The notes under the pieces are model-generated. The model did no database searches, had not been told where the DNA came from, and was given only the letters and a program-made list of their open reading frames with translations. Position numbers and translations under genes: made by a program. Below, one piece after another: positions 1-64,000 of a stretch of DNA of 64,000 nt. This DNA comes from Sinohyriopsis cumingii (lineage: Eukaryota > Mollusca > Bivalvia > Unionida > Unionidae), in the NCBI GenBank assembly GCA_028554795.2, contig CM068835.1, positions 60,387,219 through 60,451,218 of the forward strand, given 5' to 3'. Each line of letters starts with the position of its first letter. Position 1 is the first letter of the stretch.

Positions 1-153
1 AGCAAAACAGGAAACTAAATGGGCTTCTTGTTCTGGCCATCTTGACTTCATCATGATAACTTCTTCGTCTTGGGATTCTTCTTCTTCCACGGTCTCCTCA
101 CATTCCATCTCCAAAGTTTTTCCACTAAGTAAAGAGGGATAACAGTCTTCCAT
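1..153 (-). CDS. Acidic hypothetical protein, N-terminal 51 residues (partial)
   Basis: An ATG at 153-151 lies just after the stop of the major capsid gene and opens a frame that runs off the window start. The visible part is rich in Glu and Asp, with a Glu run around residues 20-30. In Polintons a cysteine protease or another virion gene often lies beside the capsid gene. No protease motif is visible in this fragment, so no function is assigned. Confidence 0.5.
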   Translation of the reverse strand, partial: MEDCYPSLLSGKTLEMECEETVEEEESQDEEVIMMKSRWPEQEAHLVSCFA

Positions 154-158
154 GGCTT

Positions 159-1486
159 CTAATAATCTAGAATGACTTCTCTCAAACTGTTGATTTCTAT
201 GGTTTTGTCAAATTCTGCATACAGGAGGACGTTCACTGTGTGATCTGGAGGTGGATTTACAAACTGAAGTTCCACACGAATCTGACCAGATTTTATAGGG
301 TGGAAACGTCCCTCGTCGCTGCCTTGGTCTGGAGTGAAATCAAAACCCCACAAAGCATAGCCTCCTGCATAATCGTCGTACGAAATATCGTGACTGGTGT
401 TGGTTCCTAACTGTCCCGTGGCTTCGTACAGGGACAAGTACAATCTCAAATATTTCTTCGCGACACCAAAGTTAGGCTCAAAAGGTTGGGTACACAAGGT
501 CTTGCCGTCGCGACTGACTTCGATCTTGGACACATTGTAATGTTGAAACTCAAGAGGATTTTGATCGTGGGTTCCGTTGAAGGCTGAATTCCTGACGATA
601 CCAACAATCAAACGCTTGGGTAACTGTCCTTGGAACAGATGATCTTCGATCATAGATCGCTGTCCAGCGGGAATGGTGAACGTTTTCACTTCTACGTGTC
701 GTATCGGATACTTGGCGGTCGTTCTGCTCAACGTCTGACTGATGTCGTTTCCCACTTTAGGTAACACTTCCACACGACGCACGTAAAGTCGGGCTTCTTG
801 AATGATAGTTTTGTATTCATTGGCATGGGCCATCAAATGGAAAGCGGCACTGCTGAGATTCAGTCTCAGACGGATATCCACCCCGTTCAGCAAATACTTT
901 TCTTGTAACCACATGTCCAAATGCAAACGATTCATCAGTTCTAAACTTCGCCCTTGCAGAATTTTCTTACGACGGTCGTTAAACCCCACATTGTGAGGAT
1001 TGTCATCTTCTGTCAGGACTGTGTCGCTAAACGCGGCTACACCTGCCGTGTCAGGTTTCCATACCACGCAAGCATCCAGATGAGTATTCTTGGCTTCTTT
1101 TCCGTACGTCAAGAGATTTTCCAGGTAGGCACGATATGGGTAAGTATCCATGCTGCTGCTGACCAGTTTGTTATTCAAGTACAAGTCCACTTCGCTGAAC
1201 AAGGAATGCATGAAATTGTTGACAGGAGCTACTCTAGCATCGCCTCCTGGATTGGTGTTGTCCGTTTTGATTACTTTCACTTTCAAATACAGGTAACTGC
1301 TATTCAGATCGATGTAATCTTCGGGCTGTCCTTTGATTTCAAACTCGATGGGAGCGGAATCCGTCAAAGAGGAGACGGGATGAAATTCCACCCACTGTCG
1401 GATTCTTGCATGGTCATCATGGTGGGGGGCATGGCAAACAGATCCAGTTCCGACTTGGAACAAGCGCAAGACTCTCGGTGCATCAT
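159..1486 (-). pseudogene. Polinton major capsid protein (jelly-roll, F54H12.2-like), one frameshift
   Basis: The protein resembles the family annotated in invertebrates as 'uncharacterized protein F54H12.2-like', which structure-based work on Polintons has assigned to the jelly-roll major capsid protein. The start is the ATG at 1486, because the N-terminal CxCxKSELDLF-type motif (here ACSKSELDLF) follows it. The long downstream frame has APIEFEIKGQPEDYIDL and NNFMHSLFSEVDLYLN, both typical of the family. A single-base frame change near 1390-1400 separates the N-terminal motif from the body. Total length of about 440 codons is normal for this family. It lies beside the pVI-like and penton-like genes, as expected for a virion cluster. 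The frameshift could be decay or an assembly indel. Confidence 0.85.
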
Positions 1487-1497
1487 TTTTCTCTTTC

Positions 1498-1922
1498 TCA
1501 ATAATCGAAAACGTCTAAGTCTCGAACGGTTCTTCTTTTCTTTGCCTTTCTAGCTTTAGACGTGTGAAGTCTGGTGAAAGGGTGTTTTCTTCTTCGTCTC
1601 TTTCTGCCTTGTCCTTGCTGAATGCCTGGCTCGGTAGCGTGCAGGGTATTTATAGGTGTGTCTCGTCGGCCCAAAAGGTCTTTGCCCGTTTGCAGCAAGA
1701 CATTTTTGCCTGCCCTCATGAAGGCTTCTTTAGGGTTTTGTTTGTCGATGATGACATTTTGGAGAAATTCTTTGCCTTGTGTCAGTGCGCATCTTTCAAG
1801 GCGTGCAAACCGCGTGTCACCATCGGTTTCAACACCGGGGCCACCGAACGAAAGGCCGATTTTAACATATCTCCTAAACCGTGTCCTCGCTGTCGAGCAA
1901 CCCCTCGGTACACTGGATACAT
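1498..1922 (-). pseudogene. Polinton pVI-like basic virion protein, one frameshift
   Basis: An ATG at 1922, four bases after the penton-like stop, opens a frame with a glycine-containing amphipathic stretch (RGHGLGDMLKSAFRSVAPVL), a pattern seen in Polinton proteins compared with adenovirus protein VI. The frame stops near 1797 and continues in another frame from about 1790 to 1498. The second part has GKDLLG and a strongly basic tail with two Lys/Arg clusters. A one-base indel explains the break. The amphipathic start plus basic tail suggests an internal capsid protein with membrane activity, but that role is inferred from family resemblance. Confidence 0.6.
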
Positions 1923-1925
1923 GAC

Positions 1926-2857
1926 TTACGAGTCGTGAGAGAACCGTTTTCGAAAATGGAGTTTCACCGTGACTTTTCCTTTGGTGAATGGAATATTTTG
2001 TCCCAGATCTCCTTTTATAGCAATGTTGACTGTGTCCAAATACGACTTGCTGACAGGCAAATAGTGAGGATGTACAAATTCGCGGTGACCGTGGTAAGTG
2101 TTTCCACCTTCCTCGTCAGCGACCGTGGCAGAATCCACTTTGAAAGGAATGACACGCAGTAACGGCACAGAGGTGTGTCCCACCACGTTATACTCCACCA
2201 CATCGGAGTACACAAACATCAAATTCAGTCCTTGGTTCAGTTCTACCGGGGCACGAAATAACTTGCTAAAAGACTCGTTGTCGTAAATGATTGGTAATTC
2301 GTTTTTCTTGAGCATGGCTATTCTCATGTCCATGTCTCCGCCCAACATGTCAAACAATTCAGGACAAAATAAAATGGACACGATTTTACTCCCGTCAAAT
2401 TTCATTAAGAAGCGACGAGCTGCTTTGTGGTATTCCATGGTGACACTTTTTTTGACACTTTCCAAAGCTTTCAGAAACACGACATTAAACCTGGAGGCTA
2501 TGGTGCTCACCAAATGTTGACCACTAAAATAATAGCCTGGGGGAACGAACAAGTGATAGGTGGTGTACTTTTGATTTTGTGTCCCAGGGGTTTTGATGTT
2601 ATATTTGCCATGGGTATCCAAGTACAGTTGCATTTGCTCGTCATAAACTTCCACATCAAAAGAATTTTGATTGGGAAGGACATTGAGGACTTGGGTCGGG
2701 TGAATGATTTCTACTAAAGCCACTTCCCAATGGGCTTCGTGATCTAATGGGATGGTCTGAGGTAATTTGGCCGTGTAACAGCACAACGTGTTCTTGGGAA
2801 ACACCTCATGGAACTGTCACTGGGTAAGGTTAAGTAAAACTGGTTTTGGTGACTCAT
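1926..2857 (-). pseudogene. Penton-like minor capsid protein (single jelly-roll), N-terminal frame break
   Basis: The body of about 290 residues contains YTAKLPQTIPLDHEAHWEVAL, matching the 'F-T-x-L-P-x-x-x-x-L-x-G-x-W-E-V-x-L' signature of the Polinton minor capsid or penton family. The expected family N-terminus, FYLTLPSDSSM, is present but in a different frame, starting at the ATG at 2857. The frames differ by one base near 2805-2815, and the remnant in copy B has the same break. The ATG overlaps the stop of the upstream two-TM gene (ATGA). Vertex or minor capsid function is known for the family. The frame break is either shared decay or a translational frameshift. Confidence 0.8.
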
Positions 2858-3270
2858 AATTCCAGAGTTCTGTGGCTGTCCGAGGGGTTACTGGACGTCA
2901 GAGGCGTGTCTCCGCCAAAAATAGGGTTGTGGTTGTTGTTGTTATTGGAGTGGTGACTGACACTGGCACTGGACACAAGGTTCCCCTGGTTCCCGTTCAA
3001 GGAGAATTTCAGGGAGGGATTGGGAAGCAGGTAACCGATGCAACTGCTCAATAAAATGGTCCACAATTGTTTGTCTCCTTGTTGCAAACTCAAATTGGCA
3101 ATGGCTGCACCGATGACACAATACACCACGAAGATTTGGCAGAAAAAGACGATTTGCGTTTTAGGCACACGTTCTCCACACCACACCCACAAGGGTTGTT
3201 TTTGTAAATCTTGCACAGAAGAACTGGGTGAAGGAGTGGTCGACGTAGCTGCGTCTGTATGAAAGGGCAT
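2854..3270 (-). CDS. Conserved Polinton two-TM small membrane protein
   Basis: The start is the ATG at 3270 (MPFHTDAAT); 3279 would be a non-ATG start. The protein has about 138 residues. After a Ser/Thr/Pro-rich head comes VPKTQIVFFCQIFVVYCVIG (first hydrophobic helix), then NLSLQQGDKQLWTILLSSCIGYLLPNP (second helix ending in a conserved LLPNP). The tail is Asn/Ser-rich. This short VPK...FFCQ / LWT.LLSS..GYLLPNP protein recurs in invertebrate Polintons, and its function is unknown to me. It lies between the integrase and penton genes, and its stop codon overlaps the penton ATG. Copy B carries a decayed orthologue at 46,284-46,682, which supports a real gene. Confidence 0.72.
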   Translation of the reverse strand: MPFHTDAATSTTPSPSSSVQDLQKQPLWVWCGERVPKTQIVFFCQIFVVYCVIGAAIANLSLQQGDKQLWTILLSSCIGYLLPNPSLKFSLNGNQGNLVSSASVSHHSNNNNNHNPIFGGDTPLTSSNPSDSHRTLEL

Positions 3271-3275
3271 GATGG

Positions 3276-4369
3276 TCACTTCTTTTTATAGTCGATGACT
3301 TGCGAAGCGTCGATCCAAGAATCAAAACTGGGTGGATATCCTTTCCAACGTACTTTGACTTCTTTGACACGTCGTTTGCCCACTTTACGGGTTCTGCGTT
3401 CGAAAATGCTTTCGATGTCGTACACGTCGTCTTCCTTTTTGGTGACACGTTGTAACTCGGGCAAATAAAACGTTCCTTTGAGCACTTCTCCGTTCATGTC
3501 TTCCAATTTATAGACGGCAGGATGACGGCCATGCACTCGTCCAGTGACACGAAACAATTCGGTGGTCCAGTTAGGTAAGTAACCTTTGTCAAAAGTGCGT
3601 TTGGTTTTGCCAATGCGCACCCAATCTCCTATGGCTAACACTTCACCTTTCTTGGGGACAGCCACCGTCGGGGACCTACCAAACAGGCGATCAGAAACCA
3701 GCACTTCGTTGTCGGGAGTCACCTCTTGCGGGGCACGTCCAATGCTTCGATGGTAAGATTGGTTGTACGCTTGCACCAGATGCGGTAAGATGTCGATGTA
3801 CTTCAGAGTATGGTGATGCGTAAAATATTTCCACATGCGTTCTTTCAAAGTACGTTGAAAACGTTCCACGATGCTGGCTTTGGTTTCGGGATTCTCGGTG
3901 GTAGAAAAATGAATGTCACGTTTCTTTAATTCTTTTTGGAAAGCTTGGTTCAGAAATTCGGTGCTTTTGTCCGTTTGCCATCGAAGAGGGTGACGACCGC
4001 TTTGTTTCAACACTCGTTGCAGGGCTCGCACTAACTCGCTGCTCGATTTGGAAGTCAAGGGTACGACCCAAGCAAAAAACACAAAACAAATATTTGTAGC
4101 CGCGATTGTAGCTGGCCAAATGAGAGACATCGGCTAAATCGGCTTGCCATTGATGATCGATGCCTTCCACTTGGGTGCGACTTCTGGAAAACTTGCGTCG
4201 AATGGGTTTGTGTAAAGTGTAGGTAGCTTGTTCTTGTAACCATCGTTGCACTTGAGGTAAACGGAGACTTTTCAGTCGCATTTTGGCAGCACGATACAAT
4301 TTTTGAACTCCTGCGTAACCTGCAGGATGCGAGGGATCGTAGTAAATGCTGGCTAACACTTTTTCCATT
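3276..4369 (-). pseudogene. Polinton integrase (retroviral type, C-terminal chromodomain), 17-bp deletion
   Basis: The N-terminal part (ATG 4369) has IYYDPSHPAGYAGVQKLYRA and YTLHKPIRRKF, diagnostic of Polinton integrases. WQADLAD carries the first catalytic Asp. The second part carries TDKSTEFLN (second Asp) and SIVERFQRTLKERMW (catalytic Glu region). A C-terminal chromodomain follows, with VRWKGYPPSFDSWID at about 3290-3340. The two parts are in different frames. Compared with copy B, exactly 17 bases are missing near 4080, between the first and second Asp. The enzyme would insert the element and make 6-bp target duplications, but this copy cannot encode a full product. Confidence 0.88.
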
Positions 4370-4382
4370 TTGTGTTTGTGTG

Positions 4383-4961
4383 TTAATAAGGCACCCACTC
4401 TTGGAAGATGCTACTCTTTTTCTCTTGGGGTACTTTCTTGGATTGCAATGCTTTGCGTGTGCGACCAGCAATAGGTGTCGCAGCGGAGGATGTCGGAACA
4501 GGGGATATCGGTTCTTGTTTCACTTCTGTCTTCACTTTCTTTTTCTCTTGTGATGAAGAAGGGGTGGTCATCATCTTTTTAATTCATCCAGTTCTGGAGG
4601 TAGGTGGTGTTGTTAACCTGCGTACTTTTTCTGGTGGAGTTTGAAACCCTTCTTCTTCTTCTTTTCCTTTTTCTGTCTTGGTCACTGGTACTGGTACTGG
4701 TACTGGTGATGGTGCTGGACTTTTCATCAAGGTCTTAAAATCTTTCAGAGTGGGTAGAGCTGTTTCGTCTAAAGCTTTCTGGTGAAAGAGTTGTAGTCGT
4801 TGCAAGAATTGACCGTACTTTTGCGATTTTTCTGTTTCGGACAAATCTTGGCGATCCATCAAGGACTGCAATTCATGTTGTAACTGGGACATTTCGCTCA
4901 AATGGGGATTAGGAGTAAATGCGGGGTGCGCTGTTCTTGCCAACGATGGTATTCCATCCAT
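4383..4961 (-). pseudogene. Conserved Polinton helical protein with acidic/basic tail, internal TGA
   Basis: The first about 60 residues are helical and contain LMDRQDLSETEKSQKYGQFL, a motif I associate with a conserved Polinton protein of unknown function. A Pro/Val dipeptide run and a Glu run follow, then a Lys-rich Ser/Thr tail. A TGA at 4584-4586 interrupts the frame. Copy B reads through the same spot in one frame (TGG where copy A has TGA), so this is a nonsense mutation rather than two genes. It lies between the integrase and the pX-like gene, as in copy B. Confidence 0.6.
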
Positions 4962-5048
4962 CGTTTGTAAGGCACTAAAGCTAGTTTTCGTCCTTCCATG
5001 GGGTTGTCAAGGGTCGATTCTGAGATCTTGGGACTTCAGAGGGCCTTT

Positions 5049-5453
5049 TTATCTTGCTCCCATCAGTCCTCCCAACATGGTTCCCAAGACTTCTTTCAGC
5101 AATGGGCCTAACAAGAGGGGTAAAATGCCTCCACATTGGACCAACATCTTCTTCTTTTGACGAAGGGGGATTTTCTTTTGAACCATTTGGCGAAGAACGT
5201 GACGATGTTTTCCTAAGCATTGTTTCTGGTGTTTGGACAAAGGGATCGTGTCTTTCAAGACGTTCAAACAACATTCGCACACGGTATCGATGACCTCTTT
5301 GGAAGCTGATTGAATGAGTTTTTTTCGTAGAGGTGGAGAAGCTTTGGACAGGACAGATAACATGTCCCCATGTTTGACCAAACGTGGAGGCAGTCCTTTC
5401 CTTTTCTTTCCTTGTGGTTGTTTTGAAGAGGGATGTTTTCTGGAGGGTGACAT
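5049..5453 (-). CDS. pX-like conserved Polinton virion protein with C-terminal Gly-hydrophobic tail
   Basis: The ATG at 5453 (MSPSRKHPSS) gives 134 residues and lies downstream of a TATA box at 5497-5508. The protein has a basic head, a helical domain (KLIQSASKEVIDTVCECCLN), a Lys-rich linker (KKIPLRQKKKMLVQ), and a C-terminal GGILPLLLGPLLKEVLG tail that looks membrane-active. Proteins of this shape are common in Polintons and adintoviruses and have been compared with adenovirus core or lytic proteins; that comparison is from memory. It is paralogous to the 5756-6445 protein: the order helical domain, basic segment, GG-hydrophobic motif is shared. The reading frame is intact here, while copy B is frameshifted. 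Confidence 0.7.
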   Translation of the reverse strand: MSPSRKHPSSKQPQGKKRKGLPPRLVKHGDMLSVLSKASPPLRKKLIQSASKEVIDTVCECCLNVLKDTIPLSKHQKQCLGKHRHVLRQMVQKKIPLRQKKKMLVQCGGILPLLLGPLLKEVLGTMLGGLMGAR

Positions 5454-5496
5454 CTTCAGGAGCACCAAAACACTGATACCCTACTTGGTCACACAC

Positions 5497-5508
5497 CTTT
5501 TTTATACT
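5497..5508 (-). promoter_or_regulatory. TATA box for the pX-like gene
   Basis: On the minus strand the sequence reads AGTATAAAAAAGG, about 45 bases before the ATG at 5453. It lies at the very end of the upstream small ORF. Similar TATA elements precede several other genes of this copy. Confidence 0.5.
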
Positions 5509-5759
5509 GGAACGCGTCGCCACTGATTGTCTTTACGTCGTATCAACTTGAGGACAGGCATGACACGTCGTGCAGGGGTACGTAACGGACTAAATCGAGC
5601 CATTTCTTGCTTGGACAAATCCAGTAAACTTTGTAACATGCCCGATCTTTCTTGGACTTTGATTTTGGGAGAAGGTACTTTGTGAGCAGCGGCCACTGCC
5701 ACTAAATTGGAGGGTCCTGCCACTGGAGAAGTTCTTGAATCATCAACGGAGAAGTTCAT
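5502..5759 (-). CDS. Small basic protein overlapping the end of the upstream gene (ATGA)
   Basis: This frame of 85 residues starts with an ATG that overlaps the TGA of the preceding gene. It contains AAAHKVPSPKIKV and a basic end. In copy B the corresponding stretch (AAAHKVPSPKIKV is present) lies in the same frame as the upstream gene after a TAA. It may therefore be the C-terminal part of one longer protein, separated here by a frameshift, or a second cistron. The upstream gene end and this start share a short duplicated segment (CTTCTCCGTTGATGA), which could have caused the shift. Confidence 0.45.
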   Translation of the reverse strand: MNFSVDDSRTSPVAGPSNLVAVAAAHKVPSPKIKVQERSGMLQSLLDLSKQEMARFSPLRTPARRVMPVLKLIRRKDNQWRRVPV

Positions 5760-6445
5760 GGTGTGATCAACGTCTCCAAGTACTCTTCAGTTCTTGGTGT
5801 CATCAACGGAGAAGTGGATGAACTTGAGGCTGCCGGAGACACTGTCACCGCCGTGGCAGGTCGTGGTTTGCGAGTGTAAGGTTGCGTCCTGGCCGAAGTG
5901 CCTCTCTTGTGACTAGTTTTCTTCTGTGGACTTTTCTTTTTCTGGGGACCTTTTCTCTGTTTCTTTTTCTGGGGGCTTCTTTTCTTTTTCCGGGGTGGTG
6001 TCTGGTAAGAGGAGGGTCCCGCCACTGGAGAAGTTTTCCTTGGGGACCTGGTCTTTTTCTTCTTCTTGGAGCTTCGTTTGACTTTTTTCTTGGGGAGAAG
6101 TTTGGGGGCATTAGGATCCCATCTTAAGAGAGTGCGAATGATAACCCCTCCTAGAGTACCGCTCCCTCCAGGTTTCAAAATGATTTGTTTTTTAGTTTGA
6201 GTGTCGATGCGGAGATCGGCTAGTTGGGTCAAAGCGACTTTGTTTCGATCAAAAAAGCGTTCGGTTTGATGAGGAATCTGAACGATCCCTTGTAGTAATT
6301 GACGTGCTGTCACCGTGAAATATCGTAAGACTTCTTTGAGACTAGCTTCTAAGACAAGAGCTCGTGTTTGTGGATTTTTTTCTCGACTGATGCCATACAA
6401 GGCACGAATCAATTTGACGAGAAGATGCGACTGAAGGGACGTCAT
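5756..6445 (-). CDS. Helical-basic virion-type protein, paralogue of the pX-like protein
   Basis: The start is the ATG at 6445 (MTSLQSHLLV), chosen because a TATA box at 6481-6490 precedes it and copy B has the same start. The protein has 229 residues. Residues 1-110 are helical (REKNPQTRALVLEASLKEVL) and end in KQIILKPGGSGTLGGVIIRT. Then come long Lys/Arg/Ser/Pro tracts (KKKKKTRSPRK) and a Ser/Thr-rich end. The head aligns by eye with the pX-like protein: similar spacing of helix, Gln/Lys segment and GG-hydrophobic motif. The basic half suggests DNA binding in the virion core. Function is otherwise unknown. Confidence 0.6.
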   Translation of the reverse strand: MTSLQSHLLVKLIRALYGISREKNPQTRALVLEASLKEVLRYFTVTARQLLQGIVQIPHQTERFFDRNKVALTQLADLRIDTQTKKQIILKPGGSGTLGGVIIRTLLRWDPNAPKLLPKKKVKRSSKKKKKTRSPRKTSPVAGPSSYQTPPRKKKRSPQKKKQRKGPQKKKSPQKKTSHKRGTSARTQPYTRKPRPATAVTVSPAASSSSTSPLMTPRTEEYLETLITP

Positions 6446-6480
6446 GTTGACGTTGTGTGAGACAGACGAAAAGTGTCTGA

Positions 6481-6490
6481 GGTTTTTATA
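6481..6490 (-). promoter_or_regulatory. TATA box deciding the start at 6445
   Basis: The minus-strand sequence is TATAAAAACC, 36 bases upstream of the ATG at 6445. It lies inside a frame that would otherwise extend to 6562, so it argues for the shorter protein. Confidence 0.55.
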
Positions 6491-6510
6491 GATTTTTTTG
6501 TGGAATGAAG

Positions 6511-7222
6511 TTAAGTCGAGGACGGAGACGTGTACAGGACAGGCCCTCCTTCTTGGCACCAATGGTGAAACAAGTGGGTACGAAATCGCAAATTATCGGG
6601 GGTCGTAGGTTTCAAATCGACGAGTAAATAGGCGTGTGGAGTTTGAGTGGCATCGTCGTACGCCTGAGTCAGCCAAGGCGTTCCTAACTGTTTGGCTAAG
6701 ACTTGCACTTGCGATTTATCTCGAGGGCTTTTAAACAAGACCACGTAATGCGCATTGAGACTGATGGTGCGATGGGCTTTACTTTGTTGAAACAAATTTT
6801 GAGTGATGTAAACGACACTGGCATTACGATGATGCCCTTTGCGCGTGAACCACAGTTTAATTTCTTCTTCGTCTTCTCCTAACATGTCGTCGAAAATGAC
6901 CAAATGGGTTTGACGGGAGTCAGAGACGATGCCGTCGTCTTCTTTAGAAATGCCTTCCACAAACACGATGGAATCGCCTTGACTTTCTCGCAAGAGGCTG
7001 TACGCCGATTGCCACTCTTTGTAACACCACACGATGCGCTGAGGTGGTCAATCGATCAAATGATGTTTATGTTCGATCAAACGTTTGACGAATTAGGTTT
7101 TGCCTGAACCGCATGTTAAAGGGATGGCGAAGATACAAAGCCTCCCAACTGGCACGATCTAAGTGTTCGTCGATGACTTTGACAGTAGAGGAAGAGGGAG
7201 CAGAGACAGCAGAGGTAGCCAT
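6511..7222 (-). pseudogene. FtsK/HerA-type genome-packaging ATPase, Walker A destroyed by a 17-bp deletion
   Basis: An ATG at 7222 starts a frame with FKVID/LDRASWEALYLRHPFNM-type sequence that shifts at about 7100. The main body has the Walker B segment THLVIFDDMLGE and the downstream VVYITQNLFQQ sensor-like strand of A32/FtsK-type viral packaging ATPases. Compared with copy B, which shows SGSGKSEFVKRL, exactly 17 bases are missing immediately before the P-loop. That shifts the frame and destroys the nucleotide site. A TATA box (TATATAAAC, 7268-7277) lies upstream. Family role: ATP-driven packaging of the genome into capsids. Confidence 0.85.
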
Positions 7223-7265
7223 AGTGTTAGGAATGTCACTTGTGACACGAAAACAGACAAGACAA

Positions 7266-7277
7266 GAGTTTATATAC
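7266..7277 (-). promoter_or_regulatory. TATA box of the packaging ATPase gene
   Basis: The minus strand reads GTATATAAACTC about 45-55 bases upstream of the ATPase ATG. Confidence 0.5.
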
Positions 7278-7305
7278 TTTTTTCAGGACACGTTTATTGA
7301 ATGTT

Positions 7306-7810
7306 TTAAACATGAACACGAAAGACAAAAATACATAAAAACCAAAGGCTTAAGTACAACGATAAAAGGCACATGATAACCATCAACGTGGAATAAACAC
7401 AAGTGTCTGTACAACATGTTTTGGGTAATGTTCTGACCAGTTCTATAGGGGGTAAGGTCACACAAGTGTCCTCACGAAAGGGTCTTTCAGGCATGTCCAC
7501 GACAGTCCTGTCCTGGGTGACGGGTTCTTCTGGCACTGTCACTAACACAGGTTGAAAAGTAACTGTTTTCCTTGAACAACTCTTGTGCATACTGGGCCAC
7601 TTGTTGGGTCCAAGCCTCAAAACCCCCTTTTTTCCAGTCACGGACATCTGTCCAATGGGGGTGTAAGTCACAAGCTACACACACATCGTCATACACGTCT
7701 TCGGTAGCTAAAAGTTGACGAATCTTTTTTTCCCGTAGAGGTCGAGAAGTATCCAGATGAAAACGCAAGGCTTTGAGCAAAAGGAGTCGTTCGTGACCAT
7801 TTAAGGCCAT
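7306..7810 (-). pseudogene. Accessory protein Y with C-terminal hydrophobic segment, frameshifted
   Basis: The ATG at 7810 lies inside the last codons of upstream ORF X. The first about 90 codons include KALRFHLDTSRPLREKKIRQ and EDVYDDVCVACDL. After a frame change near 7570 the sequence continues with QDRT-VDMPERPFREDTCV and ends in a hydrophobic helix (LSLYLSLWFLCIFVF). Copy B at 40,781-41,340 conserves both halves (RFNLDTSQPLREKK; QDRT..D.P.RPFR.DTCV), so the whole was once one protein. I do not recognise the family. It lies in an accessory island between the BIR and F-box-like genes and the ATPase. Confidence 0.5.
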
Positions 7811-8025
7811 TGGGGTGGTAAGTACTGTTCGTAAAGAGTCCACAAGGAATCGGCTGGTAAACGAAATCCCAGAAAACAAGTCACTAAGACACACACCACT
7901 TGTCGACCCAAATTGAATGGATACAGTTCTTGTAATAATCGATGGTAATGATCCACGGTTTGAATATGGTCATTGAGTTCCTTCCACGGAATCTGTTCAG
8001 TTACATGTGACATATGCCGTGGCAT
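7801..8025 (-). CDS. Accessory protein X (74 aa), overlaps Y and Z
   Basis: The ATG at 8025 follows a TATA box at 8034-8044 that lies inside the end of gene Z. The protein (MPRHMSHVTEQIPWKELNDH at the start) is helical and ends LWTLYEQYLPP. Copy B at 40,563 has the same start and the same end (LWTLYEQ.LPP) followed at once by the ATG of gene Y. The X stop/Y start overlap is thus present in both copies. Function unknown. Confidence 0.5.
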   Translation of the reverse strand: MPRHMSHVTEQIPWKELNDHIQTVDHYHRLLQELYPFNLGRQVVCVLVTCFLGFRLPADSLWTLYEQYLPPQWP

Positions 8026-8488
8026 GGATTCCTGATTTTATAGTATCTTTATTTCGGAAGCAATAAAGGTACTTTCTAACTAGACATCTTCGTTCTTCAG
8101 TAGGGAATCTAAATCTTGCATGCTTTAACCGAAACGTCAGAGTTTGTCTAGATGTTTCGTCTTCCGCTAAGCAGATTCCATGTAAAATATGTTGGTAATC
8201 CTTTAACTCGTCTTCCTCAATACGTTGCACTAGGTGAATCTCGAAGTAACCAAAATTACGAACGTTTGGTTCATTCACTAACTGAAAGTGTTCAACAAGG
8301 TCTGACCACTGAAACAATTTCTGACGAATCAGTCCTCTTATACCATTCAGGTACCAGTGGTTAAAGATCTGGTGACGTAACGGATGCAACTGTTCTTTAC
8401 GTTTCACTTGTATTTTGACCAGCTCTCGGTAAATGCGTTCTCTCAACTCCACAGGCAAAGCACGAAAGTTCTCTTGTAAAGTATCCAT
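7997..8488 (-). CDS. Accessory protein Z with F-box-like N-terminus (163 aa)
   Basis: The ATG at 8488 starts MDTLQENFRALPVELRERIY, whose LPxELxExIY pattern resembles the start of an F-box helix. The rest is helical with basic patches (RLKHARFRFPTEERRCLVRKY). It is followed by X with a short overlap and preceded by a related gene (8510-8902) with the same type of start (LPKELQEKI) and a similar length, so the two look like tandem paralogues. If the F-box call is right it would recruit an SCF ubiquitin ligase, but that is inference. In copy B this gene is the insertion site of the 9.6-kb palindrome. Confidence 0.5.
   Translation of the reverse strand: MDTLQENFRALPVELRERIYRELVKIQVKRKEQLHPLRHQIFNHWYLNGIRGLIRQKLFQWSDLVEHFQLVNEPNVRNFGYFEIHLVQRIEEDELKDYQHILHGICLAEDETSRQTLTFRLKHARFRFPTEERRCLVRKYLYCFRNKDTIKSGIHATAYVTCN
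8034..8044 (-). promoter_or_regulatory. TATA box of gene X inside gene Z
   Basis: The minus strand reads ACTATAAAATC, about 10 bases before the ATG of X. The short spacing is odd for a promoter, so it may serve X through a start site very close to the ATG or may drive Y. Confidence 0.35.
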
Positions 8489-8509
8489 GAATAGGTCAGT
8501 CCGTACAAT

Positions 8510-8902
8510 TCACAATCTTCTCCTAGAGCAAAAGTAATCCACATAGTGAGTAATTTCTGACCACTGCCATTCAGGGTAACGTCCAAGAATGTCATTGAAC
8601 TCTTTTGATGTAAACAGTCTAGAGTAATACAGTAGGACGAATGCACACTTGACCCAGAGAAATCTAACACACTGGTTGACGTTTTTCACTTTCCTCTTAT
8701 GAATTTCTCGGCACAAAAGTTCTACAGTCACCCACTGAGATTTCACTCTGGCAAACCCCTGCCAAACTTCCTTCTAAATCTTCTCTTGCAGTTCTTTAGG
8801 CAATGATTCAATATCGTTTTTGAAATGAAGTTTAAATACCGGTCTGGGTGATGTCCAACATTTGATTCCTAGCCAATCTGGTTTCTTCTTCGTCAACGAC
8901 AT
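8510..8902 (-). pseudogene. F-box-like accessory protein, in-frame TAG
   Basis: The ATG at 8902 opens a frame containing LPKELQEKI followed by TAG at 8774-8776, then the same frame continues to 8510 with EWQWSEITHYVDYFCSRRR. Copy B has an uninterrupted orthologue (30,055-30,450) with Tyr at the stop position, so this is a nonsense mutation. The LPxELQEKIY start resembles an F-box. The C-terminal EFxDILxRYxEWQWSEIT segment is well conserved between copies. Confidence 0.55.
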
Positions 8903-8913
8903 GGTAAGTTACT

Positions 8914-9550
8914 TCAATGTCTCGGTCCCACTAAGGGTAAGTAATGACAATTCGGTGACCAACGAGCATGTTCTAGGTAGGCCGAATCTTGTGGTTCCCA
9001 GTGGTGAAGTGACACACCGCAACTGAAGCACTTGACTTTATCTCCTTCGCCCAAGTAGAAAAATCCGGCTCTGGCTAATTCTTCGGGGGGTCGGGCCTCC
9101 CAGATACTTAGGCCGTTTTCCTTTGAACGATTGAAGACGATTTTCAAAGTCGCAGTATTCCGACAAACGCACAGGAAACGAATATTCGTCTTTCACAAGT
9201 TCGTTTCGATGAGGGTTGGGTGACATGGACAGGAGTTTGCTCAGGGCTGGATGACATCCGTAGGGGGATAGACGTGAAGGTGAACATCCACCTTTAAAAC
9301 GAAACCCAGTAAAATGTCCAAGAGGACGAGCGGCATCGCTTTCGCATTCCTCAGGTTTGACACGCATAGCATCACTTTCCATGATAGGGGTAGTGAGAAC
9401 AAAGTTCCCATAATGCTTTACGGCATCGCTAAGGTCACAACGTACAGCATCGTACCCATCGCAAGGCTCACAATCGCATTCCACTTCAGAAGCCCCACAC
9501 TTGAATTGTGCCTTTCTAAACTTGTTTTGTGTTTCTCTGAAAGTATTCAT
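8914..9550 (-). pseudogene. BIR-domain (IAP-like) protein, one-base frameshift
   Basis: The C-terminal part carries a complete baculoviral IAP repeat: PPEELARAGFFYLGEGDKVK, then CFSC, HWEP, and His/Cys ligands spaced C-x2-C-x16-H-x6-C. The N-terminal about 120 residues (ATG 9550) form a divergent region with repeated SDA(V/A) motifs and no second BIR that I can see. No RING finger is visible. The two parts are offset by one base in a run of six C on the coding strand near 9090; copy B has five C at this place. BIR proteins inhibit caspases or signal through ubiquitin. Here it would be an anti-apoptotic accessory gene directly downstream of PolB. A TATA box (9606-9615) lies in the 3' end of PolB. 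Confidence 0.85.
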
Positions 9551-9582
9551 CTTGTTCGCTTGGTCTTGGTAGTCACAATGAA

Positions 9583-12500
9583 CTATCGATCTTGCCTAGG
9601 GTTCCTTTTTATATACAGACCAATACCGACGTGTCCATACGGTAAGGTGAAATGATTGGGAAGTCGCATTCGCTTCTGGTACACGATTTGATAGACTTTT
9701 TCCAAGGGTCGACTGATGATGTGGTGAGTGGGTAAACGTACAATCTTGTTGGGTTGATAGGTGGTCACTTTAAAGTGTTCATCCTCTCCAGATTGCAAGG
9801 CTTCTTTCAATACCCCAAAGTTGACCACACGACTGGTACAATAATTCAGAGTGAATCCTTTCACTTTACACTTCGTGTGCACTTCTCCTTGTGGGTCCCG
9901 GTATTCGTAGCCGTATTTTTTTGGACCGCCACTGACGAAATTTAGAATCTTGTCGTCGGGATGCTCGTCTGTCCAGGCTCCTAAACGGTCTTCTTCGATG
10001 TCAGGGTGCTGTTGACTCGGGTGATGGATGTAAATGCAACTGTCCGTGTCAAAGTACAGGACACGTTCCCCTAACAGTTCTAAAGCTTCGTACAATTTTA
10101 AGCGAGCATGAGCTGTCACGTAAGCCGCAATGATGACATTTCCAAAAGGGTCGTCTTGTACAAAGTCCAGATCTTCTTCGTAATTGACCAAGATCAAATC
10201 CTCTCGAACGACGTCCACGTGTTTCATGAATTTGGTTTTGTCGTGAATCATCTGAAAGTAGCGGGAAGGTTCTGTCAAATACTCCGTCTTGGGTAAACAC
10301 GGACGTTGTGCCATTTTACCCCACAAGCAATTTAACATAACTTTGGCAAACGATCGCCTGCCTTCGTTTTTCTCGATGTGATCTAAAGTAATGCTTTCTT
10401 GTGCCCAGTATTTCTCATTGAATGTCTTTTGGTCTCCGGGAGTGTGACACCAGGAAGGATAGCCACTGGCTTATTGTTTCAGTTTCAAAAAGGCATCCAC
10501 GTAGTCAGCGAAAATGCCTTTCTGCGTGGGTCAGCCTTGTGGTATTGTTGTGTCTTGGGAAAGTGACAAATTTCGTACACTTCTAACAGTTGATATCTCA
10601 TGTCCAGAGCTTTGAACAATTCTACGCTGACCCAGGTTCCCGTCAAGGCCCGTTCTTCCTGGGTGTGCTGACAAGGCTGATCTTGGTTGCACGTTTCGGC
10701 ACAAGTACGGCACAAAGGAAACATCAGTTTGCCTTGGCAATGGTGAGGTAAGACGGGATGGTACAAATCCTTGGGAGGCAAAACTTTGCACTTGATCAAG
10801 CCTTCGTATTGTCGAATGTTTTTCAGGTTGATGTGTTCCGTGAACAATTGTGGGTGCCCTGCAGGAAAGCGACAATATTTGCATACGTAGGGATAGAGCG
10901 AACACACGTCCAAGTATTTGATTTCTTCTCCTTTCTCTTCGTCGGCTTGGTACAGCAAACAGGTGGTATTGGTCCTTCCTCCGTACAAACTATCCCTTGG
11001 GTTCAGGGGATCCATGAACTGGTAACTTTCCACGAGGCGTTTAAATTCGGGATCAGTTTTCAAACGGTGATCGTATTCGTGTTCCCACATTTCCACCACT
11101 TGGTATCCTTCCTGTTCTAACTTTAGGCGTCACTGACAAGTAGCCTGGTACAAGTGTTCCATGGTTCGTTGTAAAAACTGATTTTTAGTGCCACGGTCAG
11201 GGTAACAGACGGGACATCCGTGAAATAAGCAACCGTTAAACTCGTACACGATCTTGGGGTTTTCTAAGTCGCAGCCATCGACCGAATGCGTTCCAATGGT
11301 CTTTTCGCCCCCTCCGTTGCGGGCATGCTGAATCCATTTGTTTTCCTTGTCGCACAAGTAATGTAACCAGCGTAGGGCTTTGACCGAGTATTGACGTTTG
11401 ACATAGTTGGTCGTTTGAGGACTGATGACAGCCACGGTGTTTTCAGGCATGAATCGTTGCCGGTACACTAAGGAACACGCTTTGGCAATGGTGCAAGCTT
11501 CTTTCAAAGGATCGACCCCTCCGTGTTCCATGAACAGTTCTCGAAATTTTCCACAGCAACGTCGTAAAATGTCCACGTCGGAACGACAATACTTTAACAT
11601 TTCTTCCTGAAAGTCGAAAGGGTCCGAGGCGTGAGCCTGGTACCAAGCGTAGAAAGCTTCTCGTTGTTCGGTACGCATGTTGTCAGGGTCATAATAGTGA
11701 GCCTCAGGTAAATGGGGTAGAACGGCGTGTTGATTGGCTTCCGTATTGAAAAAGTGTGGAAAGTACCCTTTAGCCATGTCTGTCATTCCAAACGTTTTAG
11801 GCATTCGGCTCAAAGGCATGGCCAAATAACTCATCGAATCTTTGAACTGTACTTGTCCCACTTGCATGAAAATGATTTTGGCTCCGTTCAAAGTGACTTT
11901 AGGACACTCGGTGCCTTGTTCCGTATAGTATCTCAAAAGAAACTGTCCATCGTATCCAGAGAAATTGTGAGCCATCACTGTGGCATGACGATGACAATCT
12001 CCGTAACGTTCGATGTCCTCTTGGCTCCACGTCTTGTCGATGGGGTCTAAGACCCATTGTGCAAAATCGGCTAACGTGTTCGGTCCCCGAAAGATTTTTT
12101 CACGCCCTCCGGGAATCTTGCTGCAGTGAGGGCAGTGACTGCAGATAGGTTCTTGAATGCACTTCTCGCACGCTCGATGAGCTACGCAGAAATTAGGAAT
12201 GTGAATACCGGTCTCTTGCATGCATTCGAAATCGAAAAAGATGAAATTGCCTTTCTTCTTGTGTCCATCCTCTTTCTCTGGTGGGGATTGGTATTTTTGC
12301 ACGTAGCATTGGTGTTCCAAGTCCACGATGTGGTGACAAATGTGACATTTTTTCTTTCCTGAACATATGTGTGCCTTGGCATTATTGGTACATATGCCTT
12401 GTCCACACGTAGGGCACAATCTCAGGAGTTGACAAGCACATTTCTGCTGTGAACCTTGCGTCTTCAGATGTTGTTGGTAACAGGTAGGGCTGACAAACGT

Positions 12501-13647
12501 GCGCAGACAAGCAGGGCAGTGCACTGGTTCTTGCCCTTCGCTCAGACAGGGTGGAGAGGCCAAACATCTTGAGCATTTCGAGCCACAATGCTTGTGTTGC
12601 TCTCGATTATTATAACCATGGTCACATTTCTCACAATAATAAACATATCCCAGGAATCCTGTAATACTGGTAATGGTATCGAAATGGTCATCGTGATGAT
12701 AGACATGAATGTATTTTCCATCCTTAAAGTCTTTCCCTCGAAACAACAGAGGCCCGCGCATTTCTTGAGGGTGCACTTTCAAGGTGTACCGTGGAACTAG
12801 GACATCTTGCAATGTTTGCATTTCAGGAATGCCACAGGGTGTCTTTGGACAGGCCGGCTTGTTGTAACAGGTGTTCTGCTTCACTTCGTTGTTTGGCTCG
12901 GTCGGATCGTTGAATAGTTTTCCAGGCTCTTTTCCATTCTGCCGTGTCATTCTTGTTAGCATAGGTTCGTCCCACCACGATGGCACGGGCTAAACACATC
13001 TGGTCTTGAGGGTTGTGAATTCGGACGAGACTTGTTTTGGTGCTGCGAAGGTCGTTCACCAATAACATCTTTGTGCGGCCAGTCCCTTGAGGAGGAGAGA
13101 CGTGGGTCATGTCCAATGTGGCTTTTCCATCGGTGATGTCAAACTGGTCATTGGATTGTTGCACGTGTTGAATCTTGTCCATGACTTTGGAAGCGGTCAG
13201 TTCTGCAGGGCTGCTAAACTCGATCCAAACAGGGGATTTCAAACCGTCGTGTTGTATGGAAAGTCTCAAGCGATCGTCTTCTTTGGGTTGACATTGTCGC
13301 TTGAGTGTGGTGAGTAAAGAATCCCACACCCCGGTGATGAACCTTTCTGCTTTCTCTAACGGTACTTCGGACTTGAAATCTTTGAACTTCACCGTGTATT
13401 TGTAAGCCGTGGTTCTAAATTTTCTAGAGGAGCGCTTTTCTGTCTCTCGAATGTCATGGTACTTTTCAGGGTTAACTAAGGGTGGTGAACTTTGTTTAGA
13501 GGGTTTGGATTCTGGTTCACTCATGTCTTCTTCAAAATCACTGGCATGAATTTGTGCCAAGACTTCAGCTCTTGTACGAGGCGATAGATCACGTTTCTGC
13601 CTCTTACTTTGTTCTTCTTTCTTCTCAAATGAATTGGATCGTTTCAT
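9583..13647 (-). pseudogene. Protein-primed family B DNA polymerase (Polinton PolB), four breaks
   Basis: About 1,350 codons. The order is: a basic N-terminus with the Polinton-type domain (FRTTAYKYTVKFKDFK; LARAIVVGRTYAN), a Cys/His-rich zinc-binding region (about 12,300-12,640), the exonuclease domain (FFDFECMQET Exo I, AHNFSGYDGQFLL Exo II, YCRSDVDIL Exo III), then polymerase motifs (DVCSLYP motif A, NCLWGK in motif B, YFDTDS motif C). Breaks: a 2-bp deletion near 12,840, an in-frame TGA at 11,130-11,132, a one-base shift near 10,510 and a TAA at 10,471-10,473. The enzyme would replicate the element from a terminal protein. It is head-to-head with the zinc-knuckle gene. Confidence 0.95.
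9606..9615 (-). promoter_or_regulatory. TATA box of the BIR gene inside the PolB 3' end
   Basis: The minus strand reads TATATAAAAA about 55-65 bases before the BIR-gene ATG at 9550 and within the last codons of PolB. Confidence 0.5.
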
Positions 13648-13690
13648 CTTGAGTGAAAAACGTCAAATGACTAAAATTTAAACAGCATGG

Positions 13691-13728
13691 ACTAATTTAT
13701 AGTCCTGGCAGACCAGTGTATATAAAAG
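13691..13728. promoter_or_regulatory. Bidirectional promoter between PolB and the zinc-knuckle gene
   Basis: Two TATA boxes face outward: TATAAAT on the minus strand (13,695-13,701) for PolB and TATATAAAAG on the plus strand (13,719-13,728) for the zinc-knuckle gene. The two ATGs are 135 bases apart. Copy B keeps the arrangement at 28,117/28,255 and the palindrome arms at 33,866/33,975. A conserved TCATT-CACTCTC initiator-like stretch follows the zinc-knuckle TATA box. Confidence 0.65.
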
Positions 13729-13781
13729 GGTGTGTGTCTTGTCCTTTCACTATTCATTTCACTCTCTAACCGAGCACAACG

Positions 13782-14228
13782 ATGGAAGAGACTAGCCAAA
13801 TCGAACGTTTCATCAGAGCTTTGCGAGGGGTCATTAGAAAATTCTCTTCAGACCAGCCGACGGACTACTCTCCTTCTTTTCAAGATAAAAGTCAAGATAC
13901 TTGCTATATCTGTCAGAAGAAAGGGCATTGGTCTTCAGAGTGTCCAGTCCGTCAAAAAAGAAAAAAAGGGGCTAGAAAAGACAAAAGTCAAGATACCTGT
14001 TATTATTGTCAAGAAAAAGGACATTGGTCTCCAGATTGCCCAAAAAAGAAACAAGAGGAGTCAGAAGAAGAGAGGGATTCTTCAGAAGAAGAGAGGGATA
14101 ATTCAGAGGAAGAAAGCAGCCAGGTAAAGAAAAAGAAACAGGAGAAGAAAAGAAGAAGGGAAGAAAGTGAGAAGGAAGAGGAGGAAAAGACTGTGACGGT
14201 GAAGAAATTTAAAAAACAGAGAGACTAA
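13782..14228 (+). CDS. Zinc-knuckle (two CCHC) acidic-basic protein, 148 aa
   Basis: The ATG at 13,782 follows the TATA box at 13,719 and an initiator-like CATTTCACTCTC. Residues 1-35 form a helical head (MEETSQIERFIRALRGVIRK). Two knuckles follow: CYICQKKGHWSSEC and CYYCQEKGHWSPDC (C-x2-C-x4-H-x4-C). The tail alternates Glu/Ser and Lys tracts. The knuckle suggests single-stranded nucleic-acid binding. The gene is transcribed toward the element end, away from PolB. Decayed copies occur in copy B and in both palindrome arms, so it is a stable part of this Polinton lineage. A polyadenylation signal AATAAA lies at about 14,306, followed by a conserved GTAAGTGTCT. Confidence 0.75.
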   Translation: MEETSQIERFIRALRGVIRKFSSDQPTDYSPSFQDKSQDTCYICQKKGHWSSECPVRQKRKKGARKDKSQDTCYYCQEKGHWSPDCPKKKQEESEEERDSSEEERDNSEEESSQVKKKKQEKKRRREESEKEEEEKTVTVKKFKKQRD

Positions 14229-14470
14229 ACAGTGAGAAGAAGTGAATGTACTTTTTAAAGTGCTCTGTTGTGAATTGTGAATTGGATTGTAACTATTGAT
14301 AAAAGAATAAATTAGGTATAAAAAGGTAAGTGTCTGAGTTTTGATTTTAAATAAGAAGCTACAATCACGCACTCATATACACGTACTACAGGGGTAAAAC
14401 GTTTTCTTTTTTTTTTTTCTTTTTTTTTTGAGTTATTGGCAATTGAAAATCTACCTCTTTTCGAGAGAAG
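14229..14470. other. Intergenic: zinc-knuckle 3' end and T-rich tract
   Basis: The stretch holds an AATAAA at about 14,306 on the plus strand, a GT-rich element, then a T-rich/A-rich tract near 14,405-14,430. No gene is visible. The minus-strand purine-rich element downstream of the histone-like stem-loop lies at about 14,450-14,466. Confidence 0.5.
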
Positions 14471-14496
14471 TGGGTGGCCCTGAAAAGGGCCTTTGG
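14450..14496 (-). terminator. Histone-type 3' stem-loop ending the minus-strand basic gene
   Basis: On the minus strand the order is CCAAA, then GGCCCTTTTCAGGGCC (14,476-14,491; 6-bp stem, TTTC loop), then ACCCAC (14,470-14,475), then the purine-rich TCGAAAAGAGG about 10 bases on. This matches the replication-dependent histone mRNA 3' end: SLBP-binding stem-loop with flanking AAA and ACCCA, and a U7-like histone downstream element. It lies about 25 bases after the stop at 14,517. Confidence 0.85.
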
Positions 14497-14516
14497 TTTT
14501 TGGTGTAGGGGTGAGT

Positions 14517-15042
14517 TTAAGCAATCAACTTTAACTGCCTTAAGCCTTTGCCACGGCCGAGGCCTACTTCTGGACTGCGTACTGTTGATGATGATGATGA
14601 TGATGATTTGGTTGAAATCACTAAGGGTGGTACGGTAGGCTTAGTCACAGGGTTGACGTGTTTAGTTCGGGAAGGTCGTATTCTCTTTGGTCATAATAAA
14701 GAAGTCTGATACATTTGTTTCAGACTTCTTAACTCCGCTAAAATGTCTAACAGTACCGTGACCGTTTGATTTTCACCCTCTTGTTTCTTTGCTGCTGCTT
14801 CTTCTTCTTCTTGTTTTTTTTTCTTACCTCTTCTTCTTGCTGTAAAAGAAAAGCTTGTTCCACTTCCTTTTGTCGTTGTATAAATTCTCCAATTCTTCTT
14901 TCTGTCTCTGTCTAAAATTCTCCACGTGTGGTAATGAAGGTGGCGAAGGTTCCGGAACAAATTCTTGCGAGGTAAGAAAATCCACAAAATCCCAATTCAC
15001 CTCTTCTGAAAGTAAGTCTGGGTTCCCTTGGGTAGTCTCCAC
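14517..15042 (-). pseudogene. Basic coiled-coil protein with GRGKG tail (histone-like gene pair, minus member)
   Basis: The start is uncertain: the frame opens after a TAA at about 15,075 and the first Met-like codon is a GTG at 15,042. Visible parts are NWDFVDFL, a Gln/Glu/Lys-rich coil, a basic run, the well-conserved QTVTVLLDILAELRSLKQMY, and a basic Ser-rich C-terminus with GLGRGKGLRQ just before the stop at 14,517-14,519. Breaks: a frameshift near 14,830 and a TGA at 14,691 where copy B has CGA. Copy B has the fuller version. The GRGKG recalls the N-terminus of histone H4, but that may be chance. With the basic tail and histone-type 3' end it is a candidate DNA-packaging protein. Function not established. 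Confidence 0.6.
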
Positions 15043-15089
15043 TGCTGGTGCATCCCAATTAATCGTTTTCTGAGTTTACGTCATGTTGA

Positions 15090-15300
15090 ATAACTGTCGC
15101 ATGGATTGACTGCGCACAGGCGCTAGCAAATCTATATAGACCACGTGACGTCACAGACTGTTCTCTTCGGATTGGATGCGAGCTGACTGAATTTTGTAAC
15201 GCGTGTTTGGATTGGTCAATGAACTCAATCCGTTTCAATCCTTCCTCTACCTATCAATAAGCGCAGTTCACTGCATTGATTTACCTATTCTCGTCGCCTC
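15090..15300. promoter_or_regulatory. Divergent promoter of the histone-like gene pair
   Basis: The 210-bp gap between the divergent genes holds a minus-strand TATA box (TCTATATAGA, 15,131-15,140), a CACGTGACGTCAC element (15,142-15,154; E-box plus CRE) and inverted CCAAT boxes (ATTGG at 15,171 and 15,211). Copy B keeps the TATA boxes and CCAATC elements at 26,615-26,871. The GCTAGCG.CTGTGCGCA.TCAATC region around the minus-strand start site is also conserved in both copies. Confidence 0.65.
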
Positions 15301-15303
15301 AGC

Positions 15304-15534
15304 ATGTGGACTGACGTTGAATCTTCCACCCTTGTGTCAACAATGATGTTCAGGACGGACATACCGATGTATGTCCGATCCGAATGGACAGTTGTCCATA
15401 GGACTGCCAGCAACCTATGGATACGTAGGATTTACGTGGAGAGGCAAGGATGCCTCAAAAGAGTCCTGATTTACGGTCCTACAGTGAGACGAAGCTTAAG
15501 GACAAGAAGAAGTCACAGATGCCCTTTATGTTAA
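15304..15534 (+). CDS. Small Arg-rich basic protein, 76 aa (histone-like gene pair, plus member)
   Basis: The frame starts MWTDVESSTLVSTMMFRTDI and ends RTRRSHRCPLC. Copy B has a 77-residue orthologue with the same start (MWT.VESS-type), a central IYVER.GCLKRV segment and a basic C-terminus ending PLC, in the opposite orientation and at the same place next to the element end. Conservation of start, length and stop across two diverged copies supports a real gene. Net charge is strongly positive. I do not recognise the family. The stop codon is followed after 19 bases by a histone-type stem-loop. Confidence 0.7.
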   Translation: MWTDVESSTLVSTMMFRTDIPMYVRSEWTVVHRTASNLWIRRIYVERQGCLKRVLIYGPTVRRSLRTRRSHRCPLC

Positions 15535-15550
15535 GGGCATATATAAACCC

Positions 15551-15594
15551 AAAGGCCCTTTTCAGGGCCACCCACATTTCTCGAAAAGAGATAG
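15551..15594 (+). terminator. Histone-type 3' stem-loop ending the 76-aa gene
   Basis: The sequence CCCAAA is followed by GGCCCTTTTCAGGGCC (15,554-15,569), ACCCA (15,570-15,574) and the purine-rich CGAAAAGAGATAG (15,582-15,594). Stem length, UUUC loop, flanks and spacing fit the metazoan histone mRNA 3' processing signal. Confidence 0.88.
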
Positions 15595-15639
15595 ACTTTC
15601 AATTGCCTACCCCTTTTTATATTTTTTTTATTTTTTTAA

Positions 15640-15921
15640 AATAGGGTCCCGACCCTGTTCAATTTTCTCTAGTCCCTAAACAGTCCCACGATCAATTCCC
15701 CATGTTCAATTTCCCTTGTCGCTAGAGTGACCCAACAATTTTCCCCATCTTAATTTCCCTTGTCGCTAAACAGACCCACGATTTATTCTCATGTTAATTT
15801 CCTTTGTCGCTAGAGTGACCCATGATTTTTCCCCATGTTAAATTTCCATTGTCACTAGAGTGACCCAGGGGGGTCTGTAATGCTAATTCCCATTGTCGCT
15901 AGGGTGCCCCACTTCACTACT
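15640..15921. repeat. Terminal repeat region of copy A with tandem subrepeats
   Basis: About seven diverged units of the type CTAGAGTGACCCA...CCCCATGTTAAATTTCC..TTGTCG form the end of the element, finishing in GCCCCACTTCACTACT. The same unit, as GGGACAATGG-AATTTAACATGG, builds the TIRs of the palindromic element. Confidence 0.75.
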
Positions 15922-16490
15922 AGCGATGTATCGATAGACCAGAAACTGTATTGACATTAGTTTTCCTTTTACTGAACATATCGTTTATATAGTTTGGCGT
16001 CGAATCATTAGAAACTAAGTCTTTATACTTTGGACAAATTTCTTTTTCGTAAAATTTCCAGGTATGATGTTGTCACTCATATTTATACGTAACATTAATT
16101 TCATGTCATATGCTATCATTATTCTCATCGCGTTCTAAGTCATATTTGCTGTACATACCTTACATATTGATTTGAATGCATCTATCGCTCTTCTTTTCAT
16201 AATATATTTTCTCAGTGCGCGCCTGCACATGTGATACTGCTGACATATATACATATTTTATGGAATAAAATCTATGAGAAAAGTTATCGATCCCTACTGG
16301 ATTTATTCTTCAATAACAAAACATTACAATCACCATCAGTATTTAGCACCACTTAGACCAATAACTGGATGGCGCCTCCAGTCATGTCAGAAAAATGCGG
16401 AGAAGTGCTTGAGGGTGTGTACAGCACCACAATAAAACAATATCAAGAGAATAAATTAAAGACACCAGCAGCACAAATATCATGTTCACC

Positions 16491-16512
16491 AATAATAATA
16501 ATAATAATAATA

Positions 16513-16549
<37 letters not shown>

Positions 16550-16550
16550 G
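16491..16550. repeat. (AAT)n microsatellite
   Basis: About 18 AAT units with one G interruption. Confidence 0.9.
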
Positions 16551-17672
16551 ATGATGTTTTTTATACTTGACATAATAAATCTGTTGATTGTGCACAAAGT
16601 TAGCTTTTCTTAAACTTTATGGTTTCGCTTGTTTCTGTTACTTAGTTTAACACCATATAGTTGTAACACTTCATATAGACCCAAACTTAAAGCAGCAAGA
16701 GATGCTAATTGTTGATACACGTTCCATGTTGATTTGCTTGATCTTTTTGAAGATGTGGACAGTTTGTCTTTCTAAGGGCTCATCACATACCACTTTACAA
16801 TATGGAAGTCCTTGTAGTGTTGAAACATATATCGAAAGAAAGACAGCAATGGAATCAATTTCTTTTCTTCTTTCTGAATTATCCCAGTATCATGTCTCTA
16901 TGATTCTTGTACAATATTTTGTTTTCACAATTTTTCAAGGAACTTTATAAAACCATATGTTACCAAGAAGGTTCCATCTTCGTTTTTATTAAAAATGTAG
17001 ACGCACCAGAAATAATAGGCAGATGGAAACTAGAATGGAATTATGAAACTACCTGATATTAATAATTAATTCAAACTAGATATTCTTATAAAATACAAAG
17101 TTATTATTTTGGTACTAGGTTATATATATATTGGAAGATAAAAGACTAAAAGTTTGGCTTATGAAAAAGATAAAACGTGGACAGAAATAGAAACTACAAA
17201 AGAATAACTATTTAATTATTATGCAAATTGATAAAACTTGTTGCACGAATGTTGCATGCACAAGGTTCGTGTAAATTTTATTCACGAACGTTATTAAACT
17301 TCCATGTTAATATAATTTCAAAAACTTTAATTTTATTTAATTTTTATTTTTATTTTAAAATATTTATTTTAATGTAATATTTTAATATTTTAATGGTCAT
17401 AGTTTCTTCAGTGCCACTTCTAATATACATATAGCCATATATTATTACCGTTTACTGGTAATACATTTAAAATATAGCCAAAAAACAATGTCATGCCTTA
17501 AGTACATTCTCCTTTATAGTGACCAATATATAAGAAATAAAGCAACATATACACTGAGTTTCTTGATATGTGGAAGCCTGTGAAACTGACAGGATTATAC
17601 AATTTTGGAGACAACGCTGTTATTGGTTGATCTTAAAATTAGTCAGTACTGAAAAGTTATAAGCTACCATGA

Positions 17673-17704
17673 CAATAAATAAATAAATAAATAAATAAAT
17701 AAAT
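17673..17704. repeat. (AAAT)n microsatellite
   Basis: About eight AAAT units. Confidence 0.9.
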
Positions 17705-18660
17705 CTATTTATTCCTCTTCTTATTAGTATTATAAGAAGAAAAGCAAGAACAAGAAGAAAATGAATTATCTAAATTGATATAATGTCATGGTGATGACAA
17801 CAATGATGATAGTACTGCTAATGGTAATGATGATGAGCTGGAGGTTGCTTATTTTTTTGCTTGAACATTATTTTTAACCTGATTGTATATATTATTTTTA
17901 ACCTGATTGTATATATTTGTGATCACCTAAAAAACTCTTCTGCTAAAACACTTTTGGGAACCGATGAAAATTGGACTTAAATATTTCATGATGAGGTACA
18001 GTGCTTTTGTGGAATTGGTTTTTATATTTGTGTGTAGGTGACACAATTACACAAACGTATAATTATTTTTTCTCACTTCCACAGATTATCACATCATCAG
18101 CTAAGGGTGATTTACCCTAGCTACCTTATGTTTTCTCGTCTCGGAATACACAAGGATGATAATGTCCTACTTTAATTCTAAGTCTGAATCTCTTCTGACT
18201 AAAATGGACTATTTTAGTAATAAACTAATATCGCTCATTCATTTTATCTGATATTAAGTGGCATGACAAGGAGGTCAAACCTTTGGGGGAGGGGTGCTCC
18301 ACCGAGCTATTGGGCTTGACTTATATTTGGAAGCATACGATTAAGAAACCTTGATTTTAGGTATATGATGTCAGGAGAAGGAAGTATATAATATAAACTT
18401 GCATGCACTGGTGTTGTAAATGAGGGTGGGGTACGGACGGAGTGTTTGCTCCGGGCGCTAGTGGCATTGGGGCACCAAAACCATGGATGGGCGCCAGAGG
18501 TGTTGTGGCGCAAAAAAACCCTTAGGCTATCATCGTCGTCCCGACGCCATTTACCTTTAGTACGCCACTGCTTGCATGCAAAGTTAGAATGTATTTATAC
18601 TTTAAAACAATCGTTGCTCTTGTGGCAATGACAATTTGTTACTTTTGACATGACATATAA

Positions 18661-18695
18661 TTATTGTTGTTATTATTATTATTATTATTATTATT
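18661..18695. repeat. (TTA)n microsatellite
   Basis: About ten TTA units. Confidence 0.85.
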
Positions 18696-19221
18696 GATAT
18701 TTTGTTCTTGTTGGCACTGCCAATGACATCAAAGTAGAAAAGTGTTAAAATATGCTTCGCTTCTGTAAAACAAGACGAGAGTTCGAAACTCGCGGCGGCA
18801 TCCCAATTCTTTTGTAAATACCTTTTTGGCATTTTTATGTTCAAAATTTCTTTCAAATTCGCTGGTCCCAATTTTACTTGTTTAAAATTTGTATCTTGAA
18901 AATGTATCGCCTTTTTATATTGATACCCACATTTATCTTTCTATGTGTCAGTCTGTCTAACAAGAGGTCACAATTTTTTAAACACCTTTTTTTTGTATTT
19001 TTAAATTCAAACTTTTTTTAAAAAAAGTTTACTCATCCCATTATATTTTTTTTTGTTTGTTTACTTTTTGAGAATTTTTTCAATGTTGAAACAGGCAAGT
19101 GAGATAGGTACAAATAAATACCAAAATAGCCACTACTTAAATCGATGGATATCAGGTAAAATCTAGCATGGGTCCAGCAGTCAGCAGAAAGCAGAAAGTA
19201 CAAGCTTCGACCGTTCTATGG

Positions 19222-19250
19222 CAGAGAGAGAGAGAGAGAGAGAGAGAGAA
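19222..19250. repeat. (GA)n microsatellite
   Basis: About fourteen GA units. Confidence 0.9.
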
Positions 19251-20144
19251 CACGTCTTTACCCTAAGGGATACGTGGCATCACTTACAAATCGCTGATGC
19301 TGTTGTTTTTTTTAAAATAAAATTCTGATAGAATCCATGGCCTTTTCTTGTTATTTTCATAAATCATTTGCTAAATTTTGGGTCTATTCAAACATGAGCT
19401 GTGCTTGTTCTTTGCCATAAAACACTCCAAAGGAGGTAACTGTTTATTGTTCACGTATTATTCTTTCAAAATAAATGACTAAGTTCCCTCCCCCTCCCCC
19501 AATTTTAATACGTTTGAAAAGGAGAGTGGGGTGTTTGAAGTACGCTAAGAGTCGTGAATAAGGGATACTAAGAAAAATTATATTCGATATCAAAGAGGAA
19601 ATATAAAAGAAGAAAGAAAAAAAAACTAATATGTCGCTGCAAACTGGATTCAATGGCGGAAAAAGAAGAATTGATAACATATAGACCTTGGACGAATAAT
19701 GCGTATGCACGTAGGGCCGGTAATGTAAAATGTACCAAAAGTGATGGGAAACACATTTTTGGCTTAGTGTGTAAGGTCATTAAACATGGTAATTAATTAA
19801 AATAAAATCAAGATTCAATCTCTTTAGTTGATAGATCTCGCTTTGTTGAAACCTAAGAAACTCGCGCAGTACAGGGAAGAACTTGAAGAAAAAAATACAC
19901 GCACATTCATTAATGTGGATAAAATCACTTTGTGCTGATTGGAAAACATGGTTCTTGTTTATAAAATACGAAAAGAAACACCTTTGCTTTGCTGTCCAAC
20001 TGTCGTCTGCAAAAATCTCAACCGAATGCTGTAAATACGCCCGTCGATTATGTTTCGGCGTGCTGACATCATACGTCATAGATAACAGCGCTCCTCCCCC
20101 CCCCCCGCCGGTGTTTGTTTGGATTTACGCTAGCTGATTTACAC

Positions 20145-20900
20145 TTTGATCAGACCGTTTACATTCCCTACATTTCATTTAATACCACATCATTTGGAAT
20201 ATGAGCTGATCATTCCATTCTGTTCATCAGACCATTTCAACTAATGCCAGATCATTTGGAATCTGAATACATCATTTCATTTTTTGGGTTAAATCATTTA
20301 ATTCTAGACTACATAATTTCATTTAATACTACGTCATTTGGAAGCTGATTTCATCAATCCGTTTTGTTCTTTAAATCATTTAATTTAATACCACATCATT
20401 TGGAATCTGAATTCATCATTTCATTTGTTGAGTTAAATCATTTCATTTTAGACTACATCATTTCATTTTTTGGGTTAAATCATTTAATTCTAGACTACAT
20501 AATTTCATTTAATACTACGTCATTTGGAAGCAGATACCACCATCCCGTTTTGTTCTTTAAATCATTTTATTTAATGCCAGATCATTTCATTTAACGCCAC
20601 ATCATTTGGAATCTGAATTCATTATTTCATTTTTGGGGTTCAATCATTTCATTTCATGCTACATCATTTCATATCACGCAACATCATTTGGAATCTGAAT
20701 TCATCATTCCTTTTGATGGGTTAAATCATTCCATTTCACTCTACATCATTTCATTTAATACCACGTCATTTGAAATCTAAATGCATCATTCGGTTTTGTT
20801 CGTTAAATCATTTCATGTGACACCACATCATTTGGAATCTGGATTGACCATTTCATTTGCTAGGTTAAATCATTTGATTTCATACTAGATCATTTGATTA
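20145..20900. repeat. Complex tandem array of ATCATTTCATTT / CATCATTTGGAATCTGA units
   Basis: The block is built from short alternating motifs (TCATTTGGAATCTGAATTCATCA, GGTTAAATCATTTCATTT, ACTACATCATTTCATTTAA-type units) in a higher-order period of roughly 90-100 bases. It looks like a diverged local satellite. Confidence 0.7.
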
Positions 20901-21390
20901 ATGGAATTTTGGCGGCGACGGCTGCCCATAGTTTTTGGTAATACAATTCTGTTTTTCTTGTGGGTTGAACAACCTTTTTCAGCACACGATATATAGCGGC
21001 CACTATAACTGGTAGACGAAAAAACCCGGAAACAAACAGCTACCGACCCTCGGGAAGCTCCTGGCAAGCTTTATTACATACCCACATTGCGAGCCTGAGA
21101 ATCGAACCAAGATATATACTTGTAGATAGATATACGATCGGTTAAAACAAGGACTTGTGTACACACATATTAGTGCCATTTAAAAGGAAAACAAATATGT
21201 TCTACAAAAAATGTCCACCGCTAAGGTTGATTTGGCAGAGCAATGCAGACAATTTGCCCAAAGACTTAATATTTTAAGGAAGGAGCGACTCGGTTAGTTG
21301 CCGAGCGTCGGACATGTTAACTACAGACGAACCAACCCACCAAGCACAGCCACCACGACCACCATTATTCTACTACTATTACTAAATAAG

Positions 21391-21394
<4 letters not shown>

Positions 21395-21422
<28 letters not shown>

Positions 21423-21511
21423 CATACATACATACATACATACATACATACATACATGCATACATACATACATACATACATACATACATACATACATACA
21501 TACATACATAG
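21395..21511. repeat. (ACAT)n microsatellite
   Basis: Nearly 30 units of ACAT/CATA with one variant unit. Confidence 0.95.
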
Positions 21512-21794
21512 TCGAGGTCACCTGTCAAAGAATTGGTTGGAGCTCCAAATCAGCATCCGACCATTCCAAGTACGTGAGAGACTTGAAGTCAATGAATACG
21601 TTTAATATGTTAAAAGATGTTCCATTCATACATTCACTTTGATCTGGCAAGATTGCCCTCTTTCTCTCTCTCTCAAAACCGTTTTCGGCAGCCTACAATA
21701 CTGTTTGTCGAATTAAACCAGTATAACATGGAATATTGATCCCAATATAACCAAAACGTAATCACTACCTCAAATGAAGCTTTACGATATTTCT

Positions 21795-22045
21795 CGGGAC
21801 CCCGAGGGGCCCAGTGGTTTAAAGTGCTCTCCGTTACGGATCACTGCCATCTCACCTCTGTCTGCGTGGGTTTGAGTCTCGGATTCGGCTAATGTGGGTA
21901 CGTGAGAAAGCTTGCCAGTAGCTTCTCGTGGGTCGGTGGTTCTTTCAGGGATTTTCCCGGGTTCTTACTCCAGCAATAATACTGGCCGCCATGTATAGCC
22001 TATCCTGTGCTGGAAAATGGCGTTAAACCCGACGACAACAACAAC
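21795..22045 (+). mobile_element. tRNA-derived SINE
   Basis: The 5' part looks like a tRNA promoter: GGGGCCCAGTGGTTTAAAG (box A-like) and GGTTTGAGTCTC (box B-like) about 60 bases apart. A SINE body follows, and the 3' end GGCGTTAAACCCGACGACAA runs into AAC repeats. No functional tRNA fold is expected. Confidence 0.7.
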
Positions 22046-22237
22046 GACATTTCTCATAATATTCAGACTCGTTTTTAAGTAAAAGTCATTTTCAAAACAT
22101 ATGTTCTGCTCTAATACACTGTAATTGTGGCTTAACTTTATAAAAACACAATTGGAAATGCAAGAGAAATAATCTTATGGATTGCGTAATCTACATTTTG
22201 AAATTGCGTATCTTCTCAGCAACTTGTGATTTTGGCC

Positions 22238-22933
22238 AATAGTGGGGGGGGGGGGCACTTTACGGACAATAGGAAAAAACGTTACAGACCCCCCTTGGGG
22301 CTGTATACGGACATGACTATTCAGATCACCTTGGGGCTGTATACGGACAATGGAAATTTAACATAAGGAATATTGGGCAGGGAAAGTTGGGTTTAATAGG
22401 AATGGAACAGGTGAGGTGACGTCACGGTACAGGACAAAGGTAACAATGTTGCAAGGGTCTGACCTGAATACGCGCTACTATAGGTAAAAATGGTTATGAT
22501 ACATACATAGATTGATGAACATCAATCTTTCACACTTAAAATATAAAATCGACTAAATGTTTTGTAGGCAAGAGAGAAAATGATCTTGGAAGCGAACATA
22601 AAATATAAAATCGACTAAAAAATATTTAGGCAACAAAGTAAATCTTTTCGCGACAGTAGTGTGGGAAAAAAAGGGGGAAAAACAAACCCAAAATCTACTA
22701 TCCACACAAACGTACGCGAACGTATACAAACCCAAAGTTTACTATCCACACAACGTACGCGCACACATACAAACCCCAAACCTACTATCCGCACACGGGA
22801 AGAGTAAAAAACAAACCCAAAATCTACTATCCACATAAACGTACGCGAACGCATAAAAGTACACACTCTACTATCCACACAGAACTGAAGGGAAGAGAGC
22901 CACAATATCTACTCCACACAAACGTACGCGAAT

Positions 22934-22979
<46 letters not shown>

Positions 22980-23090
22980 CAGTAAAGTAGTAAGTGTTTA
23001 TAGTCACACCACTCTACATTCGCACAATTTGGCAGCTTGAATAGTGTCTCTTTTATAGAGGTCTGGCTAGCCTTGAGAAGGGCTGTTTTT
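22238..23090. mobile_element. Polinton end fragment C
   Basis: A G-run is followed by subrepeats of GGGGCTGTATACGGACAATGG, then TGACGTCACGGTAC, GACCTGAATACGCGCTACT, and CCACACAAACGTACGCGAACG arrays ending in (AC)n at 22,934-22,976. The same blocks in the same order occur in the palindrome arms (TIR, GACCTGAATACGCGCTACTG, CGTACGCGAAC arrays). This is therefore a third Polinton terminus of the same lineage, separated from any body genes. Confidence 0.7.
23051..23086 (-). terminator. Degenerate histone-type stem-loop in fragment C
   Basis: On the minus strand AAAACAGCCCTTCTCAAGGCT (core 23,069-23,084) is followed by AGCCAGACC and then ATAAAAGAGAC. The spacing of stem, flank and purine element matches the intact stem-loops of copy A, with substitutions in the stem and in ACCCA. 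Confidence 0.4.
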
Positions 23091-23225
23091 AGAACTTCAG
23101 ATGCACCTCTCAATGTCGGCACCTCTCAGGTCTAGCCCCATACACGAATCGTCTGCTCCAGTCCTGTTCCCAGTTGATGCGTGTGATTGGGAGCGCAGAA
23201 GGAGGTTGATTTGCTTCACTATCCC

Positions 23226-23687
23226 TCAAACGGGTTGTTGTTGTTGTTCCCACGGTCTTCTGAGCCACACTCGGGGATGAACTGGCCTTCTTGCCTCCTG
23301 TGGACGCTGTACTGGTTGTTGTGCTGATACTGGTTGTCGTGCTGCTAATGGTTTTCGATGCGTACTCACCTCAGGCTTCACCTCATACAACGGTCTCAGT
23401 ATGAGGTTAGGCAGGATCCTTTCCTTCTTCTCCTCCTTCTTTTTCATCTCCTCCTCCTCTTCTATTCTGGCACTTTCCACTGTGGCCTCCGTAACCAGGT
23501 CATCTAACAGGCGCCTGGCATATCCCAGGTGCATCTGGAGTTCCAGAAGCTTGGTGAGTCTGCTCAAGCTGTTGGGTAGCCAGATTGATTGAATGATTGG
23601 CCTAAATTTGGTCGTCTTGTACAATTTAGGAGAATAAACTAATTTTGTTTTAGTAAGATGGACAGGTGTACCTTTGATGACAACCAT
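23226..23687 (-). CDS. Unidentified coiled-coil protein next to fragment C (possibly spliced)
   Basis: A 153-residue frame with a helical centre (LGYARRLLDDLVTEATVESA), a Glu/Lys-rich coil and a Pro/Gln/Arg-rich end. A splice-donor-like GAGGTGAGTACG follows the coil at about 23,360 and an acceptor-like CTCCAG precedes LGYARR, so only part may be an exon. It lies where copies A and B have the 76-aa gene and is read toward the element end, with a degenerate histone-type stem-loop 140 bases downstream. I do not recognise the family. Confidence 0.3.
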   Translation of the reverse strand: MVVIKGTPVHLTKTKLVYSPKLYKTTKFRPIIQSIWLPNSLSRLTKLLELQMHLGYARRLLDDLVTEATVESARIEEEEEMKKKEEKKERILPNLILRPLYEVKPEVSTHRKPLAARQPVSAQQPVQRPQEARRPVHPRVWLRRPWEQQQQPV

Positions 23688-23689
23688 GC

Positions 23690-25330
23690 TTTAGATCTAG
23701 GTTGCCCACATTGTGTGGCTGGCCCTGATGGTCCTGGACGTTAGACCACCTTATTTATTTTAAAACATTTTTGGTCCCTCATGTTCCCTAGTATTAAGTT
23801 TTTGATTGTCGTTTTGTGATGCTGGGCCTGATGGTCTCTGCTGTTTAGACCACCTTAAAGGAATTAATTTTGGGTCTTATTTTCCTAATGACTATTTGTT
23901 TCCCCACCTTGTGCGACAGGGTCTCGTGGTCCTGGGTGTTTGGCCCACCTTATAAGTTCTTATTTTGGGTATTTCTTGTGCTGAGTTTTTAACCCTTGCC
24001 TGAATTATAGCTGTCATCTTGGGCTATAGAATAGTGTCAGGACGGAGGTGTTAATATATTAGCATTCACAATGAGTAATTTGATTGGATGATGGAGCGGG
24101 ATAGAGTAAAAGAGAAGGAAAAATCCCCCCTCCATAGTTTTGTTGTTTATTTAGTTTGTGTTTTAAGTTTTGAGGTTTATTTGGAGACGGAAAATTGTTA
24201 TTATGTGTTTATATTTCTATAGCCTGCTGATAGTCTTTTAGGGATTGATTGGGATTATTTAATTGTTTAAAAGCAAACATAATTTAATTGTCTGAATACC
24301 TATTTAATTGTTTATAAGCAATGGCGTTTCTTAAGAATGAGATGTCCAGTTAGGGAGTTAAGGGGTGCAGCGTGTCCACCCTGGTGGTGGGTCCAAGAAC
24401 GCGCACAGGTGAAACCATGTCATAAGCGACATGAGTGCTTTCACCCCTTACCGTTAAGTGTGACACGCTGCGCGCCCTGCAAGTCCTTACTCGGGAAAAT
24501 AAATATTTTGTGGGGTTTTTTTAAATTGTTTTTTTCAAAAAAGTCTATAGTTAATTTGGAGAGGGAAAATAATTATTATGTGTTTATATTTTTGGCTTGA
24601 GGTTTGTTTGATTAAGTGTCAGAGGGCGAAACCTGACATCCCTCCGGTGGTGGATACATGGACGCCCACCGGCGAACTCAGGCGGTGGTTGTCCAAGCAT
24701 GTACACATGCGAAACCATGTTTAAATGAAGGTTTTTCACCAGTCACCGATACGGGTGCCACGCTCCGCTCCCTGATTTTTATATATGGGGTTCGTTGTTG
24801 GACAGAATGTAATCTGGTTTTAAAAAATTCCCCCCATCTATAAGTGTAATGGAGCCAATCTTTTTACATATATCTTGACTGAGTAATCAGGTCCCACTGC
24901 GACGTTTCAAAGACATCCATCTTATAAGGTCCCTGTTTACTTTCTTGTTTTCTTGTATTTTGTTTGTGAGTTCTGACTCATGAATAAAGTTGATGATGTT
25001 TTGGTACGTAATGTTAATGTTGGGGTTTTGTGTTCGCTAGAAATTCTTTGTATATATCAGGGGTTCCAATTTTGTTGTGTTCACTTTTGAATTTAATTCT
25101 TTCTTTCTTGTATTTATGGCAGTTGTTGAAGATGTGATGTAAATTTTCTGGAATTTGGAGGTTCAAGCGATTGATGTTGTATGGTTTGGGTCTTAAGTGC
25201 TTCCCAAAGCTGCTAGCTAATTTTGTTTTTCCAGTGATAATTCTTTTAATAATTTTTTGATTCGGGCTATCTATTTTTGGTGGTTATCTGGTTCTGTCAA
25301 AATCCTTTTAAATGGCAAATAGATTTCGAC
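23690..25330. other. LINE-associated or intergenic region with a duplicated segment
   Basis: No coding frame is convincing. A segment of about 300 bases occurs twice (about 24,170-24,500 and 24,540-24,840), sharing GAGGGAAAATAATTATTATG and a GTCCAAG...GAAACCATGT...CACGCT.CGC block. It lies downstream (minus strand) of an RNase H domain, so it may be retrotransposon 3' sequence. Confidence 0.4.
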
Positions 25331-25338
25331 CTAGGGTG

Positions 25339-25794
25339 TTATGATTCTAGTGTTCTTACCATTTGTTGTTGATATATAACTTTTAGTAATGCTAAGTAAT
25401 TCACTGAAATGTATTTAATGTTTGTAGGATATGGGTCTTTTAGTTTGAGTTTAGTTACTTGGTCAACTAGTTCATTTCCTTTGATATCAATGTGGGATGG
25501 TATCCACATGAATTCTAATTTTTGTTGATTGTTGTTTAGTTCCCTGAGTAATAAGTATGTTTTCCTAAGGAAATTTTCTCTTGATGCAGTGTTGTTTGTT
25601 AGAATGGAGGAAACGACGCAAAGTGAGTCACGTACTATTAGTGCCTTATTAATGTTGTTATTTTTAATCCACTTGAGAGCTTTCAATATGGCTAAGACTT
25701 CTGATGTATAAACTGAACAGTGGTCAAGCAGTCTGGATCCCATTTGGGTATTGAATTCAGGGATTACCACTGCCGCTGCTGTTCTGTGTCTCTG
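25339..25794 (-). pseudogene. RNase H domain of a non-LTR retrotransposon, 5'-truncated
   Basis: The frame reads AAAAVVIPEFN...YTSEVLAILKALKWI...LIVRDSLCVVSSI...LEFMWIPSHIDIKGNELVDQ, the usual order of an RNase HI domain at the end of a Jockey-superclade LINE pol. The first catalytic region (Y-T-D-G-S) is missing because the left end of Polinton copy B begins at about 25,803. No reverse transcriptase is visible on either side. Confidence 0.8.
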
Positions 25795-25816
25795 TGTGTG
25801 TTGGGGGGGGGGGGGG

Positions 25817-26130
25817 CTCTGATATACTGGGGCTGTTTAGGGTCAATGGAAAACCCAGTCAAAAATCTCGTGGGCACGTTTAGGGTCAATCAATACTTTT
25901 TAAATCACCCTGGGCACGTTTAGGGTCAATTATAAAATACATTACAGACATTACAGACCCCCCTTGGGCACGTTTAGGGTCAAGATTTTGTATATTAGCA
26001 CATCCTGTGCACGTTTAGCGTCAAGGGAAATCGAACATGGTGAATATTGGGTCTGTAAAGCGACAAGGGAAAGTTGGGTTGTTGTATAAGGTAGCGGGTA
26101 GCGGGTAAGTTCAGCTATTTCAGCGGGTAG
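25817..26130. repeat. Left terminal repeat region of copy B
   Basis: Five to six units of TGGGCACGTTTAGGGTCAA with variable spacers, then AAGCGACAAGGGAAAGTTGGG and short AGCGGGTA repeats. The architecture parallels the subrepeats of copy A and fragment C, but the unit sequence differs. Confidence 0.65.
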
Positions 26131-26317
26131 AGGGTGGTGGGTAAGTTCAGCTAGTTCATAAACTATACCAATAAAACAGCGCTTGGCGGGACGGGACATG
26201 TAACTTCTTTATAGACAGGGACATAGATTTGCAACACAGACATAGATTGATGAACATCAGTCTCTCACACAAACAACTATATAAGCGACCAACAAAAAGT
26301 TTAGACAAGAAAGCAAT

Positions 26318-26360
26318 TCTTTTCGAGGCATATGAGTAGCCCTGAAAAGGGCCTTTGGTA
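26318..26360 (-). terminator. Histone-type 3' stem-loop of the 77-aa gene
   Basis: On the minus strand CCAAA precedes GGCCCTTTTCAGGGCT (26,338-26,353), then ACTCA replaces ACCCA, and CTCGAAAAGAA follows. It lies about 27 bases after the stop at 26,381. One stem base and the flank have drifted. Confidence 0.75.
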
Positions 26361-26380
26361 TTTTTGTTAACACCATTCCG

Positions 26381-26614
26381 CTAACATAGAGGGTATTGCA
26401 TTGGTCTTCTTCTCTTCCTCAAACTTCTTTTGACTTCTGGACCGTAGACGATGACTCTCTTCAGACAGCCTTTTCTCTCCACATAGATTGTTCTTTTCCT
26501 AAAGCTCGTATCGGTGATCCGGACGATTGTCCATAATGATCTGACGTACATGGGTAAGTCCGTACGGAACAGCATCGACGATACGAGGGTAGATGATGCA
26601 ACGCTAGTCCACAT
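26381..26614 (-). CDS. Small Arg-rich basic protein, 77 aa (copy B)
   Basis: Orthologue of the 15,304-15,534 protein: MWTSVASSTLVSSMLFRTDL at the start, TIYVERKGCLKRVIVYGP in the middle and a basic end YPLC. The frame is intact although most of copy B is decayed. A TATA box (ACTATAAATAACC, 26,652-26,666) and a GTTCACTTCATTCATTT initiator-like stretch, both matching copy A, lie upstream. The gene points toward the element end. Function unknown. Confidence 0.7.
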   Translation of the reverse strand: MWTSVASSTLVSSMLFRTDLPMYVRSLWTIVRITDTSFRKRTIYVERKGCLKRVIVYGPEVKRSLRKRRRPMQYPLC

Positions 26615-26871
26615 CTTGTGACGAGAACAGGTGAAATGAATGAAGTGAACAGGGTTATTTATAGTGGAAGAGCGGATCGAAACTAATTTAGTTTTTTCAC
26701 CAATCCCAATAAACGTTACAAAATTCAGTCACAGTACGGAATCTGTCTTCCAATCCGAAGAGAGATACATGTAATATCACATTCCTTATATAGGTGTGCT
26801 AGCGTCTGTGCGCAATCAATCAATGTGACAGTTTTCAAACAAACAAGACGACGCATTAGGGTGCACCGGCT
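26615..26871. promoter_or_regulatory. Divergent promoter of the copy B histone-like pair
   Basis: It holds TATA boxes at each side (26,652-26,666 minus; TTATATAGG near 26,787 plus) and two CCAATC elements (about 26,700 and 26,750). GTGCTAGCGTCTGTGCGCA near 26,796 is shared with copy A. Confidence 0.6.
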
Positions 26872-27423
26872 GTGAAGACGAGAATCGATGGTACAGCAGC
26901 GGCTACCAAAGTCAACACAATCCCACTACCAGAAGAGGCCGATTTTAATTGGGATTTAGTCGATTTTCTTTCTTCTTCGCAAGAATTTGCTCCGGTACCA
27001 GTACCTTCGCCACCTTCTCCACACGCTGAAGATTTTAAACAGAGACAGAAAGAAGAATATGAGAAATTTTTACAGCAGCAGAAAGAAGCAGAACAAGCTT
27101 TTCTCCTTCAACAGCCAAAAGCAAGAAGAAGAGGCAAGAAGAAGGAAACGACAGAAAGAAGAAGCAACAGAGAAGAAACAAGTCTAAGAGAGAAGGAGGA
27201 CAGTGAAGGTCAAACAGTGACGGTACTCTTAGACATTTTAGCAGAGTTAAGGAGTCTAAAACAAATGTATCAGACCTCTTTATTACGACCCAAGAGGAAA
27301 AGACCTTCCCGTGCCAAACAACCCAACCCTGTTACTACACCCGAGATACCCGTCCTAGTGATTTCTACCAAATCATCGACAGGAACAAGTCCACAAGTAG
27401 ACATAATAATAAAAAACACCCAA
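26872..27423 (+). CDS. Basic coiled-coil protein (copy B), stop codon displaced
   Basis: The frame runs from about 26,872 (a GTG; true start unclear, no in-frame ATG) through NWDLVDFLSSSQEFAPVPVP, a Gln/Glu/Lys coil, QTVTVLLDILAELRSLKQMY and a basic Pro-rich segment (RPKRKRPSRAKQPNPV). The frame continues to 27,516, but that part reads through the degenerate histone-type stem-loop at 27,424-27,446, so the original stop was probably lost. Copy A ends before its stem-loop. Predicted coil plus basic tail suggests nucleic-acid packaging; this is inference. Confidence 0.6.
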
Positions 27424-27466
27424 TTGTCCTTTTTAGGGATACCCACTTCTATCGAAAAGAGATATA
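27424..27466 (+). terminator. Degenerate histone-type stem-loop of the copy B coiled-coil gene
   Basis: TTGTCCTTTTTAGGGATACCCA keeps the loop, the ACCCA flank and the downstream ATCGAAAAGAGATA element of copy A, but the stem has mutated on both sides. Confidence 0.55.
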
Positions 27467-27573
27467 ATTCATTTTGTCAAAATCAATTAAAACTCAAAAT
27501 CCTTTTTTGCCCATGATGTACGTGTGTGAGCGAGTGCGTGCGTGAGTGCATGTTCTTATTATGATTATAAAAG

Positions 27574-28117
27574 TTAAAACCAGGAGACACTTACATTTTC
27601 TGTCTCTTCTATACTGGTACAAATTTTACAATCCAATTCACAACACAACAATTCAAAAAGTTCATAGACGTCCTCTGTGTCTTTTTTCCTTCCCTCTGTT
27701 TTTTTTAAAAATATTTTCTTTACTTCCTCACTTTTTACTTGTCTTCTTTTCTTCTCTTTTCTTCTATTTCTGGACGTGTATGGGTTATTCCTTCTGGGAG
27801 GGTACCTCTTCTTCTTGCTCGGAACCCCTCTCTTGCTCTTGCTCCTGTTGTTTGTATGGGCATTCTGAGGACCAATGTCCTCTCTCTTGACAATGATAAC
27901 AGGTGTCTTGACTTTCGTCTCTTCTGCCACCTGTCTTGCTTTTATGACGGTCTGGACGCTCTGTAGCCCAATATCCTTTCTTATTATAGATATATCAAGT
28001 ATCTTGACTTTTATCTAGAAAAGAGGGGGAGTAGTCCGTCGGCTTGTCTGAAGAAAACTTTCGTATGACACCTCGCAAAGCTCTGATCAAATGTTCGATC
28101 TGTGTGGGCCCTTCCAT
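27574..28117 (-). pseudogene. Zinc-knuckle protein (copy B), decayed
   Basis: The ATG at 28,117 starts a head nearly identical to copy A (RALRGVIRKFSSDKPTDYSP). The first knuckle is destroyed: a stop replaces its first Cys and the second Cys is Tyr. The second survives as CYHCQERGHWSSEC in a different frame near 27,870-27,910. A basic tail follows. It is head-to-head with PolB, as in copy A. Confidence 0.75.
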
Positions 28118-28254
28118 AGTTCTGGTCGGTTGGAGAGTGAAATGAATGCTGGAAGGGAAGACACTGACCCTTTATATAGAGAAGACTCTGGTTTGACATC
28201 GATATAGGGACCCATGGTGTTTAAAATGTAGTCATTTGACTTTGTGCAGTCAAA

Positions 28255-29427
28255 ATGAAACGATCGCATCCCTTCGTGGAGAAAGGAGAAGAGCGTAGGA
28301 GGCAGAAACGTGATTTATCACCTCGCACAGTAGCTGAAGACTTGGCTCCTCAAATTCATGCCAGCGATTTTGAAGATGACAGGAGTCAGCCAGAATCCAG
28401 ACCCAGAGAGCCTACACCCAGCCAAAGACCAACATTAACTCCTCAAAAGTACTACCACATTCGAGAGACGGAAAAGCGCTTCTCTAGAAAATTTAGAACC
28501 ACGGCTTACACGTACGGGGTGAAGTTTAAAGATTTCAAGTCCGACGTACCGCTGGAGAAAGCAGGTTCATCACAGAGGTGTGGGAGTCTTTGTTAACCAC
28601 ACTGAAACGGCAATATGAAGCCAAAGAAGACGATCGCTTGAGACTTTCCACTCATCAATGCAGTTTAAAGTCCCCCGTTTGAATCGAGTTTAGCAGCATA
28701 ACAGGATTTACACCTTCCAAAGTCATCGACAAGATTCATAACGTACAACAATCCAACGACAAGTTTCACACCATCGATGGAAAAGCGACACTGTTCACGG
28801 CCTACGTTTCTCTTTCCCAAGGGACAGGACGCAAAAAGGTGGCATTGGTGTACGAACTTCGCAGTACCAAAAAGAGCCACGTTCTAATTAACAATCCTCA
28901 AGACAAGATGTATTTAGCCCGTGCCATCGTGGTGGGACGAACGTATGCCGACAAGAAGGACACGACAGAATGGAAAAGAGACTGGGAGAAAATTTGGTAA
29001 TCGGACCGAACCAGACAACAAAGAGAAGCAGAACTCTTGTTACAGTGAGCGGGGTTATCCAAAGACGCACCCTGTGGCATTCCAGAAATGCAAAAATTGG
29101 AAGACTAATTGGCTCCACATTACACCTTGAAAATACACCCTCAAGAAGTGTGTGGAGCAAAAGGATTGACTCTCAATTATCGCACCAGTCGAGTGGTGAA
29201 CTTTGGCGTACTAAAAGCAGCGCTGCAGTCTGGACAGGATGGAAACTTTAAAGTTACCACCTACGAACCGCACAGTATTGTACGTTTACATCAAATCGTC
29301 AGTCGGCCTTTGGAAAAAGTGTATGAAATCGTGTACCAGAAGCGAATGCGGCTTCCCAACCACTTCGCTTTGCCGTGCTGTCACTGTAAACTACCAAGAC
29401 CAAGCGAGAAATATGAATACTTTTAAG
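28255..29427 (+). pseudogene. PolB (copy B) with 2.9-kb internal deletion
   Basis: The N-terminal region (KKYYHIRETEKRFSRKFRTTAY-type sequence) carries several frameshifts and stops. At about 29,150 the sequence jumps from the HPQEV segment of the N-terminal region directly to KGLTLNYRTSRVVNFGVLK, which in copy A lies near the C-terminus (about 9,870). Exonuclease and palm domains are therefore missing. The junction carries the short shared string GAAGTGT. The C-terminal part is in a separate frame and ends just before the BIR gene. Confidence 0.88.
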
Positions 29428-30042
29428 CAGACATCATACAAGTTCGGTGACTCTTAAGTGGAGTGCGATGCTGTGCCTCGCGATGAGAGCGATGCCGTAT
29501 ACTGTGACCTCAGCGATTCAGTACCATATCATAGGAACTTTGCTATGACTACTACTACCACTACACTTAACATGGAAAGTGATGCTGTGCGCGTCAAACC
29601 TGACGGATGCAAAAGCGATGCCACTCGTCATCGTGGACTCTTTACTGGTTTTCATTGTCAATTTCATCCTCCATGTGAAACCATGCAGCTACCACCCTAC
29701 GGATGGCATCCAAAACTAATGAAACTCCTTTGGATTTCACTGTACCCTCATCAAACTGAACCTGTGAAAGACGAGTATTCGTTCCCTGTATGTTTGCATG
29801 AATACTGCAACATTGAAAGTCGTTTTCAAACCTTCAAAGGAAAATGGCGTAAATATCCGGGAGGACCTACCCCCGAAGAATTAGCCAAAGCCCGGATTTT
29901 TCTACTTGGGCGAAGTGGATAATGTCAAATGCTTTAGTTGCGATGTGTCACTTCACGAGTAGGAGCAGAAAGATTCGGCTTACCTGGAACATGCTCGATG
30001 GTCTCCATATTGTCGTTATCTACTTTTAGACTCTAGTCACTG
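29413..30042 (+). pseudogene. BIR-domain protein (copy B), several breaks
   Basis: The ATG at 29,413 (MNTFKQ, as in copy A) is followed by a TAA about 14 codons on. The same frame continues with the SDAV-rich region and EYSFPVCLHEYCNIESRFQT. Near 29,895 an extra C shifts the frame. The BIR ligands continue in the new frame (VKCFSC, LEHARWSP, then Cys), with a stop at the HHWE position. The frame error is at a different place from that in copy A. Confidence 0.8.
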
Positions 30043-30054
30043 AAGTGGCATACC

Positions 30055-30450
30055 ATGTCGTTTAAGAAACCAGCTTGGATAGGAGTCAAAGGTTGGACAA
30101 CCCCGAGAGAAGTATCTGAACACCATTTGAAAAGTAATCTTCAAAGATTACCAAACGAACTGCAAGAGAAGATCTACAAGGATGTTTGGCAGGGATTTGC
30201 CAGATCAAAATCTCAACTGGGGACTGTAGAACTTTTGTTTCGAGAAATTCACAAGAGGAAAGAGAAAAATGTAAATAAACTCGTTAGATTTCTCTGGACC
30301 AAGCCTGCGTTCATCCGATTATTCTGCTTTAGACCGTTTACATTAGAAGAGTTTATTGACATTCTTGACCGTTACTCTGAATGGCAGTGGTCAGAAATTA
30401 CTCAGTATGTCCATTACTTTCGCTCTAGGAGAAGATTTGAAATAAAATAA
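30055..30450 (+). CDS. F-box-like accessory protein, 131 aa (intact in copy B)
   Basis: The frame is uninterrupted: MSFKKPAWIGVKGWTTPREV, then LQRLPNELQEKIYKDVWQGF (F-box-like), a basic helical middle, and EEFIDILDRYSEWQWSEIT near the end. Copy A has the same gene with a TAG at the Tyr of EKIY. An F-box would link to SCF ubiquitin ligases, but only the helix pattern supports this. It sits directly after the BIR gene in both copies. Confidence 0.6.
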   Translation: MSFKKPAWIGVKGWTTPREVSEHHLKSNLQRLPNELQEKIYKDVWQGFARSKSQLGTVELLFREIHKRKEKNVNKLVRFLWTKPAFIRLFCFRPFTLEEFIDILDRYSEWQWSEITQYVHYFRSRRRFEIK

Positions 30451-30503
30451 GGACAATTAGAAGTAACCCCCTATCGTGGGTATACATAGTGACTGACATG
30501 ATC

Positions 30504-30617
30504 ATGGATACATTACAAGAGAACATTCGTGACTTGCTTGTGGACTTGAGAAACCCTTTTACCGAGAGCTGGTCAAAATACACGTGAAACGCAAAGAACA
30601 ATTGCATCCGTCACGTC
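30504..30617 (+). pseudogene. Gene Z, 5' part (split by the palindromic insertion)
   Basis: ATG GAT ACA TTA CAA at 30,504 matches MDTLQEN of the copy A gene. The sequence runs to ...AAAGAACAATTGCATCC (KRKEQLHP), with a frameshift on the way, and is cut at the target duplication CACGTC. The rest of the gene resumes at 40,204. Confidence 0.8.
30612..30617. repeat. Target site duplication CACGTC, left
   Basis: The six bases before the AG terminus are CACGTC. The same six follow the CT terminus at 40,204-40,209. Removing the element and one copy restores continuity with the gene Z sequence of copy A. Confidence 0.88.
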
Positions 30618-31629
30618 AGTAGTTAAGTGGGATACCCTAGGGACAATGGGACTTAGCATTAAAAAGACCCCTGGGACACTCTAGGGACAATGGAAATTTA
30701 ACATGGAGAAAAATCGTGGGTCACTCTAGGGACAATGGGAATTTAACATAGAGTTTGGGACTGTCTAGGGACAATGGGAATTTAACATGGGAATAGAGTT
30801 TGGACTTGTCTAGGGACAAGGGGAATTGAACATGGGGGAATAAAGTGTGGGTCTATCTAGGGACTAGGGAAATTTAACATATGGAAATTGAACATGGTGG
30901 GTCTGTATAGCGTCAAGGGGAATTGAACATGGTGGGATTGTCTAGGGACAATGATGGTAGAGGGTCAAACACAACAGAGACAGAAACATACATACACTAG
31001 TACAAGCGTGAGATTTATATATAAAGCATTACCAAGACCTGAAATCTTGCTGGGGTGTTCAAAAATTTGCATAATTGTAATGATGCTATAAATAGCTATA
31101 ATCAAGGAAATGCTCAACGACAAAATGGATGTGACTAAAAGTAACGCTAAAATGACGAAATTGTCCCAGAATTTAAAGGAAAATAAACATATCCCTGAAA
31201 ATTAAGTTACAATGGTTTAGACTAAAATGGATAAAATTAGTAACTACTTACAATATCAACTTCTGTGACGATCGTGGATAAATACCTATGTATCGATAAT
31301 CAGCTGAAATTCCTACGAAATCCCACTATCTATTTATAGCTCCAACTTGTGGGTTTTTCCTTTGGAAAATCCCACTATTCTTTTATAGCCTCAGCCTGAG
31401 TGACGTTCCTGTTTATGAATTCTAGTATATATGTATAGCTACAAAATGTGGAAATCCCCAAGTCGATATTTATAGTCTCAAAATTTTCAGCGTCAGTGAC
31501 GTCACTGTACTGAACACTAGGGGATAAATGGCAACAGTGTTGCAAGTGGCTGACCTGAATACGCGCTACTGTAGGTAGGTAGGTAGAGTGTATCTGATAG
31601 GGATAAAGTGAGTTTTATAGGGACAAACA

Positions 31630-31977
31630 GAGACCAATACACACACACACACACAACATACGCGCGCAGACTCAAACACACACACTCACACACACACACA
31701 CACACACACACAGAGGGAAGAGGAAAACACAAACCCCAAAATATACTATCCACACTCGGGAGGAAGAAAAAAAAACAACCAAATATACGATCTAAACAAC
31801 GTACGCGAACACACACACACACACACACACACACAACATACGCGCGCAGACTCACACACATACACACACACACACACACACACAGAGGGAAGAGGAAAAA
31901 ACAAACCCCAAATATACTATCCACACTCGGGAGGAAGAAAAAAAACAACCAAATATACGATCTACACAACGTACGCG

Positions 31978-32018
<41 letters not shown>

Positions 32019-32157
32019 CATACGCGCGCAGACTCACACACACACACACACACACACAGAGGGAAGAGGAAAAAACAAACCCCAAATATACTATCCACAC
32101 TCGGGAGGAAGAAAAAAAACAACCAAATATACGATCTACACAACGTACGCGAACACA

Positions 32158-32207
<50 letters not shown>

Positions 32208-32508
32208 TGGAAGAGGAAAAAACAAACCCCAAATATACTATCAACACAGAAGGGAGATAATACAAACCCCAAATAAACTATCCACACAAACGTACGCGAA
32301 CGCATACAAACCCCAAATATACTATCAACACAGAAGGAGATAATACAAACCCCAAATAAACTATCCACACAAACGTACGCGAACGCATACAAACCCAAAA
32401 TATACTATCCACACAACGTCGCTAACGCATACAAACTCCAAATATGCTATCCACACTCGGGAGGAAGAAGAAAAAACAACCAAATATACGATCTACACAA
32501 CGTACGCG

Positions 32509-32545
<37 letters not shown>

Positions 32546-32848
32546 GGAAGAGGAAAAAACAAACCCCAAATATACTATCAACACAGAAGGGAGATAATAC
32601 AAACCCCAAATAAACTATCCACACAAACGTACGCGAACGCATACAAACCCCAAATACACTATCAACACAGAAGGGAGATAATACAAACCCCAAATAAACT
32701 ATCCACACAAACGTACGCGAACGCATACAAACCCCAAATATACTATCCACACGACGTCGCTAACGCATACAAACCGCAAATATACTATCCACACTCGGGA
32801 GGAAGAAGAAGAAAAACAACCAAATATGCGATCTACACAACGTACGCG

Positions 32849-32906
<58 letters not shown>

Positions 32907-32960
32907 ACAGAGGGAAGAAGAAGAAAACCATTATACACTATCCACACACAGTGAAGAAAT
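31630..32960. repeat. Subterminal (AC)n and CGTACGCGAAC arrays, left arm
   Basis: Repeats of CTATCCACACAACGTACGCGAA and ACAAACCCCAAATATA alternate with long (AC)n runs. Long frames across this block are low-complexity artefacts, not genes. Confidence 0.9.
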
Positions 32961-33518
32961 AACCCTTTATATATACTATCAACAGAGAATGAAGAAAATA
33001 ACCCATTATATTCCATCAACACAGAGTGAAGAAGAAAAAGTTTTTTGAAAGCACCTAAACCCTCACCTGCAATGACCAACTCTGCCAAACACCTACACCC
33101 CACCCACCCCCACTCCCAACACTACAAAACCCATTTAACCCGTTATTTTATGGCATCAGTGTGTGATTTAGGAAACATCAAGACACAAAATGATGGACGA
33201 ATAGACTGACTATTGTTTACGGACTTGCATGCCTAAAGAGCGTGCGTGAAGGAAAACATCCTTCCATTTCAATTCTAACTAAAACATGATCCAGAGGGAT
33301 AGAGAGAGGTGAAAGAGCACAATTTCATAAAGTGTGAGTAAAAACAAAACACGCCATCCTTATTATACAATGTCAAGACCAAGAGACACTTACGTTTTCT
33401 TTCTGGTCTATTCTCTTTTAGAAGGTAGTATGAAATTTCACATCAGGGCCAACGCATCGGCTCACATTGTCAATTTTTCCATTTCCATGTTTTTACTGGC
33501 ACAAGTTCTTCATCATCT

Positions 33519-33866
33519 TCAATTTCTTCTTCTTCTGAATCCCTCTTCTCTGTTTCGTCTTGTTTTTGTTTCTTCTCTTTTCTCGTAGGGCACTCTGAAT
33601 TCCAGTGTCCTTTCTCCTGACAACGATATTAGGTATCTTGACTTTTGTCTCTCTTTCTTAGACGAAGCAGGTATTCTGGAGACAAATACCCATTTACCTT
33701 TGCAGATATAGCAAACTTCATTAGCACTTACACACTTTCGCATGACTCTCATCAAATCAACGACCAAAAGAGTAAGTTTTGTTGCCACTTTCGCATGTGA
33801 ATTATGCTTTCGTATGACTTTTAGCAAATATTTGACCAGCAGGTCGATCTGTGCTGACTCTTCCAT
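33519..33866 (-). pseudogene. Zinc-knuckle gene remnant, left arm
   Basis: The frame begins MEESAQIDLLVKYLLKVIRK and reaches a broken first knuckle (CYICKGKW). The second knuckle (RCQEKGHWNSEC) is in another frame just downstream. It has the same orientation relative to the element end as in copies A and B. Confidence 0.75.
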
Positions 33867-33974
33867 CTTCTTGATCGTTTGAGAGCGGAATGAATACTCT
33901 GACGCTAAGATACTCTCCTTCTATACATGGACCCGCTGCGTATGAAACCTAGTCAAATGTAATTTTGCAGTAAG

Positions 33975-34340
33975 ATGAAACGATTTCATTGAGGAAGTAA
34001 AAAACAATGATGTACCGTATCGCCTCACACAAAACCTGAAGTTTTAGTTCAAATCGGTGTCAGCGATTTCGAAGACGACATAACTGAGCTTTAATCAATG
34101 CTCTCCAATTATGACACAAAACCACGAGTCCTGATTCACGCCAAAAGAATTTTGTTCGGTCCATAAAAAATAGTATCACATCTGAGAAAAGCAAAAACGA
34201 ACTTCCAGAAAACTGAGAACGACGGCTTACACCTACAACGTAAATGTGTGAGTTCAAGTAGTGCGTAAAACTTAGTCAAATTAGATTTTTATAGTCAAGA
34301 CGAAACGATCTCTTTTCGAACAAGAAAGCAGACACCAAGC
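33975..34340 (+). pseudogene. PolB N-terminal remnant, left arm
   Basis: ATGAAACGATTTC (as in the PolB start MKR) is followed by VSDFEDDITE and a TTAYTYN-like segment matching copies A and B, with many stops. A second MKRS-like fragment follows near 34,300. No other part of PolB is present. Confidence 0.65.
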
Positions 34341-35265
34341 GACAATGGCGATCCGTGTCACATAACACTTTTCCAAATGTATATTATCAGAGGTTTGTTC
34401 TAGCGATCTGCACGGTTAAATTAAATGTTGATGTATTTTGCAATAAGACGGACACAATTTCCATGGGATCGCCCATGGTACGATTGTTCGTGCATTAGTT
34501 TAACTTTTAAAAATATTTTTTTATATAAATCGCCTATAGGATAGACCCAGTAAAGCGTGGCCATACTTAAGTCAATTCGAAGCGAACGCGGTAAGAAAAT
34601 AAGTATAGCCAATGAAATGGCTTACAACGGGTGATGCATTGTTTTGTTCTAGGGCTGTGTGGCATAATAATCCCTATGTTCTTGCGTTGTTACCATTACA
34701 GTGCAGACAGACTGAAATGTGAACTTACAAGCCCTCTTTGTGTGTGTTGTACCATTTCCTCTTACCACATCAAAATACTGAGCGTCACAGTATTGGTTCG
34801 CGTTTTCAAGCTGACCATTTTTTTATATCTCACTTAAACATTTCGACATAAACACTCACATCGGTAGAGTCAGAACAGACGTGTTACAGTATTGAGGGGC
34901 ATGTTATCTTTTCTTTTTCAAACTAATAAATTTGGGGTTTGTATGAAGTAAAGAACCGAAAGTACAGTGAAACTCAAGGATGATGACCCAATCTGTCTGT
35001 CTATTGATGCGTGTATTTACTTAAGAAGAAATATGACCTCTAAAACACAAAGAGATACGGCAAGCATGATTAGATTAAACACAACAACGTTTTCCTTCAC
35101 GCCCGTGTAATTTAGAGTTTCAATCGTCTTTGAAGACAAACTTGGTTTCCTTTTGTAGGGCTTGAAATAATAAAAAAACTGAAAAATCTTAAGCACTTTG
35201 CTATAGATAATTTCATCAACAGACCAAACAACATAAATACCGTTACAACAATAGAAAGCCTTAAA

Positions 35266-35591
35266 CTGCCCTGCTATGTTGACGTCATATAGCTTGTATG
35301 TGCATTTTCCCTTTTCCACTCTATATTAGTGCTTAGATTTGTTCCAAAAAAAAAAAAAAAGAAAAAAGAAACGAAATAATTTTGAAGAAAAAGAAACAAC
35401 TGAATTTTGAATTCAGGTTTCTCTCTGTTTATAATTTTTTTCAAGTTGACGGTGCATGACAGAGTACATTCTCCTACCTTTCCAAAGTGAGAGGCATTTC
35501 TTCACATGTTATTGCCTTTGTTAAATTCGGTTTCATTGGTTAGTTATCGTTAATCTTTAATTTTTTTCATGCATTTCTTTTTGATAGAAGA
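35266..35591. other. Unique central spacer of the palindrome
   Basis: A 326-bp non-palindromic segment with an A-run at about 35,344-35,358 and A/T-rich sequence; no gene is visible. It would form the loop if the arms paired. Confidence 0.85.
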
Positions 35592-36516
35592 TTTAAGGCT
35601 TTCTATTGTTGTAACGGTATTTATGTTGTTTGGTCTGTTGATGAAATTATCTATAGCAAAGTGCTTAAGATTTTTCAGTTTTTTTATTATTTCAAGCCCT
35701 ACAAAAGGAAACCAAGTTTGTCTTCAAAGACGATTGAAACTCTAAATTACACGGGCGTGAAGGAAAACATCGTTGTGTTTAATCTAATCATGCTTGCCGT
35801 ATCTCTTTGTGTTTCAGAGGTCATATTTCTTCTTAAGTAAATACACGCATCAATAGACAGACAGATTGGGTCATCATCCTTGAGTTTCACTGTACTTTCG
35901 GTTCTTTACTTCATACAAACCCCAAATTTATTAGTTTGAAAAAGAAAAGATAACATGCCCCTCAATACTGTAACACGTCTGTTCTGACTCTACCGATGTG
36001 AGTGTTTATGTCGTTATGTTTAAGTGAGATATAAAAAAATGGTCAGCTTGAAAACGCGAACCAATACTGTGACGCTCAGTATTTTGATGTGGTAAGAGGA
36101 AATGGTACAACACACACAAAGAGGGCTTGTACGTTCACATTTCAGTCTGTCTGCACTGTAATGGTAACAACGCAAGAACATAGGGATTATTATGCCACAC
36201 AGCCCTAGAACAAAACAATGCATCACCCGTTGTAAGCCATTTCATTGGCTATACTTATTTTCTTACCGCGTTCGCTTCGAATTGACTTAAGTATGGCCAC
36301 GCTTTACTGGGTCTATCCTATAGGCGATTTATATAAAAAAATATTTTTAAAAGTTAAACTAATGCACGAACAATCGTACCATGGGCGACCCCATGGAAAT
36401 TGTGTCCGTCTTATTGCAAAATACATCAACATTTAATTTAACCGTGCAGATCGCTAGAACAAACCTCTGATAATATACATTTGGAAAAGTGTTATGTGAC
36501 ACGGATCGCCATTGTC

Positions 36517-36882
36517 GCTTGGTGTCTGCTTTCTTGTTCGAAAAGAGATCGTTTCGTCTTGACTATAAAAATCTAATTTGACTAAGTTTTACGCACTACT
36601 TGAACTCACACATTTACGTTGTAGGTGTAAGCCGTCGTTCTCAGTTTTCTGGAAGTTCGTTTTTGCTTTTCTCAGATGTGATACTATTTTTTATGGACCG
36701 AACAAAATTCTTTTGGCGTGAATCAGGACTCGTGGTTTTGTGTCATAATTGGAGAGCATTGATTAAAGCTCAGTTATGTCGTCTTCGAAATCGCTGACAC
36801 CGATTTGAACTAAAACTTCAGGTTTTGTGTGAGGCGATACGGTACATCATTGCTTTTTACTTCCTCAATGAAATCGTTTCAT
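36517..36882 (-). pseudogene. PolB N-terminal remnant, right arm
   Basis: Mirror image of 33,975-34,340, with the same stops. Confidence 0.65.
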
Positions 36883-36990
36883 CTTATTGCAAAATTACAT
36901 TTGACTAGGTTTCATACGCAGCGGGTCCATGTATAGAAGGAGAGTATCTTAGCGTCAGAGTATTCATTCCGCTCTCAAACGATCAAGAAG

Positions 36991-37338
36991 ATGGAAGAGT
37001 CAGCACAGATCGACCTGCTGGTCAAATATTTGCTAAAAGTCATACGAAAGCATAATTCACATGCGAAAGTGGCAACAAAACTTACTCTTTTGGTCGTTGA
37101 TTTGATGAGAGTCATACGAAAGTGTGTAAGTGCTAATGAAGTTTGCTATATCTGCAAAGGTAAATGGGTATTTGTCTCCAGAATACCTGCTTCGTCTAAG
37201 AAAGAGAGACAAAAGTCAAGATACCTAATATCGTTGTCAGGAGAAAGGACACTGGAATTCAGAGTGCCCTACGAGAAAAGAGAAGAAACAAAAACAAGAC
37301 GAAACAGAGAAGAGGGATTCAGAAGAAGAAGAAATTGA
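36991..37338 (+). pseudogene. Zinc-knuckle gene remnant, right arm
   Basis: Mirror image of 33,519-33,866, differing by one residue (Met to Ile) in the readable part. Confidence 0.75.
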
Positions 37339-37929
37339 AGATGATGAAGAACTTGTGCCAGTAAAAACATGGAAATGGAAAAATTGACAATGTGAGCCGA
37401 TGCGTTGGCCCTGATGTGAAATTTCATACTACCTTCTAAAAGAGAATAGACCAGAAAGAAAACGTAAGTGTCTCTTGGTCTTGACATTGTATAATAAGGA
37501 TGGCGTGTTTTGTTTTTACTCACACTTTATGAAATTGTGCTCTTTCACCTCTCTCTATCCCTCTGGATCATGTTTTAGTTAGAATTGAAATGGAAGGATG
37601 TTTTCCTTCACGCACGCTCTTTAGGCATGCAAGTCCGTAAACAATAGTCAGTCTATTCGTCCATCATTTTGTGTCTTGATGTTTCCTAAATCACACACTG
37701 ATGCCATAAAATAACGGGTTAAATGGGTTTTGTAGTGTTGGGAGTGGGGGTGGGTGGGGTGTAGGTGTTTGGCAGAGTTGGTCATTGCAGGTGAGGGTTT
37801 AGGTGCTTTCAAAAAACTTTTTCTTCTTCACTCTGTGTTGATGGAATATAATGGGTTATTTTCTTCACTCTCTGTTGATAGTATATATAAAGGGTTATTT
37901 CTTCACTGTGTGTTGATAGTGTATAATGG

Positions 37930-37950
37930 TTTTCTTCTTCTTCCCTCTGT

Positions 37951-37986
<36 letters not shown>

Positions 37987-38289
37987 CGCGTACGTTGTGT
38001 AGATCGCATATTTGGTTGTTTTTCTTCTTCTTCCTCCCGAGTGTGGATAGTATATTTGCGGTTTGTATGCGTTAGCGACGTTGTGTGGATAGTATATTTG
38101 GGGTTTGTATGCGTTCGCGTACGTTTGTGTGGATAGTTTATTTGGGGTTTGTATTATCTCCCTTCTGTGTTGATAGTGTATTTGGGGTTTGTATGCGTTC
38201 GCGTACGTTTGTGTGGATAGTTTATTTGGGGTTTGTATTATCTCCCTTCTGTGTTGATAGTATATTTGGGGTTTGTTTTTTCCTCTTCC

Positions 38290-38336
<47 letters not shown>

Positions 38337-38637
38337 CGCGTACGTTGTGTAGATCGTATATTTGGTTGTTTTTTCTTCTTCCTCCCGAGTGTGGATAGCA
38401 TATTTGGAGTTTGTATGCGTTAGCGACGTTGTGTGGATAGTATATTTTGGGTTTGTATGCGTTCGCGTACGTTTGTGTGGATAGTTTATTTGGGGTTTGT
38501 ATTATCTCCTTCTGTGTTGATAGTATATTTGGGGTTTGTATGCGTTCGCGTACGTTTGTGTGGATAGTTTATTTGGGGTTTGTATTATCTCCCTTCTGTG
38601 TTGATAGTATATTTGGGGTTTGTTTTTTCCTCTTCCA

Positions 38638-38683
<46 letters not shown>

Positions 38684-38821
38684 TGTGTTCGCGTACGTTG
38701 TGTAGATCGTATATTTGGTTGTTTTTTTTTTCCTCCCGAGTGTGGATAGTATATTTGGGGTTTGTTCTTTCCTCTTCCCTCTGTGTGTGTGTGTGTGTGT
38801 GTGTGAGTCTGCGCGCGTATG

Positions 38822-38856
<35 letters not shown>

Positions 38857-39190
38857 CGCGTACGTTGTGTAGATCGTATATTTGGTTGTTTTTTTTCTTC
38901 CTCCCGAGTGTGGATAGTATATTTGGGGTTTGTTTTTTCCTCTTCCCTCTGTGTGTGTGTATGTGTGTGTGTGTGAGTCTGCGCGCGTATGTTGTGTGTG
39001 TGTGTGTGTGTGTGTTCGCGTACGTTGTGTAGATCGTATATTTGGTTGTTTTTTTTCTTCCTCCCGAGTGTGGATAGTATATTTTGGGGTTTGTTTTTTC
39101 CTCTTCCCTCTGTGTGTGTGTGTGTGTGTGTGAGTGTGTGTGTGTGAGTCTGCGCGCGTATGTTGTGTGTGTGTGTGTGTGTATTGGTCT
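37930..39190. repeat. Subterminal (GT)n and CGCGTACG arrays, right arm
   Basis: Complement of the left-arm arrays, with different repeat lengths. Confidence 0.9.
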
Positions 39191-40203
39191 CTGTTTGTCC
39201 CTATAAAACTCACTTTATCCCTATCAGATACACTCTACCTACCTACCTACAGTAGCGCGTATTCAGGTCAGCCACTTGCAACACTGTTGCCATTTATCCC
39301 CTAGTGTTCAGTACAGTGACGTCACTGACGCTGGAAATTTTGAGACTATAAATATCGACTTGGGGATTTCCACATTTTGTAGCTATACATATATACTAGA
39401 ATTCATAAACAGGAACGTCACTCAGGCTGAGGCTATAAAAGGATAGTGGGATTTTCCAAAGGAAAAACCCACAAGTTGGAGCTATAAATAGATAGTGGGA
39501 TTTCATAGGAATTTCAGCTGATTATCGATACATAGGTATTTATCCACGATCGTCACAGAAGTTGATATTGTAAGTAGTTACTAATTTTATCCATTTTAGT
39601 CTAAACCATTGTAACTTAATTTTCAGGGATATGTTTATTTTCCTTTAAATTCTGGGACAATTTCGTCATTTTAGCGTTACTTTTAGTCACATCCATTTTG
39701 TCGTTGAGCATTTCCTTGATTATAGCTATTTATAGCATCATTACAATTATGCAAATTTTTGAACACCCCAGCAAGATTTCAGGTCTTGGTAATGCTTTAT
39801 ATATAAATCTCACGCTTGTACTAGTGTATGTATGTTTCTGTCTCTGTTGTGTTTGACCCTCTACCATCATTGTCCCTAGACAATCCCACCATGTTCAATT
39901 CCCCTTGACGCTATACAGACCCACCATGTTCAATTTCCATATGTTAAATTTCCCTAGTCCCTAGATAGACCCACACTTTATTCCCCCATGTTCAATTCCC
40001 CTTGTCCCTAGACAAGTCCAAACTCTATTCCCATGTTAAATTCCCATTGTCCCTAGACAGTCCCAAACTCTATGTTAAATTCCCATTGTCCCTAGAGTGA
40101 CCCACGATTTTTCTCCATGTTAAATTTCCATTGTCCCTAGAGTGTCCCAGGGGTCTTTTTAATGCTAAGTCCCATTGTCCCTAGGGTATCCCACTTAACT
40201 ACT

Positions 40204-40209
40204 CACGTC
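40204..40209. repeat. Target site duplication CACGTC, right
   Basis: Identical to 30,612-30,617. Confidence 0.88.
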
Positions 40210-40545
40210 ACCGATGTTTAAACCACCGGTACCTGAACGCTATAAGAGGACTGATTAAGATGAAAGTGTTTCATTGGTAAGGCATTGTTAAACTGGACGT
40301 GGGCGAGAAGGATTGGTTTGTTTTGACTCATTCTTTTTACTACAAGGTAGATATACAGCAACGAATTCCAGGTGAAGAGTTAAAGGGTTACCAAAATCTT
40401 TTACACAACGTAAACTTAGTTCAAGAGGAAACTTATGAACGGTGTGTTGCGATGTGCAAGTTATTGACTAAACCATTTATATTCACCACTGGAGTACGAT
40501 CATCTCCGTGCATAAAAAACACTTTTTGCCTCAGACAAAAATAGG
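40204..40545 (+). pseudogene. Gene Z, 3' part
   Basis: After the target duplication the sequence continues with a region matching NHWYLNGIRGLI of copy A, then EELKGYQNLLHNVNLVQEET, matching DELKDYQHILHGICLAEDET. Stops and frameshifts are present. Together with 30,504-30,617 it forms one split gene. Confidence 0.8.
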
Positions 40546-40562
40546 TATTAGAACGACATACC

Positions 40563-41340
40563 ATGCCACATTTATCAGTGGTGATACAACAGATTTCATG
40601 GAAGGAAGTCAATGACAGCATTCAAAAGGTGGAGGATTACCAACACTTATTACGTGAACTATGTCCCATGAATGGTGTCGACGTGTGGTGTGTGTCTTAG
40701 TGACTTGCTTACTGGGATTTCGTTTACCTGTTGATTCCTTGTGGACTCTTTATGAACAGTGCTTACCACCAAACAAAACATGAAAGTGATCCCTTTATAT
40801 GTCCACGAGAGTAACATTATGTTAAAAGTTTTGCGTTTTAATCTGGATACTTCTCAACCTCTACGAGAGAAAAAGACTCGTCAACATTTAGGTACTGAAG
40901 ATGTGTACGGCGATGTGTGTGTAGCTTGTGACTTACACCTCACTGGACAGATGTACGTTGGGGATTCGAGGCTTGGACCAAAGAAGTGGCCAATTATGCC
41001 CAAGAGTTGTGATCCTAAATTTAAACATCCAGTAAAAAACTAACTTTTAAACCCGTGTTAATGACAGTGCCAGAAGAAGAACTTTAAACAGAGGACAACC
41101 ACTCACTTCAGGACAGAACTGCCATGGATATTCCCAAAAGGCCATTTCGGAAGGACACCTGTGTGGCTGCACCCAATGTAGAGACTAAGAACATTATACA
41201 CTGTCCCTATGACACCTTTGTTACCTAAAACATGTTGTTGAGTCACTTGTTTATATTCCACTTTGATTGTTGTGGTGTGTATTTTATCGCTGTATTTTTG
41301 TATTTCGTGTTGTTCCATTTTAAAATGATAAACACGTCCT
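40563..41340 (+). pseudogene. Accessory genes X and Y (copy B), decayed
   Basis: X starts at the ATG at 40,563 (MPHLS...QISWKEVNDSIQ), contains stops, and ends LWTLYEQ.LPP with its stop overlapping the ATG of Y (ATGA, about 40,781). Y reads FNLDTSQPLREKKTRQHL and EDVYGDVCVACDL, then shifts frame. The C-terminal half (QDRT..D.PKRPFRKDTCV) and a hydrophobic end follow. Confidence 0.65.
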
Positions 41341-41866
41341 GAAAAAAATATAACAACTTTTGTCTTGTCTGTCTTCGTGTCATAAGTGACATTCACTACA
41401 CTGTGGCTACCTCTGCTATCTTTGCTCCCTCTTCCCCCACTTTCAAAGTCATCGACAAACACTTAGATCATGCCAATTGGGAGGCCTTTTATCTTCGCCA
41501 TCCCTTTAACATGTTAATTGTCGAACCTAGCGGCTCAGGCAAAAGCGAATTTGTCAAACGTTTGATCGAACATAAACATCATTTGATCGATCGTCCACCC
41601 CAACAGATCATGTGGTGTTACAAATAATGGCAATCGGCATACAGTCTCTTGCGGAAAAAAGAAGGCGATTCCGTCGTGTTTGAGGAAGGCATTCCTGGCG
41701 AAAACGAAGGGATCGTGTCTGACCCCAGTCAAACTCATCTGGTCATTTTCGACGACATGTTAGGAGAAGAAATTAAACTGTGGTTTACGCGCAAAGGGCC
41801 AGTGTCATTTACATCACTCAAAAGTTGTTTCAACAAAGTAAAACCTATCGCACCATCACTCTCAAT

Positions 41867-42771
41867 ACACAGATAACAGTTTCAAAGTGCGCATGCGTAC
41901 ACTGTAGAGTTACGCAAGGGTTGTTGTTCTTGAATTGCGCGTGAAAAATGGCATTAACGTGTGCTGTGAAGCCTTAACTGTAGGAAGTCAAGTCATATTT
42001 GATTAGGCAAATAAAAAAAAAAAAATAAAAATGTGTTTCCAGTTGGCGGAATGTCCCAGTTTCTCACTGGCGACCCTCGACTTTTAATCCAATTGTAAAA
42101 AATTTGTTTTAAAAAAAATCACATTGCCGAAATTAATTTGTGTATATATAGTCTGACTATACATCCCCTTTTGTTTGGACCCCCCTACCGATTTCAATAA
42201 CGAAAGCGTTTAATGTGATAAAAAGTGCACATAACTAAGTCAATTGAATCATTGATTTATAATTTCTAACCTGACTGACCAGAATGGCGCTAATACTGAC
42301 ATCCCATGCACCTTTCATGCTTAACGGACTTTACCAACAAACAAACGGGTTGGTATAGTCAGACTATAATAGAGCCGGTTTTGTCCAGTACTTTGAAGTG
42401 CTGGAAATATTATTTGATTCATAGATAATATTTATTAAAAAAAATGAAAAAAACCGCCTAACCTAATTTTAAAATTAGTGAAATAGGAAACAAACATCAC
42501 AGCCTTTTTCAGTCAAAAACAATATTTGATTTCACAAGTCATTTTTTAAATACTAATTTGTGTCTAAATATCTTTTTCTTACTTGTATTTAAAACCGAAT
42601 TAAAAATTACTTTCATGCATCATGAAGTTGTTTGTTTTCATTTAGAACTAACTGCAAGATCACAAGTTTACTTCTTTTTGATTGTCATTTTATACAGAGC
42701 CTGGAAAGGTTACTCGTACATCCGGGCTCTTCTAAGCATATGGCGGCGCTGATGAAACTGTTTATTGGTGT
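41867..42771. mobile_element. 905-bp TIR element in the ATPase gene (probable Tc1/mariner-type MITE)
   Basis: The ends are ACACAGATAACAGTTTC and the complement of ACACCAATAAACAGTTTC, so the TIRs are imperfect. The flanks carry a 2-bp duplication (AT or TA). Relative to copy A, removing the element restores the coding segment. No transposase frame is visible. Confidence 0.65.
42147..42368. mobile_element. 222-bp nested MITE with perfect 16-bp TIRs
   Basis: TATAGTCTGACTATAC at 42,147-42,162 is the exact complement of 42,353-42,368. It lies inside the 905-bp element, with TA-rich flanks. Confidence 0.6.
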
Positions 42772-43080
42772 ATGCTCATTACGTGGGCTTGTTTAAAAGT
42801 TCTAGAAATTAACCGCAAGTGCAAATCTTTTTCAAACAGGAACACCTTGGCTGACTCATGCGTATGAAGATTCCAATCAAACCCCACACACCTATTTACT
42901 CGTGGAATTAAAATCCACAACTCATAATTAGTTGCGATTTCGTACCCATCAATTTCACCACTGGTGCCAAGATGGCGGGCCTGTCGTATACACATTCCAG
43001 TCCTCGACTTAACAACAACAACAACAAATCTATATATAAAAAAACTCTGACAACTTGGGTCTGTCTCATACAGCATTCAC

Positions 43081-43913
43081 ATGACAATCCTTCAGTCTCA
43101 TCTTCCCGTCAAATTGATTCATTCCTTGTATGGCATCAGTCGCTGAAAAAATCCACAAATATGTGCTCGTGTCTTAGAAGCTAGTCTCAGAAAAGTCTTA
43201 CGATAGTTTACGGTGACAGCACATCAATTACTACAAGGCATCATTCACATTCCTCATGAAATCAAACGCTTTTTTGACAGAAACAAAGTAGCCTTGACGC
43301 AATTGGCAGATCTCCGCATCGACACTCAAACCCAAAACCAAATCAAATGAATCTGGAGGTAGCACTTCTCTAGGAGGTGTCATCATTTACTCCCTCTAAA
43401 AATAGGATACTAATGCCTCCCAAAGAAAAAAGCCACTCCCAAAAAAGCCAAATGGATCCTAATGCCTCCAAGGTCCTCCCCAAGAAAAAAGCCACTCCCA
43501 AAAAAGCCAAACGGACCCAAAAGAAGGAAAAGAACAACTGTGTCAAGACCAGGTCACAGCCCCAAAAAAACAAAAGTCCACAGAAATCAAAAAAGAAAAG
43601 TCTTCAGAAAAGGCCCCCAAAAATAGCTTCTACCCGTAAGAGAGGCACTTCGGTAAGGATGCAATCTTACACTCACAAACCACAACCTTCAGTGACAGTG
43701 ACCGCGTCTCCAGTATCCTCAGGTTCTTCCACTTCTCCGTTGTTGTTGATGCCTGCCAAACCCAATTTGCCAGCCGTTCTTCCTCATTTGATAAAATAAT
43801 GGAAATCCACGTCTCCAAGAACTTCGCCTCATGCGGTGACACCCGCCTCCTCTTTAGATGCAGTAGCAGCTGCTCACAAAGTACCTTCCCCCAAAATCAA
43901 AGTTTAAGAGAGA
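43081..43913 (+). pseudogene. Helical-basic virion-type protein (copy B)
   Basis: Starts MTILQSHLPVKLIHSLYGIS and keeps NKVALTQLADLRIDTQ. Several stops follow. The Lys-rich tail is in another frame, and the AAAHKVPSPKIKV segment near the end corresponds to the small overlapping ORF of copy A. Confidence 0.75.
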
Positions 43914-44079
43914 TCAGGCATGTTCCAGAGTTTACTGGATTTGTCCAAGCAAGAACTGTTCTGATTTAGTCCTTTGTGAACCCCTCCACGACGTGTGATG
44001 CCTGTCATCAAGTTGATAGGACGTAAAGACAATCAGTGGTGATGCATTTCAGTATAAGAAAGACCTGTGGTAAAGGATG

Positions 44080-44506
44080 GGGATCAGTGTTTTTGTCCTG
44101 AAAGCAAAAAGATATCCCCTAAAAGAAGTGCACACAACTCTATGGCTAAAAAAGGAAAGAAAAAGAAAGGACTTCCTCCTCGTTTAGTCAAACATTGTGA
44201 CGTATTATCCGTCCTGTCCGAAGTCCCTCCACCCATGCGAAAACAACTCATTCAAACATCCTCTAAAGACGTGGTCGATACCGTGTGTGAATGTTGCCTT
44301 AATGTCTTGAAAGCACGATACCTTTGTCTAAACATCAGAAGGAATGCCTCGCCAATCATCGCCACGTTCTTCGCAAAATGGTGAAGAAGAAAACACCCTT
44401 TCATCAAAAGAAAAAGATGTTGGTAAACACAGAGGAAGTTTGTCCATGTTGTTAGGAACTTGCTGAAAGGAGTATTGGAAACAATGCTGGAAGGACTCAT
44501 GGGATG
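44080..44506 (+). pseudogene. pX-like protein (copy B)
   Basis: Keeps GLPPRLVKHCDVLSVLSEVP and VDTVCECCLNVLK, shifts frame after this point, and retains a trace of the Gly-hydrophobic end (MLEGLMG) before the stop. Confidence 0.75.
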
Positions 44507-44611
44507 AAAAGGACCAAGAAGATAAAAATGACCTCTGGAGTTAAAAGATCTCAGACATGACCATTGAAATCCGACGAAATAACGAAAACTGACTTTAGTG
44601 CCTTACAAACA

Positions 44612-45158
44612 ATGGATGGAATTCCATCACTGAAAAGTACAACGGAACCAGCATTTGCCTCCCAATCCTCATTTGACCGAGATGTCCCAGTCACAACACG
44701 AATTGAAATCATTGATGGATCAAAACGATTTGTCCAAAACAGCAAAATCGCAATGGTACGGTCAACTGTTGCAACAACTGCAACTCATTCACCAGAAAGT
44801 CGTAGATGAAATAGCTCAGCCGACTCTGAAAGATTATAAAACCCTGATGAAAAGTCAACTACCACAACCACTACCCCCAGTGACCAAGACAGAAAAAGGA
44901 GAAGAAGAAGAGTTTCAAACTCCATCAGTAAAAGTAGGCAATTTAACAACACAAGAGAACATACGCAAGTTAACAACACCACCTACATCGAGAATTGGAT
45001 GGACTAAAAAGATGATGGCCACCCCTTCTTCCACAGAAGAGAAAAGGAACGTAAAGACAGAAGTGAAACAAGAACTGATTACCCCTGCTCAGACATCTTC
45101 CTCCTCCTCCACACCTATCGCTCGCAGGACAAGAAAATACCACACGAAAAAAGAGTAG
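44612..45158 (+). pseudogene. Conserved helical protein (copy B), early frameshift
   Basis: MDGIPSL start, frameshift after about 17 codons, then one frame through LMDQNDLSKTAKSQWYGQLL, the Glu run and the Lys/Ser tail. This copy shows that the two halves seen in copy A are one gene. Confidence 0.7.
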
Positions 45159-45191
45159 CATCAGTGAAGAGTGGGTGACTTATTAAAAAAA

Positions 45192-46267
45192 ATGGAGAAG
45201 GTGTTAGCCATCATTTAGTACTATCGTTCTCATCCTGCAGAATGCGGAGGAGTTCAGAAATTGTATCGTGCTGCCAAAACCCATCTAAAAAGTCTCCGTT
45301 TACCTCAAGTGCAATGATGGTTACAATAACAAGCCACGTACACTTTACACAAACTAATTCGATGAAATTTTTCCAGAAGTCGAGCCCGAGTGATCATCGA
45401 TAAATTGATCTCTCATTTGGCCACCTACAATTGTGGCTACAAATATTTCTTTTGTGTCATCGACGTCTTTTCCAAATTTGCTTGGATCATGCCATTGACT
45501 TCCAAATTGAGCAGTGAGTTAGTACAAGCCCTTCAACTGGTGTTGAAACAAAGTGGTCTCACCCTCTTCGATGACAAATTGGCAAATGCACCGAATTTCT
45601 GAACCATGCTTTCCAAAAAGAATTAAAGAAATGTGACATTAAGTTTTATACCACCGAGAATCCAGAAACCAAAGTCAGCATCGTGGAATGTTTTCAATGC
45701 ACCTTGAAAGAACGTATGTGGAAATATTTTAGGCATCAACACACTCTCAAGTACGTCGACGTCTTACCGCACCTGGTCCAAGCATACAACTAATCTTACC
45801 ATCGGAGCATCAGATGTGCTCCCCACAAGAAGTGACTCCTGATAATGAAGTGACTGTTTTGAGTGCCTGTTTAGTAAATCCCCGATGGTGGCTGTCCCTA
45901 AGAAAAGTTGAGTGTTGGCAGCAGGAGACTGGGTGCACATTGGCAAATCCAAACGCACGTTTGACAAAGGTTATTTACCAAACTTGACCACCAACTGGTT
46001 TCCTGTCAGTGAACGAGTGCATGGCCATCATCCTGCCATCTATAAATTGGAAGACATAAACAGGGAAGTGTTAAAAGGAACATTTTACTTACCCTCGTTA
46101 CAATGTGTAACCAAAAAAGAAGACGAAGTGTACTACATCGAAAGCATTCTTGAACGAAGAACCCGAAAAGTGGGAAAACGTCATGTCAAAGAAGTCAAAG
46201 TACATTGAAAAGGATATCCTCCCAGTTTTCATTCTTGGATCAATGCTTTGCAAATCATCAACTATAA
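45192..46267 (+). pseudogene. Polinton integrase (copy B), many stops
   Basis: Begins MEKVLA at 45,192 and shows GYKYFFCVIDVFSKFAWIMP, covering the 17 bases missing in copy A. Integrase core, KRTFDKGYLP and ESILERRTRKVGKRHVKEVK of the chromodomain follow. Stops occur throughout and the first catalytic Asp segment is damaged. Confidence 0.85.
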
Positions 46268-46283
46268 AAAAATTTTAACCATC

Positions 46284-46682
46284 ATGCCCTTCAACACAGC
46301 CTCAGCTACTGCAACTACATTAGTGACCACTCCTTCACCGAGTTCTTCTCTGTAAGATCTACAAAAATATCCCTTGTGGGTGTAGTGTGGAGAACGTGTG
46401 TCTAAAATGCAAATTGTCTTTTCCTGCCAAATCTTTGTGGTGTATTGTGTTATTGGTGCTGCCATTGCCAATTTGAGTTAGCAACAAGGAGACAAACAAT
46501 TGAGGACCATTTTACTGAGTAGTTGCATCGGTTACCGTCTTCCCAATCCTTCCCTGAAATACTCCTCGAATGGAAACAACGGTCACTACTCCAACAACAA
46601 CAATCACCACAATAATCCTTTTTTAGATACTCCTCTAACTTTGAGTGACCCCTCAGACAGCAGCAGAACTCTGGAATTATAA
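46284..46682 (+). pseudogene. Two-TM Polinton protein (copy B)
   Basis: MPFNTASATATT start, then three stops. QIFVVYCVIGAAIANLS and RTILLSSCIGYRLPNP remain. It ends SSRTLEL like copy A. Confidence 0.75.
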
Positions 46683-46768
46683 ATTATAAACAATAACAAC
46701 CAATTTTTTTTTTACACTACCCAGTGACAGTTCCATGGGGTGTTTTCCAATAACACTTTGTGTTGTTA
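46683..46768 (+). pseudogene. Truncated start of the penton-like gene (copy B)
   Basis: CCCAGTGACAGTTCCATGGGGTG matches the copy A N-terminal region, including the same one-base offset. Homology stops after TTGTGTTGTTACA at 46,768, which marks the truncation of copy B. Confidence 0.7.
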
Positions 46769-47200
46769 CAGGGTCTAATAGACAGTAAATCTGTCAGCGC
46801 ATTATGTGACAGCAGATCAGGGCGATGTTGTTTGCAGTTGGACTCGGCTTATAAGTAGTGTAGATGCAGAGTGGAGAATATAACCAGTCCATGTATCATT
46901 GATAAAATTTTATTAACAAAACATACAATGTTCACTATTTTACTGAGCACTTTGGTAAATATAAAGTTAATAAAAGAAAATTTATAAACAATGTAGAATG
47001 GAGACAGTTTGAGAATGGTGTTTAGTAACTCTTTTCATAGATATGGGCATATTTATTTAGTGTTATTGATAGAACCCATAGCTTTTATTTCATTTATCAC
47101 ATTCATCTGGTCATCATTCTTCTTCTTCAGTATTACTAGGGCACATGCCCCACCCCACCCCTCGGCTCCAATTTCACCTCTAAACATGTTTTGGCCTACA
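46769..47200. other. Host intergenic DNA, nothing recognised
   Basis: No convincing coding frame or repeat. Confidence 0.4.
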
Positions 47201-47207
47201 TCTGTAA

Positions 47208-47510
47208 ACTGACCACTCCAGTGGTCTAAGTGGTTACAGTGTCTACCTCGGATGCAGGACGTTACAGGTTTGAACCCTGGCCATGTCATAACAAAGACAC
47301 ATAAAAAGAATACTAACAGCTGCCTCGCTTGACACTCAGCATTATGAAGTTAGTGTTAAGACTGGTCAGCCTGGTGTCAGGATAATGTGACTGGGTGGGG
47401 CAGCATGCTACATGTCTGGGGCATGATGCCCCCATGCTAGAAACTGCCACACTGCAGACTTTGTAGTGATAGGATTGAAACATTGTTAAAGCTACATTAA
47501 AAACCCAAAT
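47208..47510 (+). mobile_element. tRNA-derived SINE (second family)
   Basis: CAGTGGTCTAAGTGGTTACAG (box A-like) and GGTTTGAACCCTGG (box B-like) are spaced as in a tRNA promoter. The body contains GTGTCAGGATAATGTGACTG, a motif I associate with molluscan SINEs from memory. Confidence 0.6.
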
Positions 47511-49085
47511 CAAAAACATACACACATTCATAAAACTTAATACCTGACTGCTTCATATCCCCCCAAAAAAAGTCTGCAGGAGCCCCTGCTAGAGTACAGC
47601 ACCTTATCTTGTTTCTGACTTTATGATTTCCAACTCTTCCACTGCAGTTACAATTCCAGCTGTGACTCCTATTTTCCTAATTCAGCCAACCAATTACTTT
47701 GTAAAAGCTAATAAGTACTCCAAAAGAAGGGTTTGGAGTGTCAATTGGGTAACAGATGACCGTCAACATTGCAAGACATGTCAAACACACACCGTAATAT
47801 ACTCACTTATAAGTTTGATCCAACTACATACTGCACAGAACTAGATCTGCCTTCAAATTATGCAATGGCAAATCAGGATCTTTGTAGTTTGCGGTTTGAC
47901 CCAACTTATAAGTAAATATATATGGTAAGTTTAAAGACAGACAACTGAAGTCACAAAAATGTTATTGTTGTTCAATGGAGATTATCAATAGTTATATAAC
48001 ACTGAACACTGTTAATGAGCAAATCTTGAATATAATATATTCACTACTTTGTGAAAATGTAATTATTCTTATATATTATAATTTACACTCACTAATGTTT
48101 GGAAATTAAAACATTTCATGAAAAAATATAAATACAATTAAGTACAAAGCTATCTATATCACTTTTTATATAAATTATGTCAAGCACATTTTTGTAAAAC
48201 AAAATGACTAATTTTGCTTTTATTGAATTATTATTAAACTGTACATAATATATCACAGTCTCTAATTGGATGTTGCTATAGAAACAGATTAATATCGTCA
48301 TAACTCGTGTACATCTGATATGCTACTGTGAACAGTGGCATATCCGAACACCCAGATCTACATATTGCCTTCTCCTGAGAGAACTGCTCTGATATTGTAT
48401 TTGTCTGATGATGAGGACACTATACACCACTGGACAATGCTATTGGAGGGCAGTTCCTCAACAACAAATGACAATAAAAAATTTGGCACATCACATAACA
48501 TGTGACATCATTTAAATCTAGCATGTGATAATAGTACTAGGTGGAACTGATATATTTCCAACAGCCAAGTAAAGGATCCCACTCTCTATGGAAAACACAA
48601 TCTCCTAAAATAGATCTCTGTAGTCAGCCAATTGGAACTCAGACATTTATCATGTGACAAACTAAACCTTCATAGTCAGCCAATCAGAATTTGACAATTT
48701 ATAATGTACAAGCAGTTTAGTGTCTATATTGTCTATGAGAAATTTCAAGCATACATCATATTCCTTTATCTGCCAGTGTATGTGACAAAAGATACAAGTC
48801 AACATCAGCTATGGTCAGGTGTTCATTAAACACATAAAAATACATTGGTTAATAAATGTACACTATTATTACAAGATCAAACAAAGAACAATGTTTAATT
48901 GCAAGGTGAAAATAAGGTATGTATAAATACCCTAATGATAGACATATACTTCATCTAAATAAGACTTTCATTGCATCTGTATTTGATGAGGGACAAACAA
49001 ACAATGCCTGGCATAGTCTTAATATCAAATTGGGAACAAACAAACAATGCCTGGCATAGTCATAATATCAAATCACAATGCAGTC
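47511..49085. other. Host intergenic DNA, no gene recognised
   Basis: AT-rich. A duplicated segment AACAAACAATGCCTGGCATAGTC occurs at about 48,990 and 49,040. No coding frame stands out. Confidence 0.4.
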
Positions 49086-49089
49086 ATAA

Positions 49090-49460
49090 TGTGGAACTGC
49101 AGGCAGGTTAACTGATATGCTTCACAAAGGAATAAGGATGTTACAGTTAGTATGCAACAGGTAAATTGATACACTTCACAAAGCAATACAGTGGGTATAG
49201 TTAGTATACAACAGGTAGATATATATGCTTCATGAAGCAATAATGGATGATATATTTTGTATGCAACAGGTAAAAGCTTTGCATAATGAGACAAGAAAGA
49301 TGATATAGTTTGTATGCAACAGGTAAATTGATATGCTGCTTCATGAGGCAAGATGGATGATATATTTTGTATGCAACAGGTAAATTGCTTTGCATAATGA
49401 GACAAGAAAGATGATATATTTTGTATGCAACAGGTACATTGCTTTGCTTCATGAGGATAT
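49090..49460. repeat. Minisatellite, about 60-bp unit
   Basis: Six units containing TATGCAACAGGTAAATTG and a GCTTCATGAAGC/ATAATGAGACAAGAAAGATG segment. Confidence 0.85.
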
Positions 49461-50217
49461 CAATTCAGATATATTCATTGTGACCATGCTAAGAGGGCAG
49501 GCATTAGTTTCTTATTTTATATCAAATGAGCATCCAGAATGATAAAAATAAAACAGCTGAGAGATTATTACAAATATATTTCTTCCAGTGTGCTTTCTCC
49601 CTCATACCCATAATTATTTCATTGTCATTAATATCACTTACTCAATTATAAGTCATCATTTGAAAAATAATACAGGTTATTGATCCCGAAAGAGCCACCC
49701 ACCCACCCCACTTAAAGCTGCATAAACATGAGCGCTAAACAACTGCAACATTTCCTGTAGTAGGTTTCCTTTATGGTAAGATGATTAAAATGATGCCATG
49801 GAAATGCTTAAATTACAAGAGCTTCTAGGGGCCTTATCCCCTGTGCCCCTGCTGGGGGTTCCATCCCATGGACTCCTCTATTTGCTCAATACACCTCTCC
49901 TCCATGATGTTTCTGCATCTACCACTAGCTATAATCATTAAGAGTCATCTGATTTTAGTTTTAAAGAAATTCTTGCTCTATTTATTTCCAAGATTTTCTT
50001 GATTTTATATTAAATGATAAGGAAATTAAAGTTAATCCATTATGAATGTCCAGATCCACAATATATTGGTTTCTTCTTGTAGTCTAGCATATATATTGCC
50101 AAATCTTGCTCTTCTAAGAAAAAAACTGGTCAAATTGTGTTCAATTTACAATTGACATGGTAATATTTATCCTTGTTTTAATTTTCAGGGGTGGAGGCCT
50201 GCGAATTTTGTAAACAA

Positions 50218-50519
50218 AACTATTTTGGCTGTCAAATAATTTCAAAAAACTATTCTGGCTGTCAAAGAGTTTAAAAAACTATTCTGGCTGTCAAAGAGTT
50301 TCAAAAAACTACTCTGGCTGTCAAAGAATTTCAAAAAACTATTCTGGCTGTCAAAGAGTTTCAAAAAACTATTCTGGCTGTCAAAGAATTTCAAAAAATA
50401 TTCTGGCTGTCAAAGAGTTTCAGAAAACTACTCTGGCTGTCAAAGAATTTCAAAAAACTATTCTGGCTGTCAAAGAGTTTCAAAAAACTATTGTGGCTGT
50501 CAAAGAATTTAAAAAAACT
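50218..50519. repeat. Minisatellite, 30-bp unit (about 10 copies)
   Basis: The unit is CTATTCTGGCTGTCAAAGA plus GTTTCAAAAAA. Copies alternate between GAGTTTC and GAATTTC. Confidence 0.92.
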
Positions 50520-51416
50520 GATGTATAGAAGAAAATACAAACCTATTATATCCATTGTATTAGTTTTAAAAAATGTTGAGGTAATAAAAAATATATACAG
50601 GCTTGAATGAAAAATAATGATATCCCCACTTCTGAAAAAAATGGTTGGATGCTTATGCATGTTAACATAACTGCAAAATGTTATATTAAATTATGAAACA
50701 AGGAGATCAGCAAAAATTTCAGGTATGGAAAATGTCAAAATGCTTTTCTTGTGCAGTGATACAGAATCCATACATCCAAAGAATTTATAAACACTCACAC
50801 ACATTTAATTTTGAAATAACGCAGCAACTATGTTTGATAATATTGTCTGGAACTGACAAGCTTTAAGTTTGTATGTGCACACACTAACAAATGTACATAT
50901 ACAACACATGCGTATATACCAAGTTGAAAAATTAAAACAAATTATATATAACACATTCAAAATGCAGCAAGTGAACATGCTTTAAAAGGACCGCCACCAC
51001 CACCACATTTTTCTAGAGAGTCATTCACATAGCTTCTCTCTCTTTCATGGATGATCTCAGTGGAATATTAATGGAAACATAGCAAAAAAAGTCATTATGG
51101 CCTAAAATTCATGCGTGTCCATTGAGGTTTGTATAACCAGATATCTTTTGTAGTTGAGTGGAAACCTTATGAAAAATGCCAAAAATAAAATCCAATCTTT
51201 TTTAGTTTAACTTACATGAGACACATGCCGCCACTTTATGAATTTGGGCCCCACCATATCAGTTTTGGGGGACTGGGTGTGATGTGTTGGTGGTGGTGGG
51301 AAAGGGGCTGAGATTTCTTGAGAAAAAGAAAAAACATTTCCAGCTCACCAATCGCTTTAAAATAAATCTTGCTCTGATTTTATATCACAAAATGGCCCAA
51401 TTATATATTATCATTA

Positions 51417-51431
51417 TTATTGTATCCATTA

Positions 51432-51466
<35 letters not shown>

Positions 51467-51467
51467 C

Positions 51468-51499
<32 letters not shown>

Positions 51500-51505
51500 C
51501 CATTA

Positions 51506-51540
<35 letters not shown>

Positions 51541-51562
51541 CCATTATTATTATTATTATTAA
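51417..51562. repeat. (ATT)n microsatellite block
   Basis: Three (ATT)n runs are separated by ATATCCATTAT-like interruptions. Confidence 0.9.
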
Positions 51563-51564
51563 TG

Positions 51565-51725
51565 GGGTAGGGAAGATACAATCACTCAGTTGACATAGTG
51601 TCCGATACACAATGCCAGGATCATGAGTTTGAAATCTTCCCAGGTCACAGCCTGAGTCGACTGTCTTGGTGTGTCCATAGGAAAGGCACTTAGTTTCAAT
51701 TTACTCTGCATGATATAGCCATTAG
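51565..51725 (+). mobile_element. SINE-like tRNA-derived fragment
   Basis: CACTCAGTTGACATAGTGTC and ATGAGTTTGAAATCTTCCC resemble degraded box A and box B. It follows the ATT array directly. Confidence 0.4.
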
Positions 51726-53740
51726 TGTCTTGAAAGTGTCATTACCCCCCCCCCAAGACATTTTTTGACAACATATATAATGTGTAAGCAGCCAGGTGAA
51801 ACCACAGAATTTTAAAGAAAATACTTCCAGGGTTATTTTTAAAGTACTAATTCAAACCTTTGGAATTTTAACAGTTTTGATTTATTCATCAGAAACATGT
51901 AACAAATGGAAACAAAGACAAAAATAAGAACATGGTGAGCAGAAGAAGTTTGAATCACCAGAGGCAAAAGCAACAGGCACTTACTTACCTTTAAAAGAAA
52001 AGCAATAGTGAAAACAATTATGAAAAAGAAGAAGAAATAAAGATCAGGGTATGGCTTGAAGAGCTGCTGTCCACTGAAGTATCACTAACACTAAGTCATT
52101 TTACCATTATACCATCATCATGCATGTATGCAAAACATTTGCCAATTTACTAGATATAAACAACCTGAGCGGGTGAGGTTACTTAGGGTAATAATAAATC
52201 CAAAGTTTGATTATCAGCTTTTTGCTTTTGTTTCTTTTTAGTAAAAATACACAAAAAAAATGATTTTACACACAATGTTGCATTGAAAGTAAACTCAAAT
52301 GGTACATAATTCCTTTTCTTCAATAAACATTTCTTTGAAAACTGCAATAATAAGCTTGATTAGACTGTTCAAAATGTGCCAGTAGCCTATTGAGTAGGTA
52401 TATTTTAGACCTAGTCTAACGAGGATAATTTGAAACTATGTACTAAAATAATTCAAGAAACTGAAACAAATAAACAACGATAGTTACGATTACTGCATTT
52501 TTTACTGGATTCAGTACTTATTTTAACAAATGTAATGGATGGGTGTGATTCATCTTACTTTTCATATTATAATGATCCTGTTTGCCCTAGTGCCAATATT
52601 TATGTGGAATCATCGAAAAGTAAAATATAGATAAAAAATCCAACTTAATATGATCACGGTAAAACAAAATAAACTATAAAAAATTGGGATTTTATTTCTT
52701 GCTATCACTGCTTTGTTTAGTAAAAAAATAGCATTATTGTCTCCTTCTTTTTAAAAAAAAAAGTATTTGTTTATTGCAGTGAACCTAATTGCTTAATGAG
52801 CCTGTTCTATATTTAGCTGATGTCATCCAAATATTCTGCTTAAGAATGCATTAAATTGCAAGCAGAAACAGAAAAACAAAAATACAATCTTTCATACAAA
52901 TAGCCATTGATATTTGATTGTCAGATTTGTTTAAAGAAACATGAAATGACATTTTGAGTTAGTGTGAAATATCTGTAGCCCTATATTGTGACAGACATGA
53001 CATGTGATCTACGAAATGCATTTTGTCTTCATTTTTCAGCTCACTAGTGATGAGAACAAATGACAATGTATATAAAATTTGCATATGTGTTAGATGGTTA
53101 CAAAAAGTGTCTTATGTCAAAAACATCAAACATATTCTTGAATGCACTGCTAATTCCTACGGACTTGAAAGAGGCAGAAATCCGTGAAAATTTGAGGTTT
53201 TGATTGAACACATGTTTACATATGTTGCAGTTGATACATAGTGGGCATGGCATAACAATAATAAACACTCGTACAAACATATTAATTTATCGGTAATCGG
53301 GAGGACCAAAACTAACCACTGTTGAACCTTGTCCTCTTAAAATGCAATCTTGATATAGATGATCACAATGCCTCTGTCACTACCTCAGCAGCAATGGTAA
53401 CCAATATCTATGTGATATCGGAACCTCAACTTTAAGAAATCAGAATCTGAACATAATAAAAAATACATAAAACATGCATCCAATAGTTCATTATAGGCAC
53501 CGAATCTCATTAATTAAATTTGCTTTCTTGGTTTAGGTTTTAAACATGCATCCTGTGATTATCTTTCCTGCCATGTGACATGCTGAAGTCCCTCAGGAAA
53601 AGACTGCAGAGGAATGGTACGCATCAAATGTTGATGTCTTGTACATCCTGTTCAGAATTTCATTAGCATATATTGATTTTTATGTTGAAGAATATAATTG
53701 ACATCAGCTGTTCATTTCAAAATCTTCCTTGATCCTTGAG
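51726..53740. other. Host intergenic or intronic DNA, no gene recognised
   Basis: AT-rich, no convincing exon or repeat array. Confidence 0.4.
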
Positions 53741-53744
53741 GTGC

Positions 53745-53897
53745 TAATCTGACACGATTCCGGACTGATCGATCTGACAGGATTCCAGACTAATCAATCT
53801 GACATGATTCCGGACTGATCGATCTGACATGATTCCGGACTGATCGATCTGACATGATTCCAGACTGATCAATCTGACACAATTCCAGACTGATCGA
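53745..53897. repeat. Minisatellite, 25-bp unit (six copies)
   Basis: Unit ATCTGACATGATTCCGGACT plus GATCG, with small variations. Confidence 0.9.
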
Positions 53898-54327
53898 TGT
53901 TCAACTGCAGCAGCTTTTGCAACACCTGAACTTTGGTAAATTTTCACTAAAGAATTATTGTCAAACATTATGAGCATTTCAGTTATCTATACTGGTGTTC
54001 AAGTTGCCATTCACCTATATCAAGGTTGATTGGGCTGGAAAATTAGAATCAGATGGAAGCGATCATAATGGCAGAATATGATGTTAAAAATTAGGATTGA
54101 TTCTAGCAATACTGGAATGGCTGGTACATCTGCCATCACCAAAATGATGATTCTCTATCTTGCCTAGTGATATTAACCCTAACCACAACACATTTACAAA
54201 ACAAAAATGAGATAAAAACTTGAGCAAAAGAAAACGAGCTGCCTCGATTATATCACAGACTGATTACACCGGATGTTTTTGTAGTATGACAGAATTCCAC
54301 TTAATGTATTATTTGTCTGTCTACATA

Positions 54328-54644
54328 TCAAAGAATTGTACATGCTGCTGACTCCTTGGCATCTCTATACTTTGTCTTAACATTCTCCAAAACTCTTGCG
54401 TTAACTGCAATGTTACCAAATCTCAGATTCTCTGCAGCTTCATTCTTATTTTTATTATAAATAAAAGGTTTCATAAGTTCTTGAGGATCAAGGTTTAGAT
54501 TATCCAGTTCATTGCCCTTTTGCACCCAGTCTTGTTCCATTCTCTCAATCTGCCGAGCCTCTTCTAGAAGTTTATCCTCAATGGGAACTGTGAAAGCTGT
54601 CTCTATCCTGTACAGATTGCTCAACACAAACTGAACTCTGTTCA
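54328..54644 (-). CDS. Terminal exon of a host gene, C-terminus CTIL (CAAX-like)
   Basis: The exon opens after an acceptor (GTTGTTTCAG at 54,645) in phase 1. It encodes about 105 helical residues, including YRIETAFTVPIEDKLLEEAR and LDNLNLDPQELMKPFIYNKN, and ends ESAACTIL then stop. The last four residues fit a CAAX prenylation box, with Leu favouring geranylgeranylation. The phase fits the exon at 58,697-58,879, so both may belong to one minus-strand gene. I do not recognise the family. Confidence 0.6.
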
Positions 54645-54954
54645 CTGAAACAACAAGGGAACAACTCTTACTGAAATGTTCTTCACAAATTGAAAATTTT
54701 TGTTGATTCAGACGCTTTTGTTCCTGTCATTTCCATTCTGATTATTATGATCACAGAGTTAACAGTTGATATAAAAAGTTGTTGGAGGGAATCTTGTTCT
54801 TTAGTTTTTTTTTTATCCTATGCCATGGATAACCAATTTAGATAAATGGGACCAACTAACTTGCAATTTTAGATAAGACAATACACTATCTAAATAGGTT
54901 TTTGCATGAGTGCTCATTTCCAACAAAACAAAACAATTTAATGAACAAGTTGAT

Positions 54955-55125
54955 TTGGTTTGTTTATTAGGTGTGTAACGACACATCAACATATGGATGT
55001 TGTGACATGCCAAGAGAGTTGGATTAAAGGGCCATGCACCACAGCACCTGACCGAGGCTGATGGCAGGATTTGAACACAGGCCCAGTTCACTGTGAGACT
55101 TGCAATTTAACTACTGAGCCAGTGT
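54955..55125 (-). mobile_element. SINE-like tRNA-derived element
   Basis: On the minus strand GGCTCAGTAGTTAAATTGCA and TGTTCAAATCCTGCC resemble box A and box B with tRNA spacing. Confidence 0.5.
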
Positions 55126-55609
55126 TAAATAATTTCTATCTTCTGCATACACTGTATTATACTTGCTTCTGAGTCAAGCCCAACTGCAACAATATATACC
55201 CTGATCCCATAATGCACTGGCAGATAAGAGTTTATTTTCTTGGTTCTACTGATTACTCATAACAAACTGAACAGACCTAGATATGTTTGTATAATATGCA
55301 GTGGTAGATCTGGGTCTGTGCAGTTTGCAGTTGGACTTGACTTAAAAGTTACGATAAATGGAAACTTTGCAAGCAATATGTTAAAATTTCAACAAGTTTC
55401 AAAAACTCAGCCAGAAAAGAGCACAAATGTAATATTTAATTTGTCACAAGCCCAAACCACTGATATTTTAAAAAACCATACAACTTCAGTTCATTTAGGC
55501 ACCTGGACATTTATGCCTTATCCTTGTATTACATTATGATGTAATCTAATGTCATAGTGTGCTATCATATGATGTAGTATGGGAAAATATTGCACTGCCT
55601 TATTAACCT

Positions 55610-55835
55610 AAATGACAGTGACATCCTGTAATAATTACATCTTTGATAACTGAGTGACAGAGATCTATTCCAAACATCATGTAATAACTACATCTTTGAT
55701 AACTTATTGACAGAGAGCTTTTCCAGACATACTGTAATAACTACATTTTTGATAACTGAGTGACATAGATCTATTCCAGACATCCTGTAATAACTACATC
55801 TTTGTTAATTGAGTGACATAAATCCATTCCACCAA
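55610..55835. repeat. Tandem repeat, about 65-bp unit
   Basis: Three to four units of CTGTAATAACTACATCTTTG followed by a GATAACTGAGTGACAGAGA block. Confidence 0.85.
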
Positions 55836-56279
55836 TACCTCCTCACAAGTTGTAGAGTACACAATTTAAATCTGATATCATCAACTAGCTTAGATGAATA
55901 AGATGTTATACAAAATAAATTATTAATTTGATGTAAAAGGAACTACTTAAACTTTATATATTTAAACACAATTCAAAATAATATAATGTTGGTGTAAAAC
56001 AATTTACAAGTATTAATTCGATAAATATTTAAGTAGATAGATTTTAAAGCTAAGGTGTTGTCTCCAGAGAATGGGCTATGCACTTACGATCTGCATTGCC
56101 AATATTATAAAAGATGCACTGCCAAGGCACTGGACATGATCATGCCAGAAGGTGCAAAGATGATATACACAAGTGAAAACACAATGAATGTTTCCCATGT
56201 GAAGGTACACCACTTATTGTGACTGAAGGTACAAAATACTAAAGATATATGATACAACACAAAAAAAGGTGCAGTCAAT

Positions 56280-56760
56280 TCAGATAACTATACCACTGCT
56301 CTTACAGCTCTAAAGGAGCACTCATTACAAATCAACAAAGATGCAAGTACCATAATACTTATGCTCCTCTTCTGACAATCGTATACTCATTATTCCCACT
56401 ATGAAAACAAAGTCATATGGACAATGTTCTTTTGCATACCAGGGCCCAGCAACGTGGAATGAATTGCCCACTGAACTTAGACACAAAGACACAGTGATCC
56501 CATTCAAGAGTGCTCTTAAAACTCACTTATTCTGACTGCAAGAACAAACTTAAAGACCTAATAATGTGTCCTACCTTAAATATTTTCAGTATGTTTTTTA
56601 TGTTTTCTAATTTCATTGTGTTCGTGTTTTTGTAATCATATCATTATATATGTTTTTTATGTTATAAGTGTTGTCTAATGTTGTAAAACGCTTAGAGCTT
56701 CTAAAGATTAGGCACTATACAAAGTCCTCATCATTATTATATTATTATTATAGTCAATGG
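56280..56760 (+). mobile_element. LINE 3' fragment (L2/CR1-like)
   Basis: A damaged frame reads YGQCSFAYQGPATWNELPTE and ends FKSALKTHLF then stop, the usual C-terminus of an L2/CR1-type pol. The 3' sequence ends in an AAAACGCTTAGAGC...GGCACTATACAAAG tail followed by ATT repeats. 5'-truncated. Confidence 0.75.
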
Positions 56761-58690
56761 GGGGAGGTGCTACTCAAAAGGTGTACAACCTTGACATAAG
56801 GTAAAGACACTCAGTACATATTACACAGAAATGTGTATTGGCCCCAACCTTGTGAGATAAATACAGTGGAACCTTGTTAATCTGGATAGCTTCATTATCA
56901 CTGAATATGTCTGGAATAATGCGTTTTCTAGATAATTGAATCATGCCATTTTTATTTTATTATGTCATCATACATGCATCCACTGTACATGTACATGTAT
57001 TTGCAAGCCCTACATGAAGTGTATTCAATAATGGTGGAAATAAATTAATGAATTCATCTACTAGCTTATACAAATTTCACTTTATGATAACATGCACTTG
57101 TTTTGGGTTTGAATACAGCATCATTAGCTTGTTGATATCTGGCTTGGTGAGCATGGGTTAGGTCTGCTTAGTCGGCAGGTATGGACAACCATTTGTCCTG
57201 TTTTTGTGATGTCCACAATTGTCAAGTTGCCAGTGTCTAAAAATGAGTCAGCTGTAATATGCTTGCAGATATCTTGCATTGTAGCTTCTTTGTACTGGAA
57301 AATCTTCTTTTTATGTTGGCTGGTATCTCTACTTGTCTACACTTGCCTGATGGTGTTGCCACAATAATGTAAAAAGTACAACAAATACAAACTGATATCT
57401 CGCAGTTAAATGCATTATGGTAAGCTAATAAGATGCAATCATTTTAATAAGTTATATTTTACAACTGAAATTTTACAAGATAACTGATGTTTTTTATTCT
57501 GAAATGAAGCCCTATACTTTCCAAAGCCTAAATCAATCAACTTTATTTGTACAGACATCAGCAAACTCCAACAGTTAAATACAATTGGTAAACAACAAAG
57601 AGACTTAATGATAGGTGAATCAGTGTGTGCTATCTGACAGACTGTGTTTTTATATATGATTCTTTAAATTTTCTTATTTTGGGACAGATTTTTCCAAGAT
57701 TATCAAGGTCAGTTTCATAGTAATTTTACACTCTGGTCCCAGATTTTGATTTCCGGATCTAGAACACAGATTTCTGGATTAACAGAGCATATTAACTTTA
57801 AGGAATTCCGTTCCTGTTGAACTATGTCCAGATAGTGAGGTTTCTAGATAAACAGAGTCTGAATTAACAAGGTTCCTTTGTATATATTCTTGAAGGTGCA
57901 CAAACTCTAAAGTAAATTCTTGCTTATTATATCAGAAGAGTAAGCTTTGAAAGCGTGCAAACAACGTATTTACTGTTCAGTGTATCAACTACAACATTTT
58001 CTGGAGATCATCATAATTGTATGTTTATAATATCATTTCCGCATCACCATGGATTCTGCATCATCTGTGCCAAGGCTGGTCATCAGTTGTTATAAATGGG
58101 AATGAAATTTATTTTTCAGCGCTATGAAATCCAATTGAATCAGCCATGCCTGGGACTAATGCATATGGCTTTTATACTCACCATCAAAAAAGAGGTTGCA
58201 GCACATGCTTTATCTCAGGCCGAAGTAATGGAAAACGGTTTTGTCAAAACATTGGCAGGACAGTGAGTATTACCTAATAACATCGGGTGATTGTTTACTG
58301 CACAAAGCTCATCCTGAAAGGGTATGACTGCTAAAGAAACACATAATCACCAGGTGATTAATGGAGAATGTATCAAGATGAAACAATACTCAAAAAATTT
58401 CAGGCTAAGTTATACACAAAATAACAGACCCACGCAATGCAATTCATTTATCGATTCCAGAAACTTGTTAAGCAATTTATTTTCTAACAGTATACTGTAT
58501 GTATATATATATTGTATTCCTGACAAGTTGGATACTGACATCGGCTTGATGATGAGAATGAGTAGTCAACCTTGTGGAAAACACCATCCTTGGATAAGCA
58601 GACATGATCGATGCACATGCTGGAAACATGGATTTAACCTGAAACTCAGAGGTGCAAACAAAACAAGCATGCAACCCTTACATAATCCAG
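56761..58690. other. Host intergenic or intronic DNA
   Basis: No convincing exon. It probably lies in an intron of the minus-strand host gene. Confidence 0.35.
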
Positions 58691-58696
58691 GCTTAC

Positions 58697-58879
58697 CTTC
58701 AGGAGGTAGAAAAACAATGGGGTGGAAACCTCCAAGAGGTTCATACATGACCCTCGTAATAACAATGTCCTGATTGATTGTCAAGTAGCATATGACCAAT
58801 CGTTCCATTTTGTTCATTTCGGACTGTGGTACATGCATCCCCCATCCTATCTGGTCTCCAATTTTAACTGCTTTTGCAG
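58697..58879 (-). CDS. Internal host exon, SPRY-like
   Basis: A 183-bp exon between the acceptor ATATCTTCAG and the donor GTAAGCCTGG on the minus strand. It encodes VKIGDQIGWGMHVPQ, then a hydrophobic strand (LVICYLTINQDIVITRVMY) and EPLGGFHPIVFLPPE. The GD.IGWG..., strand, GG.-P.V pattern resembles the middle of a SPRY domain. The exact family is unknown. Confidence 0.6.
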
Positions 58880-58951
58880 CTGAAGATATAGACAAATAAA
58901 AATGATCAAGATTGAATACAAGTTTTACACATCAAATGCTCAGAGTAAAGA

Positions 58952-59213
58952 CTTCCTAGGAGCCTGATCAGAATCCAGTATTATGTTCTGGGAATAAAAG
59001 GGAAGTAACTCCCTATTTATTCATCAATCTTAAAGATGCCCAATGAGAACAAGATATTCACTTTCTCCAACAAAAATAAAGTCTTCCTAGGAGCCTGATC
59101 AGAATCCAGTATTATGTTCTGGGAATAAAAGGGAAGTAACTCCCTATTTATTCATCAATCTTAAAGATGCCCAATGAGAACAAGATATTCACTTTCTCCA
59201 ACAAAAATAAAGT
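58952..59213. repeat. Perfect or near-perfect 131-bp tandem duplication
   Basis: CTTCCTAGGAGCCTGATCAG and the following 110 bases occur twice in direct repeat. Confidence 0.92.
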
Positions 59214-59519
59214 CTCACATTTGTATGTACAAGACTTTTACAGAATGCCATACCTCTCCTGCCTGCCATGGCATAATCTGATCAAAGTATTGATGATACC
59301 AAACTTAGTAGAACCATTGTACAGTTTGAAATTTCTGCAAAATCTGTCAGTTATGAAAAGAAAAATGTTCTTAAAATTGCTCTATTTTTAACATCATCAG
59401 TCATATTTGATGGCAGATTGGCTTTTTTTATACAAAATTTAAAAGCCTTCAAACTGATTATCTTTGTAAAATTTGTTCAAATTCTGTTTTGGAGAAGTCA
59501 TTTAAAGGTCCTTCTATTT

Positions 59520-59610
59520 TGGTATCAGCTGCCACACTAGACTGTGGAGATCAGCCCAATTCTCTTTGATGCCAAATACCATGTTTTTCATGTCAACTGA
59601 TTCTGCAATA
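59520..59610 (-). CDS. Possible host exon
   Basis: After the acceptor TTCTATTGCAG the frame ESVDMKNMVFGIKENWADLH is open with a compatible phase, but no good donor is visible. It may belong to the SPRY-like gene. Confidence 0.3.
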
Positions 59611-59621
59611 GAACAAAATTA

Positions 59622-59662
59622 CAAGAGAGAGAGAGAGAGAGAGAGAAAGAAAGAGAGAGAGA
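59622..59662. repeat. (GA)n microsatellite
   Basis: About 20 GA units with small interruptions. Confidence 0.9.
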
Positions 59663-60239
59663 GAATACTGAAAGCAAGTTCACTTAATAGCTTTGCACAA
59701 TAAACAAAATGTCCTTAAACGTCTTCTGGTAGAGGGAAGCGGGATACTTAACGATCTTAACAAAGTTGCTTTTTTTAAACTTCAAAGGAAATGGAACCCT
59801 CTCTTCTCCACTCATTTAGTTATAAAAAAGTGATAGCCTCCTATGCATAATAGTCCAAGTGGATTGTTCACCTCGCTGAATAAACAACAAGAACAAAGAA
59901 CTTGGAAGAGAAATTTGACTCATATGCATGAATCCCATTGCCAAACGATTTGGAGTAGCCAACAACATATAGACTGTTATTGGAGAAAATGCAAAATGTA
60001 CTCTAAGTTGGATATGTATGAATGTATTGGGCTTAATGGCACATCAGCACAATAATGGCTATATAGTGTCAATTAAAAGTTAAGTTAAAATAATGCAAGA
60101 AAAAAAAATTGCAAATTGCTATAGGGAAATAACTTATCACAAATTAATGTAAAATCTCCAGTCTTTCAAGATAAAAGATAAAAGGAAAACAATATAAAAT
60201 CATTAAAATGTAGCAACAGCTTTGTTACCTAAGCCATAT

Positions 60240-60279
60240 TTATATGTGTTTGTGTGTGTGTGTGTATGTGTGTGTGTGC

Positions 60280-60345
<66 letters not shown>
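60240..60345. repeat. (GT)n followed by (TA)n microsatellite
   Basis: A GT-rich run gives way to about 35 TA units. Confidence 0.93.
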
Positions 60346-60348
<3 letters not shown>

Positions 60349-60464
60349 TTAAACTATCATCTCACACTGAAAATAATGTGGTTAGTGTTGGCATTAACCT
60401 GGTCATTTTATCATTAGTTATATGAGTGGATTTCTTCCAATGCATTTCAACATCGTTTCTTACC

Positions 60465-60520
60465 TCCATGAAATATTCCGGTTGGACTTTCAAACTGCAC
60501 AAAATGCATATTGGTCACCT
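60465..60520 (-). CDS. Possible host exon
   Basis: The minus strand reads TNMHFVQFESPTGIFHG before a GTAAGAAA donor. The acceptor is ambiguous (TTTTGTGCAG or further upstream). Protein-like and adjacent to the other minus-strand exons. Confidence 0.35.
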
Positions 60521-61129
60521 TCATTGCAATATCCAATACAGAATTAAAATTAAAACATGTAATCTTTCTTTCCAACTGGTTGATACAGTTCTATGACCTA
60601 TAACTGAATTTATGGATTTATCATATAAATGGAGCTAAAATGTCAAGCATTGTGGATATTAGCGGATTTAATTAGAACAAATCGTAAGTTGTTAATTTAT
60701 TTGTGACATATTCCACTCAATAATACAAGTATATTTTACACAGTTTTGCTGTTAATTTTCTTATCTATCTATTTATCAATCCAGTTAGGCTTATTTATTT
60801 TTCCAAAATGCAACTCTAACTTACTGACAACAATCAGCCATTCATATGGATCAGAGCTGCAAAATACACTCTGACTTGTACACTATGAGAACCGAAAAAA
60901 ATACACTTCTGCATACTGTTCATGCCAGTGTCAGCCTACAACAAAACAGTTTGTAAACATTTAATGCAACTTCCCTTTTAACAGGTACCTGGGTAACTGA
61001 TCATTAAGACTGATGGGTACCCTTTAGATCTTTACTAAATTTTCAAAGTTCCACTTGTTGAAGATAATTATTATCAGATTTTGTCTCTTAAGCATTTTTT
61101 TCCCAGCATCTTTAAAAGTACTTCTCTGA

Positions 61130-61345
61130 AACTATGAGAAAAGGTGAGACATTTTGATTTGCCTATACAACAGATGTCCTGTTACTTCCTGTCAACTTGG
61201 TTAATATGAATAAACCAAGATATTTCAATTTGTTTATACAAAGTTTTCCTGTTACTTCCTATTTACTCAAAGATATGAAAAAAACCTGAGATATTCTGAT
61301 TTGCCTGTGCAACAATTACCCTGTTACTTCTTGTCGACTTGGAAT
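61130..61345. repeat. Three diverged tandem units of about 65 bp
   Basis: The motif GAGA.ATT.TGATTTGCCT.T.CAACA...CCTGTTACTTCCTGTC.AC recurs three times. Confidence 0.65.
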
Positions 61346-61919
61346 GAATAAAAAATTATCTTTGATATGTTGTTTTAATTAGGAGAATTTTCGCTCCTGC
61401 TTGGTTTTCTACACACAATCAAGAGACTCCAGATTAAATTGGGAGAGATGACATATCTGCATTTTCTCCAAAAGTCAAAGACTTTTCTCTGGTGGTACAT
61501 CATCATGTAACCAAGTTCATACCAAACAACATCTGTCTCACTGGGGGGGATGTCTATACACTTGACACAATGTGTTCCGGTAGCAGTGGTCATTGGCAAG
61601 GTATGCACTCTGGTCAAGGTTCACCCTCTCAAGGTATGCATGAGAAAGGTGTATCTGATATGTGATTTGCATACTACCATTTCATCTCTGCCATTTGTTC
61701 TATACACGAGAAATCAACGATCGGTTCGCTCTGACTGCAGGACAGCTTTGGCTGCTTGATCTTAACTGCCATTATCCTTAATACATGTACCAATATATCA
61801 TAGCAGCCTGGGGTGCAGTGTACTTTTTCCAGATTGCAAAAACAAATCATGTTTTGTAAGGCTTGCAGCAAGGAAAAGGAAATCTGGTTTCAATGTAGTT
61901 CAAAGATTTGAGTATGGCT

Positions 61920-62620
61920 GTAATTTCTGCATTAAATATGGCAGCTTTATTGATCAAGGAAATTAGGTCACTGTGACCTACTTGTTGTGTTACTATCATG
62001 AAATGCATCCACATATATATGTTTTATCAATGTAAGAGAAATAGGGTCCAATATATTGAGGCACAACACGTAAACAGCTGAAAATACAAAATTCACTCAC
62101 ATGAAACAATTAGGCCACACTCTTTTAATGGTTCAGTTACTCTCCTTAAAATGCATCCATATACCAAATTTCATGAGTGTTGATGAAATAGGGTTCAAAA
62201 TATTGAGGGTGTAATGAACAAATACTTGAAAATACAAAAGTCACTCGAGCATGAAAATCAAGGTTACAATGACATAGTTTTAATATGGCTGGATTACTCA
62301 TCTTGAGCTGCATCAACCTTGCACTCGGCACAAATGGAGGTGAAATATGGTCTAAAATACTTAGGGCATGATGAAGAAATAACTGCAAATAAAAATTCAC
62401 TTCAACATGAAAATAAGGACACACCAACTATGTTTTAGTTTGGCTGAGTTACCCTCAGTGAGTTGCATCCACATACCATCTTTAATTAGTTAGGTGAAAT
62501 AGGGTCCAAGATTATTTAGGGCTTAATGACCTGATAGCTGAAAATAAAATAAAGTTACAAATGCATGAAATATGGTCACAATAACCTAGTTTTGGTATGG
62601 CTGAGTGTTCCATAAGTGTG
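61920..62620. repeat. Diverged tandem repeat, about 120-130-bp unit
   Basis: Blocks containing GAAATAGGGTCCAAAATATT and GTCACAATGACCTAGTTTT.ATATGGCTG recur four to five times. Confidence 0.6.
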
Positions 62621-63928
62621 GGTTAAATAGAGCAGACAATTTTGAAGTATAACAAGTGGCTCACTATAGAGGACTTTAGTCCAGTCTCACAGTTGAAATA
62701 TAGCATTTAAATGGCTATGTGTGCTTCAATACTATCACTACATCAGACTCTGACTTGTGAAAGCCTTAACATGAAAACTTGAATGCAAAATCAAAACACA
62801 GTCACCATAATTGCTGCCAGAAAAATGATGTCTGTGTTACATCTTACACTGGCTTCCCATATGCTGGATTTAAAAAAAAAATGACTGTCAAAGAATTACT
62901 GTAAAATTTGGATCATTAACTGGGATACAGTTTTTTTTTAATGGTTTTGAAGTAAATGTATGATTTTGGGGGTATACAATTTTGTGTGGTCTCACTTGTT
63001 GAACATAACCCACAATCTCGACAAAAGTCTTTTTTGTAGTAGATTTAACTTTGTGGACATTTTGTACCTACCAAAAGAAATTAAATCCTCCAAGAATATT
63101 GCTGACTTTACAGTACAGACATTGTTGCCTGTGGCACTGGGTCTGTTTGACAAAACAATGTAAGTTTACACACACAATTCACAATTTGAGTAAGTCTGAC
63201 GCACAAGACTTGCATCAGAAAACGTCATTATAGCAAGTTTTCAACTTGTTTCTAAATTCTGGAACTTTTGGACTAAACCTCTGAGTATGTAACATTGGCA
63301 TATGTATTTTATGAATCTAGGATTTGTTTGTAATCGTCTTAACAATGTGTTTTGAAAAAAGTCTAAAATAACAATTAAAAAAATATATATAATATTTAAA
63401 CAAAGCAAAATTGTTTGAATAGCATGAACAATTTCCTAATCACATCTATTTATGTGTGAACCTACCAATTTATGTATGAACCTACCAATTTATTTTTATC
63501 CATATTCTGCACTACGGGGGGGTGGGGGGTGGGGGGGGTGTAGTCATTGATTCTATTATAATTCCATAAACAGTTTTCATACCCAAAAACTGCACTTTAA
63601 AGAAATACAATGAGTATCTGCTAATCTCGAGATGGAATGAGGAAGATAGACTGGTTGGTGCACGAATGTTTGATATGATAACTCATACTAGAGATGGAAG
63701 CCATTTCAATTACACTGGACAACAAATTTTTACAAAAGTCATGTTACTGAAATAAAATTAGTCAATTCTTATCAATTTTTATGTGCTGAACACGAATATG
63801 ACAGTCAAATTGCAAAATTGGCTCTAGTTTTTTTGTAATCTGCAAGAAATTAATGTTTACATAACGAAATGCATTCCAATAGTAAAAGGTCAACTGTAAT
63901 AGCCTACCTATAAAAAATCAAGTCATTG

Positions 63929-63982
63929 ACTACATCTTAGATTTCTTCGCCTGTCTCTTGTACAGCTGTTCGGGAGCATCTC
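63929..63982 (-). CDS. Possible terminal exon of another host gene
   Basis: After ACTCCTCAG on the minus strand the frame RDAPEQLYKRQAKKSKM runs to a TAG. The window ends just upstream, so the rest cannot be judged. Confidence 0.3.
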
Positions 63983-64000
63983 TGAGGAGTGTCCAGCAGT

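Follow-up and report, generated by a model that had tools for sequence, protein, structure and literature searches.

Gene content of the element

The window (the whole 64 kb stretch of Sinohyriopsis cumingii DNA analysed here) holds two copies, A and B, and a fragment, C, of a mobile element (Table 1). We assign this element to the Polintons because it has a family B DNA polymerase (PolB) of the putatively protein-primed type, an integrase core (below the cut-off) with a chromodomain, a weak protease, AG..CT terminal repeats and, in a derivative, a 6-bp target duplication. The adenain-like protease lies just left of the window and is weak by sequence (Peptidase_C5, E 0.018; S273R protease, E 1.7e-4). 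A packaging ATPase candidate is represented by a weak Pox_A32 match (E 0.036); the window ORFs scanned gave no Pfam match to a jelly-roll capsid, and no capsid gene was identified among them.

Table 1. Features of the Polinton copies in the 64 kb window
Feature	Positions	Strand	Evidence or remarks
px gene, copy A, 76 aa, pI about 11, open	15304..15534	+	66% identical to copy B
px gene, copy B, 77 aa, open	26381..26614	-	Comparison with copy A
cc gene, about 200 aa in relatives, predicted helical, broken in copy A	14517..15084	-	tblastn pieces 72-92% to P0017
cc gene remains, copy B	26836..27405	+	tblastn 56-71% to P0017, P0012, P0004
Region between divergent px and cc, presumed shared promoter	15085..15303		162/216 aligned bases identical to copy B; promoter role presumed
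Histone-type stem-loop (15554-15569), ACCCA flank and purine element, copy A px	15549..15594	+	Rfam RF00032, 42.5 bits, E 3.2e-9
Histone-type stem-loop (14491-14476), ACCCA flank and purine element, copy A cc	14451..14496	-	Rfam RF00032, 38.9 bits, E 7.3e-8
Histone-type stem-loop and purine element, copy B px	26314..26358	-	32.5 bits, slightly below cut-off of 34
Degenerate stem, purine element intact, copy B cc	27417..27462	+	Sequence inspection and spacing table
Degenerate stem-loop and purine element, downstream of fragment C	23049..23092	-	Sequence inspection
Fragment C ORF with k2-like stretch	23226..23687	-	65% over 34 aa to k2 of L053, at 23463-23564
DNA polymerase B (organellar and viral type), two ORFs	10485..12986	-	PF03175, 1.7e-16 and 1.6e-16; 60.7 bits twice, cut-off 25.8
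Integrase core and chromodomain, same ORF	3276..4130	-	PF00385, 29.9 bits (cut-off 25.1); PF00665, 24.5 bits (cut-off 32.6), rve E 3.4e-5
Zinc-knuckle gene, convergent to cc	13782..14228	+	Pfam zf-CCHC, 2.5e-14
Terminal inverted repeat, copy A right end	15545..15921		Inner edge at px stem-loop, outer end ..CACTACT; 78.7% over 277 nt to k3-side end of L053

Two divergent genes, px and cc, occupy the right end of copy A. Across 22 copies the mean identities of px codon positions 1, 2 and 3 are 0.88, 0.945 and 0.70, and this order (2 > 1 > 3) resembles that of a coding sequence under purifying selection. In copy A, cc has an in-frame stop near its start and its pieces lie in different frames; its remains in copy B also have an in-frame stop close to the start, together with an altered end. 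The first-pass annotation had read two genes here: this stands for px, which is open in both copies, but not for cc, which is broken in copy A. A public protein set contains three relatives of px (on contigs of at most 1.5 kb) and 19 of cc (on contigs of at most 2.3 kb). Neither protein gave anything credible in PHROGs or Pfam, with no Pfam match above cut-off, and px gave nothing credible in the PDB. The cc protein is predicted to be mainly one long helix (68-154 in the structure model of a relative, with disordered ends and a pTM of 0.23); the px model was unusable (pLDDT 46).

At the opposite kind of element end, read in a related copy (L053), stand three tandem genes, k1, k2 and k3, the last of which has five relatives in the public protein set. 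The left part of copy A, outside the window (L052), carries a piece of a k1 gene that matches the k1 of another copy at 92% over 61 aa. Judged by its sequence, fragment C is a k2-like remnant.

ATTGG (CCAAT-box-like) motifs are found by eye at matching spots of the px-cc intergenic regions of copy A (window 15172-15225) and copy B (26680-26770); CCAAT-box-like motifs occur in many histone promoters. A short stretch around TTCCTTCACGTCCGCGC recurs upstream of the k genes in four loci (L004, L005, L015, L017) and also in the left part of copy A (L052, 4795-4830), accompanied in some loci by a TATA-like box (by eye); it is perhaps a common promoter of the end genes.

Inside copy B lies a 9.6 kb near-perfect giant palindrome (window 30618-40203), whose longest arms are 97-99% complementary. 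It has the ends AGTAGT..ACTACT and a 6-bp target duplication, CACGTC, on both sides (read by eye), and each arm carries a zinc-knuckle stretch resembling the gene beside cc. These features suggest a palindromic, non-autonomous derivative of this Polinton family. CA/TG-rich arrays with a repeated CGTACGCGAA core are present near fragment C (22824-22986) and in the palindrome (31637-32600 and 37915-39170).

Histone-type signals behind the end genes

Both px and cc of copy A end in a histone-type stem-loop and purine element, with 19 nt (px, stop end 15534) and 25 nt (cc, stop end 14517) between stop and stem. The first-pass annotation had claimed such ends 19-25 bases past the stops, and the coordinates and Rfam scores (42.5 and 38.9 bits) agree with it; a covariance search of the kind that it had proposed yields these two matches in the window at the curated gathering cut-off of Rfam Histone3 (RF00032; 34 bits). 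They are the only gathering-level matches in the 64 kb window to any of 4227 Rfam families. The zinc-knuckle gene of copy A has an AATAAA about 78 nt past its stop and no stem-loop match.

Behind px of copy B the feature was found where it had been placed (26,338-26,353), although its score of 32.5 bits falls below the cut-off of 34. The site described as degenerate behind cc of copy B (27,424-27,446) is just that: at 27425-27440 (+) the stem is broken, and the purine element is kept at unchanged spacing. The site suspected downstream of fragment C (23,069-23,084, minus strand) does contain a stem-loop, with one mispair, but it belongs to another gene type, k2.

In the window, exactly three sites fit a structural scan that requires stem, loop and purine element, as compared to a mean of 0.54 in 100 order-2 shuffles; since 2 of the 100 shuffles reach three sites in this loose scan, the window taken by itself stands out only moderately. 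For a plain 16-mer with 3 mismatches allowed, 3 of 100 shuffles attain 3 matches. It is the covariance-model scores and the genome-wide counts, rather than the window scan, that give the case its strength. Chance likeness to the histone stem-loop was ruled out by the Rfam scores together with the genome counts (13,559 versus 0, as detailed below).

In L053 the stem-loop after k1 is degenerate (by eye); all six pairs are present in the stem-loops of k2 and k3. Intact hairpins are therefore found on four gene types near element ends (px, cc, k2 and k3), with a degenerate one on a fifth (k1). The first-pass annotation had described two histone-ended genes next to one terminus; the signals are there, but at least four intact types exist, at both kinds of element end. 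Its characterization of the products as two small basic, possibly DNA-packaging, proteins is too narrow, given these gene types and pI values of 6.2 for k2 and 7.9 for two cc relatives, alongside about 11 for px and 9.3 for k1 and k3. The px protein may bind DNA.

The px and k3 hairpins open the terminal inverted repeat, and the cc and k2 hairpins are internal. The outermost gene at each end thus reads outward into the repeat and gets its 3' end from it. The match of L053 to the terminal repeat of copy A starts at the stem-loop, with further pieces reaching the element end, and the terminal ACTACT of copy A is common to two other loci, L005 and L027. These two loci lie 25 kb apart on contig C11; a reading in which they delimit a single copy was rejected, since the bases flanking them are different and their repeats only ~75% alike. 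No k-type hairpin within 4 mismatches was found in L052 (6 kb) or in window 44001-52000, around the far end of copy B, which means that both window copies have lost their left-end signals or have them farther out. Two ORFs of L052 (107-1573 and 2821-3825) resemble by eye the reverse transcriptase and zinc-knuckle partner of a non-LTR element, which may have cut off the left end of copy A.

Comparison with host histone genes

The host histone repeat unit that we read (L051) contains H4, H2B, H2A, H1 (an H1-like ORF) and H3, with hairpins scoring 35.0-39.4 bits; the two copy A scores lie in or above the range of these five genes. The host purine elements in this unit are CTAGAAAAGA (H4, H2B, H3, H1) and CCCGAAAAGG (H2A), and GAAAAGA is present in four of the five genes. 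Those of the element are CTCGAAAAGA and close variants, with CTAGAAAAGA itself after k2 in 4/5 k2-type sites tabulated (fragment C is the exception). Because histone purine elements are U7 sites by known biology, the purine elements of the Polinton should be U7 sites as well. From stem end to AAAAG the host genes have 14 nt (H2B, H3) or 15 nt (H2A, H1), and H4 has two AAAAG, at 3 and 14 nt. The 14-nt distance recurs at 80 of 84 exact 16-mer hairpins in the fetched element loci (leaving out L017, which overlaps L053) and at all 20 such hairpins, of the H2B type, in host H4-centred loci.

The exact 21-mer hairpin of the element is absent from L051, and the hairpin flanks differ there. Capture from a nearby histone gene was rejected on the basis of these flanks and of the 30 best-match loci described below, which contain no core histone. 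This bears out the earlier view that the signals are histone-type 3' ends of the Polinton family itself and not a chance capture. As far as their sequences tell, px and cc work like histone genes at the 3' end but are not histone genes.

Genome-wide abundance and carriers of the hairpin

The exact 21-mer hairpin GGCCCTTTTCAGGGCCACCCA occurs 13,559 times in the 2.9 Gb host assembly (6651 + 6908 by strand), compared to 0 occurrences of the reversed control, and AAAAGA lies 5-15 nt past the hairpin at 13,073 of these sites. The spacing is identical in 98 of 100 listed sites with AAAAGA (count by eye). Eight divergent pairs 1061-1090 bp apart, like cc and px, are seen by eye among 100 exact-21-mer sites listed.

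Among the best 30 of 75 scored Rfam matches, taken as 3 kb loci, 18 contain px and cc and 12 have other sequence, of the k-gene type; k2 was found in 11 of these 12 non-px loci, leaving out L017, which overlaps L053, the source of k2 and k3. In a further 20 exact-hairpin places along contig C1, taken from the first 66 exact-21-mer sites, the stop lies 15-44 nt ahead of the stem; 2 of these places are k ends, and the other 18 are cc ends, all with matches to px and to the zinc-knuckle gene. Chosen by exact hairpin, the C1 sample tells what bears the hairpin, not how often the genes lack one. No core histone was found in the best 30 of 75 Rfam-match loci or in the 20 sampled C1 loci, and all 50 hairpin loci classified carry genes of this Polinton element. 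The first-pass annotation had held that absence of the stem-loop from other Polintons of the family, together with polyadenylated transcripts, would count against its reading; the stem-loop is present in element loci genome-wide. The cc frame is open over at least 185 aa in 12 of the 18 sampled cc copies. A non-autonomous derivative was ruled out as carrier of the hairpin, PolB of the element lying further inside in 10/10 copies sampled from the C1 places (93-97% in the main match).

Conservation, covariation and poly(A) signals

Signals were also found in px loci selected by protein alone, regardless of the hairpin. A search with the copy B px protein gave 18,108 first-look candidates, of which 150 were scored and the 20 best, excluding the window copies, retained. 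A hairpin with at most 6 mismatches in 26 is present in 16 of them; three of the remaining four lack it, and in one it is partly deleted with the purine element kept. Some of these loci are old copies, since 8 of the 20 have a stop before residue 76. Together with the two window copies they give mean column identities of 0.80 for the stem-loop, 0.78 for the purine element, 0.75 for CCAAA and 0.64 for ACCCA, as compared to 0.70 for third codon positions, 0.68 for the spacer, 0.58 just beyond and 0.51 for the terminal repeat, values that are not independent because the copies are related. The ACCCA columns are thus not above background in this test.

Support from covariation is modest. In k2-type stems an A-U pair replaces G-C at the first position, with both sides changed in 5 of 30 distinct rows, a set that includes 5 host histones and related copies. 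In these rows two pairs have changes on both sides versus 1.2 in shuffles (reached by 135/500), and cells with both sides changed number 6 in total versus 2.5 in shuffles (reached by 3/500). As for poly(A) signals, none of 20 px copies has AATAAA within 300 nt (0/20). Poly(A) use may occur at cc, where 9/18 copies have AATAAA within this distance.

Proposed mechanism and alternatives

The observation of histone-type ends on Polinton genes is confirmed and is larger than first stated; the mechanism that it suggests is likely. The signals themselves, their geometry and agreement with those of the host, their location at the ends of genes, their genome-wide abundance and their occurrence in copies chosen regardless of them make us largely confident that the outermost genes of the Polinton (px and cc; k1, k2 and k3) end in functional histone-type 3' signals and so would yield SLBP/U7-processed, non-polyadenylated mRNAs, mainly in S phase. 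In the known pathway SLBP binds the histone hairpin, and SLBP and the U7 snRNP recruit cleavage factors including CPSF73; histone messages are produced during S phase, at the end of which their half-life falls (both as given in the part of PMC5706932 consulted). By analogy, host SLBP would bind the hairpin of the px, cc and k mRNAs and the host U7 snRNP the GAAAAGA element further downstream, the U7 5' end being expected to pair with element TCGAAAAGA and with host histone CTAGAAAAGA. Cleavage of the pre-mRNA between hairpin and GAAAAGA would leave hairpin-ended, non-polyadenylated mRNAs, which would accumulate and be translated mainly in S phase. Such S-phase coupling of element genes would follow from known histone-mRNA biology. 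Its purpose might be to have the end-gene products made when the element's own DNA can be replicated, and the element polymerase would presumably profit from the nucleotide supply of S phase.

The hairpin might instead be a DNA-level part of the terminal repeats, such as a replication start or a terminal-protein or integrase site, with its histone likeness secondary. The px and k3 motifs do sit at the inner edge of the terminal inverted repeat and are common to both kinds of end, and part of the conservation of these two hairpins could stem from such a role, because they lie in the terminal repeats. We regard this explanation as very unlikely, in that the cc and k2 hairpins are internal, outside the repeats, placed after a stop codon and in the sense of the gene; the k2 stem is altered on both sides and its spacer is different, yet the purine element keeps the same spacing; and neither the loop of the histone type nor the 14-nt spacing nor the GAAAAGA of the host would be expected from a DNA-level role. 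An alternative to which we give slightly less credence still is that a fragment of one host histone 3' end was captured once and has hitch-hiked without function, the copies being alike only through recent amplification. Many sampled copies indeed look young (12/18 cc frames open, as above), so that sameness alone proves little. Yet four to five gene types bear the signal shortly past the stop; px bases differ by 30% between copies A and B (69/231), while 33 of the 38 px-signal bases are kept; among 20 B-like px copies, 8 of them with internal stops, the similarity of hairpin and purine element exceeds that of third codon positions; and the host unit examined (L051) has other flanks.

More weight, if still well short of an even chance, goes to the view that the signals work but serve export, stability or escape from poly(A)-dependent control and not S-phase timing. 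SLBP-bound hairpins also govern translation and stability, according to the portion of PMC5706932 consulted, and nothing direct speaks against this view, though timing and stability are linked in the known pathway. We favor functional histone-type ends that would couple the end genes to S phase.

Occurrence elsewhere

Two relatives from the public protein set continue beyond the usual end as read-through, with tails that match a translation of hairpin and purine element: P0019 (cc type) agrees at 12/14 residues and P0002 (px type) at 9/14, as compared to 7 and 6 for the best six-frame windows outside the element signals of the 64 kb window. We consider the P0019 match telling and the P0002 match suggestive; read back from the residues, both relatives imply slightly degenerate stems. 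IMG/VR contains no match to the exact or a looser hairpin pattern and no relatives by PolB or cc; relatives of cc were not found in prokaryote genomes, nor relatives of PolB in phages. With the hairpin patterns absent from IMG/VR, it is the protein relatives that speak for spread beyond this host.

Significance and comparison with known systems

To our knowledge, histone mRNAs are regarded as almost the only mRNAs with histone-type 3' ends, and we know of no earlier mobile element or DNA virus that uses SLBP/U7 processing for its own genes; if the mechanism holds, this would be the first known to us, as far as the literature searched extends. In that literature, mostly without subscription journals, we found no description of histone stem-loops on Polintons, an absence that is weak evidence. 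Non-histone genes in a family of virus-like elements would then end in histone-type signals as a rule, with thousands of instances in one genome. The finding leads directly to a testable hypothesis on the timing of Polinton expression, and thousands of naturally occurring hairpin and purine-element variants become available for study. A wider proposal, which we advance tentatively as possible but somewhat less than probable, is that the whole Polinton lineage runs an S-phase regulon, with up to five genes at both ends switched via the host histone mRNA machinery, whose transcripts could compete with histone pre-mRNA. We estimate roughly 570 host histone hairpins (114 H4 matches x five genes) versus about 13,500 perfect element hairpins; if processed as proposed, element transcripts might, by competition for SLBP and U7, upset the supply of histones in the host.

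The Rfam Histone3 label has been attached to viral sequence before, in a coronavirus (PMC7786107, in the part consulted), but that match scores 14.7 bits, far below the cut-off of 34, and lies within a coding region, so it is not comparable. The element shares with Polintons/Mavericks the family B DNA polymerase, an integrase core (below its cut-off) with chromodomain, a weak adenain-like protease, the AG..CT terminal repeats and, in the derivative, the 6-bp duplication; it differs in having end genes with histone-type mRNA ends. Mavericks are among the elements present in all the mollusc genomes of PMC10294476 (in the part consulted), and a term look-up in two papers on Polinton-type elements (PMC8097293 and PMC11071308) returned neither histone nor stem-loop. 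With the metazoan replication-dependent histone 3' end (RF00032; SLBP, U7 snRNP) the element's signals share hairpin sequence, loop, purine element, spacing and score range, whereas their carriers here are genes of a mobile element that do not encode histones and are scattered through the genome.
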